This document shows, one piece after another, positions 1 through 64,000 of a stretch of 64,000 nucleotides of DNA. Each line of letters opens with the position of its first letter. Within the stretch, counting starts at the first letter, position 1. The notes under the pieces were generated by a model. It had not been told where the DNA came from, did no database searches, and saw nothing but the letters and a program-made list of their open reading frames with translations. This DNA is from Palleniella intestinalis (GTDB lineage: Bacteria; Bacteroidota; Bacteroidia; Bacteroidales; Bacteroidaceae). Location of the stretch: assembly GCF_013166595.1 (NCBI RefSeq), contig NZ_JABKKG010000003.1, positions 427,846 to 491,845 of the forward strand, read 5' to 3'. A program made the translations under genes and the position numbers.

Positions 1-642
1 TACAACGATCACCATAGGCGGGACATACAGCTTTTTCGTGCTCGGTTTTTCCACCGGTTCTTCCGCCTTAAGCTCTTCGCTTGGCAGCAAATCCCTGCAT
101 CCGAACACCATGGCTGCCATGGTGAATGCCATGCAGAGCACGACAGACCATAACGGGGCAATGCCGAGAGTGAACAGGACGCTCATTGCTCCGGCACCAA
201 TCAGTGTGCCGAGGGAATATCCGCCATGGAAACCTGACATGAGATGCCTGCCGGTTTTCCGCTCGATGGCTATGCCGTTGACGTTTGCCGCGACATCTAT
301 CGTGATTGTGCACGCACCGAACACAAGCAGCATGCAGCCTGTCAGCCATAGGTCGGCAAGCAGGCTGATGGCCAGAAGTGCGGCAACCATAAGCAATCCG
401 GACACATGCACCACTTTCTTTGCTCCGAACCTGTTGACCGAAAGCCCTGCAAACGGCAGGGCGCATATAGAGCCGAGTCCGCTGCAAAGCATGAGAAGCC
501 CTAACGTGCCCTCGTCTATTGCGAAGGCATTCTTGACATAAGGGACAAGAGGTGCCCACGCTGCTTCGATGATTCCTATTATCATGAAAGCCGTGCGGTT
601 GGCTACAAGCATGTGCTTGTGCTGGTTGTGAAGTATATTCAT
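1..642 (-). CDS. MFS transporter, N-terminal part (runs off window edge)
   Basis: The frame is open from an ATG at 642 to base 1 (214 codons, no stop), so only the first half of the gene is here. The protein begins MNILHNQHKHMLVANRTAF and shows about six hydrophobic segments with the short charged loop RFGAKK after segment 2, the usual place of the MFS signature. A charged linker (about residues 185-205) then leads towards a second six-helix half, as in a 12-TM carrier. The family exports or imports small solutes across the inner membrane; substrate cannot be read. It is divergent from the polysaccharide operon and has its own promoter at 692-721. I see no frameshift. Family call fairly sure, function unknown. 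Confidence 0.8.
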   Translation of the reverse strand, partial: MNILHNQHKHMLVANRTAFMIIGIIEAAWAPLVPYVKNAFAIDEGTLGLLMLCSGLGSICALPFAGLSVNRFGAKKVVHVSGLLMVAALLAISLLADLWLTGCMLLVFGACTITIDVAANVNGIAIERKTGRHLMSGFHGGYSLGTLIGAGAMSVLFTLGIAPLWSVVLCMAFTMAAMVFGCRDLLPSEELKAEEPVEKPSTKKLYVPPMVIVV

Positions 643-691
643 GATTATGTGTTTATTATTAAAAGATGTGTCGTAAGATAGGATTTGTCCG

Positions 692-721
692 CAAAGTTAA
701 TGCTTCTTTTTGTAAAAACAA
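692..721 (-). promoter_or_regulatory. Bacteroidetes promoter of the MFS gene
   Basis: On the minus strand TAACTTTG (692-699) is preceded by TTG (719-721) at 19-bp spacing, matching the Bacteroidetes -7/-33 pattern. Transcription should start near 685, giving a leader of about 43 nt before the ATG at 642. Confidence 0.7.
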
Positions 722-904
722 GCATGGGATGTTGACAATCTTGTCTTTTCAATGCCGAATTTTGCATTTATCAAGGGTTCAACGGGAGGAAAGATGTGTC
801 ATGGTGCAGATTAGCTTTACACCGTTTTAATAATCAAACAGTGTGAAAAAAACTATTACTGTGTCCGCTAAACATATACAACACATTATCATTCATCTGT
901 TTCA

Positions 905-1009
905 GTTGTGACAAGCCCTTATCCTCGCATACAGCAACAGGCATCCCGAACCAAAGGCATCCCGGAACATCGTTGTGACAAGTCCCTATTCTCGCAACAG
1001 CAACAGGAT
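905..1009. repeat. Imperfect direct repeat
   Basis: About 39 bases at 905-943 (GTTGTGACAAGCCCTTATCC onward, ending ACAGCAACAGG) recur with few changes at 972-1009. A shorter repeat (GGCATCCCGAACC / GGCATCCCGGAAC) lies between them. No gene overlaps. This sits directly beside the large palindrome at 1030-1230 and may be part of the same repeat element. Confidence 0.7.
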
Positions 1010-1029
1010 TTCGCTGCAAAGTGTTGCGG

Positions 1030-1230
1030 AGCCACAATCCTCATGGTAACCACCGGCTTCAGCCGTGTGGCTATAAACAGAATAGCTCGCCTTGTGTGGT
1101 GGAACCACACTCCTTTATTGTGAGTGTAAGGAAATTGAAACAGAAAGGAGTGTGGCGCTGCCACACAACTAATGGAGATTATCACTAATCCACACGGCTA
1201 AAGCCGGTGGTTACCATGAGGATTGTGGCT
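1030..1230. repeat. 200-bp nested palindromic element (REP/MITE-like)
   Basis: The outer arms 1030-1070 and 1190-1230 are inverted copies of 41 bp with one mismatch. Inside, CCACACTCCTTT (near 1104-1115) pairs with AAAGGAGTGTGG (near 1144-1155). The arms also hold small hairpins of their own (CGGCTtcAGCCG, TGTGGtggaaCCACA, GTGGcgctGCCAC). There is no coding sequence. Such nested GC-rich palindromes resemble REP or MITE elements; the related motif GTTAGAAAACTCATG-type repeats lie further downstream. Mobility is inference. Confidence 0.7.
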
Positions 1231-1724
1231 CTGCCACATTTTATGCGAAACATTTCGTATGAAAATTTGATTTCACAACAACTTGTGGAGTTTTACCGGA
1301 CAGTGTGAAAAAAATGAGTCAAAAAATCCCGTTGCGCCCCGTGCGCATCCTGCTTCATGCATTGGTTGCCATGGCTTTCCGACTGTGGCAGATATGTTGT
1401 CTTTTTAGAAAACTCATGCCCATAAACCGCCAAATAAATCGCGTAGAAAAAAGAAAGTTTCAAAAAGTCCTGAAAATCGCAAAATTTTCGCATTTTGCTT
1501 AATTGGTTGTTACTTAATGGTTTATGGCAAATGTTGCTGTTCGCGTTGCCGGTTGCTTGTGTAAATGGTAACCTTTTACCAAGTGAATGGTTACCATTTA
1601 TGCTGTCAATGGTAACGAAATGCAGTGTGAATAGTGGCGTTTTTCACCTCTTTTTAGCACAAAAACAGCCATGAACAGTTGTTTTGACCATGAAAAACGG
1701 TTATTTTTGGGTTGTTTGTTCTTA

Positions 1725-1755
1725 TTATGATAAATAGAACATTAGAAAACTCATG
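1725..1755 (+). repeat. 31-nt dispersed intergenic repeat, copy 1
   Basis: The block starting TTATGATAAATAGAAC and ending TTAGAAAACTCATG is repeated with one mismatch at 16446-16476, at the other end of the polysaccharide operon. Its last 14 bases also occur at 1405-1418. Each long copy lies in a spacer rich in GGTAAC/GGTACC-like and AAAGG/CCTTT words. Confidence 0.7.
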
Positions 1756-1825
1756 TCATTTTTTCTTGTCTTGAAGGTATGGCTTTAGTGGCATATTTAT
1801 CAATGCCGGCTCTTGTTTTTTTGCT

Positions 1826-2514
1826 TTTGTGTAACATATTCAAAAGTATGTGCAACATGGGTGCAAGTGGGTTTTGAAAATAAGCATTAACTTTGCAACC
1901 GTATATCAGTAACTATTGTAAATTGCTTTGTATTTGAATTATCAGAATAAGTTTTGTATTATATATAATAGGTGTATTTGTTTTTTTTAGTTGGTTTTTA
2001 AAAGGCATTGGGATACTTTTTGTGAAAAAAGTTACCAATAGCCTTTTTGTGTAACATATACTAAAGCATGTGCAACATTAGTGTAAGTGAAATTCAAAAA
2101 TAAATATTACCTTTGCAACCGTATTAAAGATAGTTCTTTTAATGGATGCTGTGGTTATGGTGGTTTTGTCGGATTGTTTTACCTATGGACAAAGGAGGAT
2201 GCGGAACTACCATAATATATTAAGTAAGGCCAAGGGCAAATGCCATTTCTCTTTCCTATTGGCGAATCGAGATTTGTGCCTGCATGAGGTGACAATATAC
2301 AAGTTGGGAAAACGAATGATTTGATGTTCATAAAATAAGTTTTGTTTTATAATAGTTAGTTAGTGGATTTATTTTTAGTAAATCATTGTGAAAAGGCATT
2401 GGGACGCTTTTTGGGAAAAAAGCCAACAATGCCTTTTTTGTAACATATAATGATAAATATGAAACATGCGGACAAGTTTTTTTGAGAAAAAAACATTAAC
2501 TTTGCAAACGTGTT
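1826..2514 (+). promoter_or_regulatory. Three tandem copies of one promoter cassette upstream of the polysaccharide operon
   Basis: The block 'TTTTTGTGTAACATAT...GCAACAT...TTACTTTGCAACCGT' occurs three times: 1826-1904, 2049-2124 and 2439-2514. Each ends in a -7 box: TAACTTTG 1888-1895, TACCTTTG 2108-2115, TAACTTTG 2497-2504. Copies two and three are each preceded by a hairpin built on AAAAGGCATTG...CAATGCCTTTTT (2000-2047 and 2391-2439). Copies one and two are each followed by AATAAGTTTTG. Only the third leads directly into the GH43 gene at 2553. The layout suggests tandem duplication of a promoter plus terminator/attenuator hairpin; regulatory meaning is inferred. Confidence 0.65.
2142..2324 (+). 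CDS. Possible 60-aa ORF between promoter cassettes
   Basis: An ATG lies about 20 nt after the expected start of transcription from the second promoter copy, and the frame stays open for 60 codons (MDAVVMVVLSDCFTYGQRRM...). It is followed by the third hairpin/promoter copy. I recognise no domain; composition is not clearly coding. It may be a leader peptide, the remnant of a gene lost between duplicated promoters, or chance. Confidence 0.2.
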   Translation: MDAVVMVVLSDCFTYGQRRMRNYHNILSKAKGKCHFSFLLANRDLCLHEVTIYKLGKRMI

Positions 2515-2552
2515 AAAACTGATAAGCTATCAAACTTTTACAAACAGAATTT

Positions 2553-3908
2553 ATGAAACCAAAAACATTTTTGCATACTGTGATTGCAGGGCTCATGGCA
2601 GTGTTGCCATTGAGTGTGTCTGCGCAGCAGATGCCTGTCGTGCAGACAAAGTACACGGCTGACCCCGCGCCTATGCTTCACAATGACACAATATTCCTTT
2701 ATACCTCGCATGATGAGGACAATGCCGAGGGATTCCTGATGAAGAACTGGCTGCTGTACACCACTACCGACATGAAGAACTGGCAGGATCGTGGCATTGT
2801 GGCAGGGCTTGAGAATTTCGAATGGTACAAAGGCGACAATGGCGCTTGGGCGATACAGGTGGTGGAGCGCAACGGCAAGTTCTACCTTTATGCACCGATT
2901 CACGGACATGGGATAGGCGTTCTTGTCGCCGACTCGCCTTATGGACCGTTCAAAGACCCGCTGGGCAAGCCGCTTGTGTGGCAGAAGGAGCATTGGGAGG
3001 ACATCGACCCGACGGTGTTCATAGATGACGATGGTCAGGCTTACATGTATTGGGGCAATCCTAATCTTTATATGGTGAAGCTGAACGAGGACATGATTTC
3101 CTATTCCGGGGAAATCGTGAAGCATCCGAAAATAGAGGATTATCAGGAAGGACCGTGGATGTACAAGCGCGGCAAATACTATTATCTTGCGTTTGCCTCA
3201 ACGTGTTGTCCTGAGGGCATAGGCTACGCAATGAGCAAGAAGCCTACAGGGCCGTGGCAATACAAAGGACACATCATGAACCATACTGAGCGCACGCGTG
3301 GCAATCATCCGGGCATAATCGACTACAAAGGCAAGTCGTACGTGTTCGGACAGAACTCCGATTTGCTTAAGCTGGACATGCCGGAGTACAAGGAGCGCCG
3401 TAGTGTGAGCTTTGCGGAGATGCACTATAATCAGGACGGCACCATTCAGGAAGTGCCTTATTGGACGGACAACACTGTGGAGCAGGTTGGGTGGCTTGAC
3501 CCTTACCGGCTCAATGAGGCGGAGAAGATGCATTGGGGCTTTGGCTTGAAGACTGTCGCCAAGAACCCTTGGTCAAGGACTGAGCGTTGGAATCAGTGGG
3601 TGACAGGCATAGATGACGGCGAGTATATCATGGTCAGCGGTGTGGATTTCGGTGACGGTGCCAAGCAGCTGGCGGTCAATGTCCGTGCCTCTTTGTTTGG
3701 CGGAACCATCGAAGTGCGTTTGGATGATGTTGACGGTGAGAAGGTAGCGGAGGTCATTGTCCCTTGCACAAAGCTGAAGCAGGAGGAACTGCGTGCCTAT
3801 GTCAGTTCTTCGGCAAAGGGCGTGCATGACCTTTATTTCGTGTTCAAAGGCGGAAAGCGTCAGCAGCGCAACCTTATGGACTTTGATTCATGGCAGTTTT
3901 TCAAATAA
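2553..3908 (+). CDS. Secreted GH43 glycosidase with C-terminal CBM6-like domain
   Basis: A 451-aa protein with a signal peptide (residues 1-24, ending SVSA-QQ). It is a five-bladed propeller glycosidase of family GH43, which removes arabinofuranose or xylose from plant polysaccharides. The expected acidic triad is visible: D37 in TADPAP (base), D152 in DIDPTVF (pKa modulator) and E199 in YQEGPW (acid). Residues about 320-451 (WNQWVTGIDDGEYIMVSGVDF ... MDFDSWQFFK, quoted in parts) look like a CBM6 carbohydrate-binding beta-sandwich. It is the first gene of a seven-gene operon, 49 nt after the third promoter copy, and the esterase starts 6 nt after its stop. Substrate choice between arabinose and xylose is not decidable by eye. 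Confidence 0.85.
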   Translation: MKPKTFLHTVIAGLMAVLPLSVSAQQMPVVQTKYTADPAPMLHNDTIFLYTSHDEDNAEGFLMKNWLLYTTTDMKNWQDRGIVAGLENFEWYKGDNGAWAIQVVERNGKFYLYAPIHGHGIGVLVADSPYGPFKDPLGKPLVWQKEHWEDIDPTVFIDDDGQAYMYWGNPNLYMVKLNEDMISYSGEIVKHPKIEDYQEGPWMYKRGKYYYLAFASTCCPEGIGYAMSKKPTGPWQYKGHIMNHTERTRGNHPGIIDYKGKSYVFGQNSDLLKLDMPEYKERRSVSFAEMHYNQDGTIQEVPYWTDNTVEQVGWLDPYRLNEAEKMHWGFGLKTVAKNPWSRTERWNQWVTGIDDGEYIMVSGVDFGDGAKQLAVNVRASLFGGTIEVRLDDVDGEKVAEVIVPCTKLKQEELRAYVSSSAKGVHDLYFVFKGGKRQQRNLMDFDSWQFFK

Positions 3909-3914
3909 AATAAT

Positions 3915-4865
3915 ATGAATCGGAAACTCGTTTTGATATTGTTTCTGTCGGCGATAATCATGCCGATGCGTGCGCAGTTTGGCTTCGGCGGACAGCAGAA
4001 AGAAGTGGTGAACATGCACTGCTCCAAGAAAATTGCCGATGTCAACTATGCTGATGACGGGCAGGTTTATCATACAATGGACATCTATCTGCCAGAGAAA
4101 AAGGCTAAGAAATATCCAGTTGTGATACATATCTATGGCAGCGCATGGTTCAATAACAACGGCAAGGGTAACGCCGATTTGGGTACAGTCTGCTCTGCCT
4201 TGCTCAATGCAGGCTATGCTGTTGTCTGTCCCAACCACCGTTCGAGTGGCGATGCCCATTGGCCCGCACAGATTCATGACATAAAAGCGGTGGCGCGTTA
4301 CCTCCGTGGCAATGCCGGAAAGTACAGGCTTGACTCGGATTTCATAGCCGTTTCGGGTTTCTCTTCCGGCGGTCATCTGGCATCATTAATGGGAGCCACT
4401 TCAGGAACAAAGGCTGCTGTTGTCGGTGATTATAAGATAGATTTGGAAGGAAATGTGGGTAATTGCACCGGTGAGAGTAGTAGTGTAAATGCTGTTGTCT
4501 CATGGTCGGGACCGATAGATGTTGAGGCAATGGACTGTGGAGGCCGTCCGGATGGCATAAAAGGCTCACCTGAGGAAGCCTTGGTGGGCAAGCCTTTCTC
4601 CGAAGAGACATACGGACAATATGCCTCTGTCTCTTCTCCTTACTACGCAAATGCCGGTGATCCGCCGTTGCTTGGTTTCCATGGCACTGCCGATAAAGTG
4701 GTTCCTTACTGCCAGGCGGAATCATGGGCAAGTAAATATAAGGCTGCCGGTGCGACGTTTGAGTTTGTTACTGTTGAAGGTGGTGTCCACGGAGGTAACA
4801 TGTACTCAGAGGAGAATCTTGCACGAATGATAGAATTTCTAAATAAACAACTAAACCTGAAATGA
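3915..4865 (+). CDS. Secreted alpha/beta-hydrolase esterase
   Basis: A 316-aa exported serine esterase (signal peptide about 1-20, MNRKLVLILFLSAIIMPMRA). The nucleophile elbow is G148-F-S150-S-G152; D260 (GTADKVVP) and H292 (VHGG) complete the triad. The oxyanion strand HIYGSAWF is a variant of the usual HGGG motif. The fold matches carbohydrate esterases of the BD-FAE/acetyl-xylan-esterase type, which remove acetyl or feruloyl groups. Its place between GH43 and GH31 supports deacylation of a hemicellulose. The stop overlaps the next start (ATGA at 4862), so translation is probably coupled. Exact acyl group unknown. Confidence 0.8.
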   Translation: MNRKLVLILFLSAIIMPMRAQFGFGGQQKEVVNMHCSKKIADVNYADDGQVYHTMDIYLPEKKAKKYPVVIHIYGSAWFNNNGKGNADLGTVCSALLNAGYAVVCPNHRSSGDAHWPAQIHDIKAVARYLRGNAGKYRLDSDFIAVSGFSSGGHLASLMGATSGTKAAVVGDYKIDLEGNVGNCTGESSSVNAVVSWSGPIDVEAMDCGGRPDGIKGSPEEALVGKPFSEETYGQYASVSSPYYANAGDPPLLGFHGTADKVVPYCQAESWASKYKAAGATFEFVTVEGGVHGGNMYSEENLARMIEFLNKQLNLK

Positions 4866-7285
4866 AGAAATATGTGTTTTATCTGCTCTTGCTGTTCAGC
4901 ACAACTGCTTTTGCGCAAGAGCGAATGAGAGTGGAAAGCAATAATGGGACAGTGGCGTTGGAGTGGTATGCCGACGACATTGTGCGTGTTGTTAAGACCA
5001 CAGACGGAAAGGAGTACAGCAAAAAGAGCCTTTCCGTTACGGCAACTCCTGTCGCTGTAAAGGCGAAAGTGAATAATGGCAGTGATGAGTATGCTGCCAC
5101 AACATCGAGATTGAAGGTCACAGTATCAAAAGACGATGGTGTTGTCCGCTTCTATGATGCTAAGGGCAGGCTTATAGTTTCAGAGAATGGCAGTGCAAGT
5201 TTTACTCCTGCCAAGGATGGTGACCGCAAGACTTATTCCCCAAAGCAGGGTTTCGGCTTGGAGAGTGATGAGGCTGTCTATGGTTTGGGCATCCTGCAGA
5301 ATGGCAAGATGTCACAGCGCGGTGTGAGGAAGGTGCTCTGTCCGGGCAACACAGAGGATGGTGTGCCTTTCATACAGTCAGTGAAAGGTTATGGAATCTA
5401 TTGGGATAACTATTCCGCAACAGAGTTTGCGGATAAGGATAATGTGATGTCCTTCAAGTCTGAAGTTGGCGATGCGGTGGATTATTACTTCATGTATGGC
5501 GGTTCGGCTGACGGCGTTGTGGCAAAGATTCGTCAGTTGACAGGCGATGCGCCTATGATTCCACTTTGGGCATACGGCTTTTTCCAGAGCAAGGAGCGTT
5601 ACAAGAGCCAAAGGGAAATAGTGGATGTGCTGCATCGCTATCGCAGTGCCGGCATACCTATCGACTGTATGGTACAGGACTGGCAGTATTGGGGAAACAA
5701 CTATCTGTGGAACGCCATGGAGTTCATGAACGAGGAGTTCTCCAATCCACAGGCAATGATTGACGACATTCACAAGAACAATGCCCGTTGCATCATCTCT
5801 ATTTGGTCTTCTTTTGGTCCTATGACCAAGCCTTACAGGCAGTTGGATGAGAAAGGACTGCTGTTCAACATAGAGACATGGCCACAGTCAGGCATAAGCC
5901 ATATATGGCCTCCGCGCAAGGACTATCCGAGTGGTGTGCGTGTTTATGACTGTTATAATCCTGAGGCGCGTGACATCTATTGGAACAACCTCAAGCGTTT
6001 GTATGACCTGAAACTTGACGGTTGGTGGATGGACTCCACAGAACCTGACAATTTCTATGCAACGGAAAGTGACTGGAACCGTAAGACAGCCCTTGGAACA
6101 TTCCGCAGTGTGCGCCTGGCTTATCCGTTGATGACTGTCGGCGGTGTCTATGACCATCAGCGTGCAACGTCTGACAGCACACGAGTGTTTATCCTTACTC
6201 GCTCCGGTTCTTTCGGACAGCAACGTTATGCAAGTAATGTTTGGAGCGGTGATGTTGTATCAACTTGGGAAATGCTTCGTAGCCAGGTGCCTGCCGGACT
6301 GAACTACTCGCTCACAGGAAACCCATATTTCAATTCCGACCTTGGCGGATTCTTCGCAGGTTCATATAACAGAGCATGGAAGAACAAGCCGGCATACGAG
6401 AATCCTGCTTACCATGAGCTGTATGTGCGTTGGACGCAGATGGGTGTGTTCACACCTATGATGCGCAGCCATGGTGCTGATGTTCCGCGTGAGTTCTATT
6501 ACTATGGCAAGGCTGGTGAGCCGGTTTATGACGCGCTGGTTAATGCCGTAAAGCAGCGTTACCGCCTCTTACCTTATATATATAGTACCGCATGGCTGGT
6601 GAGCAAGCACCAAGGAACATTCCTTCGTGCTTTGATGATGGACTTTGCAGATGACAAGAAGGTTTGGGATATTGCCGATGAATTCATGTTTGGCGATGCG
6701 CTTCTTGCAACACCGGTGCTGAAAGCCAACTACACTCCGGAGGTCGTGCGTAAGGACAAGGACGCAAATGCCGGTTGGGACAAGAACACCGGAAAGACAT
6801 CAATCGAGAACCTTGACAATGTAGACTTTACAAAGAAGTACGCACATACCGTTTACCTTCCTGCCGGAACTAAGTGGTATTATTTCCATACCGGCAAGCA
6901 ATATGACGGTGGAAGTGAAGTTTCACTCGACCTGTCTTTGGCGGACAATCCGTTCTTTGTACGTGCCGGAGCGATTGTTCCGATAGGACCTGATGTGCAG
7001 TGGACTACGGAGAAGGCATGGGATGACCTTGAACTGAAAGTCTATCCGGGTGCAAACGGCAAGTTCACTCTCTATGAGGACGAAGGCGATTCTTACAACT
7101 ACGAGAAGGGACAGTACACAGAGATTCCTATAACATGGAATGATAAGTCACGCACCCTGACCATAGGCAGGCGCAAAGGCTCTTATCCGGGAATGATTGC
7201 AAAGCGTTCGTTCCGCGTAGTGCTGCCGGATGGCGCGGTGAAGAAAGTTGCGTACAGTGGAAAAGCTGTCAATGTTAAGTTCTAA
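4862..7285 (+). CDS. Secreted GH31 alpha-xylosidase/alpha-glucosidase
   Basis: An 807-aa exported protein (signal peptide 1-18, TTAFA-QE). It has the GH31 order: N-terminal beta-sandwich (about 20-225), TIM barrel starting near PLWAYGFFQSKERY (235-248), C-terminal beta domains. The nucleophile is D391 in GWWMDSTEPD and the acid/base is D464 in WSGDVVSTW. WAYGFFQSKERY and the STEPD loop are typical of the bacterial alpha-xylosidase-like branch. In this operon the likely task is removing alpha-linked xylose (or glucose) side units. Start overlaps the esterase stop; GH97 follows after 21 nt. Family sure, substrate inferred. Confidence 0.87.
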   Translation: MKKYVFYLLLLFSTTAFAQERMRVESNNGTVALEWYADDIVRVVKTTDGKEYSKKSLSVTATPVAVKAKVNNGSDEYAATTSRLKVTVSKDDGVVRFYDAKGRLIVSENGSASFTPAKDGDRKTYSPKQGFGLESDEAVYGLGILQNGKMSQRGVRKVLCPGNTEDGVPFIQSVKGYGIYWDNYSATEFADKDNVMSFKSEVGDAVDYYFMYGGSADGVVAKIRQLTGDAPMIPLWAYGFFQSKERYKSQREIVDVLHRYRSAGIPIDCMVQDWQYWGNNYLWNAMEFMNEEFSNPQAMIDDIHKNNARCIISIWSSFGPMTKPYRQLDEKGLLFNIETWPQSGISHIWPPRKDYPSGVRVYDCYNPEARDIYWNNLKRLYDLKLDGWWMDSTEPDNFYATESDWNRKTALGTFRSVRLAYPLMTVGGVYDHQRATSDSTRVFILTRSGSFGQQRYASNVWSGDVVSTWEMLRSQVPAGLNYSLTGNPYFNSDLGGFFAGSYNRAWKNKPAYENPAYHELYVRWTQMGVFTPMMRSHGADVPREFYYYGKAGEPVYDALVNAVKQRYRLLPYIYSTAWLVSKHQGTFLRALMMDFADDKKVWDIADEFMFGDALLATPVLKANYTPEVVRKDKDANAGWDKNTGKTSIENLDNVDFTKKYAHTVYLPAGTKWYYFHTGKQYDGGSEVSLDLSLADNPFFVRAGAIVPIGPDVQWTTEKAWDDLELKVYPGANGKFTLYEDEGDSYNYEKGQYTEIPITWNDKSRTLTIGRRKGSYPGMIAKRSFRVVLPDGAVKKVAYSGKAVNVKF

Positions 7286-7306
7286 TAATATAAAAAAAAC
7301 AAGATA

Positions 7307-9274
7307 ATGAGAAAAACATTTTTTGCGGCAGCATTAGCATCGCTGTTATCAATGCAGGCGAATGCAGAGGAGAATAAGATTACATCACCGGACGGACGGT
7401 TGGTTGTCACTGTGAACGACGATGGCGGCAAGCCGACCTATGTGGTTGATTATGATGGAGTAAGGATGATGACCCGCTCCATGTTGGGACTTGTTTCCAG
7501 TCACGGAGATTTCTCACAGGGGCTGAAACTCAAAGGAGTGGAGCGCAAGGACAAGGTCACAAAGGAATACGACCTGACACGTTCCAAGACATCACACATT
7601 AAATACGTCTCAAACAAACTTGACCTTAACTACGAGAATGCGGACGGCAAAGGCATGACAATCTCGTTCAGTGTGGCAGACAACAGCATTGCCTACCGCT
7701 ACACACTGCACCGCCCGAAGAAAGACCCGATAGGTGTTTACATCAAGGAAGAGAAGTCTTCATTCAATTTCCCTGAGCAGACAACCACATTCCTTACACC
7801 GCAATGCAAGCCACGTTGGGGATTTGCGGCTTCAAAACCGTCATACGAGGAGGACTATGAGGTGGATCAGCCGATAGACAAGCCTTCACGTTTCGGTGAG
7901 GGATACACGTTCCCGGCATTGTTCAGGATAGGCAATGACGGATGGGCACTTGTCAGTGAGACCGGCACAACAAGCGAATATTGCGGTTGCCGCCTGTCAG
8001 ACTACAACAAGGATGGTGGCTATCGTGTTGCATTCCCGCAGCAAGGTGAGAACAACGGCATAGGCAGTGTCGAGCCGGCATTGGGCTTGCCTGCCTCTAC
8101 ACCGTGGCGTACAATCACATTGGGCAAGACACTGGAGCCTATTGCGGAGACGACAGTGCAGTTTGATGTGTTAGACCCACTGTACAAAGCCAAGTACGAC
8201 TACAAGCCGGGACGTTACACATGGAGCTGGATTCTGTGGGGCGACGGCGCTACACGCTACAATGAGCAGGTGCAGTTCATTGACCTTGCAGCGACCATGG
8301 GCTATGAATACTGTCTTGTGGATGCTTTGTGGGACACACAGATTGGTTATGACAAAGTGGAAGAACTTTCACGATATGCGCAGAGCAAGGGCGTTCACCT
8401 GCTTCTTTGGTATAACAGCAACGGTGCTGCAAACGATGCTCCGCAAGGACCGCGCAACATAATGAACAACCCAATCCGCCGCAAACAGGAGATGGCATGG
8501 ATGCAGAAGCATGGCGTTAAAGGCATAAAGGTAGACTTCTTTGGTGGCGACAAGCAGGAGACAATGCGTCTTTATGAAGAGATACTGACCGATGCCAACG
8601 ACTACGGTCTGCAGGTTATCTTCCACGGCTGCACACTGCCACGCGGCTGGGAGCGCATGTATCCGAACTTTGTTGGCAGCGAAGGCGCATTGGCATCAGA
8701 GAACCTGAACTTCATGGAGTCACATGCCAAGAGCGAGGGCTTTGAGATGTCGCTGCATCCATTCATACGAAATGCTGTCGGTGCGTTCGACTGGGGCGGC
8801 GTTTTCCTTAACAAATACTTCAGCCGTGACAACAAAAGCCGTCATCCACGCTATTCTTCTGACATCTTCGAGTTGGCTACTGCCATTACAAATCAGTGCA
8901 GTGTGAACTGTATGGCTCTTACTCCTAACAACCTGACTGACGCTCCGCAGCTGTCACTTGACCTTGCCCGCATGATGCCGACGACATGGACAAAGACAAA
9001 GTTCATCGACGGTTATCCTGGCAAATATGCCGTTATCGCACGCGAGAACTCAGGCAAATGGTATGTAGGTGGTATCAATGGCACTGACAAGAAGATAAAA
9101 CTCACTCTTTCGCTCCCGATGTTTGCAGGAAAGAAGGTGACATATTACTTTGACAATCCACGCAAAGAGGGCGAGATTGTGCCTGAGCCGGCAAAGAAAA
9201 CCTTGTCTGTGGACAAGAAAGGTATGGCAACTGTCACAATCCAGCCTATGGGAGGAATCATCATAACAGAATAG
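7307..9274 (+). CDS. Secreted GH97 glycosidase, retaining alpha-galactosidase type
   Basis: A 655-aa protein with signal peptide (1-20, MQANA-EE). Family GH97 has an N-terminal beta-super-sandwich (about 25-290), a TIM barrel (about 295-560) and a C-terminal beta domain. The barrel has D410 in GIKVDFFGGD and E459 in VGSEGALASE. In GH97 an Asp at the first position marks the retaining branch (alpha-galactosidase), whereas the inverting alpha-glucosidases of the SusB type use glutamates. Galactose removal fits a complex xylan operon. Next gene 18 nt downstream. Length is normal for the family. Subgroup call rests on one residue. Confidence 0.83.
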   Translation: MRKTFFAAALASLLSMQANAEENKITSPDGRLVVTVNDDGGKPTYVVDYDGVRMMTRSMLGLVSSHGDFSQGLKLKGVERKDKVTKEYDLTRSKTSHIKYVSNKLDLNYENADGKGMTISFSVADNSIAYRYTLHRPKKDPIGVYIKEEKSSFNFPEQTTTFLTPQCKPRWGFAASKPSYEEDYEVDQPIDKPSRFGEGYTFPALFRIGNDGWALVSETGTTSEYCGCRLSDYNKDGGYRVAFPQQGENNGIGSVEPALGLPASTPWRTITLGKTLEPIAETTVQFDVLDPLYKAKYDYKPGRYTWSWILWGDGATRYNEQVQFIDLAATMGYEYCLVDALWDTQIGYDKVEELSRYAQSKGVHLLLWYNSNGAANDAPQGPRNIMNNPIRRKQEMAWMQKHGVKGIKVDFFGGDKQETMRLYEEILTDANDYGLQVIFHGCTLPRGWERMYPNFVGSEGALASENLNFMESHAKSEGFEMSLHPFIRNAVGAFDWGGVFLNKYFSRDNKSRHPRYSSDIFELATAITNQCSVNCMALTPNNLTDAPQLSLDLARMMPTTWTKTKFIDGYPGKYAVIARENSGKWYVGGINGTDKKIKLTLSLPMFAGKKVTYYFDNPRKEGEIVPEPAKKTLSVDKKGMATVTIQPMGGIIITE

Positions 9275-9292
9275 AACACATGTTAACCACTA

Positions 9293-10963
9293 ATGAAAAA
9301 CATGATAAGAAACCTGATTAAATCATTGGCATTGAGCGTGATTGCGGTATTTTCAACTGCTGTTTCCGCACAAGAAACATACCGCAATCCCGTCATCTTT
9401 GCCGATGCTCCCGACATGAGTGTGTGCAAGGTGGCAGACACTTACTATATGATAAGCACCACAATGCACCTGATGCCCGGCGGTCCGATAATGAAATCGA
9501 AGGACATGGTGAATTGGGAAACCATCAGCTATGTGTTCGATCGCATTGATGACGGTGACAGATACAATCTCATTGACAACCAGACCGTTTACGGACAAGG
9601 ACAGTGGGCGAGCAGTCTGCGTTACCACATGGGCAAGTTTTGGGTGTGGTTCACTGCCAATGGAGCACCAGGCAAGGGCTTTGTCTACTGTGCTGACAAG
9701 GCGGAAGGTCCTTGGACGCTTGTAGCCCGTCCGCCACACATGCACGATGCTTCGCTGTTTTTCGATGAGGACGGTAAGAAATACCTATTCACAGGGTCAG
9801 GAGGCTGCACCGTAGTGGAGCTTGATGACAACTTCATGCCGAAGAAAAATGGTCTGAACAAGCATATCATTGATGGCAAAAGTGATCCGGAAGAGAACGG
9901 CGCATTGCTTGAAGGAAGCAGCGTGATAAAGCATAATGGCAAATATTACGTGTGCATGATTTCCATGAAATGGGGCGTTCCGGGGCGCGTGCGCCGTGAG
10001 GTGTGCTACCGTGCCGACAGAATTGACGGTCCTTATGAGAAGCATATAATCCTCGAAACTCCGTTTGAGTCCTATGGCGGTGTCGGTCAAGGCTGCATTG
10101 TCGGTGACGACCAAAGCGACAAAGGCTGGTGGGCTTTGATATTCCAAGACCGTGGCGGAGTGGGGCGTGTGCCTTGCGCAATGCCTGTAACATGGGTGGA
10201 CGGCTGGCCGATGTGTGGCGAACTGAATGAAGGTGTGGACGCAAACGATGTCAAGGCGTGCCTTAATCCTAAGAACTACCACATCCCGAACGACATTGCA
10301 AAGCATCATCCGTCGCTCAAAGGTATCATAGGCAGCGATGAGTTTGCCAACGCAGAAAAACTCTCACTCTATTGGCAGTGGAACCACAACCCTGTCGATG
10401 AAGCATGGAGCTTGAGCGAACGTCCCGGCTTTATGCGGCTGAAAACCTCACGTGTTGTAAAGACTTTGCAGCTTGCCCCTAACACTTTGACACAGCGCAT
10501 GGGCGGTCCGGAGTGCACGGGAACTGTCTGCATCGATGTGGAGAACATGAAGGACGGTGACCATTGCGGACTTGCGGCGTTGAATGGTGACAGCGGAATC
10601 CTGCGTATCGTGAAGAAAGGCAGCAGGTTTATCTTGCAGTTGGTGGAGGAAAAAGCAGTGTTCAAGGGCCGTATGATAGAGCGTTGCGATGAGGAAATCC
10701 TCATGCAGAAGACATTGACTTTCAAGAAAAAGCAAAAAATGGTCTATCTCCGTCTGCACGGTGATTTCAATCCGGGACGCGACATGGCACAGTTCGCTTA
10801 CAGCCTTGACAACAACCGTTGGGAGAATGCCGGCAGAGAGATAAAGATGACATTCGACTATACGCGCCATTTCATGGGTTCAAAGTTCGCTGTCTTCAAC
10901 TATGCAACAAAGAAAACCGGTGGCTATGTGGATGTAGACTGGTTCCATTACGAAGAGGAATGA
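9293..10963 (+). CDS. Secreted GH43 beta-xylosidase/arabinofuranosidase with C-terminal beta-sandwich
   Basis: A 556-aa exported protein (signal peptide to about residue 26, AVSA-QE). The mature start QETYRNPVIFADAPDMSV is typical of the GH43 group with a C-terminal beta-sandwich that closes the active site. Likely triad: D41 (or D38) in ADAPD, D152 in HDASLFFD, E207 in LLEGSS. Residues about 345-556 form the accessory sandwich (SLYWQWNHNP ... DVDWFHYEEE). It would release xylose or arabinose from oligosaccharides. It is the second GH43 of the operon and differs clearly from the first, which argues for different linkages. An in-frame M4 is an alternative start. Confidence 0.85.
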   Translation: MKNMIRNLIKSLALSVIAVFSTAVSAQETYRNPVIFADAPDMSVCKVADTYYMISTTMHLMPGGPIMKSKDMVNWETISYVFDRIDDGDRYNLIDNQTVYGQGQWASSLRYHMGKFWVWFTANGAPGKGFVYCADKAEGPWTLVARPPHMHDASLFFDEDGKKYLFTGSGGCTVVELDDNFMPKKNGLNKHIIDGKSDPEENGALLEGSSVIKHNGKYYVCMISMKWGVPGRVRREVCYRADRIDGPYEKHIILETPFESYGGVGQGCIVGDDQSDKGWWALIFQDRGGVGRVPCAMPVTWVDGWPMCGELNEGVDANDVKACLNPKNYHIPNDIAKHHPSLKGIIGSDEFANAEKLSLYWQWNHNPVDEAWSLSERPGFMRLKTSRVVKTLQLAPNTLTQRMGGPECTGTVCIDVENMKDGDHCGLAALNGDSGILRIVKKGSRFILQLVEEKAVFKGRMIERCDEEILMQKTLTFKKKQKMVYLRLHGDFNPGRDMAQFAYSLDNNRWENAGREIKMTFDYTRHFMGSKFAVFNYATKKTGGYVDVDWFHYEEE

Positions 10964-11029
10964 CAGTAAATGACTGACGGAAAATATTCAGTTGAATACA
11001 GAACGCTATAAAATAATTAGGAATAGTTT

Positions 11030-13486
11030 ATGTATAAAAAATGTATGAATAAAACATTTGTACTCTTAATAATATTGTTTTGCTTTGGTGGGAATGCCGT
11101 TGCACAGGACAATATATTATGGTACGATGAGCCTGCCGTACACTGGGAAGAGGCGATGCCACTCGGTAATTCGCGCCTTGGTGCCATGGTTTATGGCAAG
11201 ACAAGCCATGAGGAGATACAGTTGAATGAGGAGACAGTATGGTCAGGTGCGCCACATAGGAATGACGATACTAACGCTTCCTATGTCCTGCCGATAGTCC
11301 AAAAACTGATTTTCAATGGAAAGTACCGTGAAGCAGACAAACTTGTCAACGCTAATTTCTTTGGAGGACCGGACGGAATGGCATATCAGACCGCCGGAAG
11401 TGTGATGCTTGACTTTGCAGGGCATGAGAAATGTGATAAGTATTACAGGGAACTGAATCTTGACAGAGCCGTAACCACGACACGCTACACTGTCGATGGG
11501 GTGGAGTACACAAGGGAGACTTTCACCTCTTTTGCCGATGATGTGGTGGTTATGCGAATCTCTGCAAGCAAGAAAGGCATGCTGAATTTCAGGATGAGCT
11601 ACACCCGTCCGGCGAAATTCAGTACATTTGCAGACTGCGGAGACCTTGTCATGGAGAGCCAAGGCACTGAGCATGAGGGTGTGAAGTCTGCCATTAAGTA
11701 TCAGATACGTTCACGAGTGAATAGTGCTGACGGTGAAGTTGTTGCCAAGGATGACTGCATAGAGGTTAAGGATGCGACATGCGCAACTCTCTATATTTCC
11801 ATTGCTACTAACTTCATTGACTACAAAACTGTTGGCGGAGATTATGCAGCCAAGGCAAAAACGATTATGGACAAGGCGGCAAGGAAGGACTATAAGACTG
11901 CTGTCTCTGAGCATGAAAGACTGTTCGGAAAGCAGTTTGGACGGTTCAAACTGTCGCTTGGAAAGGCAGACAGTCATGCAACCAAGAATTCTTTGTCAAA
12001 GAGCACACGCCAAAGGATTCTTGATTTCCAGACCGACCAAGACCCTGCGCTTGTCGCACTGTTGGCGCAGTTCGGACGCTATCTGCTGATTTGCTCGTCG
12101 CAGCCCGGCGGACAGCCTGCCAATCTGCAAGGAATTTGGTGTCAGTCCATGTATCCTGCGTGGGACAGCAAGTACACTTTGAACATCAATGCCGAGATGA
12201 ACTATTGGCCTGCCGAGGTGACAAATCTCAGTGACTGTCACAAACCTTTCCTGCAAATGGTCAAGGAACTGTCGCAGACCGGCAGACAAACGGCACGTGA
12301 CATGTACAACGCCGACGGTTGGACAGTGCACCATAATACTGACATCTGGCGCATTACTGGACCAGTTGACTTTGCTGCGGCAGGCATGTGGCCCACAGGC
12401 AACGCGTGGATTTGTCGGCATTTGTGGGAGCATTATCTTTTCACAGGCGACAAAGAGTTCCTGAGGACGGCATATCCGGTGATGAAAGGCGCATGCGATT
12501 TCTTCCTTTCGTTCCTTGTTGAGCACCCGAAATACAAGTACATGGTTGTGTGTCCGGGCTTGTCACCTGAGCAGGGAGGCATTGATGCAGGATGCACAAT
12601 GGACAATCAGCTGGTGTTTGACTTGCTGACACGTACTGCAAAGGCGAACGAACTCTTAGGCGAAGATGCGCAATACCGCAAGAAACTCATGGCGATGGTG
12701 AAGCGACTCGCGCCAATGCACATCGGACAGTACAGCCAACTGCAGGAGTGGCTTGAGGACAAGGATGACAAGAACAATACGCACCGCCACGTTTCGCATC
12801 TTTACGGACTGTTCCCAAGCAACCAAATCTCACCTTACAGAAATCCGGAACTGTTCGAAGCTGCACGTAACTCACTGATTTACCGTGGCGATATGGCAAC
12901 CGGATGGTCGATAGGGTGGAAGGTTAACCTTTGGGCGCGACTGCTTGACGGCAACCATGCTTATAAGATTATCAACAACATGTTGACACTTGCCGGGCGT
13001 GGCGGTGAGGAAGAGGGACGAACATACGCAAACTTGTTCACAGCACATCCGCCATTCCAGATTGACGGCAATTTCGGATTGACAGCCGGTGTGGCAGAGA
13101 TGCTCGTGCAAAGTCACGACGGTGCGGTTCATCTTCTCCCTGCCATTCCCGACCAATGGGCGGAAGGAAGCGTGAAAGGCGTCAGGGCACGTGGAGGATT
13201 TGAGGTTGATATGGACTGGAAGAACGGACAACTCACAACCGCAACCGTGAAGTCCACCATCGGCGGAGTGCTTCGTCTGCGTTCCTACACTCCACTCAAA
13301 GGCAAAGGTTTGAACCCTGTCAGCACAAAGCATGAGAAGGTGGACAACCTCTATCTTGAAGAGGCGCACATCGCCAAGCCTGTAATCAGCGAGAAATCAT
13401 CACTGAAAGGCATCGCGCTGAGAAAGGTTTATGAATATGATGTAGTGACAAAAGCCGGAGCGAAATATACGTTCAAAGGACTTTGA
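11030..13486 (+). CDS. Secreted GH95 alpha-L-fucosidase/alpha-L-galactosidase
   Basis: An 818-aa GH95 protein. The start may be M6 (11045), which gives a cleaner signal peptide ([22 protein letters not shown]). The order is N-terminal sandwich ([20 protein letters not shown]), linker, (alpha/alpha)6 barrel and C-terminal sandwich. Catalytic-site motifs are N385-I-N387 in [14 protein letters not shown] and E514 in GLSPEQ. GH95 enzymes remove alpha-L-fucose; some xylan-operon members instead remove alpha-L-galactose, which is decorating sugar in cereal glucuronoarabinoxylan. With GH97, GH31 and GH115 beside it, the second role is plausible. Spacing to GH115 is 62 nt. Family sure, sugar uncertain. 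Confidence 0.87.
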
Positions 13487-13548
13487 CCTATTAATAAGTT
13501 GTCAAATTGGCAACTTGATGATTTGACAATAAAACGATAATCTCGATT

Positions 13549-16047
13549 ATGAAAACTTTAGGAAAGATACTGACGGTCATTGCAGCACTATTGCTTGCAA
13601 TACCAATGACAGCCGCAGAGCAGTTTGTGGATTTCAAGCAGGGCGACTTGCTGCTGAACAACGGCAACACTATCGGCATTGCCATGAGCGACAAAGAGCC
13701 GAAAGGTGTGTCAATCGCCGTGAACAATCTTGCAGAGGACCTGCGGAAAGTATGTGGTGCAAAGGTGGAGCTCTCGTCCTCCAAAGCGACAATCGCTGTT
13801 GGAACGATAGGACATTCCGCAACGATTGACCGCATGGTGAAAGCCGGACAGATAGACGGCAAACTGCTTCGTGGCAAGCGTGAGGCATACGTGATAACCG
13901 TTGTCGGCGACCAATTGGTGATTGCCGGTAGCGACCGCCGTGGCACAGTCTATGGCATTTACGAGCTGTCACGCCAGATTGGTGTGTCGCCATGGTACGA
14001 TTGGGCTGACGTGCCTATCGCTCACCATGACCGTCTTTTCGTCAATAAGGGTGTGTACACCGACGGTGAGCCTGCCGTGCGTTATCGCGGACTCTTCCTT
14101 AATGATGAAGCGCCGTGCTTAACCACATGGGTGAAGAACACCTACGGCACTAACTACGGCGACCATCGCTTCTATTCCCGTGTGTTCGAACTAATCCTCC
14201 GCCTCAAAGGCAATTATCTTTGGCCTGCCATGTGGGGATGGGCGTTCTATGCAGACGACCCGGAGAACAGCAAGACGGCTGACGAAATGGGAGTGATAAT
14301 GGGAACATCCCACCATGAACCTATGGCACGCAATCATCAGGAATGGGCGCGCCGCCGCAAGGATTACGGTACATGGAACTACGCAACAAACCAGGCAACC
14401 ATTGACAAATTCTTCCGTGAAGGCATCGAACGCATGCGTGGAACGGAGGACATCGTCACAATCGGCATGCGTGGTGACGGTGATGAGGCCATGGATGAAG
14501 GCACAAACACCAAGCTCCTTGAAAAGGTTGTCAAGAACCAGCGCAAGATTATCCGGCAGGTGGCAGGCAGGAAAGCGAGCGAGATACCGCAGATGTGGGC
14601 ACTATATAAAGAGGGGCAGGACTATTACGATGCAGGAATGCGCGTGCCGGACGATGTGACAATCCTTCTTTGTGACGACAATTGGGGCAACATACGCCGT
14701 GTGCCGAACCTCAAGGAGCGCAATCATCCCGGTGGTTGGGGCATGTACTATCATGTTGATTATGTGGGTGCTCCGAGAAACTCCAAGTGGCTGAATGTCA
14801 CGCAGACACAGCAGATGCACGAGCAACTCTCCTTGGCTTATGACCACGGCATCGACCGTCTGTGGGTGCTCAATGTCGGCGACCTGAAACCTATGGAGTA
14901 TCCTATAACGCTGTTCCTTGACATGGCATGGAATCCGAAGGAATATACCACACCGAATGTCACCTCCCATACACGGAAATTCTTTGCCGAGAACCTTGGC
15001 GAAGAGTATGCCGACGAGGCTGCAAGGATATACAACCTGAACTGCAAGTACATGGCGCGCGTGACACCGGAGATGCTTGACCGCACAACATACAATGTGG
15101 AGACAGGAGAGTGGGAGAAGGTCACTGCCGACTATGCACGCTTGGAGGCTGAGGCTTTGCGCCAGTTTGTCTCTCTGCCAAAGGCAAAGCACGACTTCTA
15201 CCGTCAGTTGCTGCTGTTCCCTGTTCAGGCAATGGCAAATCTCTATGAGATGTACTATGCGCAGGCGATGAATCATTACTATTACGAGATGAAAAATCCT
15301 GCCTGCAACGAGTGGGCGGACAAGGTGACACAGTGCTTCAAGCGCGATTCCGTGCTTTGCCGTCAGTACAACAAGGACATCGCAGGAGGCAAATGGGACG
15401 GCATGATGATTCAGAAGCACATCGGTTACACATCGTGGAATGATGCTTTCCCTGCTGACATGATGCCGGAGGTTTTCCTAATGGATGACAATAAAATAGG
15501 CGGTTATGTGTTCAAATCGTCTGACGGTTATGTGGCTATGGAGGCGGAGCATTATTACGAATCCTCATGTCCGGAGGGCACAGAGTGGACTGTATATCCT
15601 CACTATGGGCGAACGCTGAGCGGTATTGCACTGACGCCATATACAAAGGAAGCCAAAGGTGCGTCACTCACTTACAGGTTCACACTGCCTAAACAGTGTC
15701 CAAAGGAGGTGAAAGTCATTGTCGTGACAAAGTCAACACTTGATTTCCGGAACAAGGGCGGCATGGTCTACGATGTCGCAATCGACAATGGCAAGGCTGT
15801 GGAAGTCAATTTCAACAAGACTCTTGTCGACCGCCAGCCGTACATGTATTCGGATTTCTATCCGACCATTGCGCGCCGTGTAGTGGAGAAAACGATCACT
15901 CTTCCTGTGAATGCAACCGGCGATTCCCTGCACACACTGACCTTGCGTCCGCACGATCCGGGCATCGTCTTTGAGAAGATTGTCATCGATTGGGGTGGCT
16001 ACAAACCATCTTATCTCTACATGGACGAGTCGCCGACCGGCAAATGA
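13549..16047 (+). CDS. Secreted GH115 xylan alpha-1,2-glucuronidase
   Basis: An 832-aa exported protein (signal peptide 1-23, PMTAA-EQ). GH115 enzymes cut (4-O-methyl)-glucuronic acid from internal xylose units of xylan. The protein shows the family's N-terminal alpha/beta domain (about 25-165, ending SPWYDWADVP), the barrel with RGLFLNDEAP, KGNYLWPAMWGWAF and MGTSHHEPMARNHQEW, and a C-terminal beta domain (about 660-832). This is the most diagnostic gene for the substrate: a glucuronoxylan. It ends the operon, 29 nt before a strong hairpin terminator. No truncation relative to the family's roughly 820-850 aa. Confidence 0.88.
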   Translation: MKTLGKILTVIAALLLAIPMTAAEQFVDFKQGDLLLNNGNTIGIAMSDKEPKGVSIAVNNLAEDLRKVCGAKVELSSSKATIAVGTIGHSATIDRMVKAGQIDGKLLRGKREAYVITVVGDQLVIAGSDRRGTVYGIYELSRQIGVSPWYDWADVPIAHHDRLFVNKGVYTDGEPAVRYRGLFLNDEAPCLTTWVKNTYGTNYGDHRFYSRVFELILRLKGNYLWPAMWGWAFYADDPENSKTADEMGVIMGTSHHEPMARNHQEWARRRKDYGTWNYATNQATIDKFFREGIERMRGTEDIVTIGMRGDGDEAMDEGTNTKLLEKVVKNQRKIIRQVAGRKASEIPQMWALYKEGQDYYDAGMRVPDDVTILLCDDNWGNIRRVPNLKERNHPGGWGMYYHVDYVGAPRNSKWLNVTQTQQMHEQLSLAYDHGIDRLWVLNVGDLKPMEYPITLFLDMAWNPKEYTTPNVTSHTRKFFAENLGEEYADEAARIYNLNCKYMARVTPEMLDRTTYNVETGEWEKVTADYARLEAEALRQFVSLPKAKHDFYRQLLLFPVQAMANLYEMYYAQAMNHYYYEMKNPACNEWADKVTQCFKRDSVLCRQYNKDIAGGKWDGMMIQKHIGYTSWNDAFPADMMPEVFLMDDNKIGGYVFKSSDGYVAMEAEHYYESSCPEGTEWTVYPHYGRTLSGIALTPYTKEAKGASLTYRFTLPKQCPKEVKVIVVTKSTLDFRNKGGMVYDVAIDNGKAVEVNFNKTLVDRQPYMYSDFYPTIARRVVEKTITLPVNATGDSLHTLTLRPHDPGIVFEKIVIDWGGYKPSYLYMDESPTGK

Positions 16048-16076
16048 CGGCTTGCTTTCAGGCGTACAATATAATC

Positions 16077-16137
16077 AAAGGTGGCACTTGACTTACCAAA
16101 GACATTTCTTTGTAAAGTCAGATGCCACCTTTTGTAA
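16077..16137 (+). terminator. Terminator of the polysaccharide operon
   Basis: Long imperfect hairpin: AAAGGTGGCAcTTGACTTAC near 16077-16097 pairs with GTAAAGTCAgaTGCCACCTTT at 16112-16133, followed by TTTTGT. It lies just after the GH115 stop. Confidence 0.8.
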
Positions 16138-16587
16138 TTAGAAAACTCACCGTGTTTTTGCTCTCTGAGAATTGCCTGTATATTTTTTTGAACGATAAAT
16201 CCCTGAAAATTGCAGGGATTTGTTGTTTTGCTTATTATGTTATAAATCAATAAGTTACCTTTATATGGGATACTTGCATGTGCAGAAAAAGGCTCGTTTC
16301 GTTACCTTTCAGTGCGCAAATCGGTACCTTTTCCACTGCCAAAGGTTAGTTTTTCCGGTGGAAAAGGTCACCTTTCGCACTGTGGAACGCCGTTTTTGAC
16401 GGCAGAAAGCATGTTTTTCCGCTTAAAGAATGTCCGTTTTCCACATTATGATAAATAGAGCATTAGAAAACTCATGCAGTTTTTTCGTAGGGACATCCGT
16501 TGCCTTTTTCCTGCCAAAGACTTATGCCGAAGGATTATAATAAGTGTGAAAAAGAATCCGCTGTTTGTTGTTTCCGCAAAAATGTTG
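16138..16587. other. Intergenic spacer with inverted repeats
   Basis: No gene. It holds GGTACCTTTTCCAC (16323-16336) inverted at 16358-16372, and another copy of the word TTAGAAAACTCA near 16138. The composition (GGTAAC/GGTACC words, CCTTTTCC repeats) is like that of the spacer at 1550-1760, so the polysaccharide operon is bracketed by related repeat DNA. Confidence 0.55.
16446..16476 (+). repeat. 31-nt dispersed intergenic repeat, copy 2
   Basis: Thirty of 31 bases match 1725-1755 (A/G difference after AAATAGA). Neither copy is coding. It lies about 110 bp before the promoter of the serine dehydratase gene. Confidence 0.7.
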
Positions 16588-16595
16588 TACCTTTG
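16588..16595 (+). promoter_or_regulatory. -7 box of serine dehydratase promoter
   Basis: TACCTTTG, with transcription expected near 16602 and the ATG at 16623. Confidence 0.6.
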
Positions 16596-16622
16596 TATCG
16601 GATAATAAAGTAAGCAGATATC

Positions 16623-17819
16623 ATGAAAAGTATAAAAGAACTTTTCCGTATAGGACTCGGACCTTCGAGCAGTCACACAATGGGACCTCACAGGGCAGCG
16701 GAGATTTTTGCACAGCGGCATCCCGATGCGACGCGCACGGAAGTGACACTGTTTGGCAGTCTGGCAGCAACCGGTCGAGGACACTTGACAGATAAGGCGA
16801 TAGAGAGTGTGCTGCCGGGGATAAAGATTGTTTGGGAGCCAAGGATTTTCCCTGTGTTCCATCCCAACGGCATGGAGTTCCGTGCTTATGGCGAGGAAGA
16901 CAATCTTGTGGACACGTGGACGGTGTATAGTGTCGGCGGTGGTGAACTGAAAGAAGATGATGCTCAACAGGCGGATGATGCGGAGGTTTACGACAAGTCA
17001 AAGATGACCGAAATCCTGAAGTACTGTGAGTGGACGGGCAAAGGCTATTGGGAGTATGTCGAGGAATGTGAGGGAAAGGAAATCTGGGACTATCTGAGTG
17101 AAGTATGGCGTGTGATGAAAGCTGCCGTGGAACGTGGCATAGATACAGAGGGAGTTCTGCCCGGACCGTTGCATCTGAGCAGGAAAGCTCCACAATATTA
17201 TATAAAGGCGACAGGCTACCGTGACAGCCTTAAGTCCCGCGGACTAGTCTTCGCCTATGCCCTTGCTGTCAGTGAGGAGAACGCTTCTGGCGGTCAGATA
17301 GTCACTGCGCCGACTTGCGGTTCGTGTGGAGTGTTGCCGGGCGTTCTTTACCATTTGTGGAAGAGCAAGGATTTCAGTGAGGCACGCATCCTCCGTGCCA
17401 TAGCAACAGCAGGACTTTTCGGCAATGTGGTGAAGCACAACGCCTCCATAAGCGGTGCTGAGGTGGGCTGCCAGGGCGAGGTCGGTGTGGCGTGCGCCAT
17501 GGCTTCCGCTGCTGTCAGCCAGCTGTTCGGCGGTTCTCCTGCACAGATAGAGTATTCGGCGGAGATGGGTTTGGAGCATCACCTCGGTATGACCTGTGAC
17601 CCTGTTTGCGGCATGGTGCAGATACCGTGCATCGAACGCAATGCCTTTGCGGCAGCACGTGCGCTTGACTCCAATGTGTTCTCTGCCTTCTCCGACGGCA
17701 CGCACAGGGTCTCTTTTGACAAGGTGGTGGATGTCATGAAGCAGACAGGCCATGACCTTCCGTCGCTTTACAAGGAGACAGCCGAGGGCGGTCTTGCCAA
17801 GGATTTCCGCCAGATGTAG
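16623..17819 (+). CDS. sdaA: L-serine ammonia-lyase (iron-sulfur L-serine dehydratase)
   Basis: A 398-aa cytoplasmic enzyme converting L-serine to pyruvate and ammonia. The N-terminal regulatory-type domain starts MKSIKELFRIGLGPSSSHTM, a hallmark of the beta part; the alpha part begins near residue 190. Cysteines in APTCGSCGVLPG, MTCDPVCGM and IPCIERNA are placed to bind the oxygen-sensitive [4Fe-4S] cluster. Beta and alpha parts are fused in one chain, as in E. coli SdaA, but at 398 aa it is shorter than the usual 450-460. It is monocistronic: own promoter at 16588, and a separate promoter follows at 17905. Confidence 0.9.
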   Translation: MKSIKELFRIGLGPSSSHTMGPHRAAEIFAQRHPDATRTEVTLFGSLAATGRGHLTDKAIESVLPGIKIVWEPRIFPVFHPNGMEFRAYGEEDNLVDTWTVYSVGGGELKEDDAQQADDAEVYDKSKMTEILKYCEWTGKGYWEYVEECEGKEIWDYLSEVWRVMKAAVERGIDTEGVLPGPLHLSRKAPQYYIKATGYRDSLKSRGLVFAYALAVSEENASGGQIVTAPTCGSCGVLPGVLYHLWKSKDFSEARILRAIATAGLFGNVVKHNASISGAEVGCQGEVGVACAMASAAVSQLFGGSPAQIEYSAEMGLEHHLGMTCDPVCGMVQIPCIERNAFAAARALDSNVFSAFSDGTHRVSFDKVVDVMKQTGHDLPSLYKETAEGGLAKDFRQM

Positions 17820-17877
17820 GCTTGTCTCGTGCTTGTCTTGTGCGCCACAAACCGGTTCTTGAAAAGATTTGTGCGAT

Positions 17878-17893
17878 TTCTTTTGCAAGAAAT
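17878..17893. promoter_or_regulatory. Palindrome upstream of the fic leader, possible operator
   Basis: TTTCTTTTGCAAGAAA is a near-perfect palindrome sitting about 12 bp upstream of the promoter -7 box. Its halves recur at 18030-18039 (TTTGCAAGAA) and 18081-18090 (TTTCTTGCAA), and the flanking word GTGCGATTTCTT occurs both here and at 18076. This could be a binding site for a repressor, perhaps Fic-linked. Inference only. Confidence 0.4.
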
Positions 17894-17904
17894 AGAATAA
17901 TTAT

Positions 17905-17912
17905 TACCTTTG
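17905..17912 (+). promoter_or_regulatory. -7 box for the structured leader before fic
   Basis: TACCTTTG; expected transcription start about 17919, exactly where the long stem of the following RNA structure begins. Confidence 0.6.
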
Positions 17913-17918
17913 CAGATA

Positions 17919-18007
17919 GGTAACTACTCAGCGGAGTTAAAACTTTTGTTTTAAGCACCGTGAAACGGTGCTGTGGCAGGGAAGAATTTGCCCCGCTGAG
18001 TATTTAC
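17919..18007 (+). ncRNA. Predicted cloverleaf-like structured leader or small RNA upstream of fic
   Basis: The RNA would start with GGUAACUACUCAGCGG, and 17920-17934 pairs with 17993-18007 over 15 bp with one mismatch. Within the closed loop are three hairpins: TTAAAAC/GTTTTAA (937-943 / 948-954), GCACCGT-GAA-ACGGTGC (955-971) and GGCA...TGCC (975-978 / 989-992); numbers are 17xxx. This is a four-way junction. The junction strand GGGAAGAATT stays single. I could not match it to cobalamin, TPP, SAM, purine or tRNA consensus. It could be a ligand-sensing leader or an independent small RNA; no terminator directly follows. Confidence 0.55.
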
Positions 18008-18029
18008 GCAGATAGAAATATAATGTAAA

Positions 18030-18092
18030 ATTTGCAAGAAAACGCGTTAAAAGGTAGACAGTGTATACCTTTAAGTGCGATTTCTTGCAATA
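18030..18092 (+). promoter_or_regulatory. Long inverted repeat covering the 5' region of fic
   Basis: TTGCAAGAA...AAAAGGTA pairs with TATACCTTT...TTCTTGCAA over about 26 bp per arm with a mismatched centre. As RNA it forms a long hairpin ending 18 nt before the likely fic ATG at 18110; as DNA it is an operator-like dyad. It makes the upstream in-frame ATG at 18032 an unlikely start. Confidence 0.5.
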
Positions 18093-18109
18093 TTCGGAAA
18101 TGTCACGAT

Positions 18110-19174
18110 ATGGATAAAGTCACAAAAATAATGGAACGATGGCACGCTCTTCAACCTCTTTCCGAGAGAGACCGAGAGCTGCTGAGCCGTCGCTTTACAA
18201 TCGATTTCAACTATAACAGCAACCATATTGAGGGAAATACACTGACGTATGGTCAAACCGAGATACTGCTTCTTTTCGGAAAAGTTATAGGGGAGGCTGA
18301 TGTGAAGGATGTTGAGGAAATGACAGCAAGCAATGTCGGGCTTAAAATGATGACAGAAGAGGCTTTGCTGAAAGACATCCCTATGACTCAGAATTTTATC
18401 CGTACATTGCATAAAACTCTTTTGCGTGAGGATTATGTTATATATAGAAATCTGCCCGGAGGTCAAACCACAAGCTATACTATTCATGCAGGGCAGTATA
18501 AGACTCGCCCGAACAGTGTAATAACAAGATATGGTGACAGGTTTGAATATGCCTCCCCGGAAGAGACTCCTTCGTTGATGACTGATTTGGTTGATTGGTA
18601 TAACGATGCGGAACAATCAGGCAGCTACACCCCAATAGAATTGGCAGCCATGTTTCACTATCGCTATATCCGTATTCATCCCTTTGAGGATGGCAATGGG
18701 CGTATTGCACGACTGCTGGTTAACTATATCCTCACGCGCCATGGCTTCCCGATGATAGTGGTCAGGAGTAGGAAAAAGAATGAATATTTGGAAGCGTTAC
18801 ATAAAACAGACCTTACTGTGGGTGCTACGCCTTCGCTTGGAGCGCATGCGTCAAAACGTGATATTCAGCAGTTTCTGACCTATTTCACAAACCTTTTTGT
18901 TGAGGAAGTCACATATAACATTCGTTTTCTTACAGAGCGTGGCGAAAATGTATGGTGGTTTGATGGGGAGCGCATTAAATTCCGTTCGTCCACGACGAGC
19001 AAGATTCTTAATCTTATGTACACAACTCCTGACATCACAATTCAGTCCATGTCAGCGCAGGTGGGAGTGAATATTGCTTCCGTCAACAAGCAAATAAAGC
19101 AACTGACGACTAAAGGCTATATAGAACGTGCAGGAAACGGTGACTGGCGTCTTACCATAACTCCATCGGTATAG
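18110..19174 (+). CDS. Fic-domain protein (AMP-transferase type) with N-terminal self-inhibition motif
   Basis: About 354 aa from ATG 18110. I prefer this to an in-frame ATG at 18032 because the latter lies inside a long inverted repeat. The Fic core HPFEDGNGRIARLL (HxFx[DE]GNGRxxR) is intact, and upstream S-N-H-I-E-G-N matches the inhibitory helix motif (S/T)xxxE(G/N), so it is a class II, self-inhibited Fic. Such enzymes transfer AMP to hydroxyl groups of target proteins. The C-terminus (about 270-354) looks like a winged helix (TSKILNLMYTTPDITIQSMS), suggesting DNA binding and perhaps autoregulation through the upstream dyads. No antitoxin gene is adjacent. Confidence 0.85.
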   Translation: MDKVTKIMERWHALQPLSERDRELLSRRFTIDFNYNSNHIEGNTLTYGQTEILLLFGKVIGEADVKDVEEMTASNVGLKMMTEEALLKDIPMTQNFIRTLHKTLLREDYVIYRNLPGGQTTSYTIHAGQYKTRPNSVITRYGDRFEYASPEETPSLMTDLVDWYNDAEQSGSYTPIELAAMFHYRYIRIHPFEDGNGRIARLLVNYILTRHGFPMIVVRSRKKNEYLEALHKTDLTVGATPSLGAHASKRDIQQFLTYFTNLFVEEVTYNIRFLTERGENVWWFDGERIKFRSSTTSKILNLMYTTPDITIQSMSAQVGVNIASVNKQIKQLTTKGYIERAGNGDWRLTITPSV

Positions 19175-19323
19175 GGGGATATTGTGAATGTTTTTGCGTC
19201 ATAATCTGCAGAGTGCACATGATTTTTCGGGAAAAGTAGTAGCTTTTGGTGATTTATATTAAGAGTTACGCCTCTGTTATGATATTTTTGCTAAAAAGAT
19301 TGCTGAGTTATCGTAAATGTATG

Positions 19324-19331
19324 TACCTTTG
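19324..19331 (+). promoter_or_regulatory. -7 box of micro-gene copy 1
   Basis: TACCTTTG followed by GCATCAGATAA; the same block is present in copy 2 (27732-27739). Expected start near 19338, leaving a leader of about 95 nt. Confidence 0.65.
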
Positions 19332-19432
19332 CATCAGATAAAAGAACAGGATAAACAAAACGAACAGAGCCGACAGCGGTCGGCACGAGATGTAATAAAA
19401 TTAAAGGATAACAAATTAAATTAGTATTGATT

Positions 19433-19531
19433 ATGACAACATTCATGGTAGCGACATTTGCAGTTTATGCAGTTGCAATTTACAACATCTACAAAGTAGT
19501 GAAAACAGTTAACGGTATGCACAAGGGCTAA
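19433..19531 (+). CDS. 32-aa single-pass membrane micropeptide, copy 1
   Basis: An ATG at 19433 opens a 32-codon frame beginning MTTFMVATFAVYAVAIYN and ending VNGMHKG. Residues 3-20 are hydrophobic enough for one membrane helix; the tail is basic. It has its own promoter, a conserved structured leader and a terminator, and the protein is identical in copy 2 while the DNA differs by a silent change (GTT/GTC at Val14), which supports translation. I do not recognise a family. It could be a small membrane regulator or a toxin of a type I-like pair; function unknown. Confidence 0.65.
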   Translation: MTTFMVATFAVYAVAIYNIYKVVKTVNGMHKG

Positions 19532-19555
19532 TCCTAGTCATACTAAGTATTAATA

Positions 19556-19599
19556 AAATGTCCGCACATCTTCATTGATGTGTGGACATTTCTCTTTTT
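19556..19599 (+). terminator. Terminator of micro-gene copy 1
   Basis: AAATGTCCGCACATC-TTCATT-GATGTGTGGACATTT followed by CTCTTTTT. The copy-2 stem differs only by GTG/GCG (a G-U to G-C exchange), so pairing is kept. Confidence 0.85.
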
Positions 19600-19658
19600 A
19601 TGTGCCATGCGATTTATTCTCATGCCGCCATTTTATTACGGCTGTCCGATGATTTCTT

Positions 19659-21122
19659 CTAAGTATTTAGCAATATGACTTTTGCCTCTTTGTTGTCCAT
19701 GTCCGGCATGGTCAGTCCTACGGGAGCACCTATGTAAGTCGGGTCACATACAACAAACTTTTTGCCGTTCAGCATAATATAGTCGCCGTCTGTATTGCTC
19801 TTGAAGCAAACAGCGGTGGCGAGATGCCCGGGATAATAGACAAGTATGACATCCAGTCCCAATAGGTCGCGGACAAGGCGTGAGAAAAGAATCGAACGGT
19901 CTTCACAGTCGCAGTAAGGGTAATAGAGTGTCTCTTCGGCAAAGAAAGCGCGGTCGTGTCCCCACACCTTGTCATCAAATTCATAGACAAAGGCTGTCTG
20001 CACAAAGTTCAAGAGCCTTTCCACTGCCTCTTTTTCACTCATGCCTTTAATCTTTTCCCTCAATGTAGGATAAAGTGTCTTCTTTGCTTCCGCCTCTATC
20101 GGTGTGTTGGCATACATAGCCCAGCGTGTCATGAAATTGCTGCCCAGTTCTGATATTGGATAAGCATCATAGAACTTGATGAGGTTTTTGTTTACACTTG
20201 TCTGCACTCTCATCTCCGGATAACGTTTCGACTGCAGTGTCCTTACTTCCGTCTTGCTGTAACTCAATTTCGGTGTCTCCATAATCAGTAATGACAAAGG
20301 CTTCTCGTCAGGCATTGATGCACCGCATATCTTCAGGTTCTGTACATTGCACTTGAAGGGATAAAACTTCTCTCCGGCAATGTTGAAATAAGCGTAATCG
20401 TATATGTTGTGTTCGCTTGCGTACAACAGATAAATGTTCTCGTTAGTGCATCCTATTCTCATTTTGTACCCTGATTGGCTGTAGATGAACGCCATGAGCA
20501 TAGTTGCCTCGTTGGTCTTTCCGAGACATGCCTCTGCCATTTTGTCAAGCATATTGAGATAAGCCCAGTCGCACAGCCCCATACGTATGCGCAACTCCAG
20601 ACAGTCGCGTATCGTGTTGTTGTATATTGCTCCAGACAGTCTTTCCCATGCCTCTGCCAATGCATTGCCGTTACAACCTTTAAGTGAAAATTTCTCATTT
20701 TCGTTAAACCTCACCTTGCATTCCGTGCCGAAGAACATGAATGAAACATAGCTTTCTATCGGTTTTGGTTGCTCCCTTATCGGGGACACAGGCACAGGCT
20801 GCGGTTTCGGCTGCGGTGGTGCGACCACATCCTTAATGGGCACAGCATTGTTTTCTATCGGTTTGTCCTTATCTTCCTCCGGCATCACCACAGGCTGCAC
20901 ATTCTCATCTTTCGGCTTGGGTATGGCAGGCAGTGTCTTATACTGCTGCCATGCCGTTTTCAGAAACTCTGCATACTCCTTGTTCGCCTTGTCACGGAAC
21001 GTTTCATACTCCTGCCGAGCCTGCCGCTTGAACTCTTCATAACTTCTGCGAAACTCATCTGTCTGGGCATTGACGGTTGTACATGTGTATGCCGACAGGA
21101 AGATAAGGATAAATCGTTTCAT
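19659..21122 (-). CDS. Exported transglutaminase-like cysteine protein
   Basis: A 487-aa protein with signal peptide (about 1-19, TVNA-QT). Residues 22-65 are charged and helical (coiled-coil-like), followed by a proline-rich stretch (about 70-125). The C-terminal part has a transglutaminase/papain-like triad: C404 or C406 in YCDCEDRS, H433 in PGHLATAV, D460 in VCDPTYIGAPVG. Family members act as proteases or peptide crosslinkers in the periplasm or outside. It is the last gene of the caspase operon, 10 nt after the WG-caspase, so it is likely part of the same process. Its exact substrate is not known. Confidence 0.7.
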   Translation of the reverse strand: MKRFILIFLSAYTCTTVNAQTDEFRRSYEEFKRQARQEYETFRDKANKEYAEFLKTAWQQYKTLPAIPKPKDENVQPVVMPEEDKDKPIENNAVPIKDVVAPPQPKPQPVPVSPIREQPKPIESYVSFMFFGTECKVRFNENEKFSLKGCNGNALAEAWERLSGAIYNNTIRDCLELRIRMGLCDWAYLNMLDKMAEACLGKTNEATMLMAFIYSQSGYKMRIGCTNENIYLLYASEHNIYDYAYFNIAGEKFYPFKCNVQNLKICGASMPDEKPLSLLIMETPKLSYSKTEVRTLQSKRYPEMRVQTSVNKNLIKFYDAYPISELGSNFMTRWAMYANTPIEAEAKKTLYPTLREKIKGMSEKEAVERLLNFVQTAFVYEFDDKVWGHDRAFFAEETLYYPYCDCEDRSILFSRLVRDLLGLDVILVYYPGHLATAVCFKSNTDGDYIMLNGKKFVVCDPTYIGAPVGLTMPDMDNKEAKVILLNT

Positions 21123-21132
21123 CGTTTGTTTT

Positions 21133-22899
21133 TTATTTTAGTTTCATGTTTTGCCAACTGCTTGCCACAGACTGAGAAGGTATGATTGTTGGAGTCTGCT
21201 TTTTGTTGTTGATGACGACAGACTGGCGCTTGACTTGCTTTGTCACAAATTTGGAAAGTTCTCCTAATGTGACATTTCCTCCTGTCTGCTGCAGTTCCTT
21301 CAGCAGATAATATGTGAACAGACCGTGCCCTTTCTCTTCAATCTGGTGTGCAGTCTCATCACCTTGTGCTGCGGAGAATACAACCATATTGCCTTGCGGT
21401 GCTTCCTCCTTTACTTTTATGGCAACACCACGTGAGGAGGCAAGCATATTGTCTTCACGTTTCGCGCCACTGAAGCATGCATCAAGGAAGATGATTGACG
21501 ATTTCAGTTTAAGTGCGGCAATGTCTTTGTACAGTTTGGCAAGGCTGTATCCGGTTGTTGTGATGTCAGAGGCATTGCCATCTACCGGCAAAAGATAAGC
21601 TGTGTTTTGCTTCTCGTCAGGGAAACCATGTCCTGCATAGTAGAATATTACACTTGCCTCACCGTCGTAGGCGTCTGCAATGCTCTTGACCTTTTCCACA
21701 GCTGTTATGATATTGCCGAATGTAGCGTCTTCATAAAGGTTTATGTTCTTCTCCGGTATGCTCAATGTCTTGTTGCAATACTCTTTGAACATTCGTCCGT
21801 CATTAAGGGAATAGGGCACAGGAGCATCAGGATAATTCTCGTTGGCTATGATAAACGCGAATGTGTTTTCATTCTTCTGATTTCCTGATGGAATATTCTT
21901 GTCTACATCAGAGTTTGGCGCCGGATAGCGTGAGACGGCAGGACCGCCAACTTTCTTTTTGCTTACGGCAACAGTGTTTTCTGCTATCTGAATTTTTGAA
22001 CCGTCTTTAAGTGGATTCTTTATCAGTTTCACTTGTCCGTCCTTCTTTACTGTCGCCACATCATTTGTGAAAACCGATGCTTCATCATATTGGCATGGAA
22101 TTATTTCCTTTCCATTGGCATAATATCCAAATTTACCATTCTTCTCCACAAGAAATATTCCATCGCTTGCAACAGCTGATCTTTTGCTATATCCTAAGTT
22201 AAGAGAAAGAACTTCTTGACCATTAGCATCAAGAAAGCCTCTATATTCTCCTTTTTGAACTATAAAATAATCATTATCTTTAACAAGGTAACTATATTCA
22301 CTCTCAGGAATAATCACATGGCCATTCTTGTCGTAAAACCCTTTTTTCCCATCTTCAGTTTCTACTCTGAAGCCTTCTTTTCCATCCTTTCCTTTTGGTA
22401 GTACACTTTCATATTTTACAGGTATTATGACTTTGCCATTTATGTCAAAATAACCTTTTTTTCCATGTAATTTGCATTTGTAAATATTGCCATCTTTCCC
22501 AATGTAATCATATATGGCAGGTATAATAACCTTTCCGCTCTTCGCATCGTACACGCCATACTCTCTTACTTCTTTTGATTTCTCCAACCTAACTTCATAC
22601 CTGTTGAGTTCTTTGTCAAAGGACATGTATATGCCTTCGTAGATGCATGGAAATATTATCTTTCCATATTTATTTACCGCCCCTTCCTTTAAATAAGTAT
22701 TTTCGCTAAAAGTTCCATAGTGGTCATTTTCATGCCAAGAAGCAAGGTCATATTTGGGCGGTACTATCCACTGCCCATTTCTGTCAACAAATCCATACTT
22801 TCCATTTTCGCTTTTTTTTGCACTTGTTATTTGTGAATACGCTGTTTGAGAACAAAATAATAAGATTAATGCTGTGATTATATTTTTCGTAATTTTCAT
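21133..22899 (-). CDS. Exported WG-repeat protein with active caspase-like (C14) domain
   Basis: A 588-aa protein with signal peptide (about 1-22). Residues 30-300 hold some seven WG/KWG-type repeats (G-Y/F-x-D-x-N-G-x-x-I-I-P pattern, e.g. GYFDINGKVIIPVKY). Residues 345-560 form a caspase-fold peptidase with an intact dyad: H424 in YYAGHG and C475 in LDACFSG. Substrate pocket residues near SAAQGDETAHQ are also present. The repeats may sense or bind a partner, and the peptidase cut it; in bacteria such proteases are linked to stress, defence and cell death, but exported ones are little studied. It overlaps the upstream pseudo-caspase gene by 4 nt. Confidence 0.82.
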   Translation of the reverse strand: MKITKNIITALILLFCSQTAYSQITSAKKSENGKYGFVDRNGQWIVPPKYDLASWHENDHYGTFSENTYLKEGAVNKYGKIIFPCIYEGIYMSFDKELNRYEVRLEKSKEVREYGVYDAKSGKVIIPAIYDYIGKDGNIYKCKLHGKKGYFDINGKVIIPVKYESVLPKGKDGKEGFRVETEDGKKGFYDKNGHVIIPESEYSYLVKDNDYFIVQKGEYRGFLDANGQEVLSLNLGYSKRSAVASDGIFLVEKNGKFGYYANGKEIIPCQYDEASVFTNDVATVKKDGQVKLIKNPLKDGSKIQIAENTVAVSKKKVGGPAVSRYPAPNSDVDKNIPSGNQKNENTFAFIIANENYPDAPVPYSLNDGRMFKEYCNKTLSIPEKNINLYEDATFGNIITAVEKVKSIADAYDGEASVIFYYAGHGFPDEKQNTAYLLPVDGNASDITTTGYSLAKLYKDIAALKLKSSIIFLDACFSGAKREDNMLASSRGVAIKVKEEAPQGNMVVFSAAQGDETAHQIEEKGHGLFTYYLLKELQQTGGNVTLGELSKFVTKQVKRQSVVINNKKQTPTIIPSQSVASSWQNMKLK

Positions 22900-24452
22900 A
22901 ATTTTTGAGTTTGTAATGATTGCTTTATCTGTTCTGAAATCTTTATGTCTGTTTTTTGTACATTATTAAATAGTTTTAGTGATTCCTTACCTACAGATGA
23001 AGTCATTTCATCTAATAATGATTTGATATTTGTTTTGCCTGAAGTTTTATTTAAATGATTCAAAATAGAAAAAGTAAGCAGTCCATGTCCCAAAGTCTTA
23101 CTTGAATAACAGTTCCCGCTCTCACTCCCTAATATAAGTATCATATTGTTTTCTACATGAACTACATCGTTATTTTTTATATTAACTCCACGCCCTTCAG
23201 CTATGTTTTTCCCATTTTTATCCATTCCATTAAAAGGGGCGTCAATGATAGTTAAGGTATATGTTGTTTTCAACTTTCCAAGATTGCCGCACAACTGCTC
23301 TAACGAAATAGCAGTAGAAGACAAAGCGGAAAGAGATGCATCAGACGGCAATAGGTATCTTGCGTTAGTCTTAGCATCGGAGATTCCTAAACCAGAGAAA
23401 TAAAATATAATCTTAGCCTCTCCATCATACACGTCAGCTATGTCTTCAATTTGTTTAATCGCTTTTTGTATATTGCCAAAAGTTGCATCTTCATAATATC
23501 TTATATTATTTACAGGAATCCCCAATGTCTTTTTACAATATTCTGTAAATATTTTTCCATCATTTACAGAATAATCAGAAGCTGGGAAACTGCTATAATT
23601 CTCATTGGAGAATATAAATGCAAATGTATTATCACTTTTGTTTTTTGTTTCTGGTATATTAGCATCAATAGCCATAGCAAGTTCGCTTCTCGTTGACATT
23701 TTGCCAACCAAAGGGTTATGTATTATTTTTGTAGTTCCTTTTTCGGTAACTTGCGCTATACCATCTTTGAAAGGAGTAGCATGTGTATATTTTGCAGGAA
23801 TGATTTCCGTTCCGTCTTCACTTAAATACCCCCATTTACCACCTTTAACTATTGCACCATCTGAAGTATTACTATGGTCTATAATTTTACCGCCAATATT
23901 AAACAAAAACATTTTTTCTTTTTCTGAGAATTGATAACTAATATAGTCATAAATAAGAGGTGTTAAAAATTTCTCATTTTTAACATCATAAAGTGCCATT
24001 TTCGCATTCTTTGGATAGTCAAGATTTCCCAGAGGGGTATCGTTTTGAGGACCTTTGCCTATGAGATAAATACCTTTGTCACTGTTCACTTTTTGTATAT
24101 ATCTGTATTCATGTGGAAGAAGAAGCTTTCCTTTATTGTTGTAAAGCCCCATTAACCCTTTTGTCCATCCTATGTCGTGTTCTGTTTCTGCTGTGATAAT
24201 TATTATACAATCTTTTTCAAACACAATACCATTAACATTTTGAATAAATGGAATAATGATTTCTCCATTATTGTCACATAAGCTTTGTGTGCGCCAATCA
24301 CCTTTTTTCTGTATTACATAAAATCCTTCGCTTTGGTAAGATACATTGGTTCTTCCATATTTCGCTTCTAGTTTTGCCGTTATGGCTTCGTTTTCCTGTG
24401 CATTGCATATCAATACAGGTAATAAGAATAGAATAAATAATACTTTTTTCAT
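22896..24452 (-). CDS. Exported WG-repeat protein with inactivated caspase-like domain (pseudo-caspase)
   Basis: A 518-aa paralogue of its downstream neighbour: signal peptide (1-18), WG repeats (about 40-245), then a caspase-fold domain aligned over NTFAFIFSNENYSSFP, YYEDATFGNI and GHGLLTFSILNHL. Both catalytic residues are lost: the YYAGHG block reads YFSGLG (L355 for His) and DACFSG reads DAPFNG (P406 for Cys). The frame is intact and fold residues are kept, so this is a catalytically dead homologue rather than a decayed gene. It could be a regulatory subunit or decoy for the active caspase. It overlaps both neighbours by 4 nt, implying coupled translation. Confidence 0.82.
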   Translation of the reverse strand: MKKVLFILFLLPVLICNAQENEAITAKLEAKYGRTNVSYQSEGFYVIQKKGDWRTQSLCDNNGEIIIPFIQNVNGIVFEKDCIIIITAETEHDIGWTKGLMGLYNNKGKLLLPHEYRYIQKVNSDKGIYLIGKGPQNDTPLGNLDYPKNAKMALYDVKNEKFLTPLIYDYISYQFSEKEKMFLFNIGGKIIDHSNTSDGAIVKGGKWGYLSEDGTEIIPAKYTHATPFKDGIAQVTEKGTTKIIHNPLVGKMSTRSELAMAIDANIPETKNKSDNTFAFIFSNENYSSFPASDYSVNDGKIFTEYCKKTLGIPVNNIRYYEDATFGNIQKAIKQIEDIADVYDGEAKIIFYFSGLGISDAKTNARYLLPSDASLSALSSTAISLEQLCGNLGKLKTTYTLTIIDAPFNGMDKNGKNIAEGRGVNIKNNDVVHVENNMILILGSESGNCYSSKTLGHGLLTFSILNHLNKTSGKTNIKSLLDEMTSSVGKESLKLFNNVQKTDIKISEQIKQSLQTQKL

Positions 24453-25510
24453 GTTTCTTGTGATTTTAAATTAAGACTTTGTTTATATTTTCCTATTATA
24501 CTTTTTACTAAATACACAAGGTAGGATAACAACATTGGTATTATAATCAGCAGTGCTGCTATTCTAACCTGCTGCATTTTCTCCGGTATGGGGAATGTAG
24601 CATAAAAGTTCAGACCTTTTCTGTTTATGATTTCCAGTTTGTATGGATTAGTAAAGCGTATGTAATCATATCCTTTCTCATCCGGCTCTATTGTTATGGA
24701 ATAGAGGCTATATGGTCCGTTGAAATTGATTATAACTTCATTACAATTAATAAAGTCAGATTGTTCAAGTTTTAAGTCGAATTTCAGTTTTGACACATCA
24801 CCCCTTGATGTCCATTTAGGAAACAAATTGTCATACGTATTTAGTAAACCGTGTCCTAAATATGCCGTATCCGCAGGATTTTCCCATGTCTTCAACTTCC
24901 GTTTCAAATAAAACCAAGACTCATCTTCTGTTGTGGATTTATCTTTGATAACTATAGGCTGATTCCAGATGGCAACTTCTCTATTGTTAGACCAACACTC
25001 ACCAGTTTTTGCAAGTACAGTATCGTATAGATTTGATTTTACTGTTATTTTGCTTTTATAGACTGTTGAAATGGAATCAATAGCGGAAGCATATTTATGG
25101 CACAGAGATTCATATTCATTGTAATATCGCTTTCTTCTTGGTAGATTAGATGATGTTCCTGACATATTCCCCTTGAACAGATATGGAGAATGTTCTCTGA
25201 ACGGATGATATATCTGCAAAGCGAATCCAATGGAATCATTCTCTGTTTTTTCATTTCCGTAGTTCATTAGTGCAATGATTTTACACTTCGGATTACCGAT
25301 GCACCCCACAACATTTGTTGTGAATGTAACAGACTTGTGTGGTACACGATACCAAATGTAAAGCAAATGTGAACAAAAGACAATACAGCCAATGACTATG
25401 AGAAATAGTATCATTAGGTGATATTTCTTTGTCAAATAGAATACGGTGTTTATAATTGAACAAACATCATTGAATAAAATCATTATATAGTTCTTTATAT
25501 AGTTCTTCAT
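24449..25510 (-). CDS. Two-pass membrane protein with large periplasmic domain, unknown family
   Basis: A 353-aa protein with a transmembrane helix near residues 32-54 (MILFLIVIGCIVFCSHLLYIWY) and another near 315-337 (IAALLIIIPMLLSYLVYLV), leaving about 260 residues between them, probably outside the cytoplasm. The domain includes two cysteines close together (GCIGNPKCK). I recognise no family. Base composition is AT-rich like the pseudo-caspase gene. It lies between the DUF4384-like gene (4-nt gap) and the pseudo-caspase gene (4-nt overlap), so it may anchor or receive the secreted proteins at the membrane. Confidence 0.7.
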   Translation of the reverse strand: MKNYIKNYIMILFNDVCSIINTVFYLTKKYHLMILFLIVIGCIVFCSHLLYIWYRVPHKSVTFTTNVVGCIGNPKCKIIALMNYGNEKTENDSIGFALQIYHPFREHSPYLFKGNMSGTSSNLPRRKRYYNEYESLCHKYASAIDSISTVYKSKITVKSNLYDTVLAKTGECWSNNREVAIWNQPIVIKDKSTTEDESWFYLKRKLKTWENPADTAYLGHGLLNTYDNLFPKWTSRGDVSKLKFDLKLEQSDFINCNEVIINFNGPYSLYSITIEPDEKGYDYIRFTNPYKLEIINRKGLNFYATFPIPEKMQQVRIAALLIIIPMLLSYLVYLVKSIIGKYKQSLNLKSQET

Positions 25511-25514
25511 GCTA

Positions 25515-26378
25515 TTATTTCATGATTAATATAGGAATCAGTTGTGACTGCAACTCTTTGTCCTTCGTATTGCATTTTGTAAACCATCGCTGAAACTCTT
25601 CAAAGCTCAGTTCCCGTGGGAGTGTTTCTGCCGAGGTGTTGTCGGCAGCTTTGGCAAAAGGTTGTGGTGAGAATACCACATATATCTGATTATGCTCTGA
25701 CGGGCGTGAGCATGTCATAATGTATTCATCCACATACCTCCGCTCATTTGCAGGAGCTTCCTTGATGTTAAAGAACAGATAACGGCGGTTAGCCTCTATC
25801 TTATAGATGCCGTCTGTCTGGCTGCGATAGGGTAGGAGACAGTATGCCTTTTGCTCCGCGTCAACGAGATAGACAGCAAGATAGCCACTTACGGGAGAGA
25901 CAAACGACAGATAGAGGTCATCGCCGTCGCGGAACTCTCCACTCTCAAACTTGTCCTCCGTGCCGTTGCGCAATATTTTTGCTTTGATGTCTATCTTTGC
26001 CGATACGATTTCTCTTGCTTTTCCTTTCACGGCAACTTTGATGACAAGCATGTCCTGTTCGTAGGATATGCCATATTGCGGTGTGCCGATAGTCTCTATC
26101 CATTCCCCCTTTACCTCGCTTCCGCCTATTGACAGGAAGTCAACTTCGGACTTGCCGTTGCGGTTTTCCATGTGTGTGGCATTTGTCTGTGACACAATAG
26201 TGCCAAAGGCATCAGCAAGAGCTTGTATCTTGGCGCGGTCGAGTGCTGTCCTCTTCGCCTCTTCGAGTGTGCTGTTTTCGGGTGCGTGATATGTATATTC
26301 GCCTTCCACCGTCCTCAGCTTTTGCGAGAACGTTGGAAGCGCGAACAGAAAGGACAAAAACAAAAGAATCAGCTTCAT
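25515..26378 (-). CDS. Exported DUF4384-like protein
   Basis: A 287-aa protein with signal peptide (about 1-18, PTFS-QK). The N-terminal part (25-130: VEGEYTYHAPENSTLEEAKR... LVIKVAVKG) resembles the LPP20/flagellar-assembly-like fold that handles repeated Ala-rich helices. The middle (about 150-235: GDDLYLSFVSPVSGYLAVYL, CLLPYR, RYLFFNI) matches DUF4384, a domain often found next to bacterial caspase proteins. This link is consistent with its place in the caspase operon. Function unknown. Confidence 0.65.
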   Translation of the reverse strand: MKLILLFLSFLFALPTFSQKLRTVEGEYTYHAPENSTLEEAKRTALDRAKIQALADAFGTIVSQTNATHMENRNGKSEVDFLSIGGSEVKGEWIETIGTPQYGISYEQDMLVIKVAVKGKAREIVSAKIDIKAKILRNGTEDKFESGEFRDGDDLYLSFVSPVSGYLAVYLVDAEQKAYCLLPYRSQTDGIYKIEANRRYLFFNIKEAPANERRYVDEYIMTCSRPSEHNQIYVVFSPQPFAKAADNTSAETLPRELSFEEFQRWFTKCNTKDKELQSQLIPILIMK

Positions 26379-26414
26379 ACAGTTTGTCAGAGAATCAAAT
26401 CATTAGTGAGGAAT

Positions 26415-27089
26415 TTACCAACCGAGAATGTCGTCAAGTTTCTTCTGTATCTCTTCTCCTGTTTTCTCAAGGTCCTTGCGCACAGCTTTCTTTGCAGCGG
26501 CTTTTGCCATATTGCCATTGTAGGCGATTCTGACAAGCACCTCTTTGTTCTTGTTTGCTTTGGTACGGTAAAGCTCTATTACGGTTATGGTGCGTCCTAA
26601 ACTTTGTGAGATAAGATTTTTTGCGCCCATGACGCTTTGTGTCACGGATGCTGCTTCTTCGGCTGCAAGCTGCTTGTTGGCAACCGTGTTTTCTATCAGT
26701 GCGGTAATCTCTGTCTGTATCTGTCCGGCAAGGTTCTGCTTGGCAAGTTCAAGAGCCTGCATCTTTGCTGCGTCGTAGTTCTCGCCTATGCTCATAGCCT
26801 CACCCATAAGATATTTTGGGTACATGTCCGTGTCGTATTCCATTTGCATAAGATACGACTTGTCCAATTGTTTTTCCAAAGGCAGTGCGCCAGGTGCTGC
26901 TGTCCATCCTTCTTTTGCCAGTTTCTTAGCTTCTTTGCGTGCTGCTTTTGTGGCTTTCTCATTAAGTTCGGACTTGGATGCTTTGTGGATAGCTTCCCTC
27001 TCTTTGATTTGTTCTTTTGTGATTTGTGCTGATGTAGTGGTGAACATTCCGGCAAGCACCATGACTAAAAAAACTCTTGCTGCTTTCAT
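26415..27089 (-). CDS. Exported LPP20-like protein, first gene of the caspase operon
   Basis: About 224 aa from the ATG at 27089 (MKAARVFLVMVLAGMFTTTSA-QI, a clear signal peptide); the longer frame to 27200 would start inside the upstream RNA terminator and is rejected. A lysine/glutamate-rich helical region (about 25-60) is followed by an Ala-rich alpha/beta region (EAMSIGENYDAAKMQALELA ... VLVRIAYNG) typical of LPP20-like outer-membrane or periplasmic proteins. No lipobox cysteine is visible. It lies about 80 nt downstream of the terminator of the structured RNA at 27172-27498, so read-through or an internal start must serve it. Confidence 0.65.
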   Translation of the reverse strand: MKAARVFLVMVLAGMFTTTSAQITKEQIKEREAIHKASKSELNEKATKAARKEAKKLAKEGWTAAPGALPLEKQLDKSYLMQMEYDTDMYPKYLMGEAMSIGENYDAAKMQALELAKQNLAGQIQTEITALIENTVANKQLAAEEAASVTQSVMGAKNLISQSLGRTITVIELYRTKANKNKEVLVRIAYNGNMAKAAAKKAVRKDLEKTGEEIQKKLDDILGW

Positions 27090-27171
27090 ATTATATACAT
27101 TATTATAATATGTCCGCAGCTCCCGAACCGGACGGATTGATGATGAAGTGATTCTTATGTGTGCTATATAC

Positions 27172-27498
27172 AAAAAAAGCGCGGGATCTGTACCTGTCAC
27201 TTATCCCACACACTTGGCCTTCGCATTGCCATTCCATCAGGGATAAGCAACGCAGAGGCCCACGCCGATATGTATATACGCCCAATATGTACACCTACGA
27301 AACGTAAGCATACAATAAGGGCTGTCCAGATACATACCCATGAACATCTACTGTTGCTTTATCGTGTGACGGAATGTTGAAGTTGCGAAGTTCAGTGTGT
27401 CACAGATAAAACGTCAAGTAAACGTTTTCCTATATATAGTGCATCCCCCTCCTCACTCGCCTCTGCATTATAGACAGAATACCGGAATTGTTGGTTTG
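27172..27498 (-). ncRNA. Structured leader RNA / small RNA, copy 2 of a two-member family
   Basis: About 327 nt from the promoter at 27505-27512 to a U-tract at 27178-27172. It shares exact blocks with 40580-41005: CGTTTACTTGACG (27412-27424), CATATCGGCGTGGGC (27258-27272), plus near-identical AAAGCAACAGTAGATGT and CAATGCGA. Stems are kept by compensatory change: AAACG/CGTTT, TGTGAC/GTCACA, and GGCCT/AGGCC around CGTTG...CAATG. It ends in a hairpin GTGTGGGAT...ATCCCGCGC plus seven U. It does not resemble tmRNA, RNase P, 6S or SRP RNA to my reading. Either an attenuator leader of the caspase operon or a separate small RNA. Confidence 0.65.
27179..27211 (-). terminator. Intrinsic terminator of structured RNA copy 2
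   Basis: Nine-pair stem GUGUGGGAU / AUCCCGCGC (with two G-U pairs) directly followed by UUUUUUU at 27178-27172 on the minus strand. Confidence 0.75.
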
Positions 27499-27504
27499 CG
27501 AGGA

Positions 27505-27512
27505 CAAAGGTA
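27505..27512 (-). promoter_or_regulatory. -7 box for structured RNA copy 2 and the caspase operon
   Basis: TACCTTTG on the minus strand; expected start about 27498, some 410 nt upstream of the first ORF. Confidence 0.6.
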
Positions 27513-27731
27513 CAAAAAAATGTAGAGATTATGAATTTATATTTATGTTTTTTTCATTAATAGCCGCTTTTTTGCAAAAATGGAGGTAAAATAGGTGTAA
27601 TATGCGACATTTATTGCTGTATAAATGTATTATGACGGACTTTATTTGCACAACCAATGACCTATGTTAAGAGATAGTCCATGATTATAATATTTTAGCT
27701 AAAAAGATTGCGTGGTTATGGGAAATAGATG

Positions 27732-27739
27732 TACCTTTG
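27732..27739 (+). promoter_or_regulatory. -7 box of micro-gene copy 2
   Basis: TACCTTTG in the same context (GTACCTTTGCATCAGATAA) as copy 1. Confidence 0.65.
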
Positions 27740-27839
27740 CATCAGATAACAGAACAGGATAAACAAAATGAACAAAGCCGACAGCGGTCGGCACGAGATG
27801 TAATAAAATTAAAGGATAACAATTAAATTAGTATTGATT

Positions 27840-27938
27840 ATGACAACATTCATGGTAGCGACATTTGCAGTTTATGCAGTCGCAATTTACAACATCTACA
27901 AAGTAGTGAAAACAGTTAACGGTATGCACAAGGGCTAA
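27840..27938 (+). CDS. 32-aa single-pass membrane micropeptide, copy 2
   Basis: The protein is identical to that of 19433-19531 (MTTFMVATF...VNGMHKG); the codon for Val14 is GTC instead of GTT. Leader hairpin GCCGAC-AGCG-GTCGGC, the AAAGGATAAC block before the start, and the terminator are all kept. Two intact copies about 8.4 kb apart suggest either recent duplication or gene conversion, and selection for the peptide. Function unknown. Confidence 0.65.
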   Translation: MTTFMVATFAVYAVAIYNIYKVVKTVNGMHKG

Positions 27939-27962
27939 TCCCAGTCATACTAAGTATTAATA

Positions 27963-28006
27963 AAATGTCCGCACATCTTCATTGATGTGCGGACATTTCT
28001 CTTTTT
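27963..28006 (+). terminator. Terminator of micro-gene copy 2
   Basis: AAATGTCCGCACATC-TTCATT-GATGTGCGGACATTT followed by CTCTTTTT; fully paired version of the copy-1 stem. It may also serve the convergent addB-like gene. Confidence 0.85.
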
Positions 28007-28019
28007 ATGTGGTTTATGC

Positions 28020-30707
28020 CTATACACCGCACATCTGCCGGAACGGACAGTATTGGCAGCGTGATGTGTCGGGTGTAGGGCGGAAATCTTGGTTGTTGTC
28101 CCTTATCTCAGCTATGAGTTGTGCGAGAAGCCCGACAAAGTCCTGTTCGAGTTCCTTGATGTCCTTGATTGGGTTGCCGGCTATTTCGAGTATTGGCGAG
28201 TAGCCTTCACGGCGTGTCCTTTGCACGAAGAGGAGGGCAGGAACGACAGGCAGATTGTCGGGATTTGCTTCTTTGGAGTTGCGCACGATGATGCTGTACA
28301 GCATTGTCTGGAGGAAATAGTCGGAGTGTTTGGAGATGTTGGCAGGGTCGAAAATATCCTCTATGCTACCCATTTCGCCTTGTTCTCTGAATCCGGTCTT
28401 GTAGTCCACGACACGGATTGTGTAGCCTTGATGTTCGTTGCCGATGATGTCAAGGCGGTCAATGTATCCTCCTATTGTTACACATGTGTCTCCTATGGTG
28501 AGTGGTGCAGAGACTTTCAGTTCGAGTCCGGCGATGCGGAACGGTGTGTTTTGCAGGTCGTGGCGCAGCAAATCCTTCAGCAGTCGTATTATGACGCGTC
28601 GGTTGATGATTTGTATACCGGTGTATTTCTCCGTTTCCCCTCCTGCCTGTTTCATGAACAGTTCTTCACGGAATGCAGTGTCGACATATCCGGCAATCTT
28701 CCTTTCGTCCTCCAATGTGCGTTTCAGTATCGGGGCATGTATGAATCCTTTGTCATCCATGATGTCCTTGTATACGAGTTCCGAGGCATGGTGGAATATG
28801 TTGCCGAAGATTCTGTTGTCAAGTTCGTCTATGTCATCGTCCTCCTGCTCACGCAGTTTAAGTATCTGCTCATAGTAGTAGCGCACCTGGCAGCGGAGAT
28901 AGGTGGACAGTGATGACGGGGAAATGTAGGACATTGTGCCCGGTGCGGTGCAGTCCTGTGGTTTTCTGACAGCCTTTGGTGTGATATGTTGGTTGTCCTG
29001 TCCCGCCTGCAGCGATATTCTGCGTATAGGGATGTCGGTTTCCGCCATGAGTTGCAGCATGAAGCGTGACATCTCCCCAGTGTTTATCCCCTCCGTGGAA
29101 GAGTTGTAAGTCAGGGTGACATTGTTGGTGCGTTGGAGGAGACGGTGGAAATAGTACTCATAGATACCTACTTTGTTCTCAACAGTTGTCATGCCGTAAG
29201 CCTTGCGTACAGTGTGCGGTATGAATGAAGAGTCGTTGACTCCCTTCGGCATGTTGCCCTCATTGCATGATAGCAGCAGTACATGGTCGAAGTCAAGGCA
29301 GCGTGTCTCAAGGACACCCATTATTTGTATGCCCTCGATAGGTTCGCCGTGGTATGGCACTGTCGTGCTGTTGATGATTTGTACAAGCAACCGGCGGTAG
29401 GTGACTATGTCAACAATAAGTGTCCCGTCAAGAATCAGAGTCAGAAGACGTTGCAGGATTTGGTAGATGCGGAAGAAACTCTCCTTGTCAAGTGCGTTGG
29501 CTTCTGTTCCGTCCTGTGCCACTTGTTTTATGATGTTCTGCAGATAGATTGTCAGTTTTGCGTTAGTGTTGAGAATGTCATATCCTTCAAGGCAGATGTC
29601 ATCAATGTTTTGGAAAATCAGTTTGCGGTGCTCATCGGTTAGATATTTTGTTGTCGGATGCCCCTCCACTTTCTTTATGTAGCGTTTGTTGAACCGTCCT
29701 GCTGCGGATGTCCTGCCGACAGTCTGCAGTTCGATAAGCATCTGGAGCAGTGAGACTGCCGGAGATTGTGAGAGAGGGTAGCCGGTGGTGATGTTCACTT
29801 TCGTTATTTCGTCAGGCAGTGAGCGTATGACAGTCTGCAAGAGGTGTTCGTCAGCCATTACGACAGCCGTCTTTGCCCCGTCCTTGTAGCGGTCGTTTTC
29901 GAGCAGCCAGTCATGGACATAGCGTGCCTGCATGGTCTCGGTCGGTGCAGAGATGTAGGTCACATTCTTTGGCTGGCATTCCTTGTCGTCCCATTTGAAT
30001 GTAGCCTTTCCTTCAAGATTTATGCGGTCGAAGATACGCTGTTCCACCTTTTGTGTCCAGTTGAATCCGCAAAAGTAGTAGGCATCATAGTCGAATACGA
30101 GTTCCTTTTCCTCGGCGACATCGCGATAGAGCATTCCCTCATAGGCCAGTCCGTCATTGCGCAGTTCCTCGCGGAAGGTTGTGTAGATTTCATGAAGCCT
30201 GCTCCAAAGGTGCATGAATTTCTCGCGCATCTTTGATGTGCTGTCGTCAGTGAAATTCTTGAAGAAGGATTTCAGTGCTTCACGTTGTTTCTCGGAAAGA
30301 TACTCATCATTGTCAAGCTGGTGAAGGTCGGTGACCACTTGGAAGACCTTCTCGGCATCAGCCATGTTTTTGTCGAGGTCGTCAAAGTCGGCAAGAAGGA
30401 GTTGCCCCCACCCATAGAAGCGGTCGAGGGTCTCGTTGCCATATCCTGTCACTCTTTGGAACACGGTGTACAGTCGGCAGACGAGCAGAATCTGGTCGGC
30501 AACTTCAAGGTTGCTGTAGTGGCGGAACAGTTCGGAGATGGTGATGTATGACGGAGACCATAGCGGAGTGCCGTTGCCGAGTTTAGCCAATGCCTCGTTG
30601 AGGAAGAGCGATGCACGTTTGTTAGGGAACACCACGGCAACTTTCGACAAGTCGTTGCCGAAACGTTGGTAGAGTTCTTGTGCGAGTTCTTCGATGTATG
30701 TCTGCAT
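28020..30707 (-). CDS. addB: AddB-like PD-(D/E)XK nuclease subunit
   Basis: An 895-aa protein of the AddB/RexB type, the partner of the AddA helicase in double-strand-break processing. The N-terminal half is a degenerate helicase fold (VAVVFPNKRASLFLNEALAK). The C-terminal nuclease has the motif IRVVDYKTGF with its catalytic Asp/Lys. Four cysteines fit the iron-sulfur staple: one in YLRCQVRYYYEQ and three in SRCQYCPFRQMCGV at the very C-terminus. It follows the AddA-type gene by 59 nt on the same strand. Symbol given by family and context; subunit naming in Bacteroidetes varies. Confidence 0.82.
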   Translation of the reverse strand: MQTYIEELAQELYQRFGNDLSKVAVVFPNKRASLFLNEALAKLGNGTPLWSPSYITISELFRHYSNLEVADQILLVCRLYTVFQRVTGYGNETLDRFYGWGQLLLADFDDLDKNMADAEKVFQVVTDLHQLDNDEYLSEKQREALKSFFKNFTDDSTSKMREKFMHLWSRLHEIYTTFREELRNDGLAYEGMLYRDVAEEKELVFDYDAYYFCGFNWTQKVEQRIFDRINLEGKATFKWDDKECQPKNVTYISAPTETMQARYVHDWLLENDRYKDGAKTAVVMADEHLLQTVIRSLPDEITKVNITTGYPLSQSPAVSLLQMLIELQTVGRTSAAGRFNKRYIKKVEGHPTTKYLTDEHRKLIFQNIDDICLEGYDILNTNAKLTIYLQNIIKQVAQDGTEANALDKESFFRIYQILQRLLTLILDGTLIVDIVTYRRLLVQIINSTTVPYHGEPIEGIQIMGVLETRCLDFDHVLLLSCNEGNMPKGVNDSSFIPHTVRKAYGMTTVENKVGIYEYYFHRLLQRTNNVTLTYNSSTEGINTGEMSRFMLQLMAETDIPIRRISLQAGQDNQHITPKAVRKPQDCTAPGTMSYISPSSLSTYLRCQVRYYYEQILKLREQEDDDIDELDNRIFGNIFHHASELVYKDIMDDKGFIHAPILKRTLEDERKIAGYVDTAFREELFMKQAGGETEKYTGIQIINRRVIIRLLKDLLRHDLQNTPFRIAGLELKVSAPLTIGDTCVTIGGYIDRLDIIGNEHQGYTIRVVDYKTGFREQGEMGSIEDIFDPANISKHSDYFLQTMLYSIIVRNSKEANPDNLPVVPALLFVQRTRREGYSPILEIAGNPIKDIKELEQDFVGLLAQLIAEIRDNNQDFRPTPDTSRCQYCPFRQMCGV

Positions 30708-30766
30708 ATTCGGTGGTTCTGGGTGATGGTTTTAAGGTGATAAGTTTCAGACGATGGGCTTCTGTC

Positions 30767-33700
30767 CTAATCCTTTATTTCAATGATTTTGTTTGGCATG
30801 ACAAGCCATAGGAAACCGCTGACATTACGGTGTCCCATTTTCTTTAGCAATGCCATGTATTGTCGCACTTGGGTGATGTAGCTTTCCTTGAAGGAGTGGA
30901 GCTTGAAATCCACTACTATGGTGCGTTCACCGTCAGTCATCACACGGTCAGGACGCTGCTCAAGGTATTTCCCGGATTCTTTGTCATAGGAAAGTATGGC
31001 GCATTCATTGTAGATTTGCCATCTTCCGGAGAACCATTCTGCGATTTGCTTGTTTGTCAGCGCCGCCTCTATATGTTGTCTTAAGGCTTCCGCCGTGATG
31101 TCCTGTCCGTAGAGCAGCCCCTCCATTTCGAGGCGTAGGAGTGCGGCAGGGATGTCGTCGGCAGTACGGATTTGGGCGAACAGGCTGTGCAGGATATTAC
31201 CCATTTGTATGTACTGTGAGCGTAATTGCTCAGTCTCCTGCTCGTCGGTGAGTATGAAATCCTTGCTTCTGTTGCTTTCAAGAAACACAGGGTGCCGGGT
31301 GCTTGTCTTGATGTTTATTGTCATTGGGGTGAACGGCTGCATGAACACGTTCTGTGTCTCCTTCTGTACAGTCTCCCCATGTCCTTCCCACGGCTCTCCA
31401 TAGGAGAACACACCGTCGTTGTATATGCCTATACCTCTTTTTGAGAGGTTATTGATTGTCGTCTCAATCAGTTTGCCACGATAAGCACCTGACTGCTTGG
31501 AAAGGGTGGAGACATACAGACTCTCCACGGCTCTTGTGAAGGCAACGTAAAGGAGATTGAGGTTGTCCACCTCATTCTGCAAGTGCTCTTCCCAATAATA
31601 AGGTTCGTAGATAGTGTTCCCCATTTGCTTTTCACTGCTGTATATCGGGATGACTTTCAGCATGTTGAACGGTGCTGTCTGAGGCTTGCACCAAAGCAGG
31701 CTCGACAGTTCGAGTTTCCAGTCGCAGAACGGGATGATGATGTGCGTGTACTCAAGTCCCTTACTCTTGTGGATAGTAAGGATGCGTATGCCGTTGTCGG
31801 CATCGTTCTCCACTTTCTTTTTGTGCATGGTCTCGTCCCAATAGTCAATGAATGACTGGAGGTCACCCATGGACTTTTGAAGGAATTCCGTCACGCAGTC
31901 AAGGAAATAGCATACGAATGCGCTTTGGCACTCCAACTTTTCAAGGGAGAAAATGGAGTACAGCTCTTCGCATAGCTGGTAGAGTGGCATGGAAGCAAGT
32001 GTCTCAAACTCCTCGGTGTAACGTTGTGGCAAGACTTTTTCGGTAAGCATCTCGTTCTGTTCGGCAGTGCTTTCAAGCACATAACGTTGGTAATAAAGCG
32101 AAAGTCTTGCACGCGTGATTTCGTCTTGCGGAAGCAATAGCAGCCGTATGGCGTCGATTATGATGAGTGCGGCAGGCGATGCATTGAGCAGGAAAGCCTC
32201 GTTGGAAACCAGCTTCAGGCTGTTGATGATAGGGGAGGGGTGGGCACGGAACTGCTCCATGCAATGGTTCACGATGTCAGGGATATGCCCGTTTGTTCGG
32301 ACAAGTATGGCTATGTCGCGTTGTTGCGCACCTCTTTCTATCAGCGAGATGACAGTGTCAGCGACATATTGCAGCGTTTCGCTCTCATAGTCCGTTTTGT
32401 CAAGAACCTTCACTTCGACATATCCGCTTGCCTCCTTGCCTTCCGGATACTCCTGCTCCACATCCTCGTAGCCATGTCGCAGGCTTCGGACATCATCCTC
32501 CTGACAATTTTCTTCCACTGATTTGCAGACATCTTCTGTCGCTGTGGTGAAAAAAGCGTTATTGAAATCAATCACTCTTGTGGCAGAACGGCGGTTGGTC
32601 TGCAGGTGCTTGACTTCTGTCTCTTCACGCATGCCAGGCGCAAACTCCTCCTTTATGTTGTTAAGAAGCCGCCAATCGCCTGAACGCCAGCGGTAGATAC
32701 TCTGCTTCACATCACCCAAAATAAGGTTCTCATGTCCCTTTGCCATACAGTCGTTGAGCAGAACCTTGAAGTTCCGCCACTGTATGCGTGATGTGTCCTG
32801 AAACTCATCAATCATTATGCTTTGCAGGAGAGCACCGATTTTCTCGAAGATGAATGGCGAATCGGAATCCTCAATCATCTTTGCCAGCAAGGTTTGTGTG
32901 TCAGAAAGCAGGAAACGGTCCTGCTCGCGGTTGCTGAAGTCAATCTCTTCCTTTATGGCACGCAACAGGCGCAGTTTGGAGAGATGCTTCAATGTCAATG
33001 ATGCGCTGCGTGCCTGAATCTGCAAGACAGGGAACGACTCCATTGCCTTCAGGAACATGGGGCGGAGCTTCTCACGGCAGAACTCCTGCAAATGTGCCGG
33101 ACTGTTTTTCTTCAGCCATTTGCTTGCGTCAGTGTCGTCCTGGTCCAGGCATCGTTTGACATAGGAGTTCATGGCCAGTTCCGTGACAGGTTTTGTCGCC
33201 ATGTTCCTGATGAATGTGCCGACACCTTTCGCACCTTGGTAGAAGACTGTCTCGTCATAACCATGGCGCTCTATCTCGTCCCACATTGCCTGTCCCTGAC
33301 TGTTGACGGTCTTTGTGCCCTTTTGTATGAGGGAGCGCAGTAGGGTGGAGTATTCTGTGTAGAAATCATTCTCATTGTTGCCGAATTTCTCCATGAACTC
33401 GTCTGCATGCTCTTTGTACTCGTCACTGATAAGCGTCTCGCCGAAAGTCTTTATCTGTCCGATGATGTTCCACGCCTTTTCCTCGTCCATTGATGAGCGG
33501 ACATAGTCAAGAATCCAAACCAGTTCACGGTCGTTCTCCTGCAAACTGTCTATCCAGCGGTCGACAGCCTCATGCTCTATCTCTTTGTCGTTGAGCTCGA
33601 TGCGGAGGTTTGGAGTGAGGTCAAGTTCACGTGCAAGATTGCGCAATACGGTCTGGAAGAATCTGTCGATGGTCTCCACACGGAAGAAATTATAGTGGTG

Positions 33701-34042
33701 CAAGAGCAGTTTCAGAGCCTCCGCAGCACGTTCCCTGACAAGTTTTTCCGTGACCTTTCCATTGGTGAAAGGCTGTTCGGCATTCTGCTGTTGCAGTTCG
33801 GGCAGCATGACATGGAGGTAGACATCAGAGTCCTTCAGCCCATGCGATATGCCATAGAGTTGCGACAATATGCGCATCTTCATCTCTTCCGTGGCTTTGT
33901 TGGTGAAAGTCACGGCAAGGATGTGTCTGTAGCTTTTTGGGTTGGCGATGAGACGCTTGATGTATTCTATTGCCAGCCGGAACGTCTTTCCGGAGCCGGC
34001 ACTCGCTTTGTAGATAGTCAGCACGTGGTTTCTATTGTTCAA
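30767..34042 (-). CDS. addA: AddA-like UvrD-family helicase-nuclease
   Basis: A 1091-aa SF1 helicase. Motif I is KASAGSGKTFRLA (residues about 10-22), motif Ia LAVTFTNKATEEMK, motif II in IMIDEFQDTSRIQW, later motifs ILTIHKSKGLEYTHIIIPF and NLLYVAFTRAVESLYV. The C-terminus carries a RecB-type nuclease with RPDRVMTDGERTIVVDFK (catalytic Asp...Lys). With AddB it resects broken DNA ends for RecA and degrades foreign linear DNA. Transcribed from a promoter at 34099-34106 and followed by addB. Length is a little below Firmicutes AddA (about 1200 aa) but complete. Confidence 0.87.
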   Translation of the reverse strand: MNNRNHVLTIYKASAGSGKTFRLAIEYIKRLIANPKSYRHILAVTFTNKATEEMKMRILSQLYGISHGLKDSDVYLHVMLPELQQQNAEQPFTNGKVTEKLVRERAAEALKLLLHHYNFFRVETIDRFFQTVLRNLARELDLTPNLRIELNDKEIEHEAVDRWIDSLQENDRELVWILDYVRSSMDEEKAWNIIGQIKTFGETLISDEYKEHADEFMEKFGNNENDFYTEYSTLLRSLIQKGTKTVNSQGQAMWDEIERHGYDETVFYQGAKGVGTFIRNMATKPVTELAMNSYVKRCLDQDDTDASKWLKKNSPAHLQEFCREKLRPMFLKAMESFPVLQIQARSASLTLKHLSKLRLLRAIKEEIDFSNREQDRFLLSDTQTLLAKMIEDSDSPFIFEKIGALLQSIMIDEFQDTSRIQWRNFKVLLNDCMAKGHENLILGDVKQSIYRWRSGDWRLLNNIKEEFAPGMREETEVKHLQTNRRSATRVIDFNNAFFTTATEDVCKSVEENCQEDDVRSLRHGYEDVEQEYPEGKEASGYVEVKVLDKTDYESETLQYVADTVISLIERGAQQRDIAILVRTNGHIPDIVNHCMEQFRAHPSPIINSLKLVSNEAFLLNASPAALIIIDAIRLLLLPQDEITRARLSLYYQRYVLESTAEQNEMLTEKVLPQRYTEEFETLASMPLYQLCEELYSIFSLEKLECQSAFVCYFLDCVTEFLQKSMGDLQSFIDYWDETMHKKKVENDADNGIRILTIHKSKGLEYTHIIIPFCDWKLELSSLLWCKPQTAPFNMLKVIPIYSSEKQMGNTIYEPYYWEEHLQNEVDNLNLLYVAFTRAVESLYVSTLSKQSGAYRGKLIETTINNLSKRGIGIYNDGVFSYGEPWEGHGETVQKETQNVFMQPFTPMTINIKTSTRHPVFLESNRSKDFILTDEQETEQLRSQYIQMGNILHSLFAQIRTADDIPAALLRLEMEGLLYGQDITAEALRQHIEAALTNKQIAEWFSGRWQIYNECAILSYDKESGKYLEQRPDRVMTDGERTIVVDFKLHSFKESYITQVRQYMALLKKMGHRNVSGFLWLVMPNKIIEIKD

Positions 34043-34098
34043 TGGTTAATGTTGTCCAATGCCATTTGCATGTTGGCAGAGGAAATCTGTTGTGATTA

Positions 34099-34106
34099 CA
34101 AAGTTA
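34099..34106 (-). promoter_or_regulatory. -7 box of the addAB operon
   Basis: TAACTTTG on the minus strand, about 57 nt upstream of the start codon at 34042. Confidence 0.55.
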
Positions 34107-34129
34107 CAAAGAAAAACAAGTTGTGTCTT

Positions 34130-35090
34130 TTTTAATGCCTTGTCTTGTGTACTGTGATAAATGTTTATTTTGCGAAGATTAGTGCATTATTTTATTGAAG
34201 TTGTTTAAACTAATTGAATTTGATATGTTTTTTAATAAATAAGACCATACAGTATAGTTCCATCTTTTCCTGCTATCCACAGTAGTGTCAAATCGTACAA
34301 GTACAGCCTTGAATCCGTCTGTCTAAACATTTGTCCTCTCAACCATCTACCGTTCTTTGTACATCATTTCATTCAAAGAGATATTTTTCCGAATAGTCTG
34401 TGCATTCCTGCGATTTGGACATACGTTGGAGATGATGTCATTCTTGTCTGTGGCGACGCAGTTTCAAGCCGTCAAAGTTACAGAACAAGTCATCTGTGCT
34501 GATTCCTCATTCTTTTAGCTGTAGCGCCATATCGGCAACGCGATCCTCTATTTAATATAAGTCATTATGATTCCCGTTTTGTGGCTCAGACATGGTAAGA
34601 TGTATGCCGTTACGGTAAACAAAATAAAGGGAATTCGTTGTCTGACGATTCTTTGTTCCCTAATATCCAACCATTTCTCCGCCTCTTTATTTTGGTGTGT
34701 GGGACCCGTCAATATGTGAAAGGGAGGGCGTCTAATAGTGTGTCTTTTGACAAGCTCTGTGAACACATGCTGCCAATCTCCTACCTTACCATGCTGCAGT
34801 ATTTATAAAAGATTGTAGTTTATTTTTTTGGGGCAGTCGCCACTGAAGAGATGCTTGATGGGAAAGTAACGCCACTAGTAGCCTGTTTTTAGCTTGTATT
34901 ATATTATATTTATAATTTCTATAATGTTAAATTTTGATATGAAACCTCGTTTTTCCACTGAAAGATATGGAAATATTGAATATTTTGTCGTATCTTTACA
35001 AAGTACAGCGTATTTTGACATTGGGATATGTTTAAAGTTTGGTCATTATAATATAATAAACCTTTTGAGAAAAATATTTTTCAGTTTAAA
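34130..35090. other. Long non-coding stretch with gene remnants
   Basis: About 960 bp without a convincing intact gene. The minus strand of roughly 34222-34320 reads FKAVLVRFDTTVDSRKRWNY, like the C-terminal region of an IS5-type transposase but with stops around it. At 34548-34766 (minus) the short frame contains EKWLDIREQR, then loses frame before NEF-like residues, recalling a broken HepT-like antitoxin/nucleotidyltransferase partner. The rest is AT-rich and I see nothing in it. Both identifications are weak. Confidence 0.3.
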
Positions 35091-35097
35091 AACATCA

Positions 35098-36459
35098 TTA
35101 ATATCCTAAAAACTCGCAGTCACCATCAAAGTAATCAGGCATATCTCCATATTGACCATCTGTTAAGGCATCCCATGTGTCTCGCATCATTTCTTGTCTA
35201 CTATAATTATGATGTTCTTTATAATAATATGATTCCCCAATAGTCTTTTCTACACCATTTTCATGAGCAAGAAACTTGCCAGAATGGATATGCTTTATAT
35301 CATCATAAATACACGGAAAGCGTTCAAATCCTGTTAAATTCAAAACTCCCCATTTGCCATTTTTAGAAACGATCCAAAAACTGTGATCTAAATGAAAATT
35401 ATCGAAATGGTATTTGTCTATGATATATCCACCTTCAGTGACGTAGCCAATACTACCATTCTTTTTGAAATAGATGAAATCAAATTGTTTTGGCTGGATT
35501 CTTTTGGGACCAATGACATAATCCATTTCATCGCAATTTGAGATTATACATTTACCGCTAATAACATCATATAAAGCAAATTTGTTGTTTTTTTTAGTAA
35601 TGACAAATATTATATTAACATACTTTCCTGATTTGCCGTCACTAAATTTTATTTCGATATATGGTTTTTTTATTCCATCATATAAAATTATCTTATTCAG
35701 ATATGGCTTTACAACTGTTTTTCCATAATTATCTAATAACCCATACTTGCCATTTTTATATGTAATATAGAATCCTTCTAAAAATCCACCCAATTTAACA
35801 CATTTGTCATATTTGTCAATGGGTACTACTCCATAGAGTTTTTGGTTTTCAAAATAAATATAGAAATTGTAACCTAATAATTTTGTTGTTAAGAAATTAT
35901 TGTAATTTTTATGGAAGCTATTTATTGTGTATACTGCATTTACAAGTACAATTCCATTATTGTCTATTATGCCATATTTGCCATTATTTTTAAATGAAAA
36001 ATATTCATCAGAGTACCAAAGAATTTCGTCGTATTCCTTAGATTCTGTTCTATTTGTATAATTGAATAGAAATACTCCTGTTTCTGATGTTACGATAAAT
36101 AAGTCCAAATTTAGATGTTCCTTATTTTTGTATGTGATACTTTTGAAAGAAGTGTGCAAAATAAATTTTCCATTGTTATCCATTAAGCCATATCTATTAT
36201 TTTTTTCGCATAAAAAAAGTTCATCTGATAATTTTAAAACACAATCGTATTTAGAACATGGAAATTTTTGGTAAAAATTTCCATATTCATCAATAAGGAC
36301 ATCTTTTGAAAATTTACTATAAAAAATCCAATATAATTTTTCCCCATTCATACCAAGATAAGGATTCTCACGAAATCCGCCCCATTTGCCTTTTAAAAAT
36401 CCTTTATTATCAATGTAATAATTTGTTTTTCTTACGATATTTATTTTACGTTTAGCCAT
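35098..36459 (-). CDS. WG-repeat protein, cytoplasmic
   Basis: A 453-aa protein without a signal peptide (starts MAKRKINIVRKTNYY). About eight WG-type repeats (G-K-Y/W-G-x-x-D-N-x-G) span residues 15-400, e.g. NNRYGLMDNNGKFI, NGKYGIIDNNGIVL, NGKYGLLDNYGKTV. The acidic C-terminus (RDTWDALTDGQYGDMPDYF) is a tail seen on many Bacteroidales proteins of unknown role. Strongly AT-rich. It is the third gene after the ATPase and DUF4276 genes, 57 nt downstream with no promoter seen, so it may belong to the same system. It shares repeat type, not export, with the caspase proteins at 21-24 kb. Confidence 0.7.
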   Translation of the reverse strand: MAKRKINIVRKTNYYIDNKGFLKGKWGGFRENPYLGMNGEKLYWIFYSKFSKDVLIDEYGNFYQKFPCSKYDCVLKLSDELFLCEKNNRYGLMDNNGKFILHTSFKSITYKNKEHLNLDLFIVTSETGVFLFNYTNRTESKEYDEILWYSDEYFSFKNNGKYGIIDNNGIVLVNAVYTINSFHKNYNNFLTTKLLGYNFYIYFENQKLYGVVPIDKYDKCVKLGGFLEGFYITYKNGKYGLLDNYGKTVVKPYLNKIILYDGIKKPYIEIKFSDGKSGKYVNIIFVITKKNNKFALYDVISGKCIISNCDEMDYVIGPKRIQPKQFDFIYFKKNGSIGYVTEGGYIIDKYHFDNFHLDHSFWIVSKNGKWGVLNLTGFERFPCIYDDIKHIHSGKFLAHENGVEKTIGESYYYKEHHNYSRQEMMRDTWDALTDGQYGDMPDYFDGDCEFLGY

Positions 36460-36516
36460 AACTTCTTTTATGAAAATTAGTATGTTTAATTCTAATGTTT
36501 ACTTGTAAATATATGG

Positions 36517-37182
36517 TCAATGTGATTGGACATAATTTATAAATCTTTTTATTTCATTCGTTTGTTCTATAAGTAGGTGTTCGTCCAAAGAGTTTAGAAG
36601 TGATGGTGATGTTTTCAGTTTGCCATATTTTACTTTTTTCTTCACTCCATTTTTGTTGTAATTGAAAAAGTGTGAGATGATTGTTGATAAAACCTCATCA
36701 GAATGTTTTATATTTTCAACATGTTTGCCTTTTAGAAGTTTATGGTCTGATATGGCTGTCTCTTTATGTTTGCGAATATATTGTTCGTATGCACCCCACT
36801 TTTCTATAGCATTCGGTTGACTAAGTATCCATGCTTCCATTTGCTGTATCATAAAGAAAATTCTTTCTTTACTTTCATTTGGTACTGTAATATGGGATTT
36901 ACCTTCTATGTTTTCTAATTTGTCATAGAATAATTTAATCGTGCTACAGTCGCCATCAAGATCCGTAAAAAGATATGTTTCAGAATTATGTGCAGATAAA
37001 AACTGGTTTACAGAGTTACGATTTGAAGTTGACATAATTACAGTAATGCCAATTTCATCACCTAATGCTGCTTTGAATATTCGATGAAGGGAACGGCGAA
37101 GACTTTCCGTATTCTGTGTAACCGTTTTTGCTGCATTCTCGGTGTAAGCACCGCCCTCAACAATAATTGTTATGTCTACCAT
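36517..37182 (-). CDS. DUF4276 (TOPRIM-like) protein, partner of the adjacent ATPase
   Basis: About 221 aa from the ATG at 37182 (MVDITIIVEGG...); the longer frame to 37242 would sit inside the ATPase gene and is less likely. IIVEGG with the following Asn/Thr-rich stretch, YLFTDLDGDCS and FMIQQMEAWILSQPNAIEKW fit DUF4276, a TOPRIM-related domain of OLD-type nucleases. Such proteins sit beside AAA ATPases and act in phage defence or DNA processing. The start overlaps the ATPase stop by 7 nt, so the two are translationally coupled. Confidence 0.72.
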   Translation of the reverse strand: MVDITIIVEGGAYTENAAKTVTQNTESLRRSLHRIFKAALGDEIGITVIMSTSNRNSVNQFLSAHNSETYLFTDLDGDCSTIKLFYDKLENIEGKSHITVPNESKERIFFMIQQMEAWILSQPNAIEKWGAYEQYIRKHKETAISDHKLLKGKHVENIKHSDEVLSTIISHFFNYNKNGVKKKVKYGKLKTSPSLLNSLDEHLLIEQTNEIKRFINYVQSH

Positions 37183-38384
37183 CTCTTTGCACCTATTTGA
37201 CCATTCATCCACATCTGTCCTGGAAGATATTCGCCTTCCCAATCTGGGAAATCATCCTCAGTAACTCGTTTGATAATAGATTCGTTCTCTTTGTTTTTCT
37301 CAAAGATTATAATGTCATCCAATTCAAACTGATTCAATAGCAAAGGCGAGTGTGTTGCCATAATAATCTGACTATTACGACTTGCTTCTCTCATCATCTC
37401 TGCAAGTAAAGAAATCATATCAGGATGTAAGCCTCCCTCTGGTTCGTCCAGTGCTATGAAATCACCACGCATGGGATTAAAGAAGATGGTCATCAAGAGA
37501 ATAAAACGTAATGTACCGTCTGACATATGTAATGATGTTACAGTGCGTGAAAGATTCTTTTCTGAAATGGATAAGAAAAGTTGACTACCGAAATTGCGGA
37601 ATTCTATACTTTTGTAAGCAGGGTTGACTTCGTTCATTGTTTCTTCAATGCGTTTGAAACTATTACTGTATTCATTACGCAAATGATTTAGTAAATGCAC
37701 GAGATTGTCGCCATGACGTATTAATTTTGTATTTGAACTATATTCACACGGACGACGCAAAATACTATTTGTACTTGTGTCAAAATGTCCATAAAGGCTC
37801 ATGCTTTCTACTGCTTTCCTTATTATATAAGTGGGCAAGAAACGTTGCGGGTCTGTAATTTGTCGTAAAACCAACTCCTGCCCTGATAATTCTCCATTCC
37901 TATATTTTTCATTGCGTATTTGACCACCACCTTGTCTAACACTGATAAGTCCGATTCCATTACTGAATTCTAAATAACGGAATGTACCTTCCATTTTTTT
38001 ATTTTGTGAGAGAAGACTCTCACTTATCATGTATGAGGATGACAAACGGCTAATTTTTATAGTATAGATAACCTCAGACTTAAATGGTGAACTTTTGTTT
38101 ATACTTTTCAAATATTTCTCGTCGAATACATAAGTAACTTCAATATCACCATTTTCTTGCTCGCCATTAAAATTTACAACATTTGAAAATCCTCCCCATA
38201 GTTTTTGGAAAACAGATTCAAAACCAATGCCTACTACACCTTCATACAATAGGCGTAATGCATTTATAACTGATGTCTTTCCACTACCATTTATGCCTAA
38301 GAGGATATTCAGTCCATTATTCAACTTTATATCTGTTCTTTCGTGAAAAGAAAAAAAGTTCTTAAGAATTATTCTTTTAATCAT
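37176..38384 (-). CDS. OLD-like ABC/AAA ATPase
   Basis: A 402-aa SMC/ABC-type ATPase: Walker A GINGSGKT (residues 30-37), Walker B in FIALDEPEGGLHPD, and the switch histidine in IMATHSPLLLNQF. There is no coiled-coil insert; the middle is an alpha/beta insert (about 60-250) as in AAA_21-type proteins. The nuclease part is supplied in trans by the DUF4276 gene. Similar two-gene systems (PARIS, AbiL, RloAB, Gabija-like) sense phage and cut nucleic acid. Promoter at 38426-38433. Family clear; defence role inferred. Confidence 0.8.
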   Translation of the reverse strand: MIKRIILKNFFSFHERTDIKLNNGLNILLGINGSGKTSVINALRLLYEGVVGIGFESVFQKLWGGFSNVVNFNGEQENGDIEVTYVFDEKYLKSINKSSPFKSEVIYTIKISRLSSSYMISESLLSQNKKMEGTFRYLEFSNGIGLISVRQGGGQIRNEKYRNGELSGQELVLRQITDPQRFLPTYIIRKAVESMSLYGHFDTSTNSILRRPCEYSSNTKLIRHGDNLVHLLNHLRNEYSNSFKRIEETMNEVNPAYKSIEFRNFGSQLFLSISEKNLSRTVTSLHMSDGTLRFILLMTIFFNPMRGDFIALDEPEGGLHPDMISLLAEMMREASRNSQIIMATHSPLLLNQFELDDIIIFEKNKENESIIKRVTEDDFPDWEGEYLPGQMWMNGQIGAKRW

Positions 38385-38425
38385 AGGTCACTTCAAATTT
38401 GCAAACATTTGAATCTTTTTAAATG

Positions 38426-38433
38426 CAAAGTTA
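38426..38433 (-). promoter_or_regulatory. -7 box of the ATPase/DUF4276/WG operon
   Basis: TAACTTTG on the minus strand (from ATTAACTTTGCATTT), about 42 nt before the ATPase start. Confidence 0.6.
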
Positions 38434-38499
38434 ATGTATTTTATTTAGATTATATAATTAAATATGAAAAAAAATGATAATTTGTTTTTTGCAGGCATT

Positions 38500-38542
38500 T
38501 AAAAGCAAGAAACCTGCTCTTCGCGAGAAAAGCAGGTTCTTG
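38500..38542 (-). terminator. Terminator of the rplU-rpmA operon
   Basis: On the minus strand CAAGAACCTGCT...AGCAGGTTTCTTG with a loop TTTCTCGCGAAG, then CTTTT. It lies about 50 nt after the L27 stop. Confidence 0.8.
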
Positions 38543-38594
38543 TGTTTGTTTGGAATAAGTGTATTTTAATAAATACTATGTGTTTGGAGTTGGT

Positions 38595-38858
38595 TTATGC
38601 TTCTGCAGCAGGGATAACAGACACGACAGACTTGTCGTACTTTCCTCTGTGGAAGTTTACTGTACCGTCTACGAGAGCGTAGAGAGTATCGTCCTTACCC
38701 TGTGCTACATTTTCGCCCGGGAAATGCTTGTTACCACGCTGGCGAACGATGATGTTGCCTGCGATGCACTTCTGACCACCCCAAATCTTGACGCCGAGTC
38801 GCTGTGAAGCTGACTCGCGTCCGTTCTTAGAACTACCGACACCTTTTTTATGAGCCAT
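38595..38858 (-). CDS. rpmA: 50S ribosomal protein L27
   Basis: 87 aa, [20 protein letters not shown], the canonical L27 start with the N-terminal arm reaching the peptidyl-transferase centre. Body motifs [20 protein letters not shown] and FHPGxNV-like [12 protein letters not shown] are present. It directly follows rplU (20-nt gap), the standard bacterial order. No N-terminal extension requiring cleavage, unlike Firmicutes. Confidence 0.97.
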
Positions 38859-38878
38859 TTCTAAAGTCCTCCTCTGAT

Positions 38879-39196
38879 TTAAGCGATTACTGACTTGATA
38901 ACAATCTCTGTGTACTGCTGACGGTGACCGTTCTTCTTGCGAGAGTCCTTGCGGCGCTTCATCTTGAACACGATAACCTTGTCACCCTTAACGAGCGGAG
39001 TGACAATCTCAGCTGTAACTTTCGCACCTTCTACGGTTGGTGCACCTACCTTGACTGCGCCGTCAGCATCTACGAGCAGTACTTTCTCAAACTCAACAGC
39101 CTGGCCTTCCTCAGCCTCCTTGATGTGCTGCACGAAGAGCTTCTTGCCCTCTTCAGCCTTGAACTGCTGACCGTTGATTTCTACAATTGCGTACAT
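38879..39196 (-). CDS. rplU: 50S ribosomal protein L21
   Basis: 105 aa, [20 protein letters not shown], with the C-terminal [20 protein letters not shown] that binds 23S rRNA. Binds 23S rRNA with L20. First gene of a two-gene operon with rpmA. Promoter at 39340-39347 gives a long leader of about 135 nt. Confidence 0.97.
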
Positions 39197-39339
39197 TGTT
39201 TAATTGTATTGTGAAATTATCGGATTTTCTCCGTAAGGCGTTCCACATCGTGCGGACACTTGATTGAGCCTCAGCGGATATAATCATTTGCTTGCATCTT
39301 TGATGTGTGAAGTTTTTTCTCAAAAACGCAAAGCGGATG

Positions 39340-39347
39340 CAAAATTA
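39340..39347 (-). promoter_or_regulatory. -7 box of rplU-rpmA
   Basis: TAATTTTG on the minus strand. The roughly 135-nt leader between here and the ATG is unassigned and could hold L21 autoregulation; I see no clear structure in it. Confidence 0.5.
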
Positions 39348-39609
39348 CTAAATATTCTTTGAATATTAGTTTTTTGCTGCATATCGTTCTTTATATTTAG
39401 TAAAGTTTAACATGGATTGCTGCATTCTTGCCTTTTGAAATCGCTGTAAATGAGGGATGAACGTGCAGCATGGGTTGTTTGTCGGCGGTGGGGTGGAGGT
39501 GATGTTTTTTAATTTTATATAACGGAAATGTTTTTGGGGCTGTTGTATGAAGATATTAAAAACAATATGATTAATGTTTAAATAATTTAGCGGTATGATT
39601 TTTTATGCT
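39348..39609. other. Divergent intergenic region rplU / rubredoxin
   Basis: No gene is seen. The stretch is AT-rich with the two outward promoters at its ends and nothing further that I can support. Confidence 0.5.
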
Positions 39610-39617
39610 TATCTTTG
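39610..39617 (+). promoter_or_regulatory. -7 box of rubredoxin promoter
   Basis: TATCTTTG followed by CACC; transcription expected near 39624, about 98 nt before the ATG. Confidence 0.6.
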
Positions 39618-39721
39618 CACCGTAAAACATTCATGACGCAATGCCGAGGATGATAATTCTCTTTGAGTTTCTGCGCATGCTGTTGGAACTTTAGTATTAA
39701 TCATTTAAAAACAACAAGGCT

Positions 39722-39883
39722 ATGAAGAAGTACGTATGTGATGTATGTGGTTGGGTTTACGACCCGGAGGTTGGAGTTCCTGAGGCAGGTATCGCTCCCG
39801 GTGTACCATTTGAGGAATTGCCGGAGGATTTTGAATGTCCTCTGTGCGGTGTAGGAAAATCAGATTTCTCTGTGGAGGAATAA
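39722..39883 (+). CDS. Rubredoxin
   Basis: A 53-aa protein beginning [18 protein letters not shown]. Two CxxC pairs, C6-x-x-C9 (CDVC) and C39-x-x-C42 (CPLC), bind one iron; G10 and the YDP turn are canonical, as is [19 protein letters not shown] [15 protein letters not shown]. It carries single electrons to rubrerythrin or superoxide-reductase-type partners in anaerobic oxygen defence. Monocistronic, with a strong terminator 22 nt downstream. Confidence 0.96.
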
Positions 39884-39904
39884 TTTGATAGAAGAAAGCT
39901 TTTT

Positions 39905-39945
39905 AGTGGAGGCTGTCCGGCTTTTGTAGCAGGGCAGCCTCCACT
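39905..39945 (+). terminator. Terminator after rubredoxin
   Basis: AGTGGAGGCTG...CAGCCTCCACT, an 11-bp perfect stem followed by a T-rich tail (TCATTTTGTTT); it can work in both directions for the convergent YbjQ-like gene. Confidence 0.75.
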
Positions 39946-39981
39946 TCATTTTGTTTGGGTTGGTCTGAAGGCAAACGGTTG

Positions 39982-40302
39982 TCAGTCAATGACTACGGCA
40001 GTGCCGCTTGTCGCAACCATAAGCATTGACGAGCTTTCGCCGATGGTCTCGTAGTCGACATCAATGCCGACAATGGCATTCGCTCCAAGCTGTGCTGCGC
40101 GCTGCTTCATTTCTGCCATTGATGTCTCGCGGGCTTCCATAAGCACTTTTTCGTAACTGCCGCTGCGTCCGCCGACAATGTCGCGGATGGATGCAAAGAA
40201 GTCTTTCATGAAATTAGCTCCGATAATTGTTTCTCCTGCCACAATACCTTTGTATTCGCGTATTGTGTGGCCTTCGATTGTTGGTGTTGTTGTAAGTATC
40301 AT
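39982..40302 (-). CDS. YbjQ/UPF0145 family protein
   Basis: 106 aa from the ATG at 40302 ([19 protein letters not shown]), the normal length and start of this family; an upstream in-frame ATG at 40401 lies at the promoter and is rejected. Typical motifs are [13 protein letters not shown], a helical region with [20 protein letters not shown] and the strand [10 protein letters not shown]. The fold is a pentamer of unknown role, sometimes described as heavy-metal binding. Promoter -7 at 40399-40406. Confidence 0.88.
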
Positions 40303-40398
40303 ATTCTTAAGTTTAGAGTTTTTATGCTGATAGCAAATATTATGCAAGCTGGGTGCAACCGGATTTGTATGGGACAGCCGATGTGCATTTATTCTATA

Positions 40399-40406
40399 CA
40401 AAGGTA
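40399..40406 (-). promoter_or_regulatory. -7 box of the YbjQ-like gene
   Basis: TACCTTTG on the minus strand, about 97 nt before the ATG at 40302. Confidence 0.55.
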
Positions 40407-40564
40407 CTGAATTTTTCTGTATAATGGATGAATTTCCAAAGAAAATAAATGTTGGACTTCAAAAAACAGGAAGATATGCCCTTTCTGGTCGGATGTTTTT
40501 GATAGAAAATGCGGTTTTATTTGATTTTTTTTATTTTAGAGGCATGTAATTATATTTTTTTTTG

Positions 40565-40572
40565 TATCTTTG
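40565..40572 (+). promoter_or_regulatory. -7 box for structured RNA copy 1
   Basis: TATCTTTG (from TTTTTGTATCTTTGCATC); expected start about 40580. Confidence 0.65.
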
Positions 40573-40579
40573 CATCGAT

Positions 40580-41005
40580 TTCCTCATTGTCCTCTAAATG
40601 GAAGCACCACCCCAAGTGGAACTCTGGTAGAGGGACAAGCAGCCTACGCCGGGCGGAAGCATGAAGCTCTATGCAAAATAGGGCGGCATGCCGAAGCGGG
40701 TATTGGGTGGGAAACACGACATAATGGAAAGGCGTTTACTTGACGCTTGTCTTTGGCTGTACGAATCTCGCAAATTCAAATCCTGTCAGAGAAAAGCAAC
40801 GGTAGATGTCCAGGGGTGTGAAAGTTCGCATCCCTTATGTGGTTTTATACGCATGCGGCAGTCCGTGTGTGTAGGCGTGGCTACATAAGGGTATGTTGTC
40901 TTCATATCGGCGTGGGCTCTGACGTTGTTCGTTCTACAGGATTGGGCAATGCGAGAGCCTCGTACAGCGGGATGAACAACAGGTAGGTTCTCCACGCTTT
41001 TTTTT
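40580..41005 (+). ncRNA. Structured leader RNA / small RNA, copy 1 of a two-member family
   Basis: About 426 nt. A 5' hairpin pairs TTGTCCTCTA (40587-40596) with TAGAGGGACAA (40628-40638). Then come the blocks shared with 27172-27498: CGTTTACTTGACG (40733-40745), AAAGCAACGGTAGATGT, CATATCGGCGTGGGC (40903-40917) and GGCAATGCGA. Stem CUUUGGC/GUCAGAG replaces UGUGAC/GUCACA of the other copy, GGCUC/GAGCC replaces GGCCU/AGGCC, and CCCTTATGT/ACATAAGGG is a perfect 9-bp stem here. It ends in AGCGGGAT...CTCCaCGC plus eight U, 75 nt before a secreted-protein gene. Long non-shared segment 40640-40730 is specific to this copy. Function unknown. Confidence 0.68.
40966..41005 (+). terminator. Intrinsic terminator of structured RNA copy 1
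   Basis: Imperfect stem GCGGGA / TCTCCaCGC followed by TTTTTTTT at 40998-41005. Confidence 0.6.
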
Positions 41006-41079
41006 GTGCCGTCAACAGAGAGATTTATATTTGTACCGGGCTTGTTTAGGAGAGCGCAGGCCGCAAAATCTATTGCGAC

Positions 41080-42780
41080 ATGAGAAAAACTTTTCTATTC
41101 GTTTTCATGGCATTATTCATCACCTGTGTTTGCCATGCACAGACTGCGTTCTATCAAGGTTTCCGCTACAATCTCAAGAAGGAAGACAAAACGGCATCTC
41201 TCGCTTCTGTTGGCTCAGAACCAGGGGCTGATGTTGTTATTCCGAGCACTATCAAGGTCGGAATAAACCATGGTATCACCTCTTCAAAATGGACAGACTC
41301 AACTGGCAAATGGAGCTGCAGTGACAATGGTTGCACATTGGAAGAGACAATTCCATTTATTGAATCTTGGAGTAATGACTACAAATACGAATACACTGTT
41401 CGGTGTACTTTTCATGGTTCAGGAGCCATTAACTTTATTATAACTCTCCTCAGTGAAGACTATAGTTCAGAAGGAAACAACATGGGTTCCAACCATATGC
41501 TGAATGTTGGTAAACTGGATCAAGCGTGTACAATGTATGACTACTCTGTGAGATACGACGGTAATGCAGGCACAGTTTCTGCACTGGTTGAAGTGCCAAA
41601 TGAAGGGGAACACTTCGTTGAGTTCTATTTCCGAAGACAGGTGTTTTACAACAAGATACCTGACCTGCATTACAGAGCTGTATCTTTGGCCCTTGCTCCG
41701 GTGGAACAGCCTACTGACTTTACAGTGACATCAATAGGAAAGGGAGCTTTCAGTGATTGCAGTTCGCTGACAACTGTGAGTGTTCCGGAGACAGTGACGA
41801 CAATAGGAGCCGAAGCTTTTTCCGGATGCTACAATTTGAATTCTCTAAAATTGCCGGAGGCATTGACAACAATAGGAGCTGAAGCTTTTTCCGGATGTTC
41901 TAATCTGAATTCTCTAAAGTTGCCGGAGACATTGAAGACAATAGAATACGGAGCTTTCTCAGGATGCCGAAATCTGAAGTCTTTAAAGCTGCCTGACGAA
42001 ATAGGGTATATAGGAGAAGCTTTGTTCAAGAACTGCAGTTCGCTGACATCAATGAGTTTCCCTAACCAAATCACAACGATTCCTGCTTCGACATTCATTG
42101 GTTGTTCGTCTTTGGAAAGCGTGGAATTACCTGAGAATCTGAAAATCATTGACTCTGGAGCATTTCTCGAATGCATAGGCTTGAAGGAAATAACTCTTCC
42201 ACAAAGTTTGACAGTGCTGGAGTCATGGGGTATGAAAGGATGCTCATCACTGGAGAAACTTACAATTCCCGAAAATGTAGAAAGCATTGGCACTATCTGC
42301 TTTGGCTACAATGACAATCTTAGAGAACTGACATACAATGCACGGAACTGTACTAAATGTGGCTTGCAGGATTTCCCTATCCTGAAGTACACTCCAAAAC
42401 TTACAACTTTGCACATCGGTGAGAATGTGGAGTCAATACCATTGTATGCATTCAGCGGATGCTCTTCTCTGACTGATATTTATATACATACTCCCGCTCC
42501 TCCGGCAGCGCTTGACTTGGCTTTCCTTGACATTGACAAGGGAAAATGTCGTCTGCATGTGCCCACAGGCAGCGAAGATGCATACAAGAATGCGGACGGT
42601 TGGGACGATTTCTATAATGTGACAGCCATTGAAGGTGTGACTATGGACGGACAGAAGAGACCGCTGCATGTCTATGACCTGACGGGGCGTCATGTCTGTA
42701 CTGTCATGAAGCGTGATGAGTTGCAGGCACTGCCAAAAGGGGGGTACATTGTCAACGGACAGAAAGAGATAGTGAGATGA
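41080..42780 (+). CDS. Secreted BspA-like leucine-rich repeat protein
   Basis: A 566-aa protein with signal peptide (about 1-20, VCHA-QT). Residues 22-215 hold an N-terminal domain with ITSSKWTDSTGKWSC, HMLNVGKLD and EGEHFVEFYF, related to domains of its neighbour. Residues 215-500 are about twelve LRR_5 repeats of 23 aa (FSGCxNLxSLKLPExLxTIGxEA). Several repeats are nearly identical in DNA, e.g. around 41800-41960. The C-terminal tail (VYDLTGRHVCTV ... LPKGGYIVNGQKEIVR) resembles a type IX secretion/sorting signal. Such proteins bind host proteins or other cells. The start is 75 nt after the terminator of the structured RNA. Confidence 0.82.
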   Translation: MRKTFLFVFMALFITCVCHAQTAFYQGFRYNLKKEDKTASLASVGSEPGADVVIPSTIKVGINHGITSSKWTDSTGKWSCSDNGCTLEETIPFIESWSNDYKYEYTVRCTFHGSGAINFIITLLSEDYSSEGNNMGSNHMLNVGKLDQACTMYDYSVRYDGNAGTVSALVEVPNEGEHFVEFYFRRQVFYNKIPDLHYRAVSLALAPVEQPTDFTVTSIGKGAFSDCSSLTTVSVPETVTTIGAEAFSGCYNLNSLKLPEALTTIGAEAFSGCSNLNSLKLPETLKTIEYGAFSGCRNLKSLKLPDEIGYIGEALFKNCSSLTSMSFPNQITTIPASTFIGCSSLESVELPENLKIIDSGAFLECIGLKEITLPQSLTVLESWGMKGCSSLEKLTIPENVESIGTICFGYNDNLRELTYNARNCTKCGLQDFPILKYTPKLTTLHIGENVESIPLYAFSGCSSLTDIYIHTPAPPAALDLAFLDIDKGKCRLHVPTGSEDAYKNADGWDDFYNVTAIEGVTMDGQKRPLHVYDLTGRHVCTVMKRDELQALPKGGYIVNGQKEIVR

Positions 42781-42849
42781 CAGCCTTTATAAATAATATA
42801 AAGGTGTAGTCTTTGTTTTTTATATTTATTATTTCTAATTTTACAAATC

Positions 42850-44748
42850 ATGAAACGGAAAGTTTTATTTCTTTTCAGCTTGCTCGTTGCCTTTGCGACG
42901 ACGCTGGCTGCAAAAACTGTGCCCAATGCTGGGCTTATCTCTTCAAAATGGGAGAAGGTGTGCGACAATTACGGAATATGGGATTTGGTCGATGGTGTTT
43001 ACATCTACCACAAATCTGTGAGAACAAGGGTCCCGGGAGACAAAATAAGGTGTAAATTCAAGTCGGACGGTCCTGTAACGTTTAGGCTCAGCACCAAAAG
43101 GGATGTGAACTATATGGGGCGCTTGTATATTGTTGCCGGTCGCATGGACACATCATGCAATGAAACAACCACAGACCTCGAGGCGACAACCATAGATGCC
43201 AATGACGAGCCGATAACCGTGACTTACTATCCTACCGACACCGAAGAGCATAGTGTTGAGTTTGTCATCTGCACAACATCACCGTTCATGGATGTGGGAC
43301 AGTCCACATGCTCTGTGATGTTGGAAAAAGCACCAGTCTTTGATTTTGAATACAGCAATGTCGCTTATGATTTCCTGTCGCTGGAGGACAAGACCGTTCA
43401 GGTGGTTGCCGGTGGCGACTATTCCGGAGAGGTTGACATCCCGGCTTCAATCACTCCTGACTTCAATGAGAAAATAACTTCATCGAAATGGGAACAGTTG
43501 AGTGGCAGCTGGACATATAATGGAAACGCTTACGAGATAACACCGACAGAGACTGGCGAATATCGTATGCGCTATACCTTCAAGTCACCGGAGCAGGTGT
43601 TCTTTGTTCTGGAAAACATGGGACTGAAGTCACAATCTTACCTGCTGGTTGGCAAACTTGATACAGAATGCACCAAGGATAACTATGCTATCAGCTTCAA
43701 AGATAAGGACAACTCCGGACTGACCAAGCATATTGTCACTCCGGCTGACGGTGAGGAGCATTTTATAGAGTTCCTGTTTGTAGCCCAACAGCTCTCTACC
43801 GGTGAAAAGCCTTATGGAGCAAAGGTGGCGCTGATGCAACCGGCACGTTATTTCGTAACTACTGTAAAGAAATGGGCATTTCAGGCATGCAACGAACTTA
43901 CCAAGGTGACAATAGGCGACAAGGTGACAACAATAGAGGAAGAGGCATTCCAGAAATGCACCGCTCTTGTTGATGTGACATTGCCGGAAAGTCTCACCAC
44001 TCTTGGTACAGCTGCATTCCGTGGTTGTACTGCACTGAAGGACATCTCTGTGCCAGGCTCTGTGGAAACCATAGAGATGAATGTGTTCGCTAACTGCTCA
44101 TCATTGGAGAATGTTGGCTTCAATGAGGGGTTGACAAAGATAGCTTCCATGGCGTTCGAGAACTGTACGGCTTTGGATAATCCGGTTTTCCCTTCAACAC
44201 TGGCAACAATTGTGGACTATGCGTTCCAAGGTTGTACTGGTTTGAAAACATTGACAATTCCGGAGCAGATTCAGACTATATACGAAGGCGCTTTCAAGGA
44301 CTGTTCCTCTCTTGCCATTGTAAACTACAATGCCACAGAAGCTAACAAAATATCCAGTCTGACATTTGGCGGTTGTAAGTCTGTTTCGACTGTTAACATC
44401 GGTGCCAACGTGAAATCTATACCTGGGAAACCTTTCTATGGGACATCAGCTGTTAAAACTGTCAACGTTTTTGCTGTGACACCGCCTGTCGCTGATTCCG
44501 AAGTGTTCAACTCAAAAACTTGGAGTGGCACACTATACGTTCCAAGTGACGCAATAGATGCTTACAAAGCGGCGTATCCATGGAATCAATTTAGAACCAT
44601 CAAGGCAATGGAGTCAACTGCTATCACCGCTTCAACTGTTGAAGCTACAGCCGTTGGCTCTCCTGCATATAACTTAAGCGGGCAGCAGGTAGACGGTAAT
44701 GCCAAAGGCTTCGTTATCGTCGGTGGAAGAAAGGTTGTAAAAAAGTAA
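42850..44748 (+). CDS. Secreted BspA-like leucine-rich repeat protein with duplicated N-terminal domain
   Basis: A 632-aa paralogue with signal peptide (1-20, TLAA-KT). The N-terminus has two copies of a roughly 130-aa beta domain: residues 28-165 (LISSKWEKVCDNYGIW ... EEHSVEFVICTT) and about 195-325 (ITSSKWEQLSGSWTY ... GEEHFIEFLFVAQQ). The first BspA-like protein has only one. Residues 335-560 are LRR_5 repeats (FQKCTALVDVTLPESLTTLG) and the C-terminal tail ends in FVIVGGRKVVKK after YNLSGQQV, like a type IX signal. It lies 69 nt behind its paralogue, likely co-transcribed, and a terminator follows at 44862. Confidence 0.8.
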   Translation: MKRKVLFLFSLLVAFATTLAAKTVPNAGLISSKWEKVCDNYGIWDLVDGVYIYHKSVRTRVPGDKIRCKFKSDGPVTFRLSTKRDVNYMGRLYIVAGRMDTSCNETTTDLEATTIDANDEPITVTYYPTDTEEHSVEFVICTTSPFMDVGQSTCSVMLEKAPVFDFEYSNVAYDFLSLEDKTVQVVAGGDYSGEVDIPASITPDFNEKITSSKWEQLSGSWTYNGNAYEITPTETGEYRMRYTFKSPEQVFFVLENMGLKSQSYLLVGKLDTECTKDNYAISFKDKDNSGLTKHIVTPADGEEHFIEFLFVAQQLSTGEKPYGAKVALMQPARYFVTTVKKWAFQACNELTKVTIGDKVTTIEEEAFQKCTALVDVTLPESLTTLGTAAFRGCTALKDISVPGSVETIEMNVFANCSSLENVGFNEGLTKIASMAFENCTALDNPVFPSTLATIVDYAFQGCTGLKTLTIPEQIQTIYEGAFKDCSSLAIVNYNATEANKISSLTFGGCKSVSTVNIGANVKSIPGKPFYGTSAVKTVNVFAVTPPVADSEVFNSKTWSGTLYVPSDAIDAYKAAYPWNQFRTIKAMESTAITASTVEATAVGSPAYNLSGQQVDGNAKGFVIVGGRKVVKK

Positions 44749-44861
44749 TTCTCTAATGCTTTGAACTCTTAGTCAGTAATTTTGTTATAGTATTTTATAA
44801 TTAGGATTTCTCTTTTTTATCCGCACTTGCGGTTTTCTGTAATAGAAAAAGTTCATTAAGA

Positions 44862-44910
44862 AAACAGGCTGTAATCACTGGGTATCCATTGAATTACAGC
44901 CTGTTTTTTT
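44862..44910 (+). terminator. Terminator after the BspA-like genes
   Basis: AACAGGCTGTAAT...ATTACAGCCTGTT, a 13-bp perfect stem followed by TTTTTT. Confidence 0.85.
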
Positions 44911-44924
44911 ATTATGTTTTTAAG

Positions 44925-45160
44925 TTCCGCTTATTCCTCAACAGCAGCCTGCGCGGCTACTAACAAAGGTTGAATATCAGTATTTACGTCAAGTTCGGGA
45001 AACAACTGGGAAACATTTTAAGCACATTTTGCGCATTCTGCACGCATACTTCTATACCTATGTTTCCTTATAATCCTAAAATGTTATCGACAATGTAAAA
45101 GAGCGCATTCAAAGCAAATCAAGCGAGATGTTAATAAAACACATTCTGCTTGTTTTCCAT
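44925..45160 (-). pseudogene. Remnant of a small gene
   Basis: On the minus strand a -7-like TAACTTTG (about 45164-45171) is followed by a short coding-like stretch. It reads IGIEVCVQNAQNVLKMFP in one frame and VPELDVNTDIQPLLVAAQAA up to a TAA near 44936 in another. One frame change joins them, and there is no intact start. I do not recognise the parent family. Confidence 0.3.
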
Positions 45161-45319
45161 GCAAAGTTAACGATTATTTTTTAAACAAAGCAAGCCTACC
45201 ACTTAAAATCACTTTTATTCATATTAAATGCATTATTTTGCATTCATATAGCTCTCAAACCAACAAATCCATTCCTAATATATGGGGTTTCAGTAAAAAG
45301 AAAAAGGGACTAAACATTC

Positions 45320-45465
45320 TCGCTACAGGTTTAGGTTTAAGTTTAATTTGTCTTATATATATAATAAGGCAATAAACCTGTCTGTTCTAAATCAAGTTTA
45401 CTTTTATAAGTTTAGAAGTGCATGTATATATACATGGGTAAACCTAAACCTTAAACTTGATTTGA
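45320..45465. repeat. AT-rich inverted repeat block with AAGTTTA words
   Basis: AGGTTTAGGTTTAAGTTTA (about 45330-45348) is answered by an inverted copy TAAACCTAAACCTTAAACTT (about 45441-45460). Between them AAGTTTA recurs twice more and CATGTATATATACATG (about 45420-45435) is a perfect palindrome. No gene overlaps. It could be a protein-binding region, a mobile-element end or an old origin-like iteron array; nothing nearby decides. Confidence 0.45.
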
Positions 45466-45571
45466 GTCGTTCATCAATACTTCCAACTTTTCTTTTTACC
45501 GAATGATTGTTTATTCTATTATAATAAAGATTCGTCAGAAAATGTGTAATGTGTGTTGCAATGAGACATAT

Positions 45572-45621
45572 AAAACAAGCAGTGTCAAATTATAATAGTT
45601 AAGCTTGACACTGCTTGTTTT
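45572..45621 (-). terminator. Terminator of the RloA/RloB-like operon
   Basis: AAAACAAGCAGTGTCAA and its exact reverse complement TTGACACTGCTTGTTTT flank a 16-nt loop; works in both directions. It lies 40 nt after the RloB-like stop. Confidence 0.85.
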
Positions 45622-45662
45622 TATTTATGTTCATTAAAAACTGATTATCTGTGCTACATTTC

Positions 45663-46424
45663 CTATTTCATATACTCGTAGATGAAAATAGGAAATGAAT
45701 TTAATACAGCTACACTTCTATTAGGTTTTACATGGAGCAAGATTTGCCTCTCGAAGATTGACAACTGATTGATTACAGACTTCTCTGTTGGCATCGTATT
45801 TACTCCGGTTATGAGTAGGTTTGCTTTGCTGACATTCATCTGCTTAAGATATTGCCAGTTGTCTTTCACCTTGATGTACTTCTCTTTGGTCGGTGTTTCG
45901 CCATCTTTGAACAATATGTGGTCGAGACTATTATAAGCCGAAAAATCACGAGCCAGATGTTTGAAATCCTTGCATTGTTCTCTACTTACGACATAGTTGA
46001 CATAATCCGTATCTGGAAGTTCCTTGGTATAGCGAATAGACTCAATCATCGGGTAGTTGATATAGAGTTTTCCGTTCTCGGTTTCGTCGGCAAACAACGC
46101 CAGCATCTCTTCTACTCTTCGATTGATTTCTTCAAGCGAAAGTTGCGAGTTTTGGAAGTCGTAGTCGAAGAAAAGAAATATTTCCGAAATGTCAGAACTT
46201 CTAATGCCGTTCAAGGTGGAATCACCCCTTGTAGCCAAGCGTTCTCGCATGATAGAAACAATATCCCCAGCGTCTTCATATTCCTTAAGCTCATTGTAAA
46301 GATCATATATGTTATTCCTGAAAGAACAAATGATATTGTCATTCACTTTCGGGAAGTAAAGTCTCTCCAATGTTCTATACAAGCGAGGCTCCCGCTCACC
46401 ACCTTCAAAAATAAATAGAATCAT
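45663..46424 (-). CDS. rloB: RloB-like TOPRIM-type protein
   Basis: A 253-aa protein opening MILFIFEGGEREPRLYRTL; the E-G-x-x-x-E-P-x-x-Y pattern and FLFFDYDFQ (Asp pair) match the RloB family, a TOPRIM-like domain partnered with an ATPase. Such pairs are found in defence islands and restriction loci. It overlaps the ATPase gene by 4 nt (46421-46424). Role as the effector nuclease is inferred from family position. Confidence 0.72.
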   Translation of the reverse strand: MILFIFEGGEREPRLYRTLERLYFPKVNDNIICSFRNNIYDLYNELKEYEDAGDIVSIMRERLATRGDSTLNGIRSSDISEIFLFFDYDFQNSQLSLEEINRRVEEMLALFADETENGKLYINYPMIESIRYTKELPDTDYVNYVVSREQCKDFKHLARDFSAYNSLDHILFKDGETPTKEKYIKVKDNWQYLKQMNVSKANLLITGVNTMPTEKSVINQLSIFERQILLHVKPNRSVAVLNSFPIFIYEYMK

Positions 46425-47527
46425 AAGCCAAAAGTTCCGCCTCTATACAGTTTCTCCAAATTATGAGCAAAACGAAGTTCCTTGTCCGTCAAGTCGCAAA
46501 TAGCCTTTATTTCGTTGTTTCTAAGAATAAAGAAGCAATCTGGACGAAGCAAGTCATTGGAAAGAAGGTATGTGTCGTGTGTGGTTACGAAAACTTGGTT
46601 GTTGCCTTCAAACAAACGCTTACAAATCTTATACGAGAGTTCGTGATGATAGAATGCATCAAACTCGTCGATGAATACGAATGAAGCATTGCTCATTTCT
46701 TTAAGCCAGTAGTACTGTAACTCAAGGTTTTTGGTACCAGTAGATGCAACCCATTGGAACGGAATTCTCACGCCATTCATTATGCAGAATAAAATATTGT
46801 CGCCCTGTGTGTTAGGTGCAAACTCATAGTCTTGTCCACTTACTTCTTTCAAGTATGCAGCGAAGTCGCCTGCGAGGTTGTTCTTTATGATATACTCTTC
46901 CACGTTGCTGCCTCCTTCCTTCAAGCCAATAAATTCACGATAATCGAGACTTCTGAAGAATAGCATATTCTCTACGAAATCGCGAAGTTGTAGCAGGGCA
47001 TGATCTTTGGGAAGTGGCACAGAACTCAATAGATAGTTTACTATAGAAATGTTGTTGGCACTATCTTTAAGATTCTGGATGGCAACGGCGGTCAAACCGA
47101 ATTCTTCGGAAATAGCAAGCTCTTCTTTGTCTTTTACGAGAACCTCTTTGTTGTCAATAGTCAGCTTTTCGCTAATAATATCGCCTTTAAGTTCTGATGC
47201 CACTTTACTGTAACTGTATGCAACAACATGGTCGTCGAAATCAAATGTGTAATCGAATTCGACAGGCTCGCTGTGGCATGAAGCACAAGCATAGTTAAGA
47301 TAGTAATCTGGCTTCTTCCACTTGTGAGAAAGATGGTTGGCGATGTCGAATATTGCCAATCCGAAGTTCGACTTACCAGCTCCATTCGGTCCGTAGATAA
47401 TGCCGTTCTTTACAATGCCATTACGTACAGCATCGTTATTGAACGTATAATTACTCGGATGAGACAAGTCCCATTCGATACGATTCTTAAATCCTCTATA
47501 GTTCTTAACTGCAAATTTCGTTAACAT
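46421..47527 (-). CDS. rloA: RloA-like AAA ATPase
   Basis: A 368-aa AAA_15-type ATPase: MLTKFAVKNYRGFKNRIEWD, Walker A YGPNGAGKS (residues 45-53), Walker B in SFVFIDEFDAFYHHELS, and switch histidine in QVFVTTHDTYLLSNDLLRPD. The C-terminus (AHNLEKLYRGGTFG) is a usual end for RloA-like proteins. With the overlapping RloB-like gene it forms a probable phage-defence or tRNA-targeting pair. Promoter at 47558-47565. Distinct in sequence from the ATPase at 37-38 kb. Confidence 0.78.
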   Translation of the reverse strand: MLTKFAVKNYRGFKNRIEWDLSHPSNYTFNNDAVRNGIVKNGIIYGPNGAGKSNFGLAIFDIANHLSHKWKKPDYYLNYACASCHSEPVEFDYTFDFDDHVVAYSYSKVASELKGDIISEKLTIDNKEVLVKDKEELAISEEFGLTAVAIQNLKDSANNISIVNYLLSSVPLPKDHALLQLRDFVENMLFFRSLDYREFIGLKEGGSNVEEYIIKNNLAGDFAAYLKEVSGQDYEFAPNTQGDNILFCIMNGVRIPFQWVASTGTKNLELQYYWLKEMSNASFVFIDEFDAFYHHELSYKICKRLFEGNNQVFVTTHDTYLLSNDLLRPDCFFILRNNEIKAICDLTDKELRFAHNLEKLYRGGTFGL

Positions 47528-47557
47528 GACAATATTTATTAGTGAATATTTTGGCTA

Positions 47558-47565
47558 CAAAGGTA
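47558..47565 (-). promoter_or_regulatory. -7 box of the RloA/RloB-like operon
   Basis: TACCTTTG on the minus strand, about 31 nt upstream of the ATPase start. The rest of the gap 47566-47875 is AT-rich and I see nothing else in it. Confidence 0.6.
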
Positions 47566-47875
47566 CAAAAAAATAGCGTATCCGTAAATAAATTACGGCA
47601 CATATTGCCGTTTACTGCAATTATTTAACAATTTACATTGGTTTACAACTGGATAATGTCTAAAAAATACGCCAAAGTCAACTTTGAAATTTCTGAAAGA
47701 TACATCAATTAAAAGAGATAAAAAACAGAAAGATTCTCTATGAGCATACTGATTGGGGACACACATGGCGTTGTCTATCTTCACATTATAGTGTATTTTT
47801 CTAATCCTTCTATTGTTTTTCAGACGAAAGAACTATTGCTCGGCAAAATTGATGTAAACATCATTCTGCTCTCGC

Positions 47876-48847
47876 CTAACCGTTCCATTCTGTTTCATTA
47901 ATTAAACGTTCAACTTCGCCTTCCACTCGTGGGTCTTCGTCCTCACGTAGAGAAATGGCCAAAGATAATCTGTCCACCCATTCTGTTTTTGCTCCTATTG
48001 CGGTGACAGGTGGGTATTTCCATGCTTCAATCATAATGTTGCCATCAAATTCGTTTGGGCACACCAAAATTCCAGATGATTTGAATTCCCGTAGTTGTTT
48101 GACAGGTACCATGACCATTCTTTCCGAATCAGGATTCAGCCATGTGTAATGTGCAAGGGCGTTGATGCCACATACGGGGAAATGGTCGTCAGAAAGCATG
48201 TCGTCACAGTAAATGCGTTCTTCCACAGGATTAACGAGGAACGACTGGGCTTGCTTCCACAGTTCCATTCCTTTCTTGGCAAAGTGAATAACCTTCCGCT
48301 TAGAGCCTCTAGATACTTTTTCGCACAGCCCCAAGTCTTCGAGGCAAGTAATACCAAGTGTAATGCTTGCATATGAATACGGAATTTTGTCCTCAATATC
48401 ACGTGCTGCCAATCCTTCGATACTCTCTATCTGTAGATGATAGAGCAGCAGGTACTGTGCGACAGGCGTTAAAACCTTAGCTTGTTTGGTTTTACGAATG
48501 CGCTCATTAGCAAGAAGCATTGGCAAATGGACGTATTTGTCAGATACAACGAAATACACGTCTTTATCGATTAGTCTCTGCCGTTCATAGGCTGGACAAG
48601 TTGACAACAAAAAGACGGTTGGAAGCTGGAATAACGAAGTAAGGTTGTTTGCAGTAACAGACAAGCTGCGTGGGGTAGCTACTTTATCTTTAGGTTCTGC
48701 GAATAGCAATGGCATACCATGAAACTCTCCATCGAAGAACTTGTACGACAACATTTCTCCGATAGTAACACCTTTCATCTGCACCTTGCTTCGTTCATGC
48801 AGCTGTATAGGTCTTCCTAATATGGTTATCTCTTTCATTTTAACCAT
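47876..48847 (-). CDS. Winged-helix protein, AbiEi-like paralogue without adjacent toxin
   Basis: A 323-aa protein related to the one at 50604-51566. Shared features are VFLLSTCPAYERQRLIDKDV / VNFIVPDKLVFVPSLLIV, the HTH core VAQYLLLYHLQIESIEGLAARDIEDKIPYSYASI (in two parts), then ELWKQAQSFLVNPVEERIYCDD and the C-terminal EAWKYPPV. The fold suggests a MarR/AbiEi-like winged helix with a C-terminal domain. No nucleotidyltransferase follows it, so it is either an orphan antitoxin, a regulator, or a remnant of a second copy of the system at 49-51.5 kb. Confidence 0.55.
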   Translation of the reverse strand: MVKMKEITILGRPIQLHERSKVQMKGVTIGEMLSYKFFDGEFHGMPLLFAEPKDKVATPRSLSVTANNLTSLFQLPTVFLLSTCPAYERQRLIDKDVYFVVSDKYVHLPMLLANERIRKTKQAKVLTPVAQYLLLYHLQIESIEGLAARDIEDKIPYSYASITLGITCLEDLGLCEKVSRGSKRKVIHFAKKGMELWKQAQSFLVNPVEERIYCDDMLSDDHFPVCGINALAHYTWLNPDSERMVMVPVKQLREFKSSGILVCPNEFDGNIMIEAWKYPPVTAIGAKTEWVDRLSLAISLREDEDPRVEGEVERLINETEWNG

Positions 48848-49024
48848 TATGCTTTATTTTAATACACCATTAAAACGATGCAGATGTATTTACAATAATT
48901 TGAGAAAACTAATGTTTTGGGGACAAAGAAAATTGTGCTGACAATCAAGTTTACCCATTCCCATACGTTTCTACTCCACCAAATAGACTTGCAGTCTACT
49001 TATCTTTTTTCTTTGACTGAAAAA

Positions 49025-49846
49025 TTAAGGAGTAAGCTCAATCAACTCCATTATATCTAACATTTTAAATAGAACACCGTTGATGGTAGAATGCCAACTT
49101 TGATGAAAATGCCCATAAAACCAATGAGTAATCGTATTGCAATCTGTTTTTATGGCTTCGTATATTGCATCCATTGTTTCGCGTTCATTCTGCACATCAG
49201 CCAATAAACAATCATCCCTTAATGCCCATAGCTGCAGTTCTTTTTTATCTTGCAGTTCGCAGAACGTTGGTGCTGTATGAGTGACGACCGTGTCAATTTT
49301 GTACAGAGAGGTAATTTCAGATAAAACCTTCTCATTAAAGACAGGAGCTTCATCCTGCCAATAGTTATTGGTTGTAAAAGAGTTGTCCGCTATAGTTCTG
49401 TCATCATACCCATGCATCTTACTTTTACCATACTCCCAGGACTCTTTCCTTGATTGACGGTCGATAGATATTGCTCCACCAACACAGAGTATGGTGTGTC
49501 CATTGGCCTTAACTACAGAGTAGTCAGGAATAGCGATAAATCGTTTGTGGCAGAAAGCCTTGCCTTCAAAATATGCAGGATTGTCGTGATTGCCACGTAT
49601 GAAAAGGAACCAATTGTTGAATTTGGCTACTCGTTCGATGTTGCGTTTAACTATGTTTTCATAATACCCCTTTCTTTCAAAGCCGAATCCACAATCTCCG
49701 GCTACAATGATCAGAGTGTCTTTCATCTGATATTGTATGCACACTTTATTCACGAGGAGATTAAAGTCCCCGTGAATATCTCCACATATGGCAACATTGC
49801 GGCACTTTGGGAAATCATAAATATTGGGATATGTAACAGTATTCAT
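49025..49846 (-). CDS. Calcineurin-like metallophosphoesterase
   Basis: A 273-aa cytoplasmic phosphoesterase. Metal-binding motifs are all present: CGDIHGDFN (about 21-29), VAGDCGFGF, FIRGNHDNPAYF, VVTHTAPTF and YGHFHQSW. It overlaps the nucleotidyltransferase gene by 4 nt (49843-49846), so it is the third gene of one operon. Such enzymes hydrolyse phosphate mono- or diesters, including nucleotides. In this setting it could reverse or limit the neighbour's nucleotide transfer, or add a nuclease activity; that is inference. Confidence 0.82.
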   Translation of the reverse strand: MNTVTYPNIYDFPKCRNVAICGDIHGDFNLLVNKVCIQYQMKDTLIIVAGDCGFGFERKGYYENIVKRNIERVAKFNNWFLFIRGNHDNPAYFEGKAFCHKRFIAIPDYSVVKANGHTILCVGGAISIDRQSRKESWEYGKSKMHGYDDRTIADNSFTTNNYWQDEAPVFNEKVLSEITSLYKIDTVVTHTAPTFCELQDKKELQLWALRDDCLLADVQNERETMDAIYEAIKTDCNTITHWFYGHFHQSWHSTINGVLFKMLDIMELIELTP

Positions 49847-50610
49847 CTCAGAAAAGCAGTATTGATAAGTTCAAGGAGTCGTTCGGCATCCAAGCCTCTA
49901 AGCCCTGCGTTTTTGAAGAAATCGGAATTTGGAAGTTCTCCTACTCTTTGATAAAAGTCATTCATATCGTTTTTCAATTTTTCAGGGAGTGTAAAATGAG
50001 AATCCTGCGGCAGCATAGCAATGAGTCTAAAAACATCTTTCTTATGCTTCTCAATGTCTCGACTATCTACCTGTTCGCCTTCTGCTTTTCTATCCAACAT
50101 CTCTGTATATGCTTTAGCTTTCAAACAAATTAGAGCTTCAGGACTAGCTACATGGATGTCGTCAATATTTCTGCTATGCTCAATCGTGAATGCATAGTAG
50201 TCGTCATCCATTAGAATTGCAGACAGACTGGAGAGGTCTTCTCCAACACTTATCGGCTCTATATGTGCATCTGGCGGAAGGTTTAGAATGCCTGTATTTC
50301 TTGCAAAAAGCTCTATTTGCTTCGGGTAAGTCTTGTCTTGAGGGTTGGTAAAACGATAATATTCGTGTTTGAATTCGTTTTCACCTTTGCTTCGGTGACC
50401 ATAATTGGCTGCTTTGATAAAATTCCACAAACGTAATCCAAAATCAGGTGTAAGAGCTTCAACAACAAGTACAAGGTCAAGATCCTTTGTTGCACGAGGA
50501 TTCATATCAAGTTCTTCTTCAAGCAGATTGCACGCAGCCCCACCTATTAGCACATATTTGTCTTTATAATCATTGAAGTATTCCTTCCAGCGTTCAATTC
50601 CAGTTACCAT
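49843..50610 (-). CDS. AbiEii/MenT-like nucleotidyltransferase (putative toxin)
   Basis: A 255-aa protein with the nucleotidyltransferase signature: VLIGGAACNLL (GG at 23-24) and RATKDLDLVLVV (D43, D45 as metal ligands). FTIEHSRNIDDIHVASPEALICLKAKAY is the typical third-Asp/helical region of AbiEii-like proteins. AbiEii/MenT toxins add nucleotides to tRNA or other targets and stop growth, usually with an AbiEi-type winged-helix antitoxin encoded upstream, which is exactly the arrangement here (7-nt overlap). The third gene, a phosphoesterase, is not part of standard AbiE. Toxin role inferred. Confidence 0.75.
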   Translation of the reverse strand: MVTGIERWKEYFNDYKDKYVLIGGAACNLLEEELDMNPRATKDLDLVLVVEALTPDFGLRLWNFIKAANYGHRSKGENEFKHEYYRFTNPQDKTYPKQIELFARNTGILNLPPDAHIEPISVGEDLSSLSAILMDDDYYAFTIEHSRNIDDIHVASPEALICLKAKAYTEMLDRKAEGEQVDSRDIEKHKKDVFRLIAMLPQDSHFTLPEKLKNDMNDFYQRVGELPNSDFFKNAGLRGLDAERLLELINTAFLR

Positions 50611-51566
50611 TTCATTTCTTCAATTAAAGTATCACATTCTAATTGTATTCTTTCATCATCGCTTTCTTTCATGCACAGATAAAGCGAAAGTTTGTCAACT
50701 ATTCCGTTTTCTGACAACAACGTCGGAGAATATTTCCATACTTCAACTTTTATATCCCCGTATTGTTTGCTCATTATTGCGGCATTCTCTTTGGCTGTCA
50801 CTTTGTCGATTGCAAGAACTGGGGTTGTTGGCTCAGCAAGCATGGTATAATGTCCCATTGCTGTTTCACCAGACATCAAACTTCCTATCGGTTTTATGTC
50901 AGTGAAAAGAATGCGCTCTATAGGAGACGACATCAACGGAAGGGATTTATTCCATAATTCCATCTTGTTCAATATTATTTGGACAGATTTCTGTTTGCCT
51001 CCAATAAGTGTAATTATATTATTGGTTTCAAGCCACCTTAGAGCGACATTAATTGTTGGGTACGCTAAACCTACAAGCTCTGCTATTTCTGAAGTATTCA
51101 AGCCATCAATCGTACTCTTTTCTAGATGATAGAGTACAAGCATCTGAGCAACAGGGGGCATTTTATTAGGCATCACCTTAGACTTGTTCCTCATTTTGCG
51201 CAGCACAATGAGAAGACTAGGAACGAAAACAAGTTTATCTGGCACAATGAAATTAACTTTGGCATGAGTTAGCCTAGATAGATTGTATGATGCAACTGAC
51301 TCAAGAGCAAATACAACAGGATGGTGGAATACCCCCATCATCTTTGTCTGATGTTTGGACAACTGCATCGGAGAAATGTTATCAAACTCAGTGGGCACCG
51401 CTATGGTAACTATCGTCTCCATAAACTCAATATCATAAAGAGTATAGCAGCAAGCAATTGCTAAAGGAAGTTTACTATCATTCTTTTTTTCATGAATAAA
51501 CATCCTTATTTCACTACCTGTCAGTTCGGCAAGAAAATCTATTACCTTGTTAATATTATATTTCAT
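50604..51566 (-). CDS. AbiEi-like winged-helix protein (putative antitoxin/regulator)
   Basis: A 320-aa protein. Residues about 140-200 form a winged helix (VAQMLVLYHLEKSTI, TSEIAELVGLAYPTINVALR, WLETNNIITLIGG), with flanking alpha/beta regions that match the paralogue at 47876-48847. In AbiE-type systems the upstream protein represses the operon and counters the toxin. The promoter lies at 51599-51606 and the coding region overlaps the nucleotidyltransferase gene by 7 nt. Family assignment rests on HTH plus gene order, not on a clear motif. Confidence 0.55.
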   Translation of the reverse strand: MKYNINKVIDFLAELTGSEIRMFIHEKKNDSKLPLAIACCYTLYDIEFMETIVTIAVPTEFDNISPMQLSKHQTKMMGVFHHPVVFALESVASYNLSRLTHAKVNFIVPDKLVFVPSLLIVLRKMRNKSKVMPNKMPPVAQMLVLYHLEKSTIDGLNTSEIAELVGLAYPTINVALRWLETNNIITLIGGKQKSVQIILNKMELWNKSLPLMSSPIERILFTDIKPIGSLMSGETAMGHYTMLAEPTTPVLAIDKVTAKENAAIMSKQYGDIKVEVWKYSPTLLSENGIVDKLSLYLCMKESDDERIQLECDTLIEEMKW

Positions 51567-51598
51567 ATTGCATATTATATCAATAGAGATATTTCATG

Positions 51599-51606
51599 CA
51601 AAAGTA
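51599..51606 (-). promoter_or_regulatory. -7 box of the winged-helix/NTase/phosphoesterase operon
   Basis: TACTTTTG on the minus strand, about 33 nt upstream of the first start codon. Confidence 0.55.
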
Positions 51607-51609
51607 CAT

Positions 51610-52073
51610 ATAATAACTTAATTAACCAAACCTTTTCAATGAAAAGCACTCGACAATTATTTGATTTTATGGATTTACATATACTTTGCAATCTAATTTC
51701 AAATATTTTCTCATGAATGAGCAAATGATGTTACCATCCTCCTTTGAGGATAACATTATTGCATTATGACTTTTCACACCTCCGTGTTTCTTCGTAGAAT
51801 GACTCAAACGAAGACAGGGTAATCATGCTTCATAATGCTATGTTGCCATCAACCTTATTACCACTATTCCGAAACTTTATAGTATGATTATTGAAAGATT
51901 ATCATACTTCTTTCATAATCTGTGTTAAGACTGAACTGGTTTTCTGTATGTTTTTTCGTCAATCATATAAAAGTCTGTTCCTTTGCAATGCTTTGGGAAA
52001 ATCTCCTACCTTTTGGAGACTGATTCTGAGTATGATAATAATTAAAGGATAATAAATAAATATCAGATTGAAA
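51610..52073. other. Intergenic region before the tra operon
   Basis: No gene seen in about 460 bp. A -7-like TTCCTTTG at 51978-51985 probably starts the tra transcript, about 80 nt before the first ATG; AATTAAAGGATAATA just before it may be a ribosome-entry stretch. Nothing else supportable. Confidence 0.45.
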
Positions 52074-52547
52074 ATGTCAGGATTTGTAATTTTTGTACTC
52101 GTCCTCACCTTTGTCTATGTGGTCTACTTTGCAGTAATGATCACATTAGACCTACATGGTAAGAAGGATGAAAAGAATTCGGAAGAAGAAACCTATGATG
52201 TCGGTGATATGACCAACGAGGAACAGCCTGTTGCAATCGAAGAGAGCAACGACAATTCTGACGAAGGTGATATGACCTTTACCGAACAAATCACAGACGA
52301 TGGGCTAAGGGTTGTTAACCCAACTAGGAATATAGCTCCCCACTTTTCTTTTACCGAAGAACCAACAATGACAGAACAGTCACCATCAACGACCAGCGAA
52401 GAACTCAATGAGAGGAATGATGAAATGATGGAGCATATAGACCCTGCCCATCAATACAGTTTCTATTCAGATGAGTTCATGCAAAGTCTCAACGATAAGC
52501 ACAACACCCGAAAAATAGAAAAGAAGAATGCCAGAGATAAATTGTAA
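52074..52547 (+). CDS. Conjugative-transposon small membrane protein (TraD-position)
   Basis: 157 aa from ATG 52074 (a TTG at 52068 is an alternative). One N-terminal membrane helix (MSGFVIFVLVLTFVYVVYFA, residues 1-25) is followed by an acidic, low-complexity cytoplasmic or periplasmic tail with a repeated GDMTxxEQ motif (VGDMTNEEQ, EGDMTFTEQ). In Bacteroidales conjugative transposons a protein of this size stands just before traE. It overlaps the next ORF by 20 nt. No conserved domain recognised. Confidence 0.5.
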   Translation: MSGFVIFVLVLTFVYVVYFAVMITLDLHGKKDEKNSEEETYDVGDMTNEEQPVAIEESNDNSDEGDMTFTEQITDDGLRVVNPTRNIAPHFSFTEEPTMTEQSPSTTSEELNERNDEMMEHIDPAHQYSFYSDEFMQSLNDKHNTRKIEKKNARDKL

Positions 52548-52881
52548 AAAGAATCATTTGTTTGCCATAATGCTAACATGTGCCATGCTCTTCCAGCCAA
52601 TGTTGGCATCTGCCAAGTGTGGCGGTGTCGATTACAGCTGGGGAGCAGACGCACTGAGCTATGCTCATGATTTTACGGTTACAATGATGCTCTATATTGT
52701 CTATCTAGTATATGCCATCGCAGCAATAGTAGCCATTATCGGAGCTTTACAAATCTATATAAAGATGAATACTGGCGAAGGTGATGTAACCAAATCCATC
52801 ATGATGCTCATTGGTGCTTGCCTTTTTATGATAGGTGCGACAATCTTGTTCCCTGCATTCTTCGGTTACAACATAGTATAA
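52528..52881 (+). CDS. traE: TraE-like conjugation protein (DUF4134), first copy
   Basis: 117 aa: signal-like N-terminus (FAIMLTCAMLFQPMLASA-KC), then two membrane segments, VTMMLYIVYLVYAIAAIVAIIGAL (in parts) and SIMMLIGACLFMIGATILF, with the loop YIKMNTGEGDVTKS. This pattern fits DUF4134/TraE of Bacteroidales conjugative transposons, thought to be a pilin or channel component like VirB2. A second member follows at 52969. Confidence 0.75.
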   Translation: MPEINCKKNHLFAIMLTCAMLFQPMLASAKCGGVDYSWGADALSYAHDFTVTMMLYIVYLVYAIAAIVAIIGALQIYIKMNTGEGDVTKSIMMLIGACLFMIGATILFPAFFGYNIV

Positions 52882-52968
52882 GGTAAAAAGATTAGGATAA
52901 CAAAACATCTCAACCTGCAGGAGAGATAAACGTATGTAAAATTTCAAGTAAACATCAAAAGAACGCAA

Positions 52969-53325
52969 ATGAAGAAAATCAAATTTTTCGCAAAGAACTT
53001 ATTCAAAGCCAAGCGCATGAAGACGCTCGCAATGCTCCTTCTCTGTGGGACCTTGGCGACCTATGCTCAAAACGCAGCAGGTGACTATACCGCTGGTACA
53101 GATGCCCTTGCAACCGTGACGGAAGAAATCGCCAAGTACATTCCATTCGTCGTTAAACTCTGTTACGCCATTGCTGGTGTTGTTGCCGTAGTGGGCGCTA
53201 TCAGCGTTTACATCGCCATGAACAATGAGGAGCAGGATGTCAAGAAGAAGATTATGATGGTTGTAGGCGCATGTATCTTCCTTGTTGCTGCAGCTCAGGC
53301 TCTGCCTTTGTTCTTCGGTCTCTAA
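52969..53325 (+). CDS. traE: TraE-like conjugation protein (DUF4134), second copy
   Basis: 118 aa; M17 (MKTLAMLLLCGTLATYAQ) may be the true start of the signal peptide. The mature part repeats the TraE layout: ADYTAGTDALATVTEE-like start, KLCYAIAGVVAVVGAISVYIAMN, loop NNEEQDVKK, KIMMVVGACIFLVAAAQALP. It is clearly paralogous to the previous gene and is the more typical DUF4134 of the two. The two could form a heteromeric pilin-like assembly. Confidence 0.8.
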   Translation: MKKIKFFAKNLFKAKRMKTLAMLLLCGTLATYAQNAAGDYTAGTDALATVTEEIAKYIPFVVKLCYAIAGVVAVVGAISVYIAMNNEEQDVKKKIMMVVGACIFLVAAAQALPLFFGL

Positions 53326-53353
53326 TCTATGGTTCAAGCATTAGGAATACATC

Positions 53354-53656
53354 ATGTCAGTAGAAGTAAACGAAAATCAATATGTAAGCTATCCTATGTT
53401 TAAGGGTCTCCAAAAGCCACTTGAATTTATGGGGTTCCAGGGACGTTACATCACCTGGGCAGCATGTGCCGTTGGTGGAGCCATTCTCGGCTTTATCATA
53501 GCATATTGCATCCTTGGTTTTGTAGTAGGTCTCGTGGTTCTTGCTGTTTCTCTCAGCTCTGGAGCTGCCCTTATCTTCTTCAAACAGAAGAAGGGATTGC
53601 ACACAAAGAAGGAGGAGCATGGTGTGTTCATCTATGCTTGTTCGCATAGAATGTAA
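53354..53656 (+). CDS. traF: TraF-like conjugation protein (DUF4133)
   Basis: 100 aa with two membrane helices (WAACAVGGAILGFIIAYCIL and FVVGLVVLAVSLSSGAALIFF) after the start YVSYPMFKGLQKPLEFMGFQG. This is the standard DUF4133/TraF of CTnDOT-like elements, comparable to VirB3. The C-terminus (KKGLHTKKEEHGVFIYACSHRM) is normal. It follows traE by 28 nt. Confidence 0.85.
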   Translation: MSVEVNENQYVSYPMFKGLQKPLEFMGFQGRYITWAACAVGGAILGFIIAYCILGFVVGLVVLAVSLSSGAALIFFKQKKGLHTKKEEHGVFIYACSHRM

Positions 53657-53770
53657 TCAAACAAAATTCAAATGTAAACAAATGAGCAAGTGTGTTGAAA
53701 TCTGAATAGTGTTAATCGGTAGGCTCACCCTCTCGCAAGGATGGGCCTACCTTTATTTATACTTATCAAA

Positions 53771-54238
53771 ATGAAAGATTTGACAATCGTTATAAATACA
53801 GAAATCGGTGCTCGATATGTGATGATGCCATCAGAGTTCTTGGTTTCCATTGCCCAAGCCAATGAGGTCATCTTTGTATGCTTCCATGAAATAGGCACCG
53901 GCAAACTTCTTCATACTGTTTTTCTCTTCGTAGAAGAAGATGAAGAAAAACATATTCGTGGGTTCAGTAACTACTCGAAGAAAGGACAAAAACAGATACT
54001 CGATGATATGAGAGAGTTCATAATCGAGGACATTAACAATTTACTTTCAGAAAACCATGACGATAAGAATGATCCATACCCAATCGTACATCGCTCTTAT
54101 TTCGACCATCAGGAGTTTGAGAAGCGTTGGTATACGTTCTACGATATGATAACAGAATCCTTGGAAGGTTCTGAAGAATATTTCGTAGCCCAAAACAAGA
54201 AGCCCAAGAAACATAACAAGAAGAATAAGAAAAAATGA
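53771..54238 (+). CDS. Hypothetical protein inside the tra operon
   Basis: 155 aa from ATG 53771 (MKDLTIVINTEIGARYVMMP); the open frame extends upstream to 53741 but those codons look non-coding. It is soluble, mixed alpha/beta, with a lysine/asparagine-rich tail (KKPKKHNKKNKKK). No domain recognised. In standard CTn operons traG follows traF directly, so this is an insertion into the usual order. It overlaps traG by 4 nt. Confidence 0.55.
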   Translation: MKDLTIVINTEIGARYVMMPSEFLVSIAQANEVIFVCFHEIGTGKLLHTVFLFVEEDEEKHIRGFSNYSKKGQKQILDDMREFIIEDINNLLSENHDDKNDPYPIVHRSYFDHQEFEKRWYTFYDMITESLEGSEEYFVAQNKKPKKHNKKNKKK

Positions 54239-55662
54239 TCTCATACGTAATCATAGCATTTGTAGCAATACTCATTGGTATGGCTATTTCAGTTTCAGCC
54301 TTTGGTACTGGAGGCAAACGTAAGAAAGTCTTTCAAGACATCTACTTCTCTATTGAAGATGTGGATGGCATTGGCGTGCTCTATACCAAGACAGGTGAAT
54401 ACTCAGCTATTTTGAAAATGGAGAATCCGGTACAGAAGTATTCTGCAAACATTGATAGCTATTATGAGTTCAACCATCTTATTACCGCACTTGCCCAGAC
54501 ACTTGGTGAAGGCTATGCCATTCATAAGCAGGATGTTTTTGTGCGCAAGCTGTTCAAGGACGAAAGCAACGACAACCATGAGTTTTTGTCTGAGTCATAC
54601 TTCAAGTACTTCAACGGACGCTCCTATACGGACAGTCAGACCTATCTGATTATCACTCAGGAGAACAAGAAAAGCCGTCTTTTCTCTTTTGATAGCAAGA
54701 AATGGCGCGACTTTATGGTGAAGGTTCGCAAGGTCAAAGACCAGTTAAAAGACTCTGGCGTAGAAGCGTCGTACCTTGATGGCAATACGGCACGTGAATA
54801 CGTTGACCGCTATTTCTCTATGAATTTCAACGACAAGATTGTGTCTATGACCAACTTCAAGGTTGACGAAGAGTCCATCTGCATGGGAAACAAGCGTTGC
54901 AAGGTCTATAGCCTTGTAGACGTGGATTGTGTCAATACACCGTCTATTGTTCGTCCTTTCACCAACATCGAGGTGAACAATGTTGCCATGCCAGTAGACA
55001 TGGTATCATTGGTTGACAGCATACCTTCTGCCGATGTGGTAGTCTATAACCAGATGTTCTTCTTGCCAAACCAGAAGAGAGAACTGTCAATGCTCGACAA
55101 AAAGAAGAACCGTCATGCCAGTATGCCCAACCCAAGCAACCAGATTGCCGTGGAGGACATCAAGAAGGTGCAGGATGTGATTGCAAGAGAGAACAAGCAG
55201 TTGATTTATGCTCACTTCAACCTTGTTGTAGGAGTATCTATCGACGCTGATATTCAGAAGTGTACCAACCATTTGGAGAACTCCTTTGGACGCTTGGGCA
55301 TACATATCAGCAAAAGAGCCTACAACCAGTTGGAACTATTCGTCAACTCATTCCCAGGTAATTGCTACTCCACCAATCCTGATTACGACCGTTTCCTAAC
55401 TCTCAGCGATGCAGCTGCTTGTCTCATGTATAAGGAGCGTATTCAGCATAGCGAGGAAACGCCGTTGAAGATTTACTACACAGACCGTCAGGGTGTACCA
55501 GTGGCTATCGACATCAGTGGTAAAGAAGGAAAGAACAAGATTACGGACAACTCCAATTTCTTCTGTCTTGGTCCTTCGGGTAGTGGCAAGTCGTTCCACA
55601 TGGAGTTTCGGAGGGCAAAACGGCGACAAACGGCTGCAAAAATCGGCGTTATAATACCTTGA
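54235..55662 (+). pseudogene. traG: TraG conjugation ATPase, truncated by insertion
   Basis: The frame gives a VirB4-like TraG N-terminal half: a membrane anchor (VIIAFVAILIGMAISVSAF), then the domain with FQDIYFSIEDVDGIGVLYTKTG up to Walker A, GPSGSGKSFHM (ending at 55602). From 55603 the reading continues with EFRRAKRRQTAAKIG and stops at 55662, unlike any TraG. The Walker B, motor core and C-terminal half are missing (normal length about 830 aa). The change in composition to GC-rich at this point and the integrase downstream show that a mobile element sits in the gene. Conjugation by this element should be blocked. Confidence 0.82.
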
Positions 55663-55785
55663 TTTTCAGCTAATAGATTTTAACAAACGAGATTTTCGCC
55701 TGTTGGCGATTCGTCCTTTTCGGAGTATTTTTGTACCGCGATTGTACCACGCGAGAGGGGTCACACGGCACGACTTTCTTTCAGC

Positions 55786-55816
55786 AGCGTGCAACAGCTT
55801 TCAAGAGCGTGCAACA
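55786..55816. repeat. 11-bp direct repeats near the element's left end
   Basis: AGCGTGCAACA at 55786-55796 and again at 55806-55816, spaced 20 bp centre to centre (two helical turns). Such phased repeats near an integrase element's end are typical arm-type sites for integrase or binding sites for the HTH protein that starts at 55830. Confidence 0.4.
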
Positions 55817-55829
55817 AATTTCTTCGATA

Positions 55830-56666
55830 ATGGACCGTCAAATTAAACACAATTTAACAGGTCAGCCCGACTACGGCTGGGGCATGACCGACAAGCCTTT
55901 CCTCACCATCGGGGAAGTGGCGGACATCCTGCAAGTGAGCAGCCGGACTGTGTATAACCTCATTTACAAAGGTACTCTCCGGGCTTGCAGACTGACATAC
56001 CACATCACAATCATCACCAGGGAGGATTTCTTCCTGATGATTCGGGAGACAACCTACTGCAAGCGGAGCGTGTCTATCTTCGCAAGGCAGGGCAAAAAGA
56101 CTAAAAAGAAGATGAACGAAGATACAACGAACACTGAAATAGACCTTTCCCAAAAGGAGGGAAAGAAGAAAGCGAAGGGCAGCCCGAAACGGCAGCTCAT
56201 TCCGGCGGCTAACTACAAGCAGTCCGTGCGCGACACGTTCACGGACAATGAGAGTGCCGGAGGCGACCTTTATACGATGGCTGAGATATGCCAGAAATAC
56301 AATTATACCTACGGGCGATTTTACAATCTCCGTATGCGCTACTCGATACCCTGTGTCAAAGCCAACGCCACCAAGTGCTTCCCGAAAGCCGAGGTTGACA
56401 AGGCTATGGCGCAGGAAGCGGAACGGCTGGGAAGCAACCTGTCGGAGCACTGGTATTCCTGTTTCGACATCATGCGCCTGTTCGGGCTGGGCAAGACCCA
56501 AGTCCGCAGGTTTGCGCTCACCCACGGGGTAAGGACGAAGCGCATCCACGGCAACCGCTTGTACTATCTCAAGGCTGACTGGGACGAGGCACGGAAGGTG
56601 TCGGAACGCAAGAGTGCAAGCACGAAAGCCAAGCGAGAGCCGGACAATGAATCAGACAACAATTAA
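55830..56666 (+). CDS. Triple helix-turn-helix protein, excisionase-like
   Basis: About 278 aa from ATG 55830 (MDRQIKHNLTGQPDYGW); the longer frame is not supported. Three HTH-like units are seen: residues about 25-75 (FLTIGEVADILQVSSRTVYN, an excisionase/MerR-type wing), about 150-205 (YTMAEICQKYNYTYGRFYNL) and about 215-260 (CFDIMRLFGLGKTQVRRFAL). A lysine-rich linker lies between the first and second. It precedes the integrase by 14 nt and probably guides excision or integration at the arm sites upstream. Confidence 0.65.
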   Translation: MDRQIKHNLTGQPDYGWGMTDKPFLTIGEVADILQVSSRTVYNLIYKGTLRACRLTYHITIITREDFFLMIRETTYCKRSVSIFARQGKKTKKKMNEDTTNTEIDLSQKEGKKKAKGSPKRQLIPAANYKQSVRDTFTDNESAGGDLYTMAEICQKYNYTYGRFYNLRMRYSIPCVKANATKCFPKAEVDKAMAQEAERLGSNLSEHWYSCFDIMRLFGLGKTQVRRFALTHGVRTKRIHGNRLYYLKADWDEARKVSERKSASTKAKREPDNESDNN

Positions 56667-56680
56667 AAATCACAACCGAT

Positions 56681-57787
56681 ATGACAAACATCTGCACGAA
56701 AGTAACTGTAAGGAAGCGACCCATCAAGAACGGTCAGGTGTCACTTTACCTTGACTTCTACCCGGCTATACGGCATCCCAAGACAGGCAAGCCGACAAGA
56801 CGGGAGTATCTGGGAATATACATCTATGCCGACCCGAAAGACAAATTCGAGGCTGAGTTCAACAAGACCATGCTCCGCAATGCCGAGCTTGTCAAATGCC
56901 GCAGAACCGAAGCCATCATCAACGAGGAATACGGATTTCTCGACCGCAACCGCGGCAAGGAGAGTTTTCTTGAGTATTTCCGTTCCAAGATGGCGGACGA
57001 TGACAATTACCGTAACTGGAACACCGCTTACAAGCACTTCGAGAAGTATTGCGGCGGAAGCTGCACCTTCGACAATCTGACGCTTGACTTCTGCCAGGGA
57101 TTTCTCACCTATCTGCTGTCGCTCACAACTCCAACCAAGGGCAAGATGATGGCTTCCACCGCCAACAACAACCTCAACAAGCTGAAATGCGTCCTCCGCA
57201 TCGCATACGAGGAGAAACGCATCAAGGAGAACATCGCCCCACGGCTCAAGCACGCCAAGGAGTCAAGCACGAAACGCGAGTTTCTGACACTTGAAGAGGT
57301 CAGGATGCTTGCCGCCACTCCCTGCGAAAAACCTGTTATACGGAGTGCCGCACTGTTCTCATGCCTTACGGGACTTCGCATCAGCGACATCATCCGTCTG
57401 CAATGGGAGAACATCATAAGAGGAGCTGACGGCGGCTGGTGCATGCACATCGTCACCAAGAAAACCAAGACGGAAGCCGTGCTGCCGCTGTCGGATGAAG
57501 CACTCGCGCTGTGCGGCGAGCGCGACGAGGGGCAGGTGTTCAAGGGGCTGACGAAGACAATCCTTCCCCTCTATCTCAAGGACTGGATCAAGTCTGCCGG
57601 AATCACCAAGCACATCACGTTCCACGGGTTCAGGCACACATACGCGACCCTTCAGCTTGCCGCGGGAACAGACCTTTATACCATTTCAAAGATGCTCACG
57701 CACAGCAATGTCGGCACGACACAGGTCTATGCCGATGTGGTGAACGACCTCAAGCGCAAGGCATCCGAACAGATTACACTCAAATGA
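56681..57787 (+). CDS. int: Tyrosine recombinase/integrase
   Basis: A 368-aa phage-type integrase. The N-terminal arm-binding domain (ICTKVTVRKRPIKNGQVSLY), SAM-like core-binding domain (about 90-190) and catalytic domain are all present. Catalytic residues: R in CLTGLRISDI, K in TKKTKTEAVLP, H-x-x-R in FHGFRHTYATL, H/W position in LTHSNVGTTQVY and its tyrosine. This family inserts Bacteroidales mobilizable and conjugative elements at att sites. Given its place at the end lying in traG, it is the likely enzyme for this insertion. Confidence 0.9.
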   Translation: MTNICTKVTVRKRPIKNGQVSLYLDFYPAIRHPKTGKPTRREYLGIYIYADPKDKFEAEFNKTMLRNAELVKCRRTEAIINEEYGFLDRNRGKESFLEYFRSKMADDDNYRNWNTAYKHFEKYCGGSCTFDNLTLDFCQGFLTYLLSLTTPTKGKMMASTANNNLNKLKCVLRIAYEEKRIKENIAPRLKHAKESSTKREFLTLEEVRMLAATPCEKPVIRSAALFSCLTGLRISDIIRLQWENIIRGADGGWCMHIVTKKTKTEAVLPLSDEALALCGERDEGQVFKGLTKTILPLYLKDWIKSAGITKHITFHGFRHTYATLQLAAGTDLYTISKMLTHSNVGTTQVYADVVNDLKRKASEQITLK

Positions 57788-57806
57788 AAACCGACACATA
57801 TATAAT

Positions 57807-58211
57807 ATGAACAACATAACATTCGACCAACTGCCGCAGGCGGTTTCCATGCTGATTGAAAAGGTGGGATTGCTCACTGAACGTGTGGAGAAATTCCTGT
57901 GTGACGCACCCTCGCAGCATGGCGAGGCACACACCTTGCTTACTTTGAACGATGTTGCAAAGCTACTCGGGAAATCCGCGTCAACCATCTATGCCATGAC
58001 ATCCGACAAACGTATTCCATACCACAAGCGGGGTAACAAACTCTACTTCTTCGAGGATGAAGTCATAGCTTGGATCAAACAAGGAGGCACATCGGGAGTA
58101 GCCAGCGAGAGCGAGATTGAAAGACGGCTTGAGGAACTGCGCAACGGCAAGAAGCGCAAGCCGGGAGCGTTGACGGACGGCAACAGCCGGATGTCCGCAG
58201 TAGCACCATAA
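57807..58211 (+). CDS. Excisionase-type HTH protein
   Basis: 134 aa with a DNA-binding winged helix at about 45-95 (LLTLNDVAKLLGKSASTIYA, MTSDKRIPYHKRGNKLYFF, EDEVIAWIK), the pattern of the excisionase/MerR HTH_17 family common in Bacteroidales mobilizable elements. The N-terminal helix (LPQAVSMLIEKVGLLTERVEKF) may dimerise. It follows the integrase by 19 nt and overlaps the next ORF by 1 nt. Likely Xis or copy regulator. Confidence 0.75.
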   Translation: MNNITFDQLPQAVSMLIEKVGLLTERVEKFLCDAPSQHGEAHTLLTLNDVAKLLGKSASTIYAMTSDKRIPYHKRGNKLYFFEDEVIAWIKQGGTSGVASESEIERRLEELRNGKKRKPGALTDGNSRMSAVAP

Positions 58212-58966
58212 TGTCACAGACCATGAGCAACGAGATACAGGCCATACACTACTGCACCATCCTCTCAGCCGGACAGTGGGATTTCCTTTTGGAAGGCAGG
58301 TTTTCCCCTCTCAGGCAAAAGTGCCTCTACCGACTGATGAACGGTGCTGTGCGGACAAGAACCGCTTATAAAATCAAGGGCATTGATATTGTGCTGGAGG
58401 TGGGACAGGTGGCGGCTTCCGATGTGGAGCTTGCGGAGTTTTTGGACTGCAACCGTAAGACGGTCGGCAAGCTCATCGACAGCTTCAACAGCCTCGGTAT
58501 GCTGACCACCAAGACCAACAACCGCACTTCCGTTCATTCCCTGCATTTTCTCACTGGCTGGTATGTCGGAGGTGTCCTTGTCACCAATCCCCACTATGTC
58601 AGACCTTCGGCTGCCGCCAAAGGACAGACGGGCGATGTGCGGACACCTGTTTCCGACAGTCTGCCGTCAGGGGATGAACCGGGAGGCGCAGCCGTTGACT
58701 GCCACACAAGAGGGAAGGAAACGGACACCCTGGCGACAGGCGCGGCATCCCTTTCTTCTTCCCTTCTTTTGTCAGACAGTTCCAATCCGTCAGCCGATGT
58801 GCATGACGGCGACTGCCACAATCCGCCGTCCGATATGTTCATGGCGGACACAGCCGCAAATCGGCATATCACAGACAGTGGCGACATGGCATCCGGCGGC
58901 ATCGGCGCAGGGAGCCACAGCGAGGCGCAGGACGGCACGGATGGCGGCGAGGTTACTCCGGCATAG
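58211..58966 (+). CDS. HTH-containing mobilizable-element protein, function unknown
   Basis: 251 aa. The N-terminal half (about 10-125) contains the HTH-like stretch ASDVELAEFLDCNRKTVGKL and IDSFNSLGMLTTKTNNRTS. The C-terminal half is low-complexity, rich in Ser/Asp/Gly and probably disordered. It sits between the excisionase-like gene and the mob region, where such elements usually have a regulator or replication-linked protein. No catalytic motif seen. Confidence 0.5.
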   Translation: MSQTMSNEIQAIHYCTILSAGQWDFLLEGRFSPLRQKCLYRLMNGAVRTRTAYKIKGIDIVLEVGQVAASDVELAEFLDCNRKTVGKLIDSFNSLGMLTTKTNNRTSVHSLHFLTGWYVGGVLVTNPHYVRPSAAAKGQTGDVRTPVSDSLPSGDEPGGAAVDCHTRGKETDTLATGAASLSSSLLLSDSSNPSADVHDGDCHNPPSDMFMADTAANRHITDSGDMASGGIGAGSHSEAQDGTDGGEVTPA

Positions 58967-59324
58967 GCTCGGCAGGTCGGGGAGCGCAGGGCGCGGTTTT
59001 GAGCGGTACTCCGTTGTCGTGGGGTGACTGACTGGGCTTGCCCAGATATAGCCCACTATAACTACACGCTTCGCTTCCGTAGTTGTGGGCTCTCCCGAGG
59101 GGCTGGGCTTTGCCCCGTCCCACTTATGGCTCTGCCCTAAGAACCCGGTCGGAGGCTGTCAGCCCCCAACACCCCTGACCAAAGAGTGACCCTCTCTTTG
59201 GAAACTCCGCTCAGTGGTCTCGACCCCTGAGAACCCCGAGCAGGAAGTGACCCTCTCCCTGCACCCTCCGATTAAGGCTCCGCCCTAATAACCCTTTCCC
59301 TATTGTAAATCTGTAAACATCATC
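58967..59324 (+). promoter_or_regulatory. Probable oriT region upstream of the relaxase
   Basis: A 358-bp gene-free GC-rich stretch with several inverted repeats. The best is AGCCCACTATAACTAC (59050-59065) against GTAGTTGTGGGCT (59079-59091), forming a hairpin with a 13-nt loop. MobV relaxases nick next to such hairpins just upstream of their gene. Further smaller repeats (GGGGCTGGGCTTTGCCCC near 59100; AAAGAG..CTCTTT near 59180-59200) follow. Nick site not defined. Confidence 0.5.
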
Positions 59325-60881
59325 ATGCCTATGGCACAGAAGACATCAGTCAACATCAAGCCCTGCAACATCGGAAGCAGCGAGGCGCACAACAGGCGGA
59401 CAGCGGAATACCTCGCACATATCGGCAAGGAAAAGTTCTATGTCCGCACTGACCTCATGGCGGCAAACGAGACATGGGTAGCACCTGATTTCGGCGGCAC
59501 TTCGCTGTCGGAACGCTACAATCAGATAGCCGCGATGGTAAAGGAAAAGACAGGTCGGGCGATGCAGACCAAAGAACGAGAGCGTGTGAACAAGAAGACC
59601 GGGAAGGTGACCGTCGTGCGTGGCAGCACTCCGCTCAAGGAGGGTGTCGTGGTAATCAAGGATGATACCACGTTGGAGCAGTTGCGCCGTTTCTGCGAGG
59701 TGTGCAAGGAGCGGTGGGGAATCACAGCACTGCAAATCTTCATCCACCGTGACGAGGGGCATTACAGTGTACCGAATGACACCGCCACATGGAAGCCCAA
59801 TCTTCACGCCCATATCGTATGGGACTGGATGAACCACGACACTGGGAAATCCTGCAAGCTGGACGAGAAAGCCATGAGCGACATGCAGACGCTTTTGGCT
59901 GAGTGTCTTGACATGGAAAGGGGCAGCTCAAAGGAGCAGACGGGAAAGGAGCATCTTGAACGCGCTGACTTCATCATCGCCAAGCAGAAACAGGAAGCGG
60001 AACAAGCAAAAGCGGAAAAGGAAGCAGCCGAATCCGACAGGGATGCCGCGATCCGAGAAACGGACAATGCCAAATCTGAACATGAAAAACTCCAGATCGG
60101 AAACGAGGAGAAGCAGCGGCGCAGCGAGGAACTTGACAGCGAAATCGCCGAAAAGGAAGAACGCGCGAGAGAGGTTGACAGGGAGAACACGGACAGCATA
60201 AAGTCCGGCATCGCCAACCTTTTCGGCAAGGGCAAGTACGCAGCCATCGAGCAGGAGAACGAGAGACTGAAAGCCGAGAACGAGCATATCAAAGATTCTT
60301 TCCCCGATGAAGTCAGGAAAGAGGTGGCGAAGCGGACAAAGGCACTGACCGAGGCGAAGCGGACGGTCGAACTGGAGCGCGACAGTGCCATGGCAATCGC
60401 TGACACTTATGAATCCGAGAGGGACACGGCTCTGCGGCAGCTCCGGGAGCAGATGACCGGGGAGCAGCACCGCGTCAGCATGGCGGTGAGCCGGGCAACG
60501 GCAGAGAAGGACAAGACCATAGAGCGGTTACAGGGTGCGCTGAAAGCGAGCCGGGATATTCTGAACATCATCGCTGATACTCTCTACAAGGCAAGCGAGG
60601 TGTTCAGGCGAGCCATTGAAGCGATTATCCATTTCGCCACGGAGCAGCACAAGTCAATCTTCTCTCCCTCCGAAGCCGCCGACATCAAGAGCGTGATGCA
60701 GAGCTACGGTGAGACCACCGAGCAGCAGAAAGCGGTCGGCACATGGCTCTGTGACTATGCGGAACACCGACAACCCTTTGATGAAATAAAACATCGCCAT
60801 ACACTCAACGAGGTTGGCGATGTCGCGGAAGGTCGGTATGACTGGAAGATTGATAGGGGGCGAGGCGGGATAAGTTTGTAA
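59325..60881 (+). CDS. mob: MobV-family relaxase (plasmid mobilization protein)
   Basis: A 518-aa protein; M3 (MAQKTSVNIKP) is an equally good start. The N-terminal relaxase domain (1-200) has the MobV metal motif in NLHAHIVWDWMNH and helical IHRDEGHYS before it. From about 205 to 400 is a long coiled coil (KQKQEAEQAKAEKEAAESDR). It nicks oriT and leads the strand into a helper's transfer channel; the element has no channel of its own. An oriT candidate lies directly upstream. Confidence 0.85.
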   Translation: MPMAQKTSVNIKPCNIGSSEAHNRRTAEYLAHIGKEKFYVRTDLMAANETWVAPDFGGTSLSERYNQIAAMVKEKTGRAMQTKERERVNKKTGKVTVVRGSTPLKEGVVVIKDDTTLEQLRRFCEVCKERWGITALQIFIHRDEGHYSVPNDTATWKPNLHAHIVWDWMNHDTGKSCKLDEKAMSDMQTLLAECLDMERGSSKEQTGKEHLERADFIIAKQKQEAEQAKAEKEAAESDRDAAIRETDNAKSEHEKLQIGNEEKQRRSEELDSEIAEKEERAREVDRENTDSIKSGIANLFGKGKYAAIEQENERLKAENEHIKDSFPDEVRKEVAKRTKALTEAKRTVELERDSAMAIADTYESERDTALRQLREQMTGEQHRVSMAVSRATAEKDKTIERLQGALKASRDILNIIADTLYKASEVFRRAIEAIIHFATEQHKSIFSPSEAADIKSVMQSYGETTEQQKAVGTWLCDYAEHRQPFDEIKHRHTLNEVGDVAEGRYDWKIDRGRGGISL

Positions 60882-60900
60882 TCCCGTTTTCAATGTTCAC

Positions 60901-60923
60901 ATTCCCAAACAGTGGTTGGGAAT
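60901..60923. terminator. Hairpin after the relaxase gene
   Basis: ATTCCCAA-ACAGTGG-TTGGGAAT, an 8-bp perfect stem 20 nt after the stop, without a T-tract; weak terminator or transcript end between the convergent mob and Crp/Fnr genes. Confidence 0.4.
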
Positions 60924-60987
60924 TGTATATTTCGATTTCATAACAAACAATGCTTCTAACAGTTATGCATTGACTGGTTGCTCGAAG

Positions 60988-61551
60988 TTATTTTACCTTT
61001 GCCCTAATCCGGCTCAGACTTGTTTGTGTAATACCTAAATAAGTAGCTATGCTTCCGAGAGGTAAGCGTTGCAGCAAATCCGGATTATTCTTCAGCAGTT
61101 CGCTGTAACGCTCCGAGGCGATGACAGAAAGCATGGAAATCAACCTTTCTTCGGCAGCAAGCAATTCCATCTCAGCATATCGCCGTCCCCAATTAGCAAT
61201 ATGTAAGTCCTGCAAAAATAAATCCTGTAATTTTTTTCGTGATAATACATACAAGATTGAGTCTTCCATCAGCTCCATGGTTTCATAGCCGGGTTCTTCG
61301 TTCACATATCCCTTCATGGAAACTATGGTTGCTCCTTCCTTACCAATCCAAAATGTAATGTCCTTCCCGTCCATTAAAGTAAAGGCACGGACAATTCCCT
61401 TCTTTATGAAAAAGATGTCTTTTTCAATTTTCCCATTCTCCAACACCCGGTATCCCTTAGGATATGAAACTTCCGACAGACATTCCTTTAATCGGCTTAG
61501 AGATGACTCAGGCATCGCATATCGTTGGGTGATTATCTGCTTTATATCCAT
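60988..61551 (-). CDS. Crp/Fnr-family transcription regulator
   Basis: 187 aa: a cyclic-nucleotide-binding-like beta-barrel (about 20-115, GYRVLENGKIEKDIFFIKKG ... FWIGKEG), a dimer helix and an HTH (about 145-187, LPLGSIATYLGITQTSLSRI). The Arg/Glu ligand pair for cAMP is not evident and no Fnr cysteine cluster is present. It is divergent from the SMR-MFS-phosphatase genes and a strong inverted repeat lies between them (61619-61658), so it probably controls both directions. Confidence 0.85.
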   Translation of the reverse strand: MDIKQIITQRYAMPESSLSRLKECLSEVSYPKGYRVLENGKIEKDIFFIKKGIVRAFTLMDGKDITFWIGKEGATIVSMKGYVNEEPGYETMELMEDSILYVLSRKKLQDLFLQDLHIANWGRRYAEMELLAAEERLISMLSVIASERYSELLKNNPDLLQRLPLGSIATYLGITQTSLSRIRAKVK

Positions 61552-61575
61552 AATTTATAGGTTCCGATTTATTTG

Positions 61576-61583
61576 CAAAATTA
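61576..61583 (-). promoter_or_regulatory. -7 box of the Crp/Fnr gene
   Basis: TAATTTTG on the minus strand, about 25 nt before the start codon at 61551. Confidence 0.5.
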
Positions 61584-61618
61584 CTAAATATCCGGCAGAA
61601 TCAGGATGGCAGAACTGA

Positions 61619-61658
61619 TTTTTACATATGATAAAACCGTTTTTGCCATATGTAAAAA
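61619..61658. promoter_or_regulatory. Inverted-repeat operator candidate between the Crp/Fnr and SMR genes
   Basis: TTTTTACATATG (61619-61630) and its exact inverse CATATGTAAAAA (61647-61658) are 16 bp apart, 20-30 bp upstream of the SMR -7 box. Symmetry and position fit activator or repressor binding by the adjacent Crp/Fnr protein. Confidence 0.5.
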
Positions 61659-61678
61659 GTTGCGCGCTATGTTTTAGC

Positions 61679-61686
61679 TAATTTTG
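61679..61686 (+). promoter_or_regulatory. -7 box of the SMR/MFS operon
   Basis: TAATTTTG followed by CATCC; the SMR start is at 61710, 24 nt downstream. Confidence 0.55.
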
Positions 61687-61709
61687 CATCCGATTTAAAA
61701 AATACAGAT

Positions 61710-62036
61710 ATGAATTGGATAATATTATTATTGGCTGGATTATTTGAGGTAAGCCTGACATTCTGTTTAGGTAAAGCAAGGTCTGCCTCCGGTTTTGAAT
61801 ACTATCTGTGGGGAAGTGGATTTCTCGCTTCCACGGTCTTGAGTATGGCACTCCTTGCAAAAGCAGTCCGAACCTTACCCTTGGGCACGGCCTATGCCGT
61901 TTGGACCGGAATTGGGGCGGTAGGCACTGTCTTGGTCGGAATAATCTTTTTCAAGGAATCTACGGCTCCCATAAGAATTTTCTTTTTAGTCACCCTCATT
62001 TTGTCTTTGATTGGATTGAAGGCAGTCTCATCATAG
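61710..62036 (+). CDS. SMR-family efflux protein (SugE/Gdx-like)
   Basis: 108 aa, four membrane helices. E13 in the first helix (WIILLLAGLFEV) is the proton/substrate-coupling glutamate, and GTAYAVWTGIGAVGT is the conserved helix 3 motif. The family exports guanidinium or quaternary ammonium compounds as an antiparallel dimer. The subtype (SugE/Gdx versus Qac) is not decided; GLFEV and the AVWTGIG motif lean to either. First gene of a three-gene cargo operon, 13 nt before the MFS gene. Confidence 0.85.
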   Translation: MNWIILLLAGLFEVSLTFCLGKARSASGFEYYLWGSGFLASTVLSMALLAKAVRTLPLGTAYAVWTGIGAVGTVLVGIIFFKESTAPIRIFFLVTLILSLIGLKAVSS

Positions 62037-62049
62037 TAACAATAGGCTC

Positions 62050-63243
62050 ATGAGATATGAATTGAAACAAAATCAAGGTATTCCAACTCCCTTGCTCGCT
62101 CTTATGGCAATCGCCACCGGACTTTCGGTGGCGAATTGCTACTACAATCAGCCATTATTGGGAAGTATGGCAAGAGCTTTTAATGTGACTGACTTTTCAG
62201 CCAGTATTGTGGCGACATTGACCCAGATTGGATATATGGCAGGACTTCTGTTTGTCATTCCACTTGGTGACTTGCTGTCAAGAAAGAAACTTATATTGGC
62301 AAACTACATTATTTCGGCATGTGCATTGCTTTCAATAGCGGTTTCACCAAATATATATTGCATATGGATAGCATCTTTTTTCGCAGGTGCGTCATCCGTT
62401 ATGCCGCAATTCTTCATCCCGTTGGTATCCTATAATTCTTCTCCCGTACACAAAGTCCGCAACGTGGGTATCATCCAATCCTGTCTTCTCATCGGCATTC
62501 TGGGGTCTCGTGTCTTCAGTGGATTATTGGCTGACACATGGGGCTGGCGTTCTGTTTATTTCGTGGCAAGTTTCTTTATGCTTGGCTGTTTCGTAATGAT
62601 TCATCGAATGTTGCCGTCATTACCGCCTCTCAGACAGGACACATATTTAAATCTTTTGAAATCATTACTGCGGTTGTTTGCAAAATACTCTTATCTTCGT
62701 GTCGCATCATTAAGGGCATCATTGGCATACGCTTCATTCTTTGCATTGTGGAGCTGCCTTGCATTCCGATTGAAACAGGCTCCGTTCTTTGCAAGTGACA
62801 ACATTATCGGCATACTCGGTCTATGCGGATTAGCCGGAGCCTCGACGGTGGTGTTCATCAGCGGCTATATCCCGAAATACGGGGTGAGATTCTTTTCAGT
62901 CATAGGAGCTTGCCTGATGTTATTGACATGGATAATTGCACTGTATGGAGATAACAGCTATTTGTGGATAATCATAGCTATTCTGTTGATTGATGCCGGG
63001 ATGCAGTGTGTGCATCTGTCAAATCAAGCCAGCGTGGTTGCATTGGACGATTCAGCCATAAATAGGATAAACACAGTCTATATGACAGTCTATTTTCTTG
63101 GCGGTTCAGTTGGGACTTTTGTCGCAGGCTTGTCTTGGGAGCATTTCAGTTGGACAGGGGTAGTATGCACGGGAATATTTTTCATAGTGGCTTCCCTCCT
63201 TGTCAATTGCTCAAAACAAAAAGTTAATCCGGCGGGAATGTAA
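62050..63243 (+). CDS. MFS efflux transporter
   Basis: A 397-aa, 12-helix transporter. The MFS A-motif-like loop GDLLSRKKLILANY follows helix 2, with a weaker copy after helix 8. N-terminal LLALMAIATGLSVANCYYNQ resembles Bcr/CmlA- or YfmO-like drug exporters. Substrate unknown; coupling with an SMR gene and a Crp/Fnr regulator suggests export of a toxic compound. Gap to the phosphatase gene is 30 nt. Confidence 0.83.
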   Translation: MRYELKQNQGIPTPLLALMAIATGLSVANCYYNQPLLGSMARAFNVTDFSASIVATLTQIGYMAGLLFVIPLGDLLSRKKLILANYIISACALLSIAVSPNIYCIWIASFFAGASSVMPQFFIPLVSYNSSPVHKVRNVGIIQSCLLIGILGSRVFSGLLADTWGWRSVYFVASFFMLGCFVMIHRMLPSLPPLRQDTYLNLLKSLLRLFAKYSYLRVASLRASLAYASFFALWSCLAFRLKQAPFFASDNIIGILGLCGLAGASTVVFISGYIPKYGVRFFSVIGACLMLLTWIIALYGDNSYLWIIIAILLIDAGMQCVHLSNQASVVALDDSAINRINTVYMTVYFLGGSVGTFVAGLSWEHFSWTGVVCTGIFFIVASLLVNCSKQKVNPAGM

Positions 63244-63273
63244 CATATTCATTTTATAAATAAATCCGCTCCA

Positions 63274-63720
63274 ATGAAGATTGTATTTGTGTGTACCGGT
63301 AATGCAAGCCGCTCGGCAGTTGCCGAGGTCATATTGAGAAAAATGATTCAGGAAACAAGCCTTGAAGACATTGAGATTCTATCATGTGGAACAGATGTCC
63401 CATACGGGCAAGAACGTGAAGGAATCATGTGTCAAATAGCGGCGGAGCATGGATATTCGATGGGTAGTAAGGCAGTGATGATAACTGCGGAATTGGTTAA
63501 TGCAGCCGACCGAATCATTGTTATGACAAGGCAACATAAGACCGAAGTGATGCGGTTATTGGATCCATCACACTGGAATCGTATCGCATTATTCAACGAC
63601 ATCTGTTTCGGAGAATCTTCAGACCTCCCGGATCCTCACTATCAGTCAGCACAGGTATATTACACCTGCTTCAAAGCCATCGAAAAGGGTTGCAGGGAGA
63701 TAGTCAGAAAACTGAAATAA
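63274..63720 (+). CDS. Low-molecular-weight phosphotyrosine phosphatase-like protein
   Basis: 148 aa. P-loop VCTGNASRSAVAE gives C-x5-R-S (C7, R13) and the general acid Asp is in DLPDPHYQS near residue 120, so the enzyme looks complete. It could dephosphorylate tyrosine in a capsule-type kinase pathway or act as an arsenate-reductase-like detoxifier; the first is favoured by the P-loop form (GNxxRS without extra cysteines). Its place behind two efflux genes is unusual. Confidence 0.83.
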   Translation: MKIVFVCTGNASRSAVAEVILRKMIQETSLEDIEILSCGTDVPYGQEREGIMCQIAAEHGYSMGSKAVMITAELVNAADRIIVMTRQHKTEVMRLLDPSHWNRIALFNDICFGESSDLPDPHYQSAQVYYTCFKAIEKGCREIVRKLK

Positions 63721-64000
63721 TCGAACCCTTTTCACCATCTTTAAGTTGTTTTCTGGGAGTTATTGTACCCGGCTTGTTTCTTGGACTGTATATAATATTG
63801 ATTTTCAGTAGTAGTAAGAAATTCCTTGACAAGTGTTTTTGCACTCCTGCATCCTATCCCGAAAGGACAGCCCAAACCATAAAAACATTTATCACTCGTT
63901 AAATTTCTGTTAAATTTTCGTATTCGACACTCACTTTTTTACAGTCCTTTTTCTTTCCTCAAATAGCTTTTATACCCTCTTTCCCCAACCAAGTTTTTTT
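63721..64000. other. AT-rich right edge, no gene called
   Basis: No convincing ORF, promoter or repeat is seen in the last 280 bp. T-rich runs occur at the end. The right end of the mobile element was not found here. Confidence 0.4.

Follow-up and report, generated by a model that had tools for sequence, protein, structure and literature searches.

A family of structured RNA leaders with competing terminator strands, probably attenuators, before unrelated genes in Bacteroidales

Our analysis suggests that a structured RNA of about 300-450 nt, found before many unrelated genes in Bacteroidales, is a family of 5′ leaders that act in cis, refolding to set either termination or read-through ~70 nt before a start codon. 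Judging from the sequences compared here, we give this reading a probability of about 0.68; a cis-acting attenuator leader is the most likely kind of element, and the family probably represents a new, large class of such leaders. If this is true, the family would be a large and overlooked class of gene switch and one of the widely used cis-acting RNA elements of gut Bacteroidales, sitting ahead of genes for capsule-type antiterminators, adhesin-like LRR proteins and regulators as well as defence-like genes.

The window analyzed here comprises 64,000 nt of contig NZ_JABKKG010000003.1, and coordinates below are window positions unless prefixed C or L. It contains two copies of the RNA, which sit where an earlier sequence-only reading had put them: copy A at 40580-41005 (+ strand) and copy B at 27172-27498 (- strand). 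The blocks CGTTTACTTGACG and CATATCGGCGTGGGC occur in identical order in both copies, both have a hairpin and a U-tract at the 3′ end, and TAnnTTTG elements lie just upstream of each (40565-40572, +; 27505-27512, -). As expected for the non-coding transcripts that had been proposed, neither RNA is filled by any ORF of at least 80 amino acids. That proposal of a two-copy family identified a real structured family and understated its size, as the same genome holds eight copies.

A DNA search of this genome with copy A found other copies with E-values down to 3.5e-20. We built two models from different columns of the RNA, R1 from the 3′ domain and R2 from an upstream domain that we call the rod. 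R1 and R2 agree on eight loci in the genome, which are the eight top matches of R2 (the next stands at E=0.008); this agreement, together with the DNA search, shows that the likeness of the window copies is more than chance. One DNA match, C10:263134, was discarded as chance, as its surroundings hold no such RNA and it is absent from the lists of both models; weaker DNA matches (L014-L018) were left out of the family. The features of the two window copies and their surroundings, with the evidence for each, are as follows.

40565..40572, + strand: copy A, predicted promoter -7 element TATCTTTG (sequence)
40580..41005, + strand: copy A, leader RNA, with its 5′ end as first proposed (sequence, DNA search, R2)
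40642..40652, + strand: copy A, strand a GCCTACGCCGG, an 11-nt complement of the c box (complementarity)
40720..40820, + strand: copy A, rod domain P1-P4 (R2, 83.6 bits; covariation)
40903..40917, + strand: copy A, c box CATATCGGCGTGGGC, pairing with a or with the terminator 3′ strand (predicted pairing)
40915..40959, + strand: copy A, stem H2, 40915-40927 with 40947-40959 (covariation)
40924..40934, + strand: copy A, pk1 GTTGTTCGTTC, which can pair with the terminator 5′ strand in place of t2 (covariation)
40970..40980, + strand: copy A, pk2, overlapping the terminator 5′ strand t1 (pairing analysis)
40987..40997, + strand: copy A, terminator 3′ strand t2 GTTCTCCACGC (sequence)
40998..41005, + strand: copy A, U-tract (sequence)
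41026..41033, + strand: copy A, spacer element TATATTTG, a possible second promoter (1 of 57 loci with the motif in the spacer)
41039..41062, + strand: copy A, post-terminator hairpin (by eye), whose loop strand d, GGAGAGC at 41049-41055, pairs with t2 with one G-U
41080..42780, + strand: BspA-type LRR protein behind copy A (Pfam LRR_5, 1.5e-64), with a second at 42850-44748
27505..27512, - strand: copy B, predicted promoter -7 element TACCTTTG (sequence)
27172..27498, - strand: copy B, leader RNA as first proposed (sequence, DNA search, R2)
27333..27438, - strand: copy B, rod domain (R2, 86.7 bits)
27258..27272, - strand: copy B, c box (sequence)
27241..27251, - strand: copy B, pk1 GTTGCTTATCC (sequence, covariation)
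27196..27206, - strand: copy B, pk2, overlapping t1, GGATAAGTGAC (sequence, covariation)
27179..27189, - strand: copy B, terminator 3′ strand t2 (sequence)
27172..27178, - strand: copy B, U-tract (sequence)
27112..27133, - strand: copy B, post-terminator hairpin (by eye; sequence)
27117..27125, - strand: copy B, strand d CGGGAGCTG, with 5 contiguous bp to t2, or 8 of 9 with one mismatch by eye
26415..27089, - strand: first gene behind copy B, exported-looking, without a Pfam family
22896..24452 and 21133..22899, - strand: two caspase-domain proteins following the first gene behind copy B

The small protein behind copy B (KASK..NEKA..APGALP-like, by eye) heads at least five more loci (L029, L166, L168, L169, L190), and this recurrence behind the RNA indicates that operon type and leader seem to stay together. 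The region separating copies A and B encodes an AAA_21 (AbiEii-like) ATPase (37176-38384, -) and a PD-(D/E)XK protein (28020-30707, -) that adjoins a 1091-aa ORF (30767-34042, -). Copy A also contains an internal 21-nt inverted repeat (76% complementary) between 40756-40776, in the apical region of the rod, and 40948-40968, around the 3′ strand of H2, which is possibly a further long-range pairing. We considered phase variation and rejected it: copies A and D have no inverted repeat of at least 14 nt flanking the promoter, and the one AT-rich pair at copy B (27086-27109/27684-27707, 75% complementary) was taken for chance.

Model searches of Bacteroidales genomes, as the sequence-only reading had suggested, found further homologues with covariation. 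R1 matched 133 of 200 genomes in a genus sample, 125 of 201 in a family sample (24 of 30 genera, with up to 16 copies per genome) and 31 of 295 in an order sample, each including the genome of the window; these searches ran under stricter filters that lose weak members. Titles among the matches listed in a pattern scan name Prevotella, Bacteroides, Phocaeicola oris, Mediterranea, Parabacteroides, Alistipes, Muribaculaceae and Paludibacteraceae, and the records are mostly metagenome-assembled. Judging by these relatives, the genome of the window is probably a Prevotella-like member of Bacteroidaceae. Plasmid-borne copies are present in Phocaeicola dorei (one of them in the cultured strain CL06T03C03), P. 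vulgatus and Bacteroides finegoldii, with no annotated feature beneath the match, and the P. dorei and B. finegoldii plasmid copies were confirmed by R1 and R2. Among viral contigs, 35 exact pattern matches included none with the 3′ domain as judged by a motif filter. A faecal scaffold labelled as phage, MT839469 (L272, 2865-4259, +), carries the RNA before a PAPS-reductase-like gene (by eye; both models match), and group II intron pieces (RF02001, RF01998) lie upstream of one leader copy (L206, 350-646, -).

The sequence-only reading had matched these transcripts to no RNA class, and comparison with Rfam 15 likewise gave no family match. At the gathering score there were no matches within the window, and at E<=10 nothing relevant lay over either window copy, including no T-box match among all Rfam families up to that value. 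The leader in 20 further loci also gave no Rfam match (22 copies tested in all).

For comparative analysis, the pattern scan gave at least 119 stretches, of which a strict filter kept 28 and a lax filter 51; one (L035) was dropped by eye, and the remaining 50 plus seven copies from the genome of the window form a set of 57 sequences. Among these 50, L029 carries a Clostridium label, probably through a binning error. Among 88 loci from the model searches, the motif filter located 79, and the remaining nine were matched by both models. R1 and R2 were run on 85 loci, with three omitted as cut short (L192, L193, L225), copy D not repeated (L144) and the eighth copy of the window's genome added (L232); some of the 85 duplicate others, and six duplicates were removed before ORF spacings were counted. 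The rod and the 3′ domain travel together, as R2 matches all 85 of the R1-found loci it was given. Across ten genomes hand-picked for many copies or distant kinship, 87 of 101 R2 matches and 87 of 99 R1 matches adjoin in the expected order, leaving 14 R2 matches without R1 and 12 R1 matches without R2 at the cut-offs used. We read ten of the 14 lone R2 matches, and found seven with a terminator-like end, one cut by a contig end and two that look degenerate (L276, L285).

The rod is a long, interrupted hairpin of ~105 nt that appears in most per-sequence minimum-energy folds (L116 and L130 differ). Its helices are P1, of CAUA/UAUG type; P2, GGCGUUUAC/GUAGAUGCC; P3, GCUUUGUUCUUGAC/GUCAAGAACAAAGC; and P4, whose loop reads, for example, CUCGCAA. 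Folding does not favour a local hairpin around CGTTTACTTGACG, since GGCGUUUAC pairs with GUAGAUGCC across the rod. In an alignment of 55 of the 57 sequences (L084 and L115 were left out for an insertion), 81.7% of cells pair, both sides change at 21 of 32 pairs, and 114 double-change cells are found versus 46 after shuffling, a count reached in 0 of 500 shuffles. Sliding the partners lowers pairing to 38-44%. A model-fitted alignment of 93 matches, eight of them weak or wrong-strand, gives 237 double-change cells versus 74, though an alignment of this kind leans towards the model. RNAalifold predicted no pairs on a plain MAFFT alignment of the rod, probably because the helix strands were misregistered, and we took the consensus from per-sequence folds instead. 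The insertion that L084 and L115 carry in the rod measures roughly 27-30 nt and may form an extra hairpin. The compensatory stem changes first noted between the two window copies can be located in P3 and in stem H2, both of which covary in the wider alignments; the proposed placement between the two shared blocks does not hold for H2, which sits 3′ of the second block.

In the 3′ domain, two alternative stems, t1:t2 and c:t2, end at the U-tract, and a third helix, pk1:t1, can take the 5′ strand of the terminator. In t1:t2, both sides change at six of eight pairs. An 11-bp helix joins pk1 to t1 and to the loop behind t1; 97.6% of its 622 cells (57 sequences) pair, and six of the 11 pairs change on both sides, with 74 double-change cells versus 15.9 after shuffling. 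The c box is almost invariant; 98.7% of c:t2 cells pair, mostly through G-U, both sides change at one of seven pairs, and slid partners still reach 68-71%. A held-out set of 69 further distinct sequences gave 43 versus 11.6 double-change cells for pk1:t1 and 36 versus 11.3 for t1:t2, with 0 of 300 shuffles as high in either case. H2 also exceeded all 300 shuffles in this set, yet varies on both sides at only one of 13 pairs, and covariation in c:t2 did not go beyond shuffles (38 of 300 as high).

At three shared t1 columns, t2 and pk1 are both possible partners in 122, 116 and 112 of 126 sequences respectively; at a fourth column, this holds for only 39. At the level of sequence, a predicted antiterminator helix that excludes the terminator is present: pk1:t1 and t1:t2 share columns and both covary, and c:t2 is a second possible terminator stem. 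When the 126 sequences were folded, the best-matched helix was t1:t2 in 48, pk1:t1 in 65, c:t2 in nine and none in four, and folds that best match pk1:t1 often include c:t2, the two being nested together. Mean energies constrained to t1:t2, pk1:t1 and c:t2 are -37.1, -38.0 and -38.9 kcal/mol (unconstrained, -40.2). As these constrained energies lie within about 2 kcal/mol of each other, H2 with t1:t2 and c:t2 with pk1:t1 are two near-equal folds. Copy B prefers H2 with t1:t2 in its minimum-energy fold; that of copy A fits none of the three helices and has a terminator-like hairpin in a shifted register. Because both alternative stems adjoin the U-tract, the web of pairings does not by itself show which fold reads through.

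Near the 5′ end, strand a (for example, CCCACGCCGA) complements the c box. An a:c helix of at least 9 contiguous bp is found in 52% of 117 loci, compared to 7% of dinucleotide shuffles. It spans 11 bp in copy A and 6 bp, the chance level, in copy B, which thus belongs to the roughly half of members in which a:c is not above chance.

What lies behind the leader is diverse. Matches to the 121 downstream proteins analyzed (of 122; one small ORF, at L050, was left out) include, among the 25 commonest Pfam families listed, NusG (18), LRR_5 (10), LytTR (4), kinases (2) and AbiH (1). Cro-type regulators and other defence-like proteins are also present, and a few of the proteins fit PADLOC models. In four loci (L023, L043, L124 and L202; L043 is from Parabacteroides), the gene directly behind the RNA encodes what looks by eye like a small Cro/C1-like helix-turn-helix protein. 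We found no support for the suggestion that operons of surface or exported proteins are, as a class, what the RNA controls: by a crude signal-peptide test, 57 of 122 downstream proteins look exported, no clear excess over background ORFs at these loci (122 of 300).

The commonest downstream class is UpxY antiterminators, at 20 of 121 proteins (NCBIfam, E<=1e-6; the other 101 fall below that level), and copy D in the genome of the window itself precedes a UpxY gene (C2:82290). This raises an unlikely though serious alternative, that the leader is the RNA target of UpxY-class antiterminators (NusG paralogs), with UpxY boarding the polymerase there and taking it past the terminator, at their own operon and perhaps on other copies in trans. 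The c box finds a complement in the start context of 16 of 20 NusG-like loci versus three of 103 others (two of these three are UpxY by eye), which fits this alternative. In the spacers concerned, CGATATG or CCGATTTG complements the invariant CATATCGG of the c box and covers the likely start codon; as the c box is invariant there, this complementarity reflects conservation, not covariation. Against a UpxY target, five in six copies precede other genes, and the genome's other UpxY gene (C2:70161) has no R1 or R2 leader match nearby. The UpxY model, which picks up other NusG proteins as well, matches 172 of 200 genus genomes at E<=1e-10 and 132 of 200 above its cut-off, so UpxY is too common for its presence to be telling.

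Promoter and spacing bear on whether the RNA belongs to the gene behind it. Of 132 loci, 121 have TAnnTTTG before the RNA, against 20.4 expected in shuffled sequence, and the motif is not enriched in the 80 nt behind the terminator (two of 132 loci; 5.9 expected). Among the first 57 loci, the only one with TAnnTTTG in the spacer is copy A itself, whose TATATTTG suggests that its gene may have a second promoter and may not depend on read-through. A TTTG lies ~19 nt upstream of this spacer element, at the end of the U-tract. The gap of 75-80 nt initially given for both copies is about right, with 74 nt (A) and 82 nt (B) from the U-tract to the first ATG. Of 129 distinct loci, 122 have an ORF of at least 60 amino acids on the same strand within 400 nt behind the RNA (four are too short to tell and three have none), and this ORF starts 60-79 nt after the terminator in 56 of 122 and 30-99 nt in 93 of 122, taking first ATGs rather than annotated starts and counting the same strand only. 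The sequences thus place a predicted intrinsic terminator between promoter motif and start codon, as in an attenuator.

These data also address a second alternative, which we consider improbable: that the RNA works in trans on its own, as a regulatory or structural molecule, with the downstream gene incidental. Its own promoter motif and terminator, large conserved fold and up to 16 copies per genome are all found in other large non-coding RNAs. The preferred same-strand ORF spacing, the lack of promoter enrichment in the spacer and a spacer strand matched to the terminator (strand d, below) instead tie the RNA to the mRNA behind it. The sequence-only reading had offered both a terminating leader and an independent regulatory RNA; the promoter motif before and not after the RNA, the ORF spacing and the terminator-matched strand favour the former, and the latter is disfavoured.

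A classical metabolite riboswitch with an unusually long aptamer would account for a rod with conserved internal and apical loops before a terminator switch. Such a riboswitch would be expected to serve one pathway; the 121 downstream proteins match 56 Pfam families with no evident shared pathway, making this third alternative a rather remote one.

Many spacers contain, past the terminator, a strand d (for example, GGGGAGUC) that complements t2 of its own locus and often sits in a hairpin loop. The mean t2:d match score is 5.84 within loci versus 4.96 +/- 0.09 between swapped loci (maximum 5.16 of 200; n=128), and 6.09 versus 5.04 (maximum 5.29 of 300) in 106 non-NusG loci; these swapped controls leave relatedness between loci in, and the excluded NusG loci were picked in part by eye. 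At the 40 of 106 non-NusG loci that were readable for both motifs, C in t2 faces G in d in 17 and A in one, and U in t2 faces A in 13 and G in nine (Fisher p=0.0006). The match score is at least 5 in 86 of the 106 loci, leaving 20 without a match, and d is mostly unpaired inside a hairpin in 36 of the 86 matched spacers (18.7 expected). Divergent members keep the pairing with other letters (by eye): CAAATGCCC with GGGCATTTG in L278, and GAGATACC with GGTATCTC in L279.

As d sits beyond the terminator, it can act only after read-through, or in trans. The hairpin-loop layout is known from antisense systems, and a fourth alternative is that the terminated leader is a trans antisense RNA acting on d of read-through mRNAs. 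A strand d that matches the local t2 and often occupies a hairpin loop is compatible with this alternative. We consider it quite unlikely, since t2 is held in a stem in the terminated RNA and pairing in cis over ~40 nt should win. Finally, a mobile or repetitive element (MITE- or REP-like) without regulatory role would explain a multicopy, patchy (31 of 295 order genomes) and plasmid-borne distribution, and is very improbable given that the copies are diverged with compensatory change in helices of the rod and 3′ domain, share no terminal repeats within the genome (by eye) and have a preferred position before start codons.

We therefore return to the leader as a cis-acting attenuator, for which we propose the following mechanism. 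Pairing of t2 with t1 or c beside the U-tract would stop transcription. With c held by a and t1 held by pk1, t2 would be free and the polymerase would read through; the a:c helix, which about half of members could form, would serve to release t2 from c. In the read-through mRNA, d may capture the free t2, latching the open state or gating translation. In UpxY-headed loci, the likely start codon region CCGATAUG, not d, complements the c box and could play the corresponding part. Given that no common pathway is evident among the downstream genes, our bet is that the trigger is a protein acting on the rod or on RNA polymerase, not a metabolite.

More tentatively, the leader could be a two-gate switch before unrelated accessory operons, in which termination comes first and a hairpin or the UpxY start codon then captures the freed strand, so that only open-fold transcripts would be translated. 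We regard this elaboration as possible but doubtful. If the attenuator reading is true, the family would account for unannotated gaps before accessory operons and give a handle on the timing of their expression. It also poses a testable question, namely the purpose of the terminator-matched stretch beyond the terminator.

We compared the leader with known RNAs and regulatory systems. It is not described in the portions available to us of PMC8040213, PMC2864571, PMC11109978, PMC7366714, PMC7819879 and PMC7160235, and a term search of PMC8632094 found none of four Bacteroidales words in the text. The consulted part of PMC8040213 reports 3161 candidate RNAs with tables in supplements, and pieces of the leader family may be among them. 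A riboswitch candidate at a tetrahydrofolate-formylating gene, described in the part of PMC11109978 seen, differs from the leader in being tied to one gene class, and the main text of that paper contains no word beginning 'Bacteroid'. The B. fragilis capsule loci have a leader before upxY with premature termination before the gene, according to the part of PMC7819879 consulted. The leaders described here resemble these UpxY-controlled leaders in belonging to the same bacterial order, in lying before upxY and in a predicted stop of transcription before the gene, and are set apart, as far as the description goes, in that most copies, five in six, precede other genes. FopS of Bacteroides thetaiotaomicron is reportedly a family of paralogous sRNAs. 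GibS of the same species is a 145-nt trans-acting sRNA, in the excerpt of PMC7366714 consulted. Both are alike to the leader as Bacteroides RNAs, and GibS is set apart by its description as a trans-acting sRNA.

EAR, put and the LoaP dyad are processive antitermination RNAs. Like them, the leader is a folded RNA that could act on polymerase before diverse or long operons; it differs in carrying its own terminator and in matching no Rfam family. The trp attenuator, the T-box and riboswitch expression platforms are terminator/antiterminator attenuators, and share with the leader a strand common to two exclusive helices before a U-tract. Compared to those attenuators, the leader has no Rfam match, no evident common pathway and an extra matched stretch beyond the terminator. 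A leader with competing terminator and antiterminator is of a known kind; new, to our knowledge, are its promiscuous use and the stretch behind the terminator that is matched to it.
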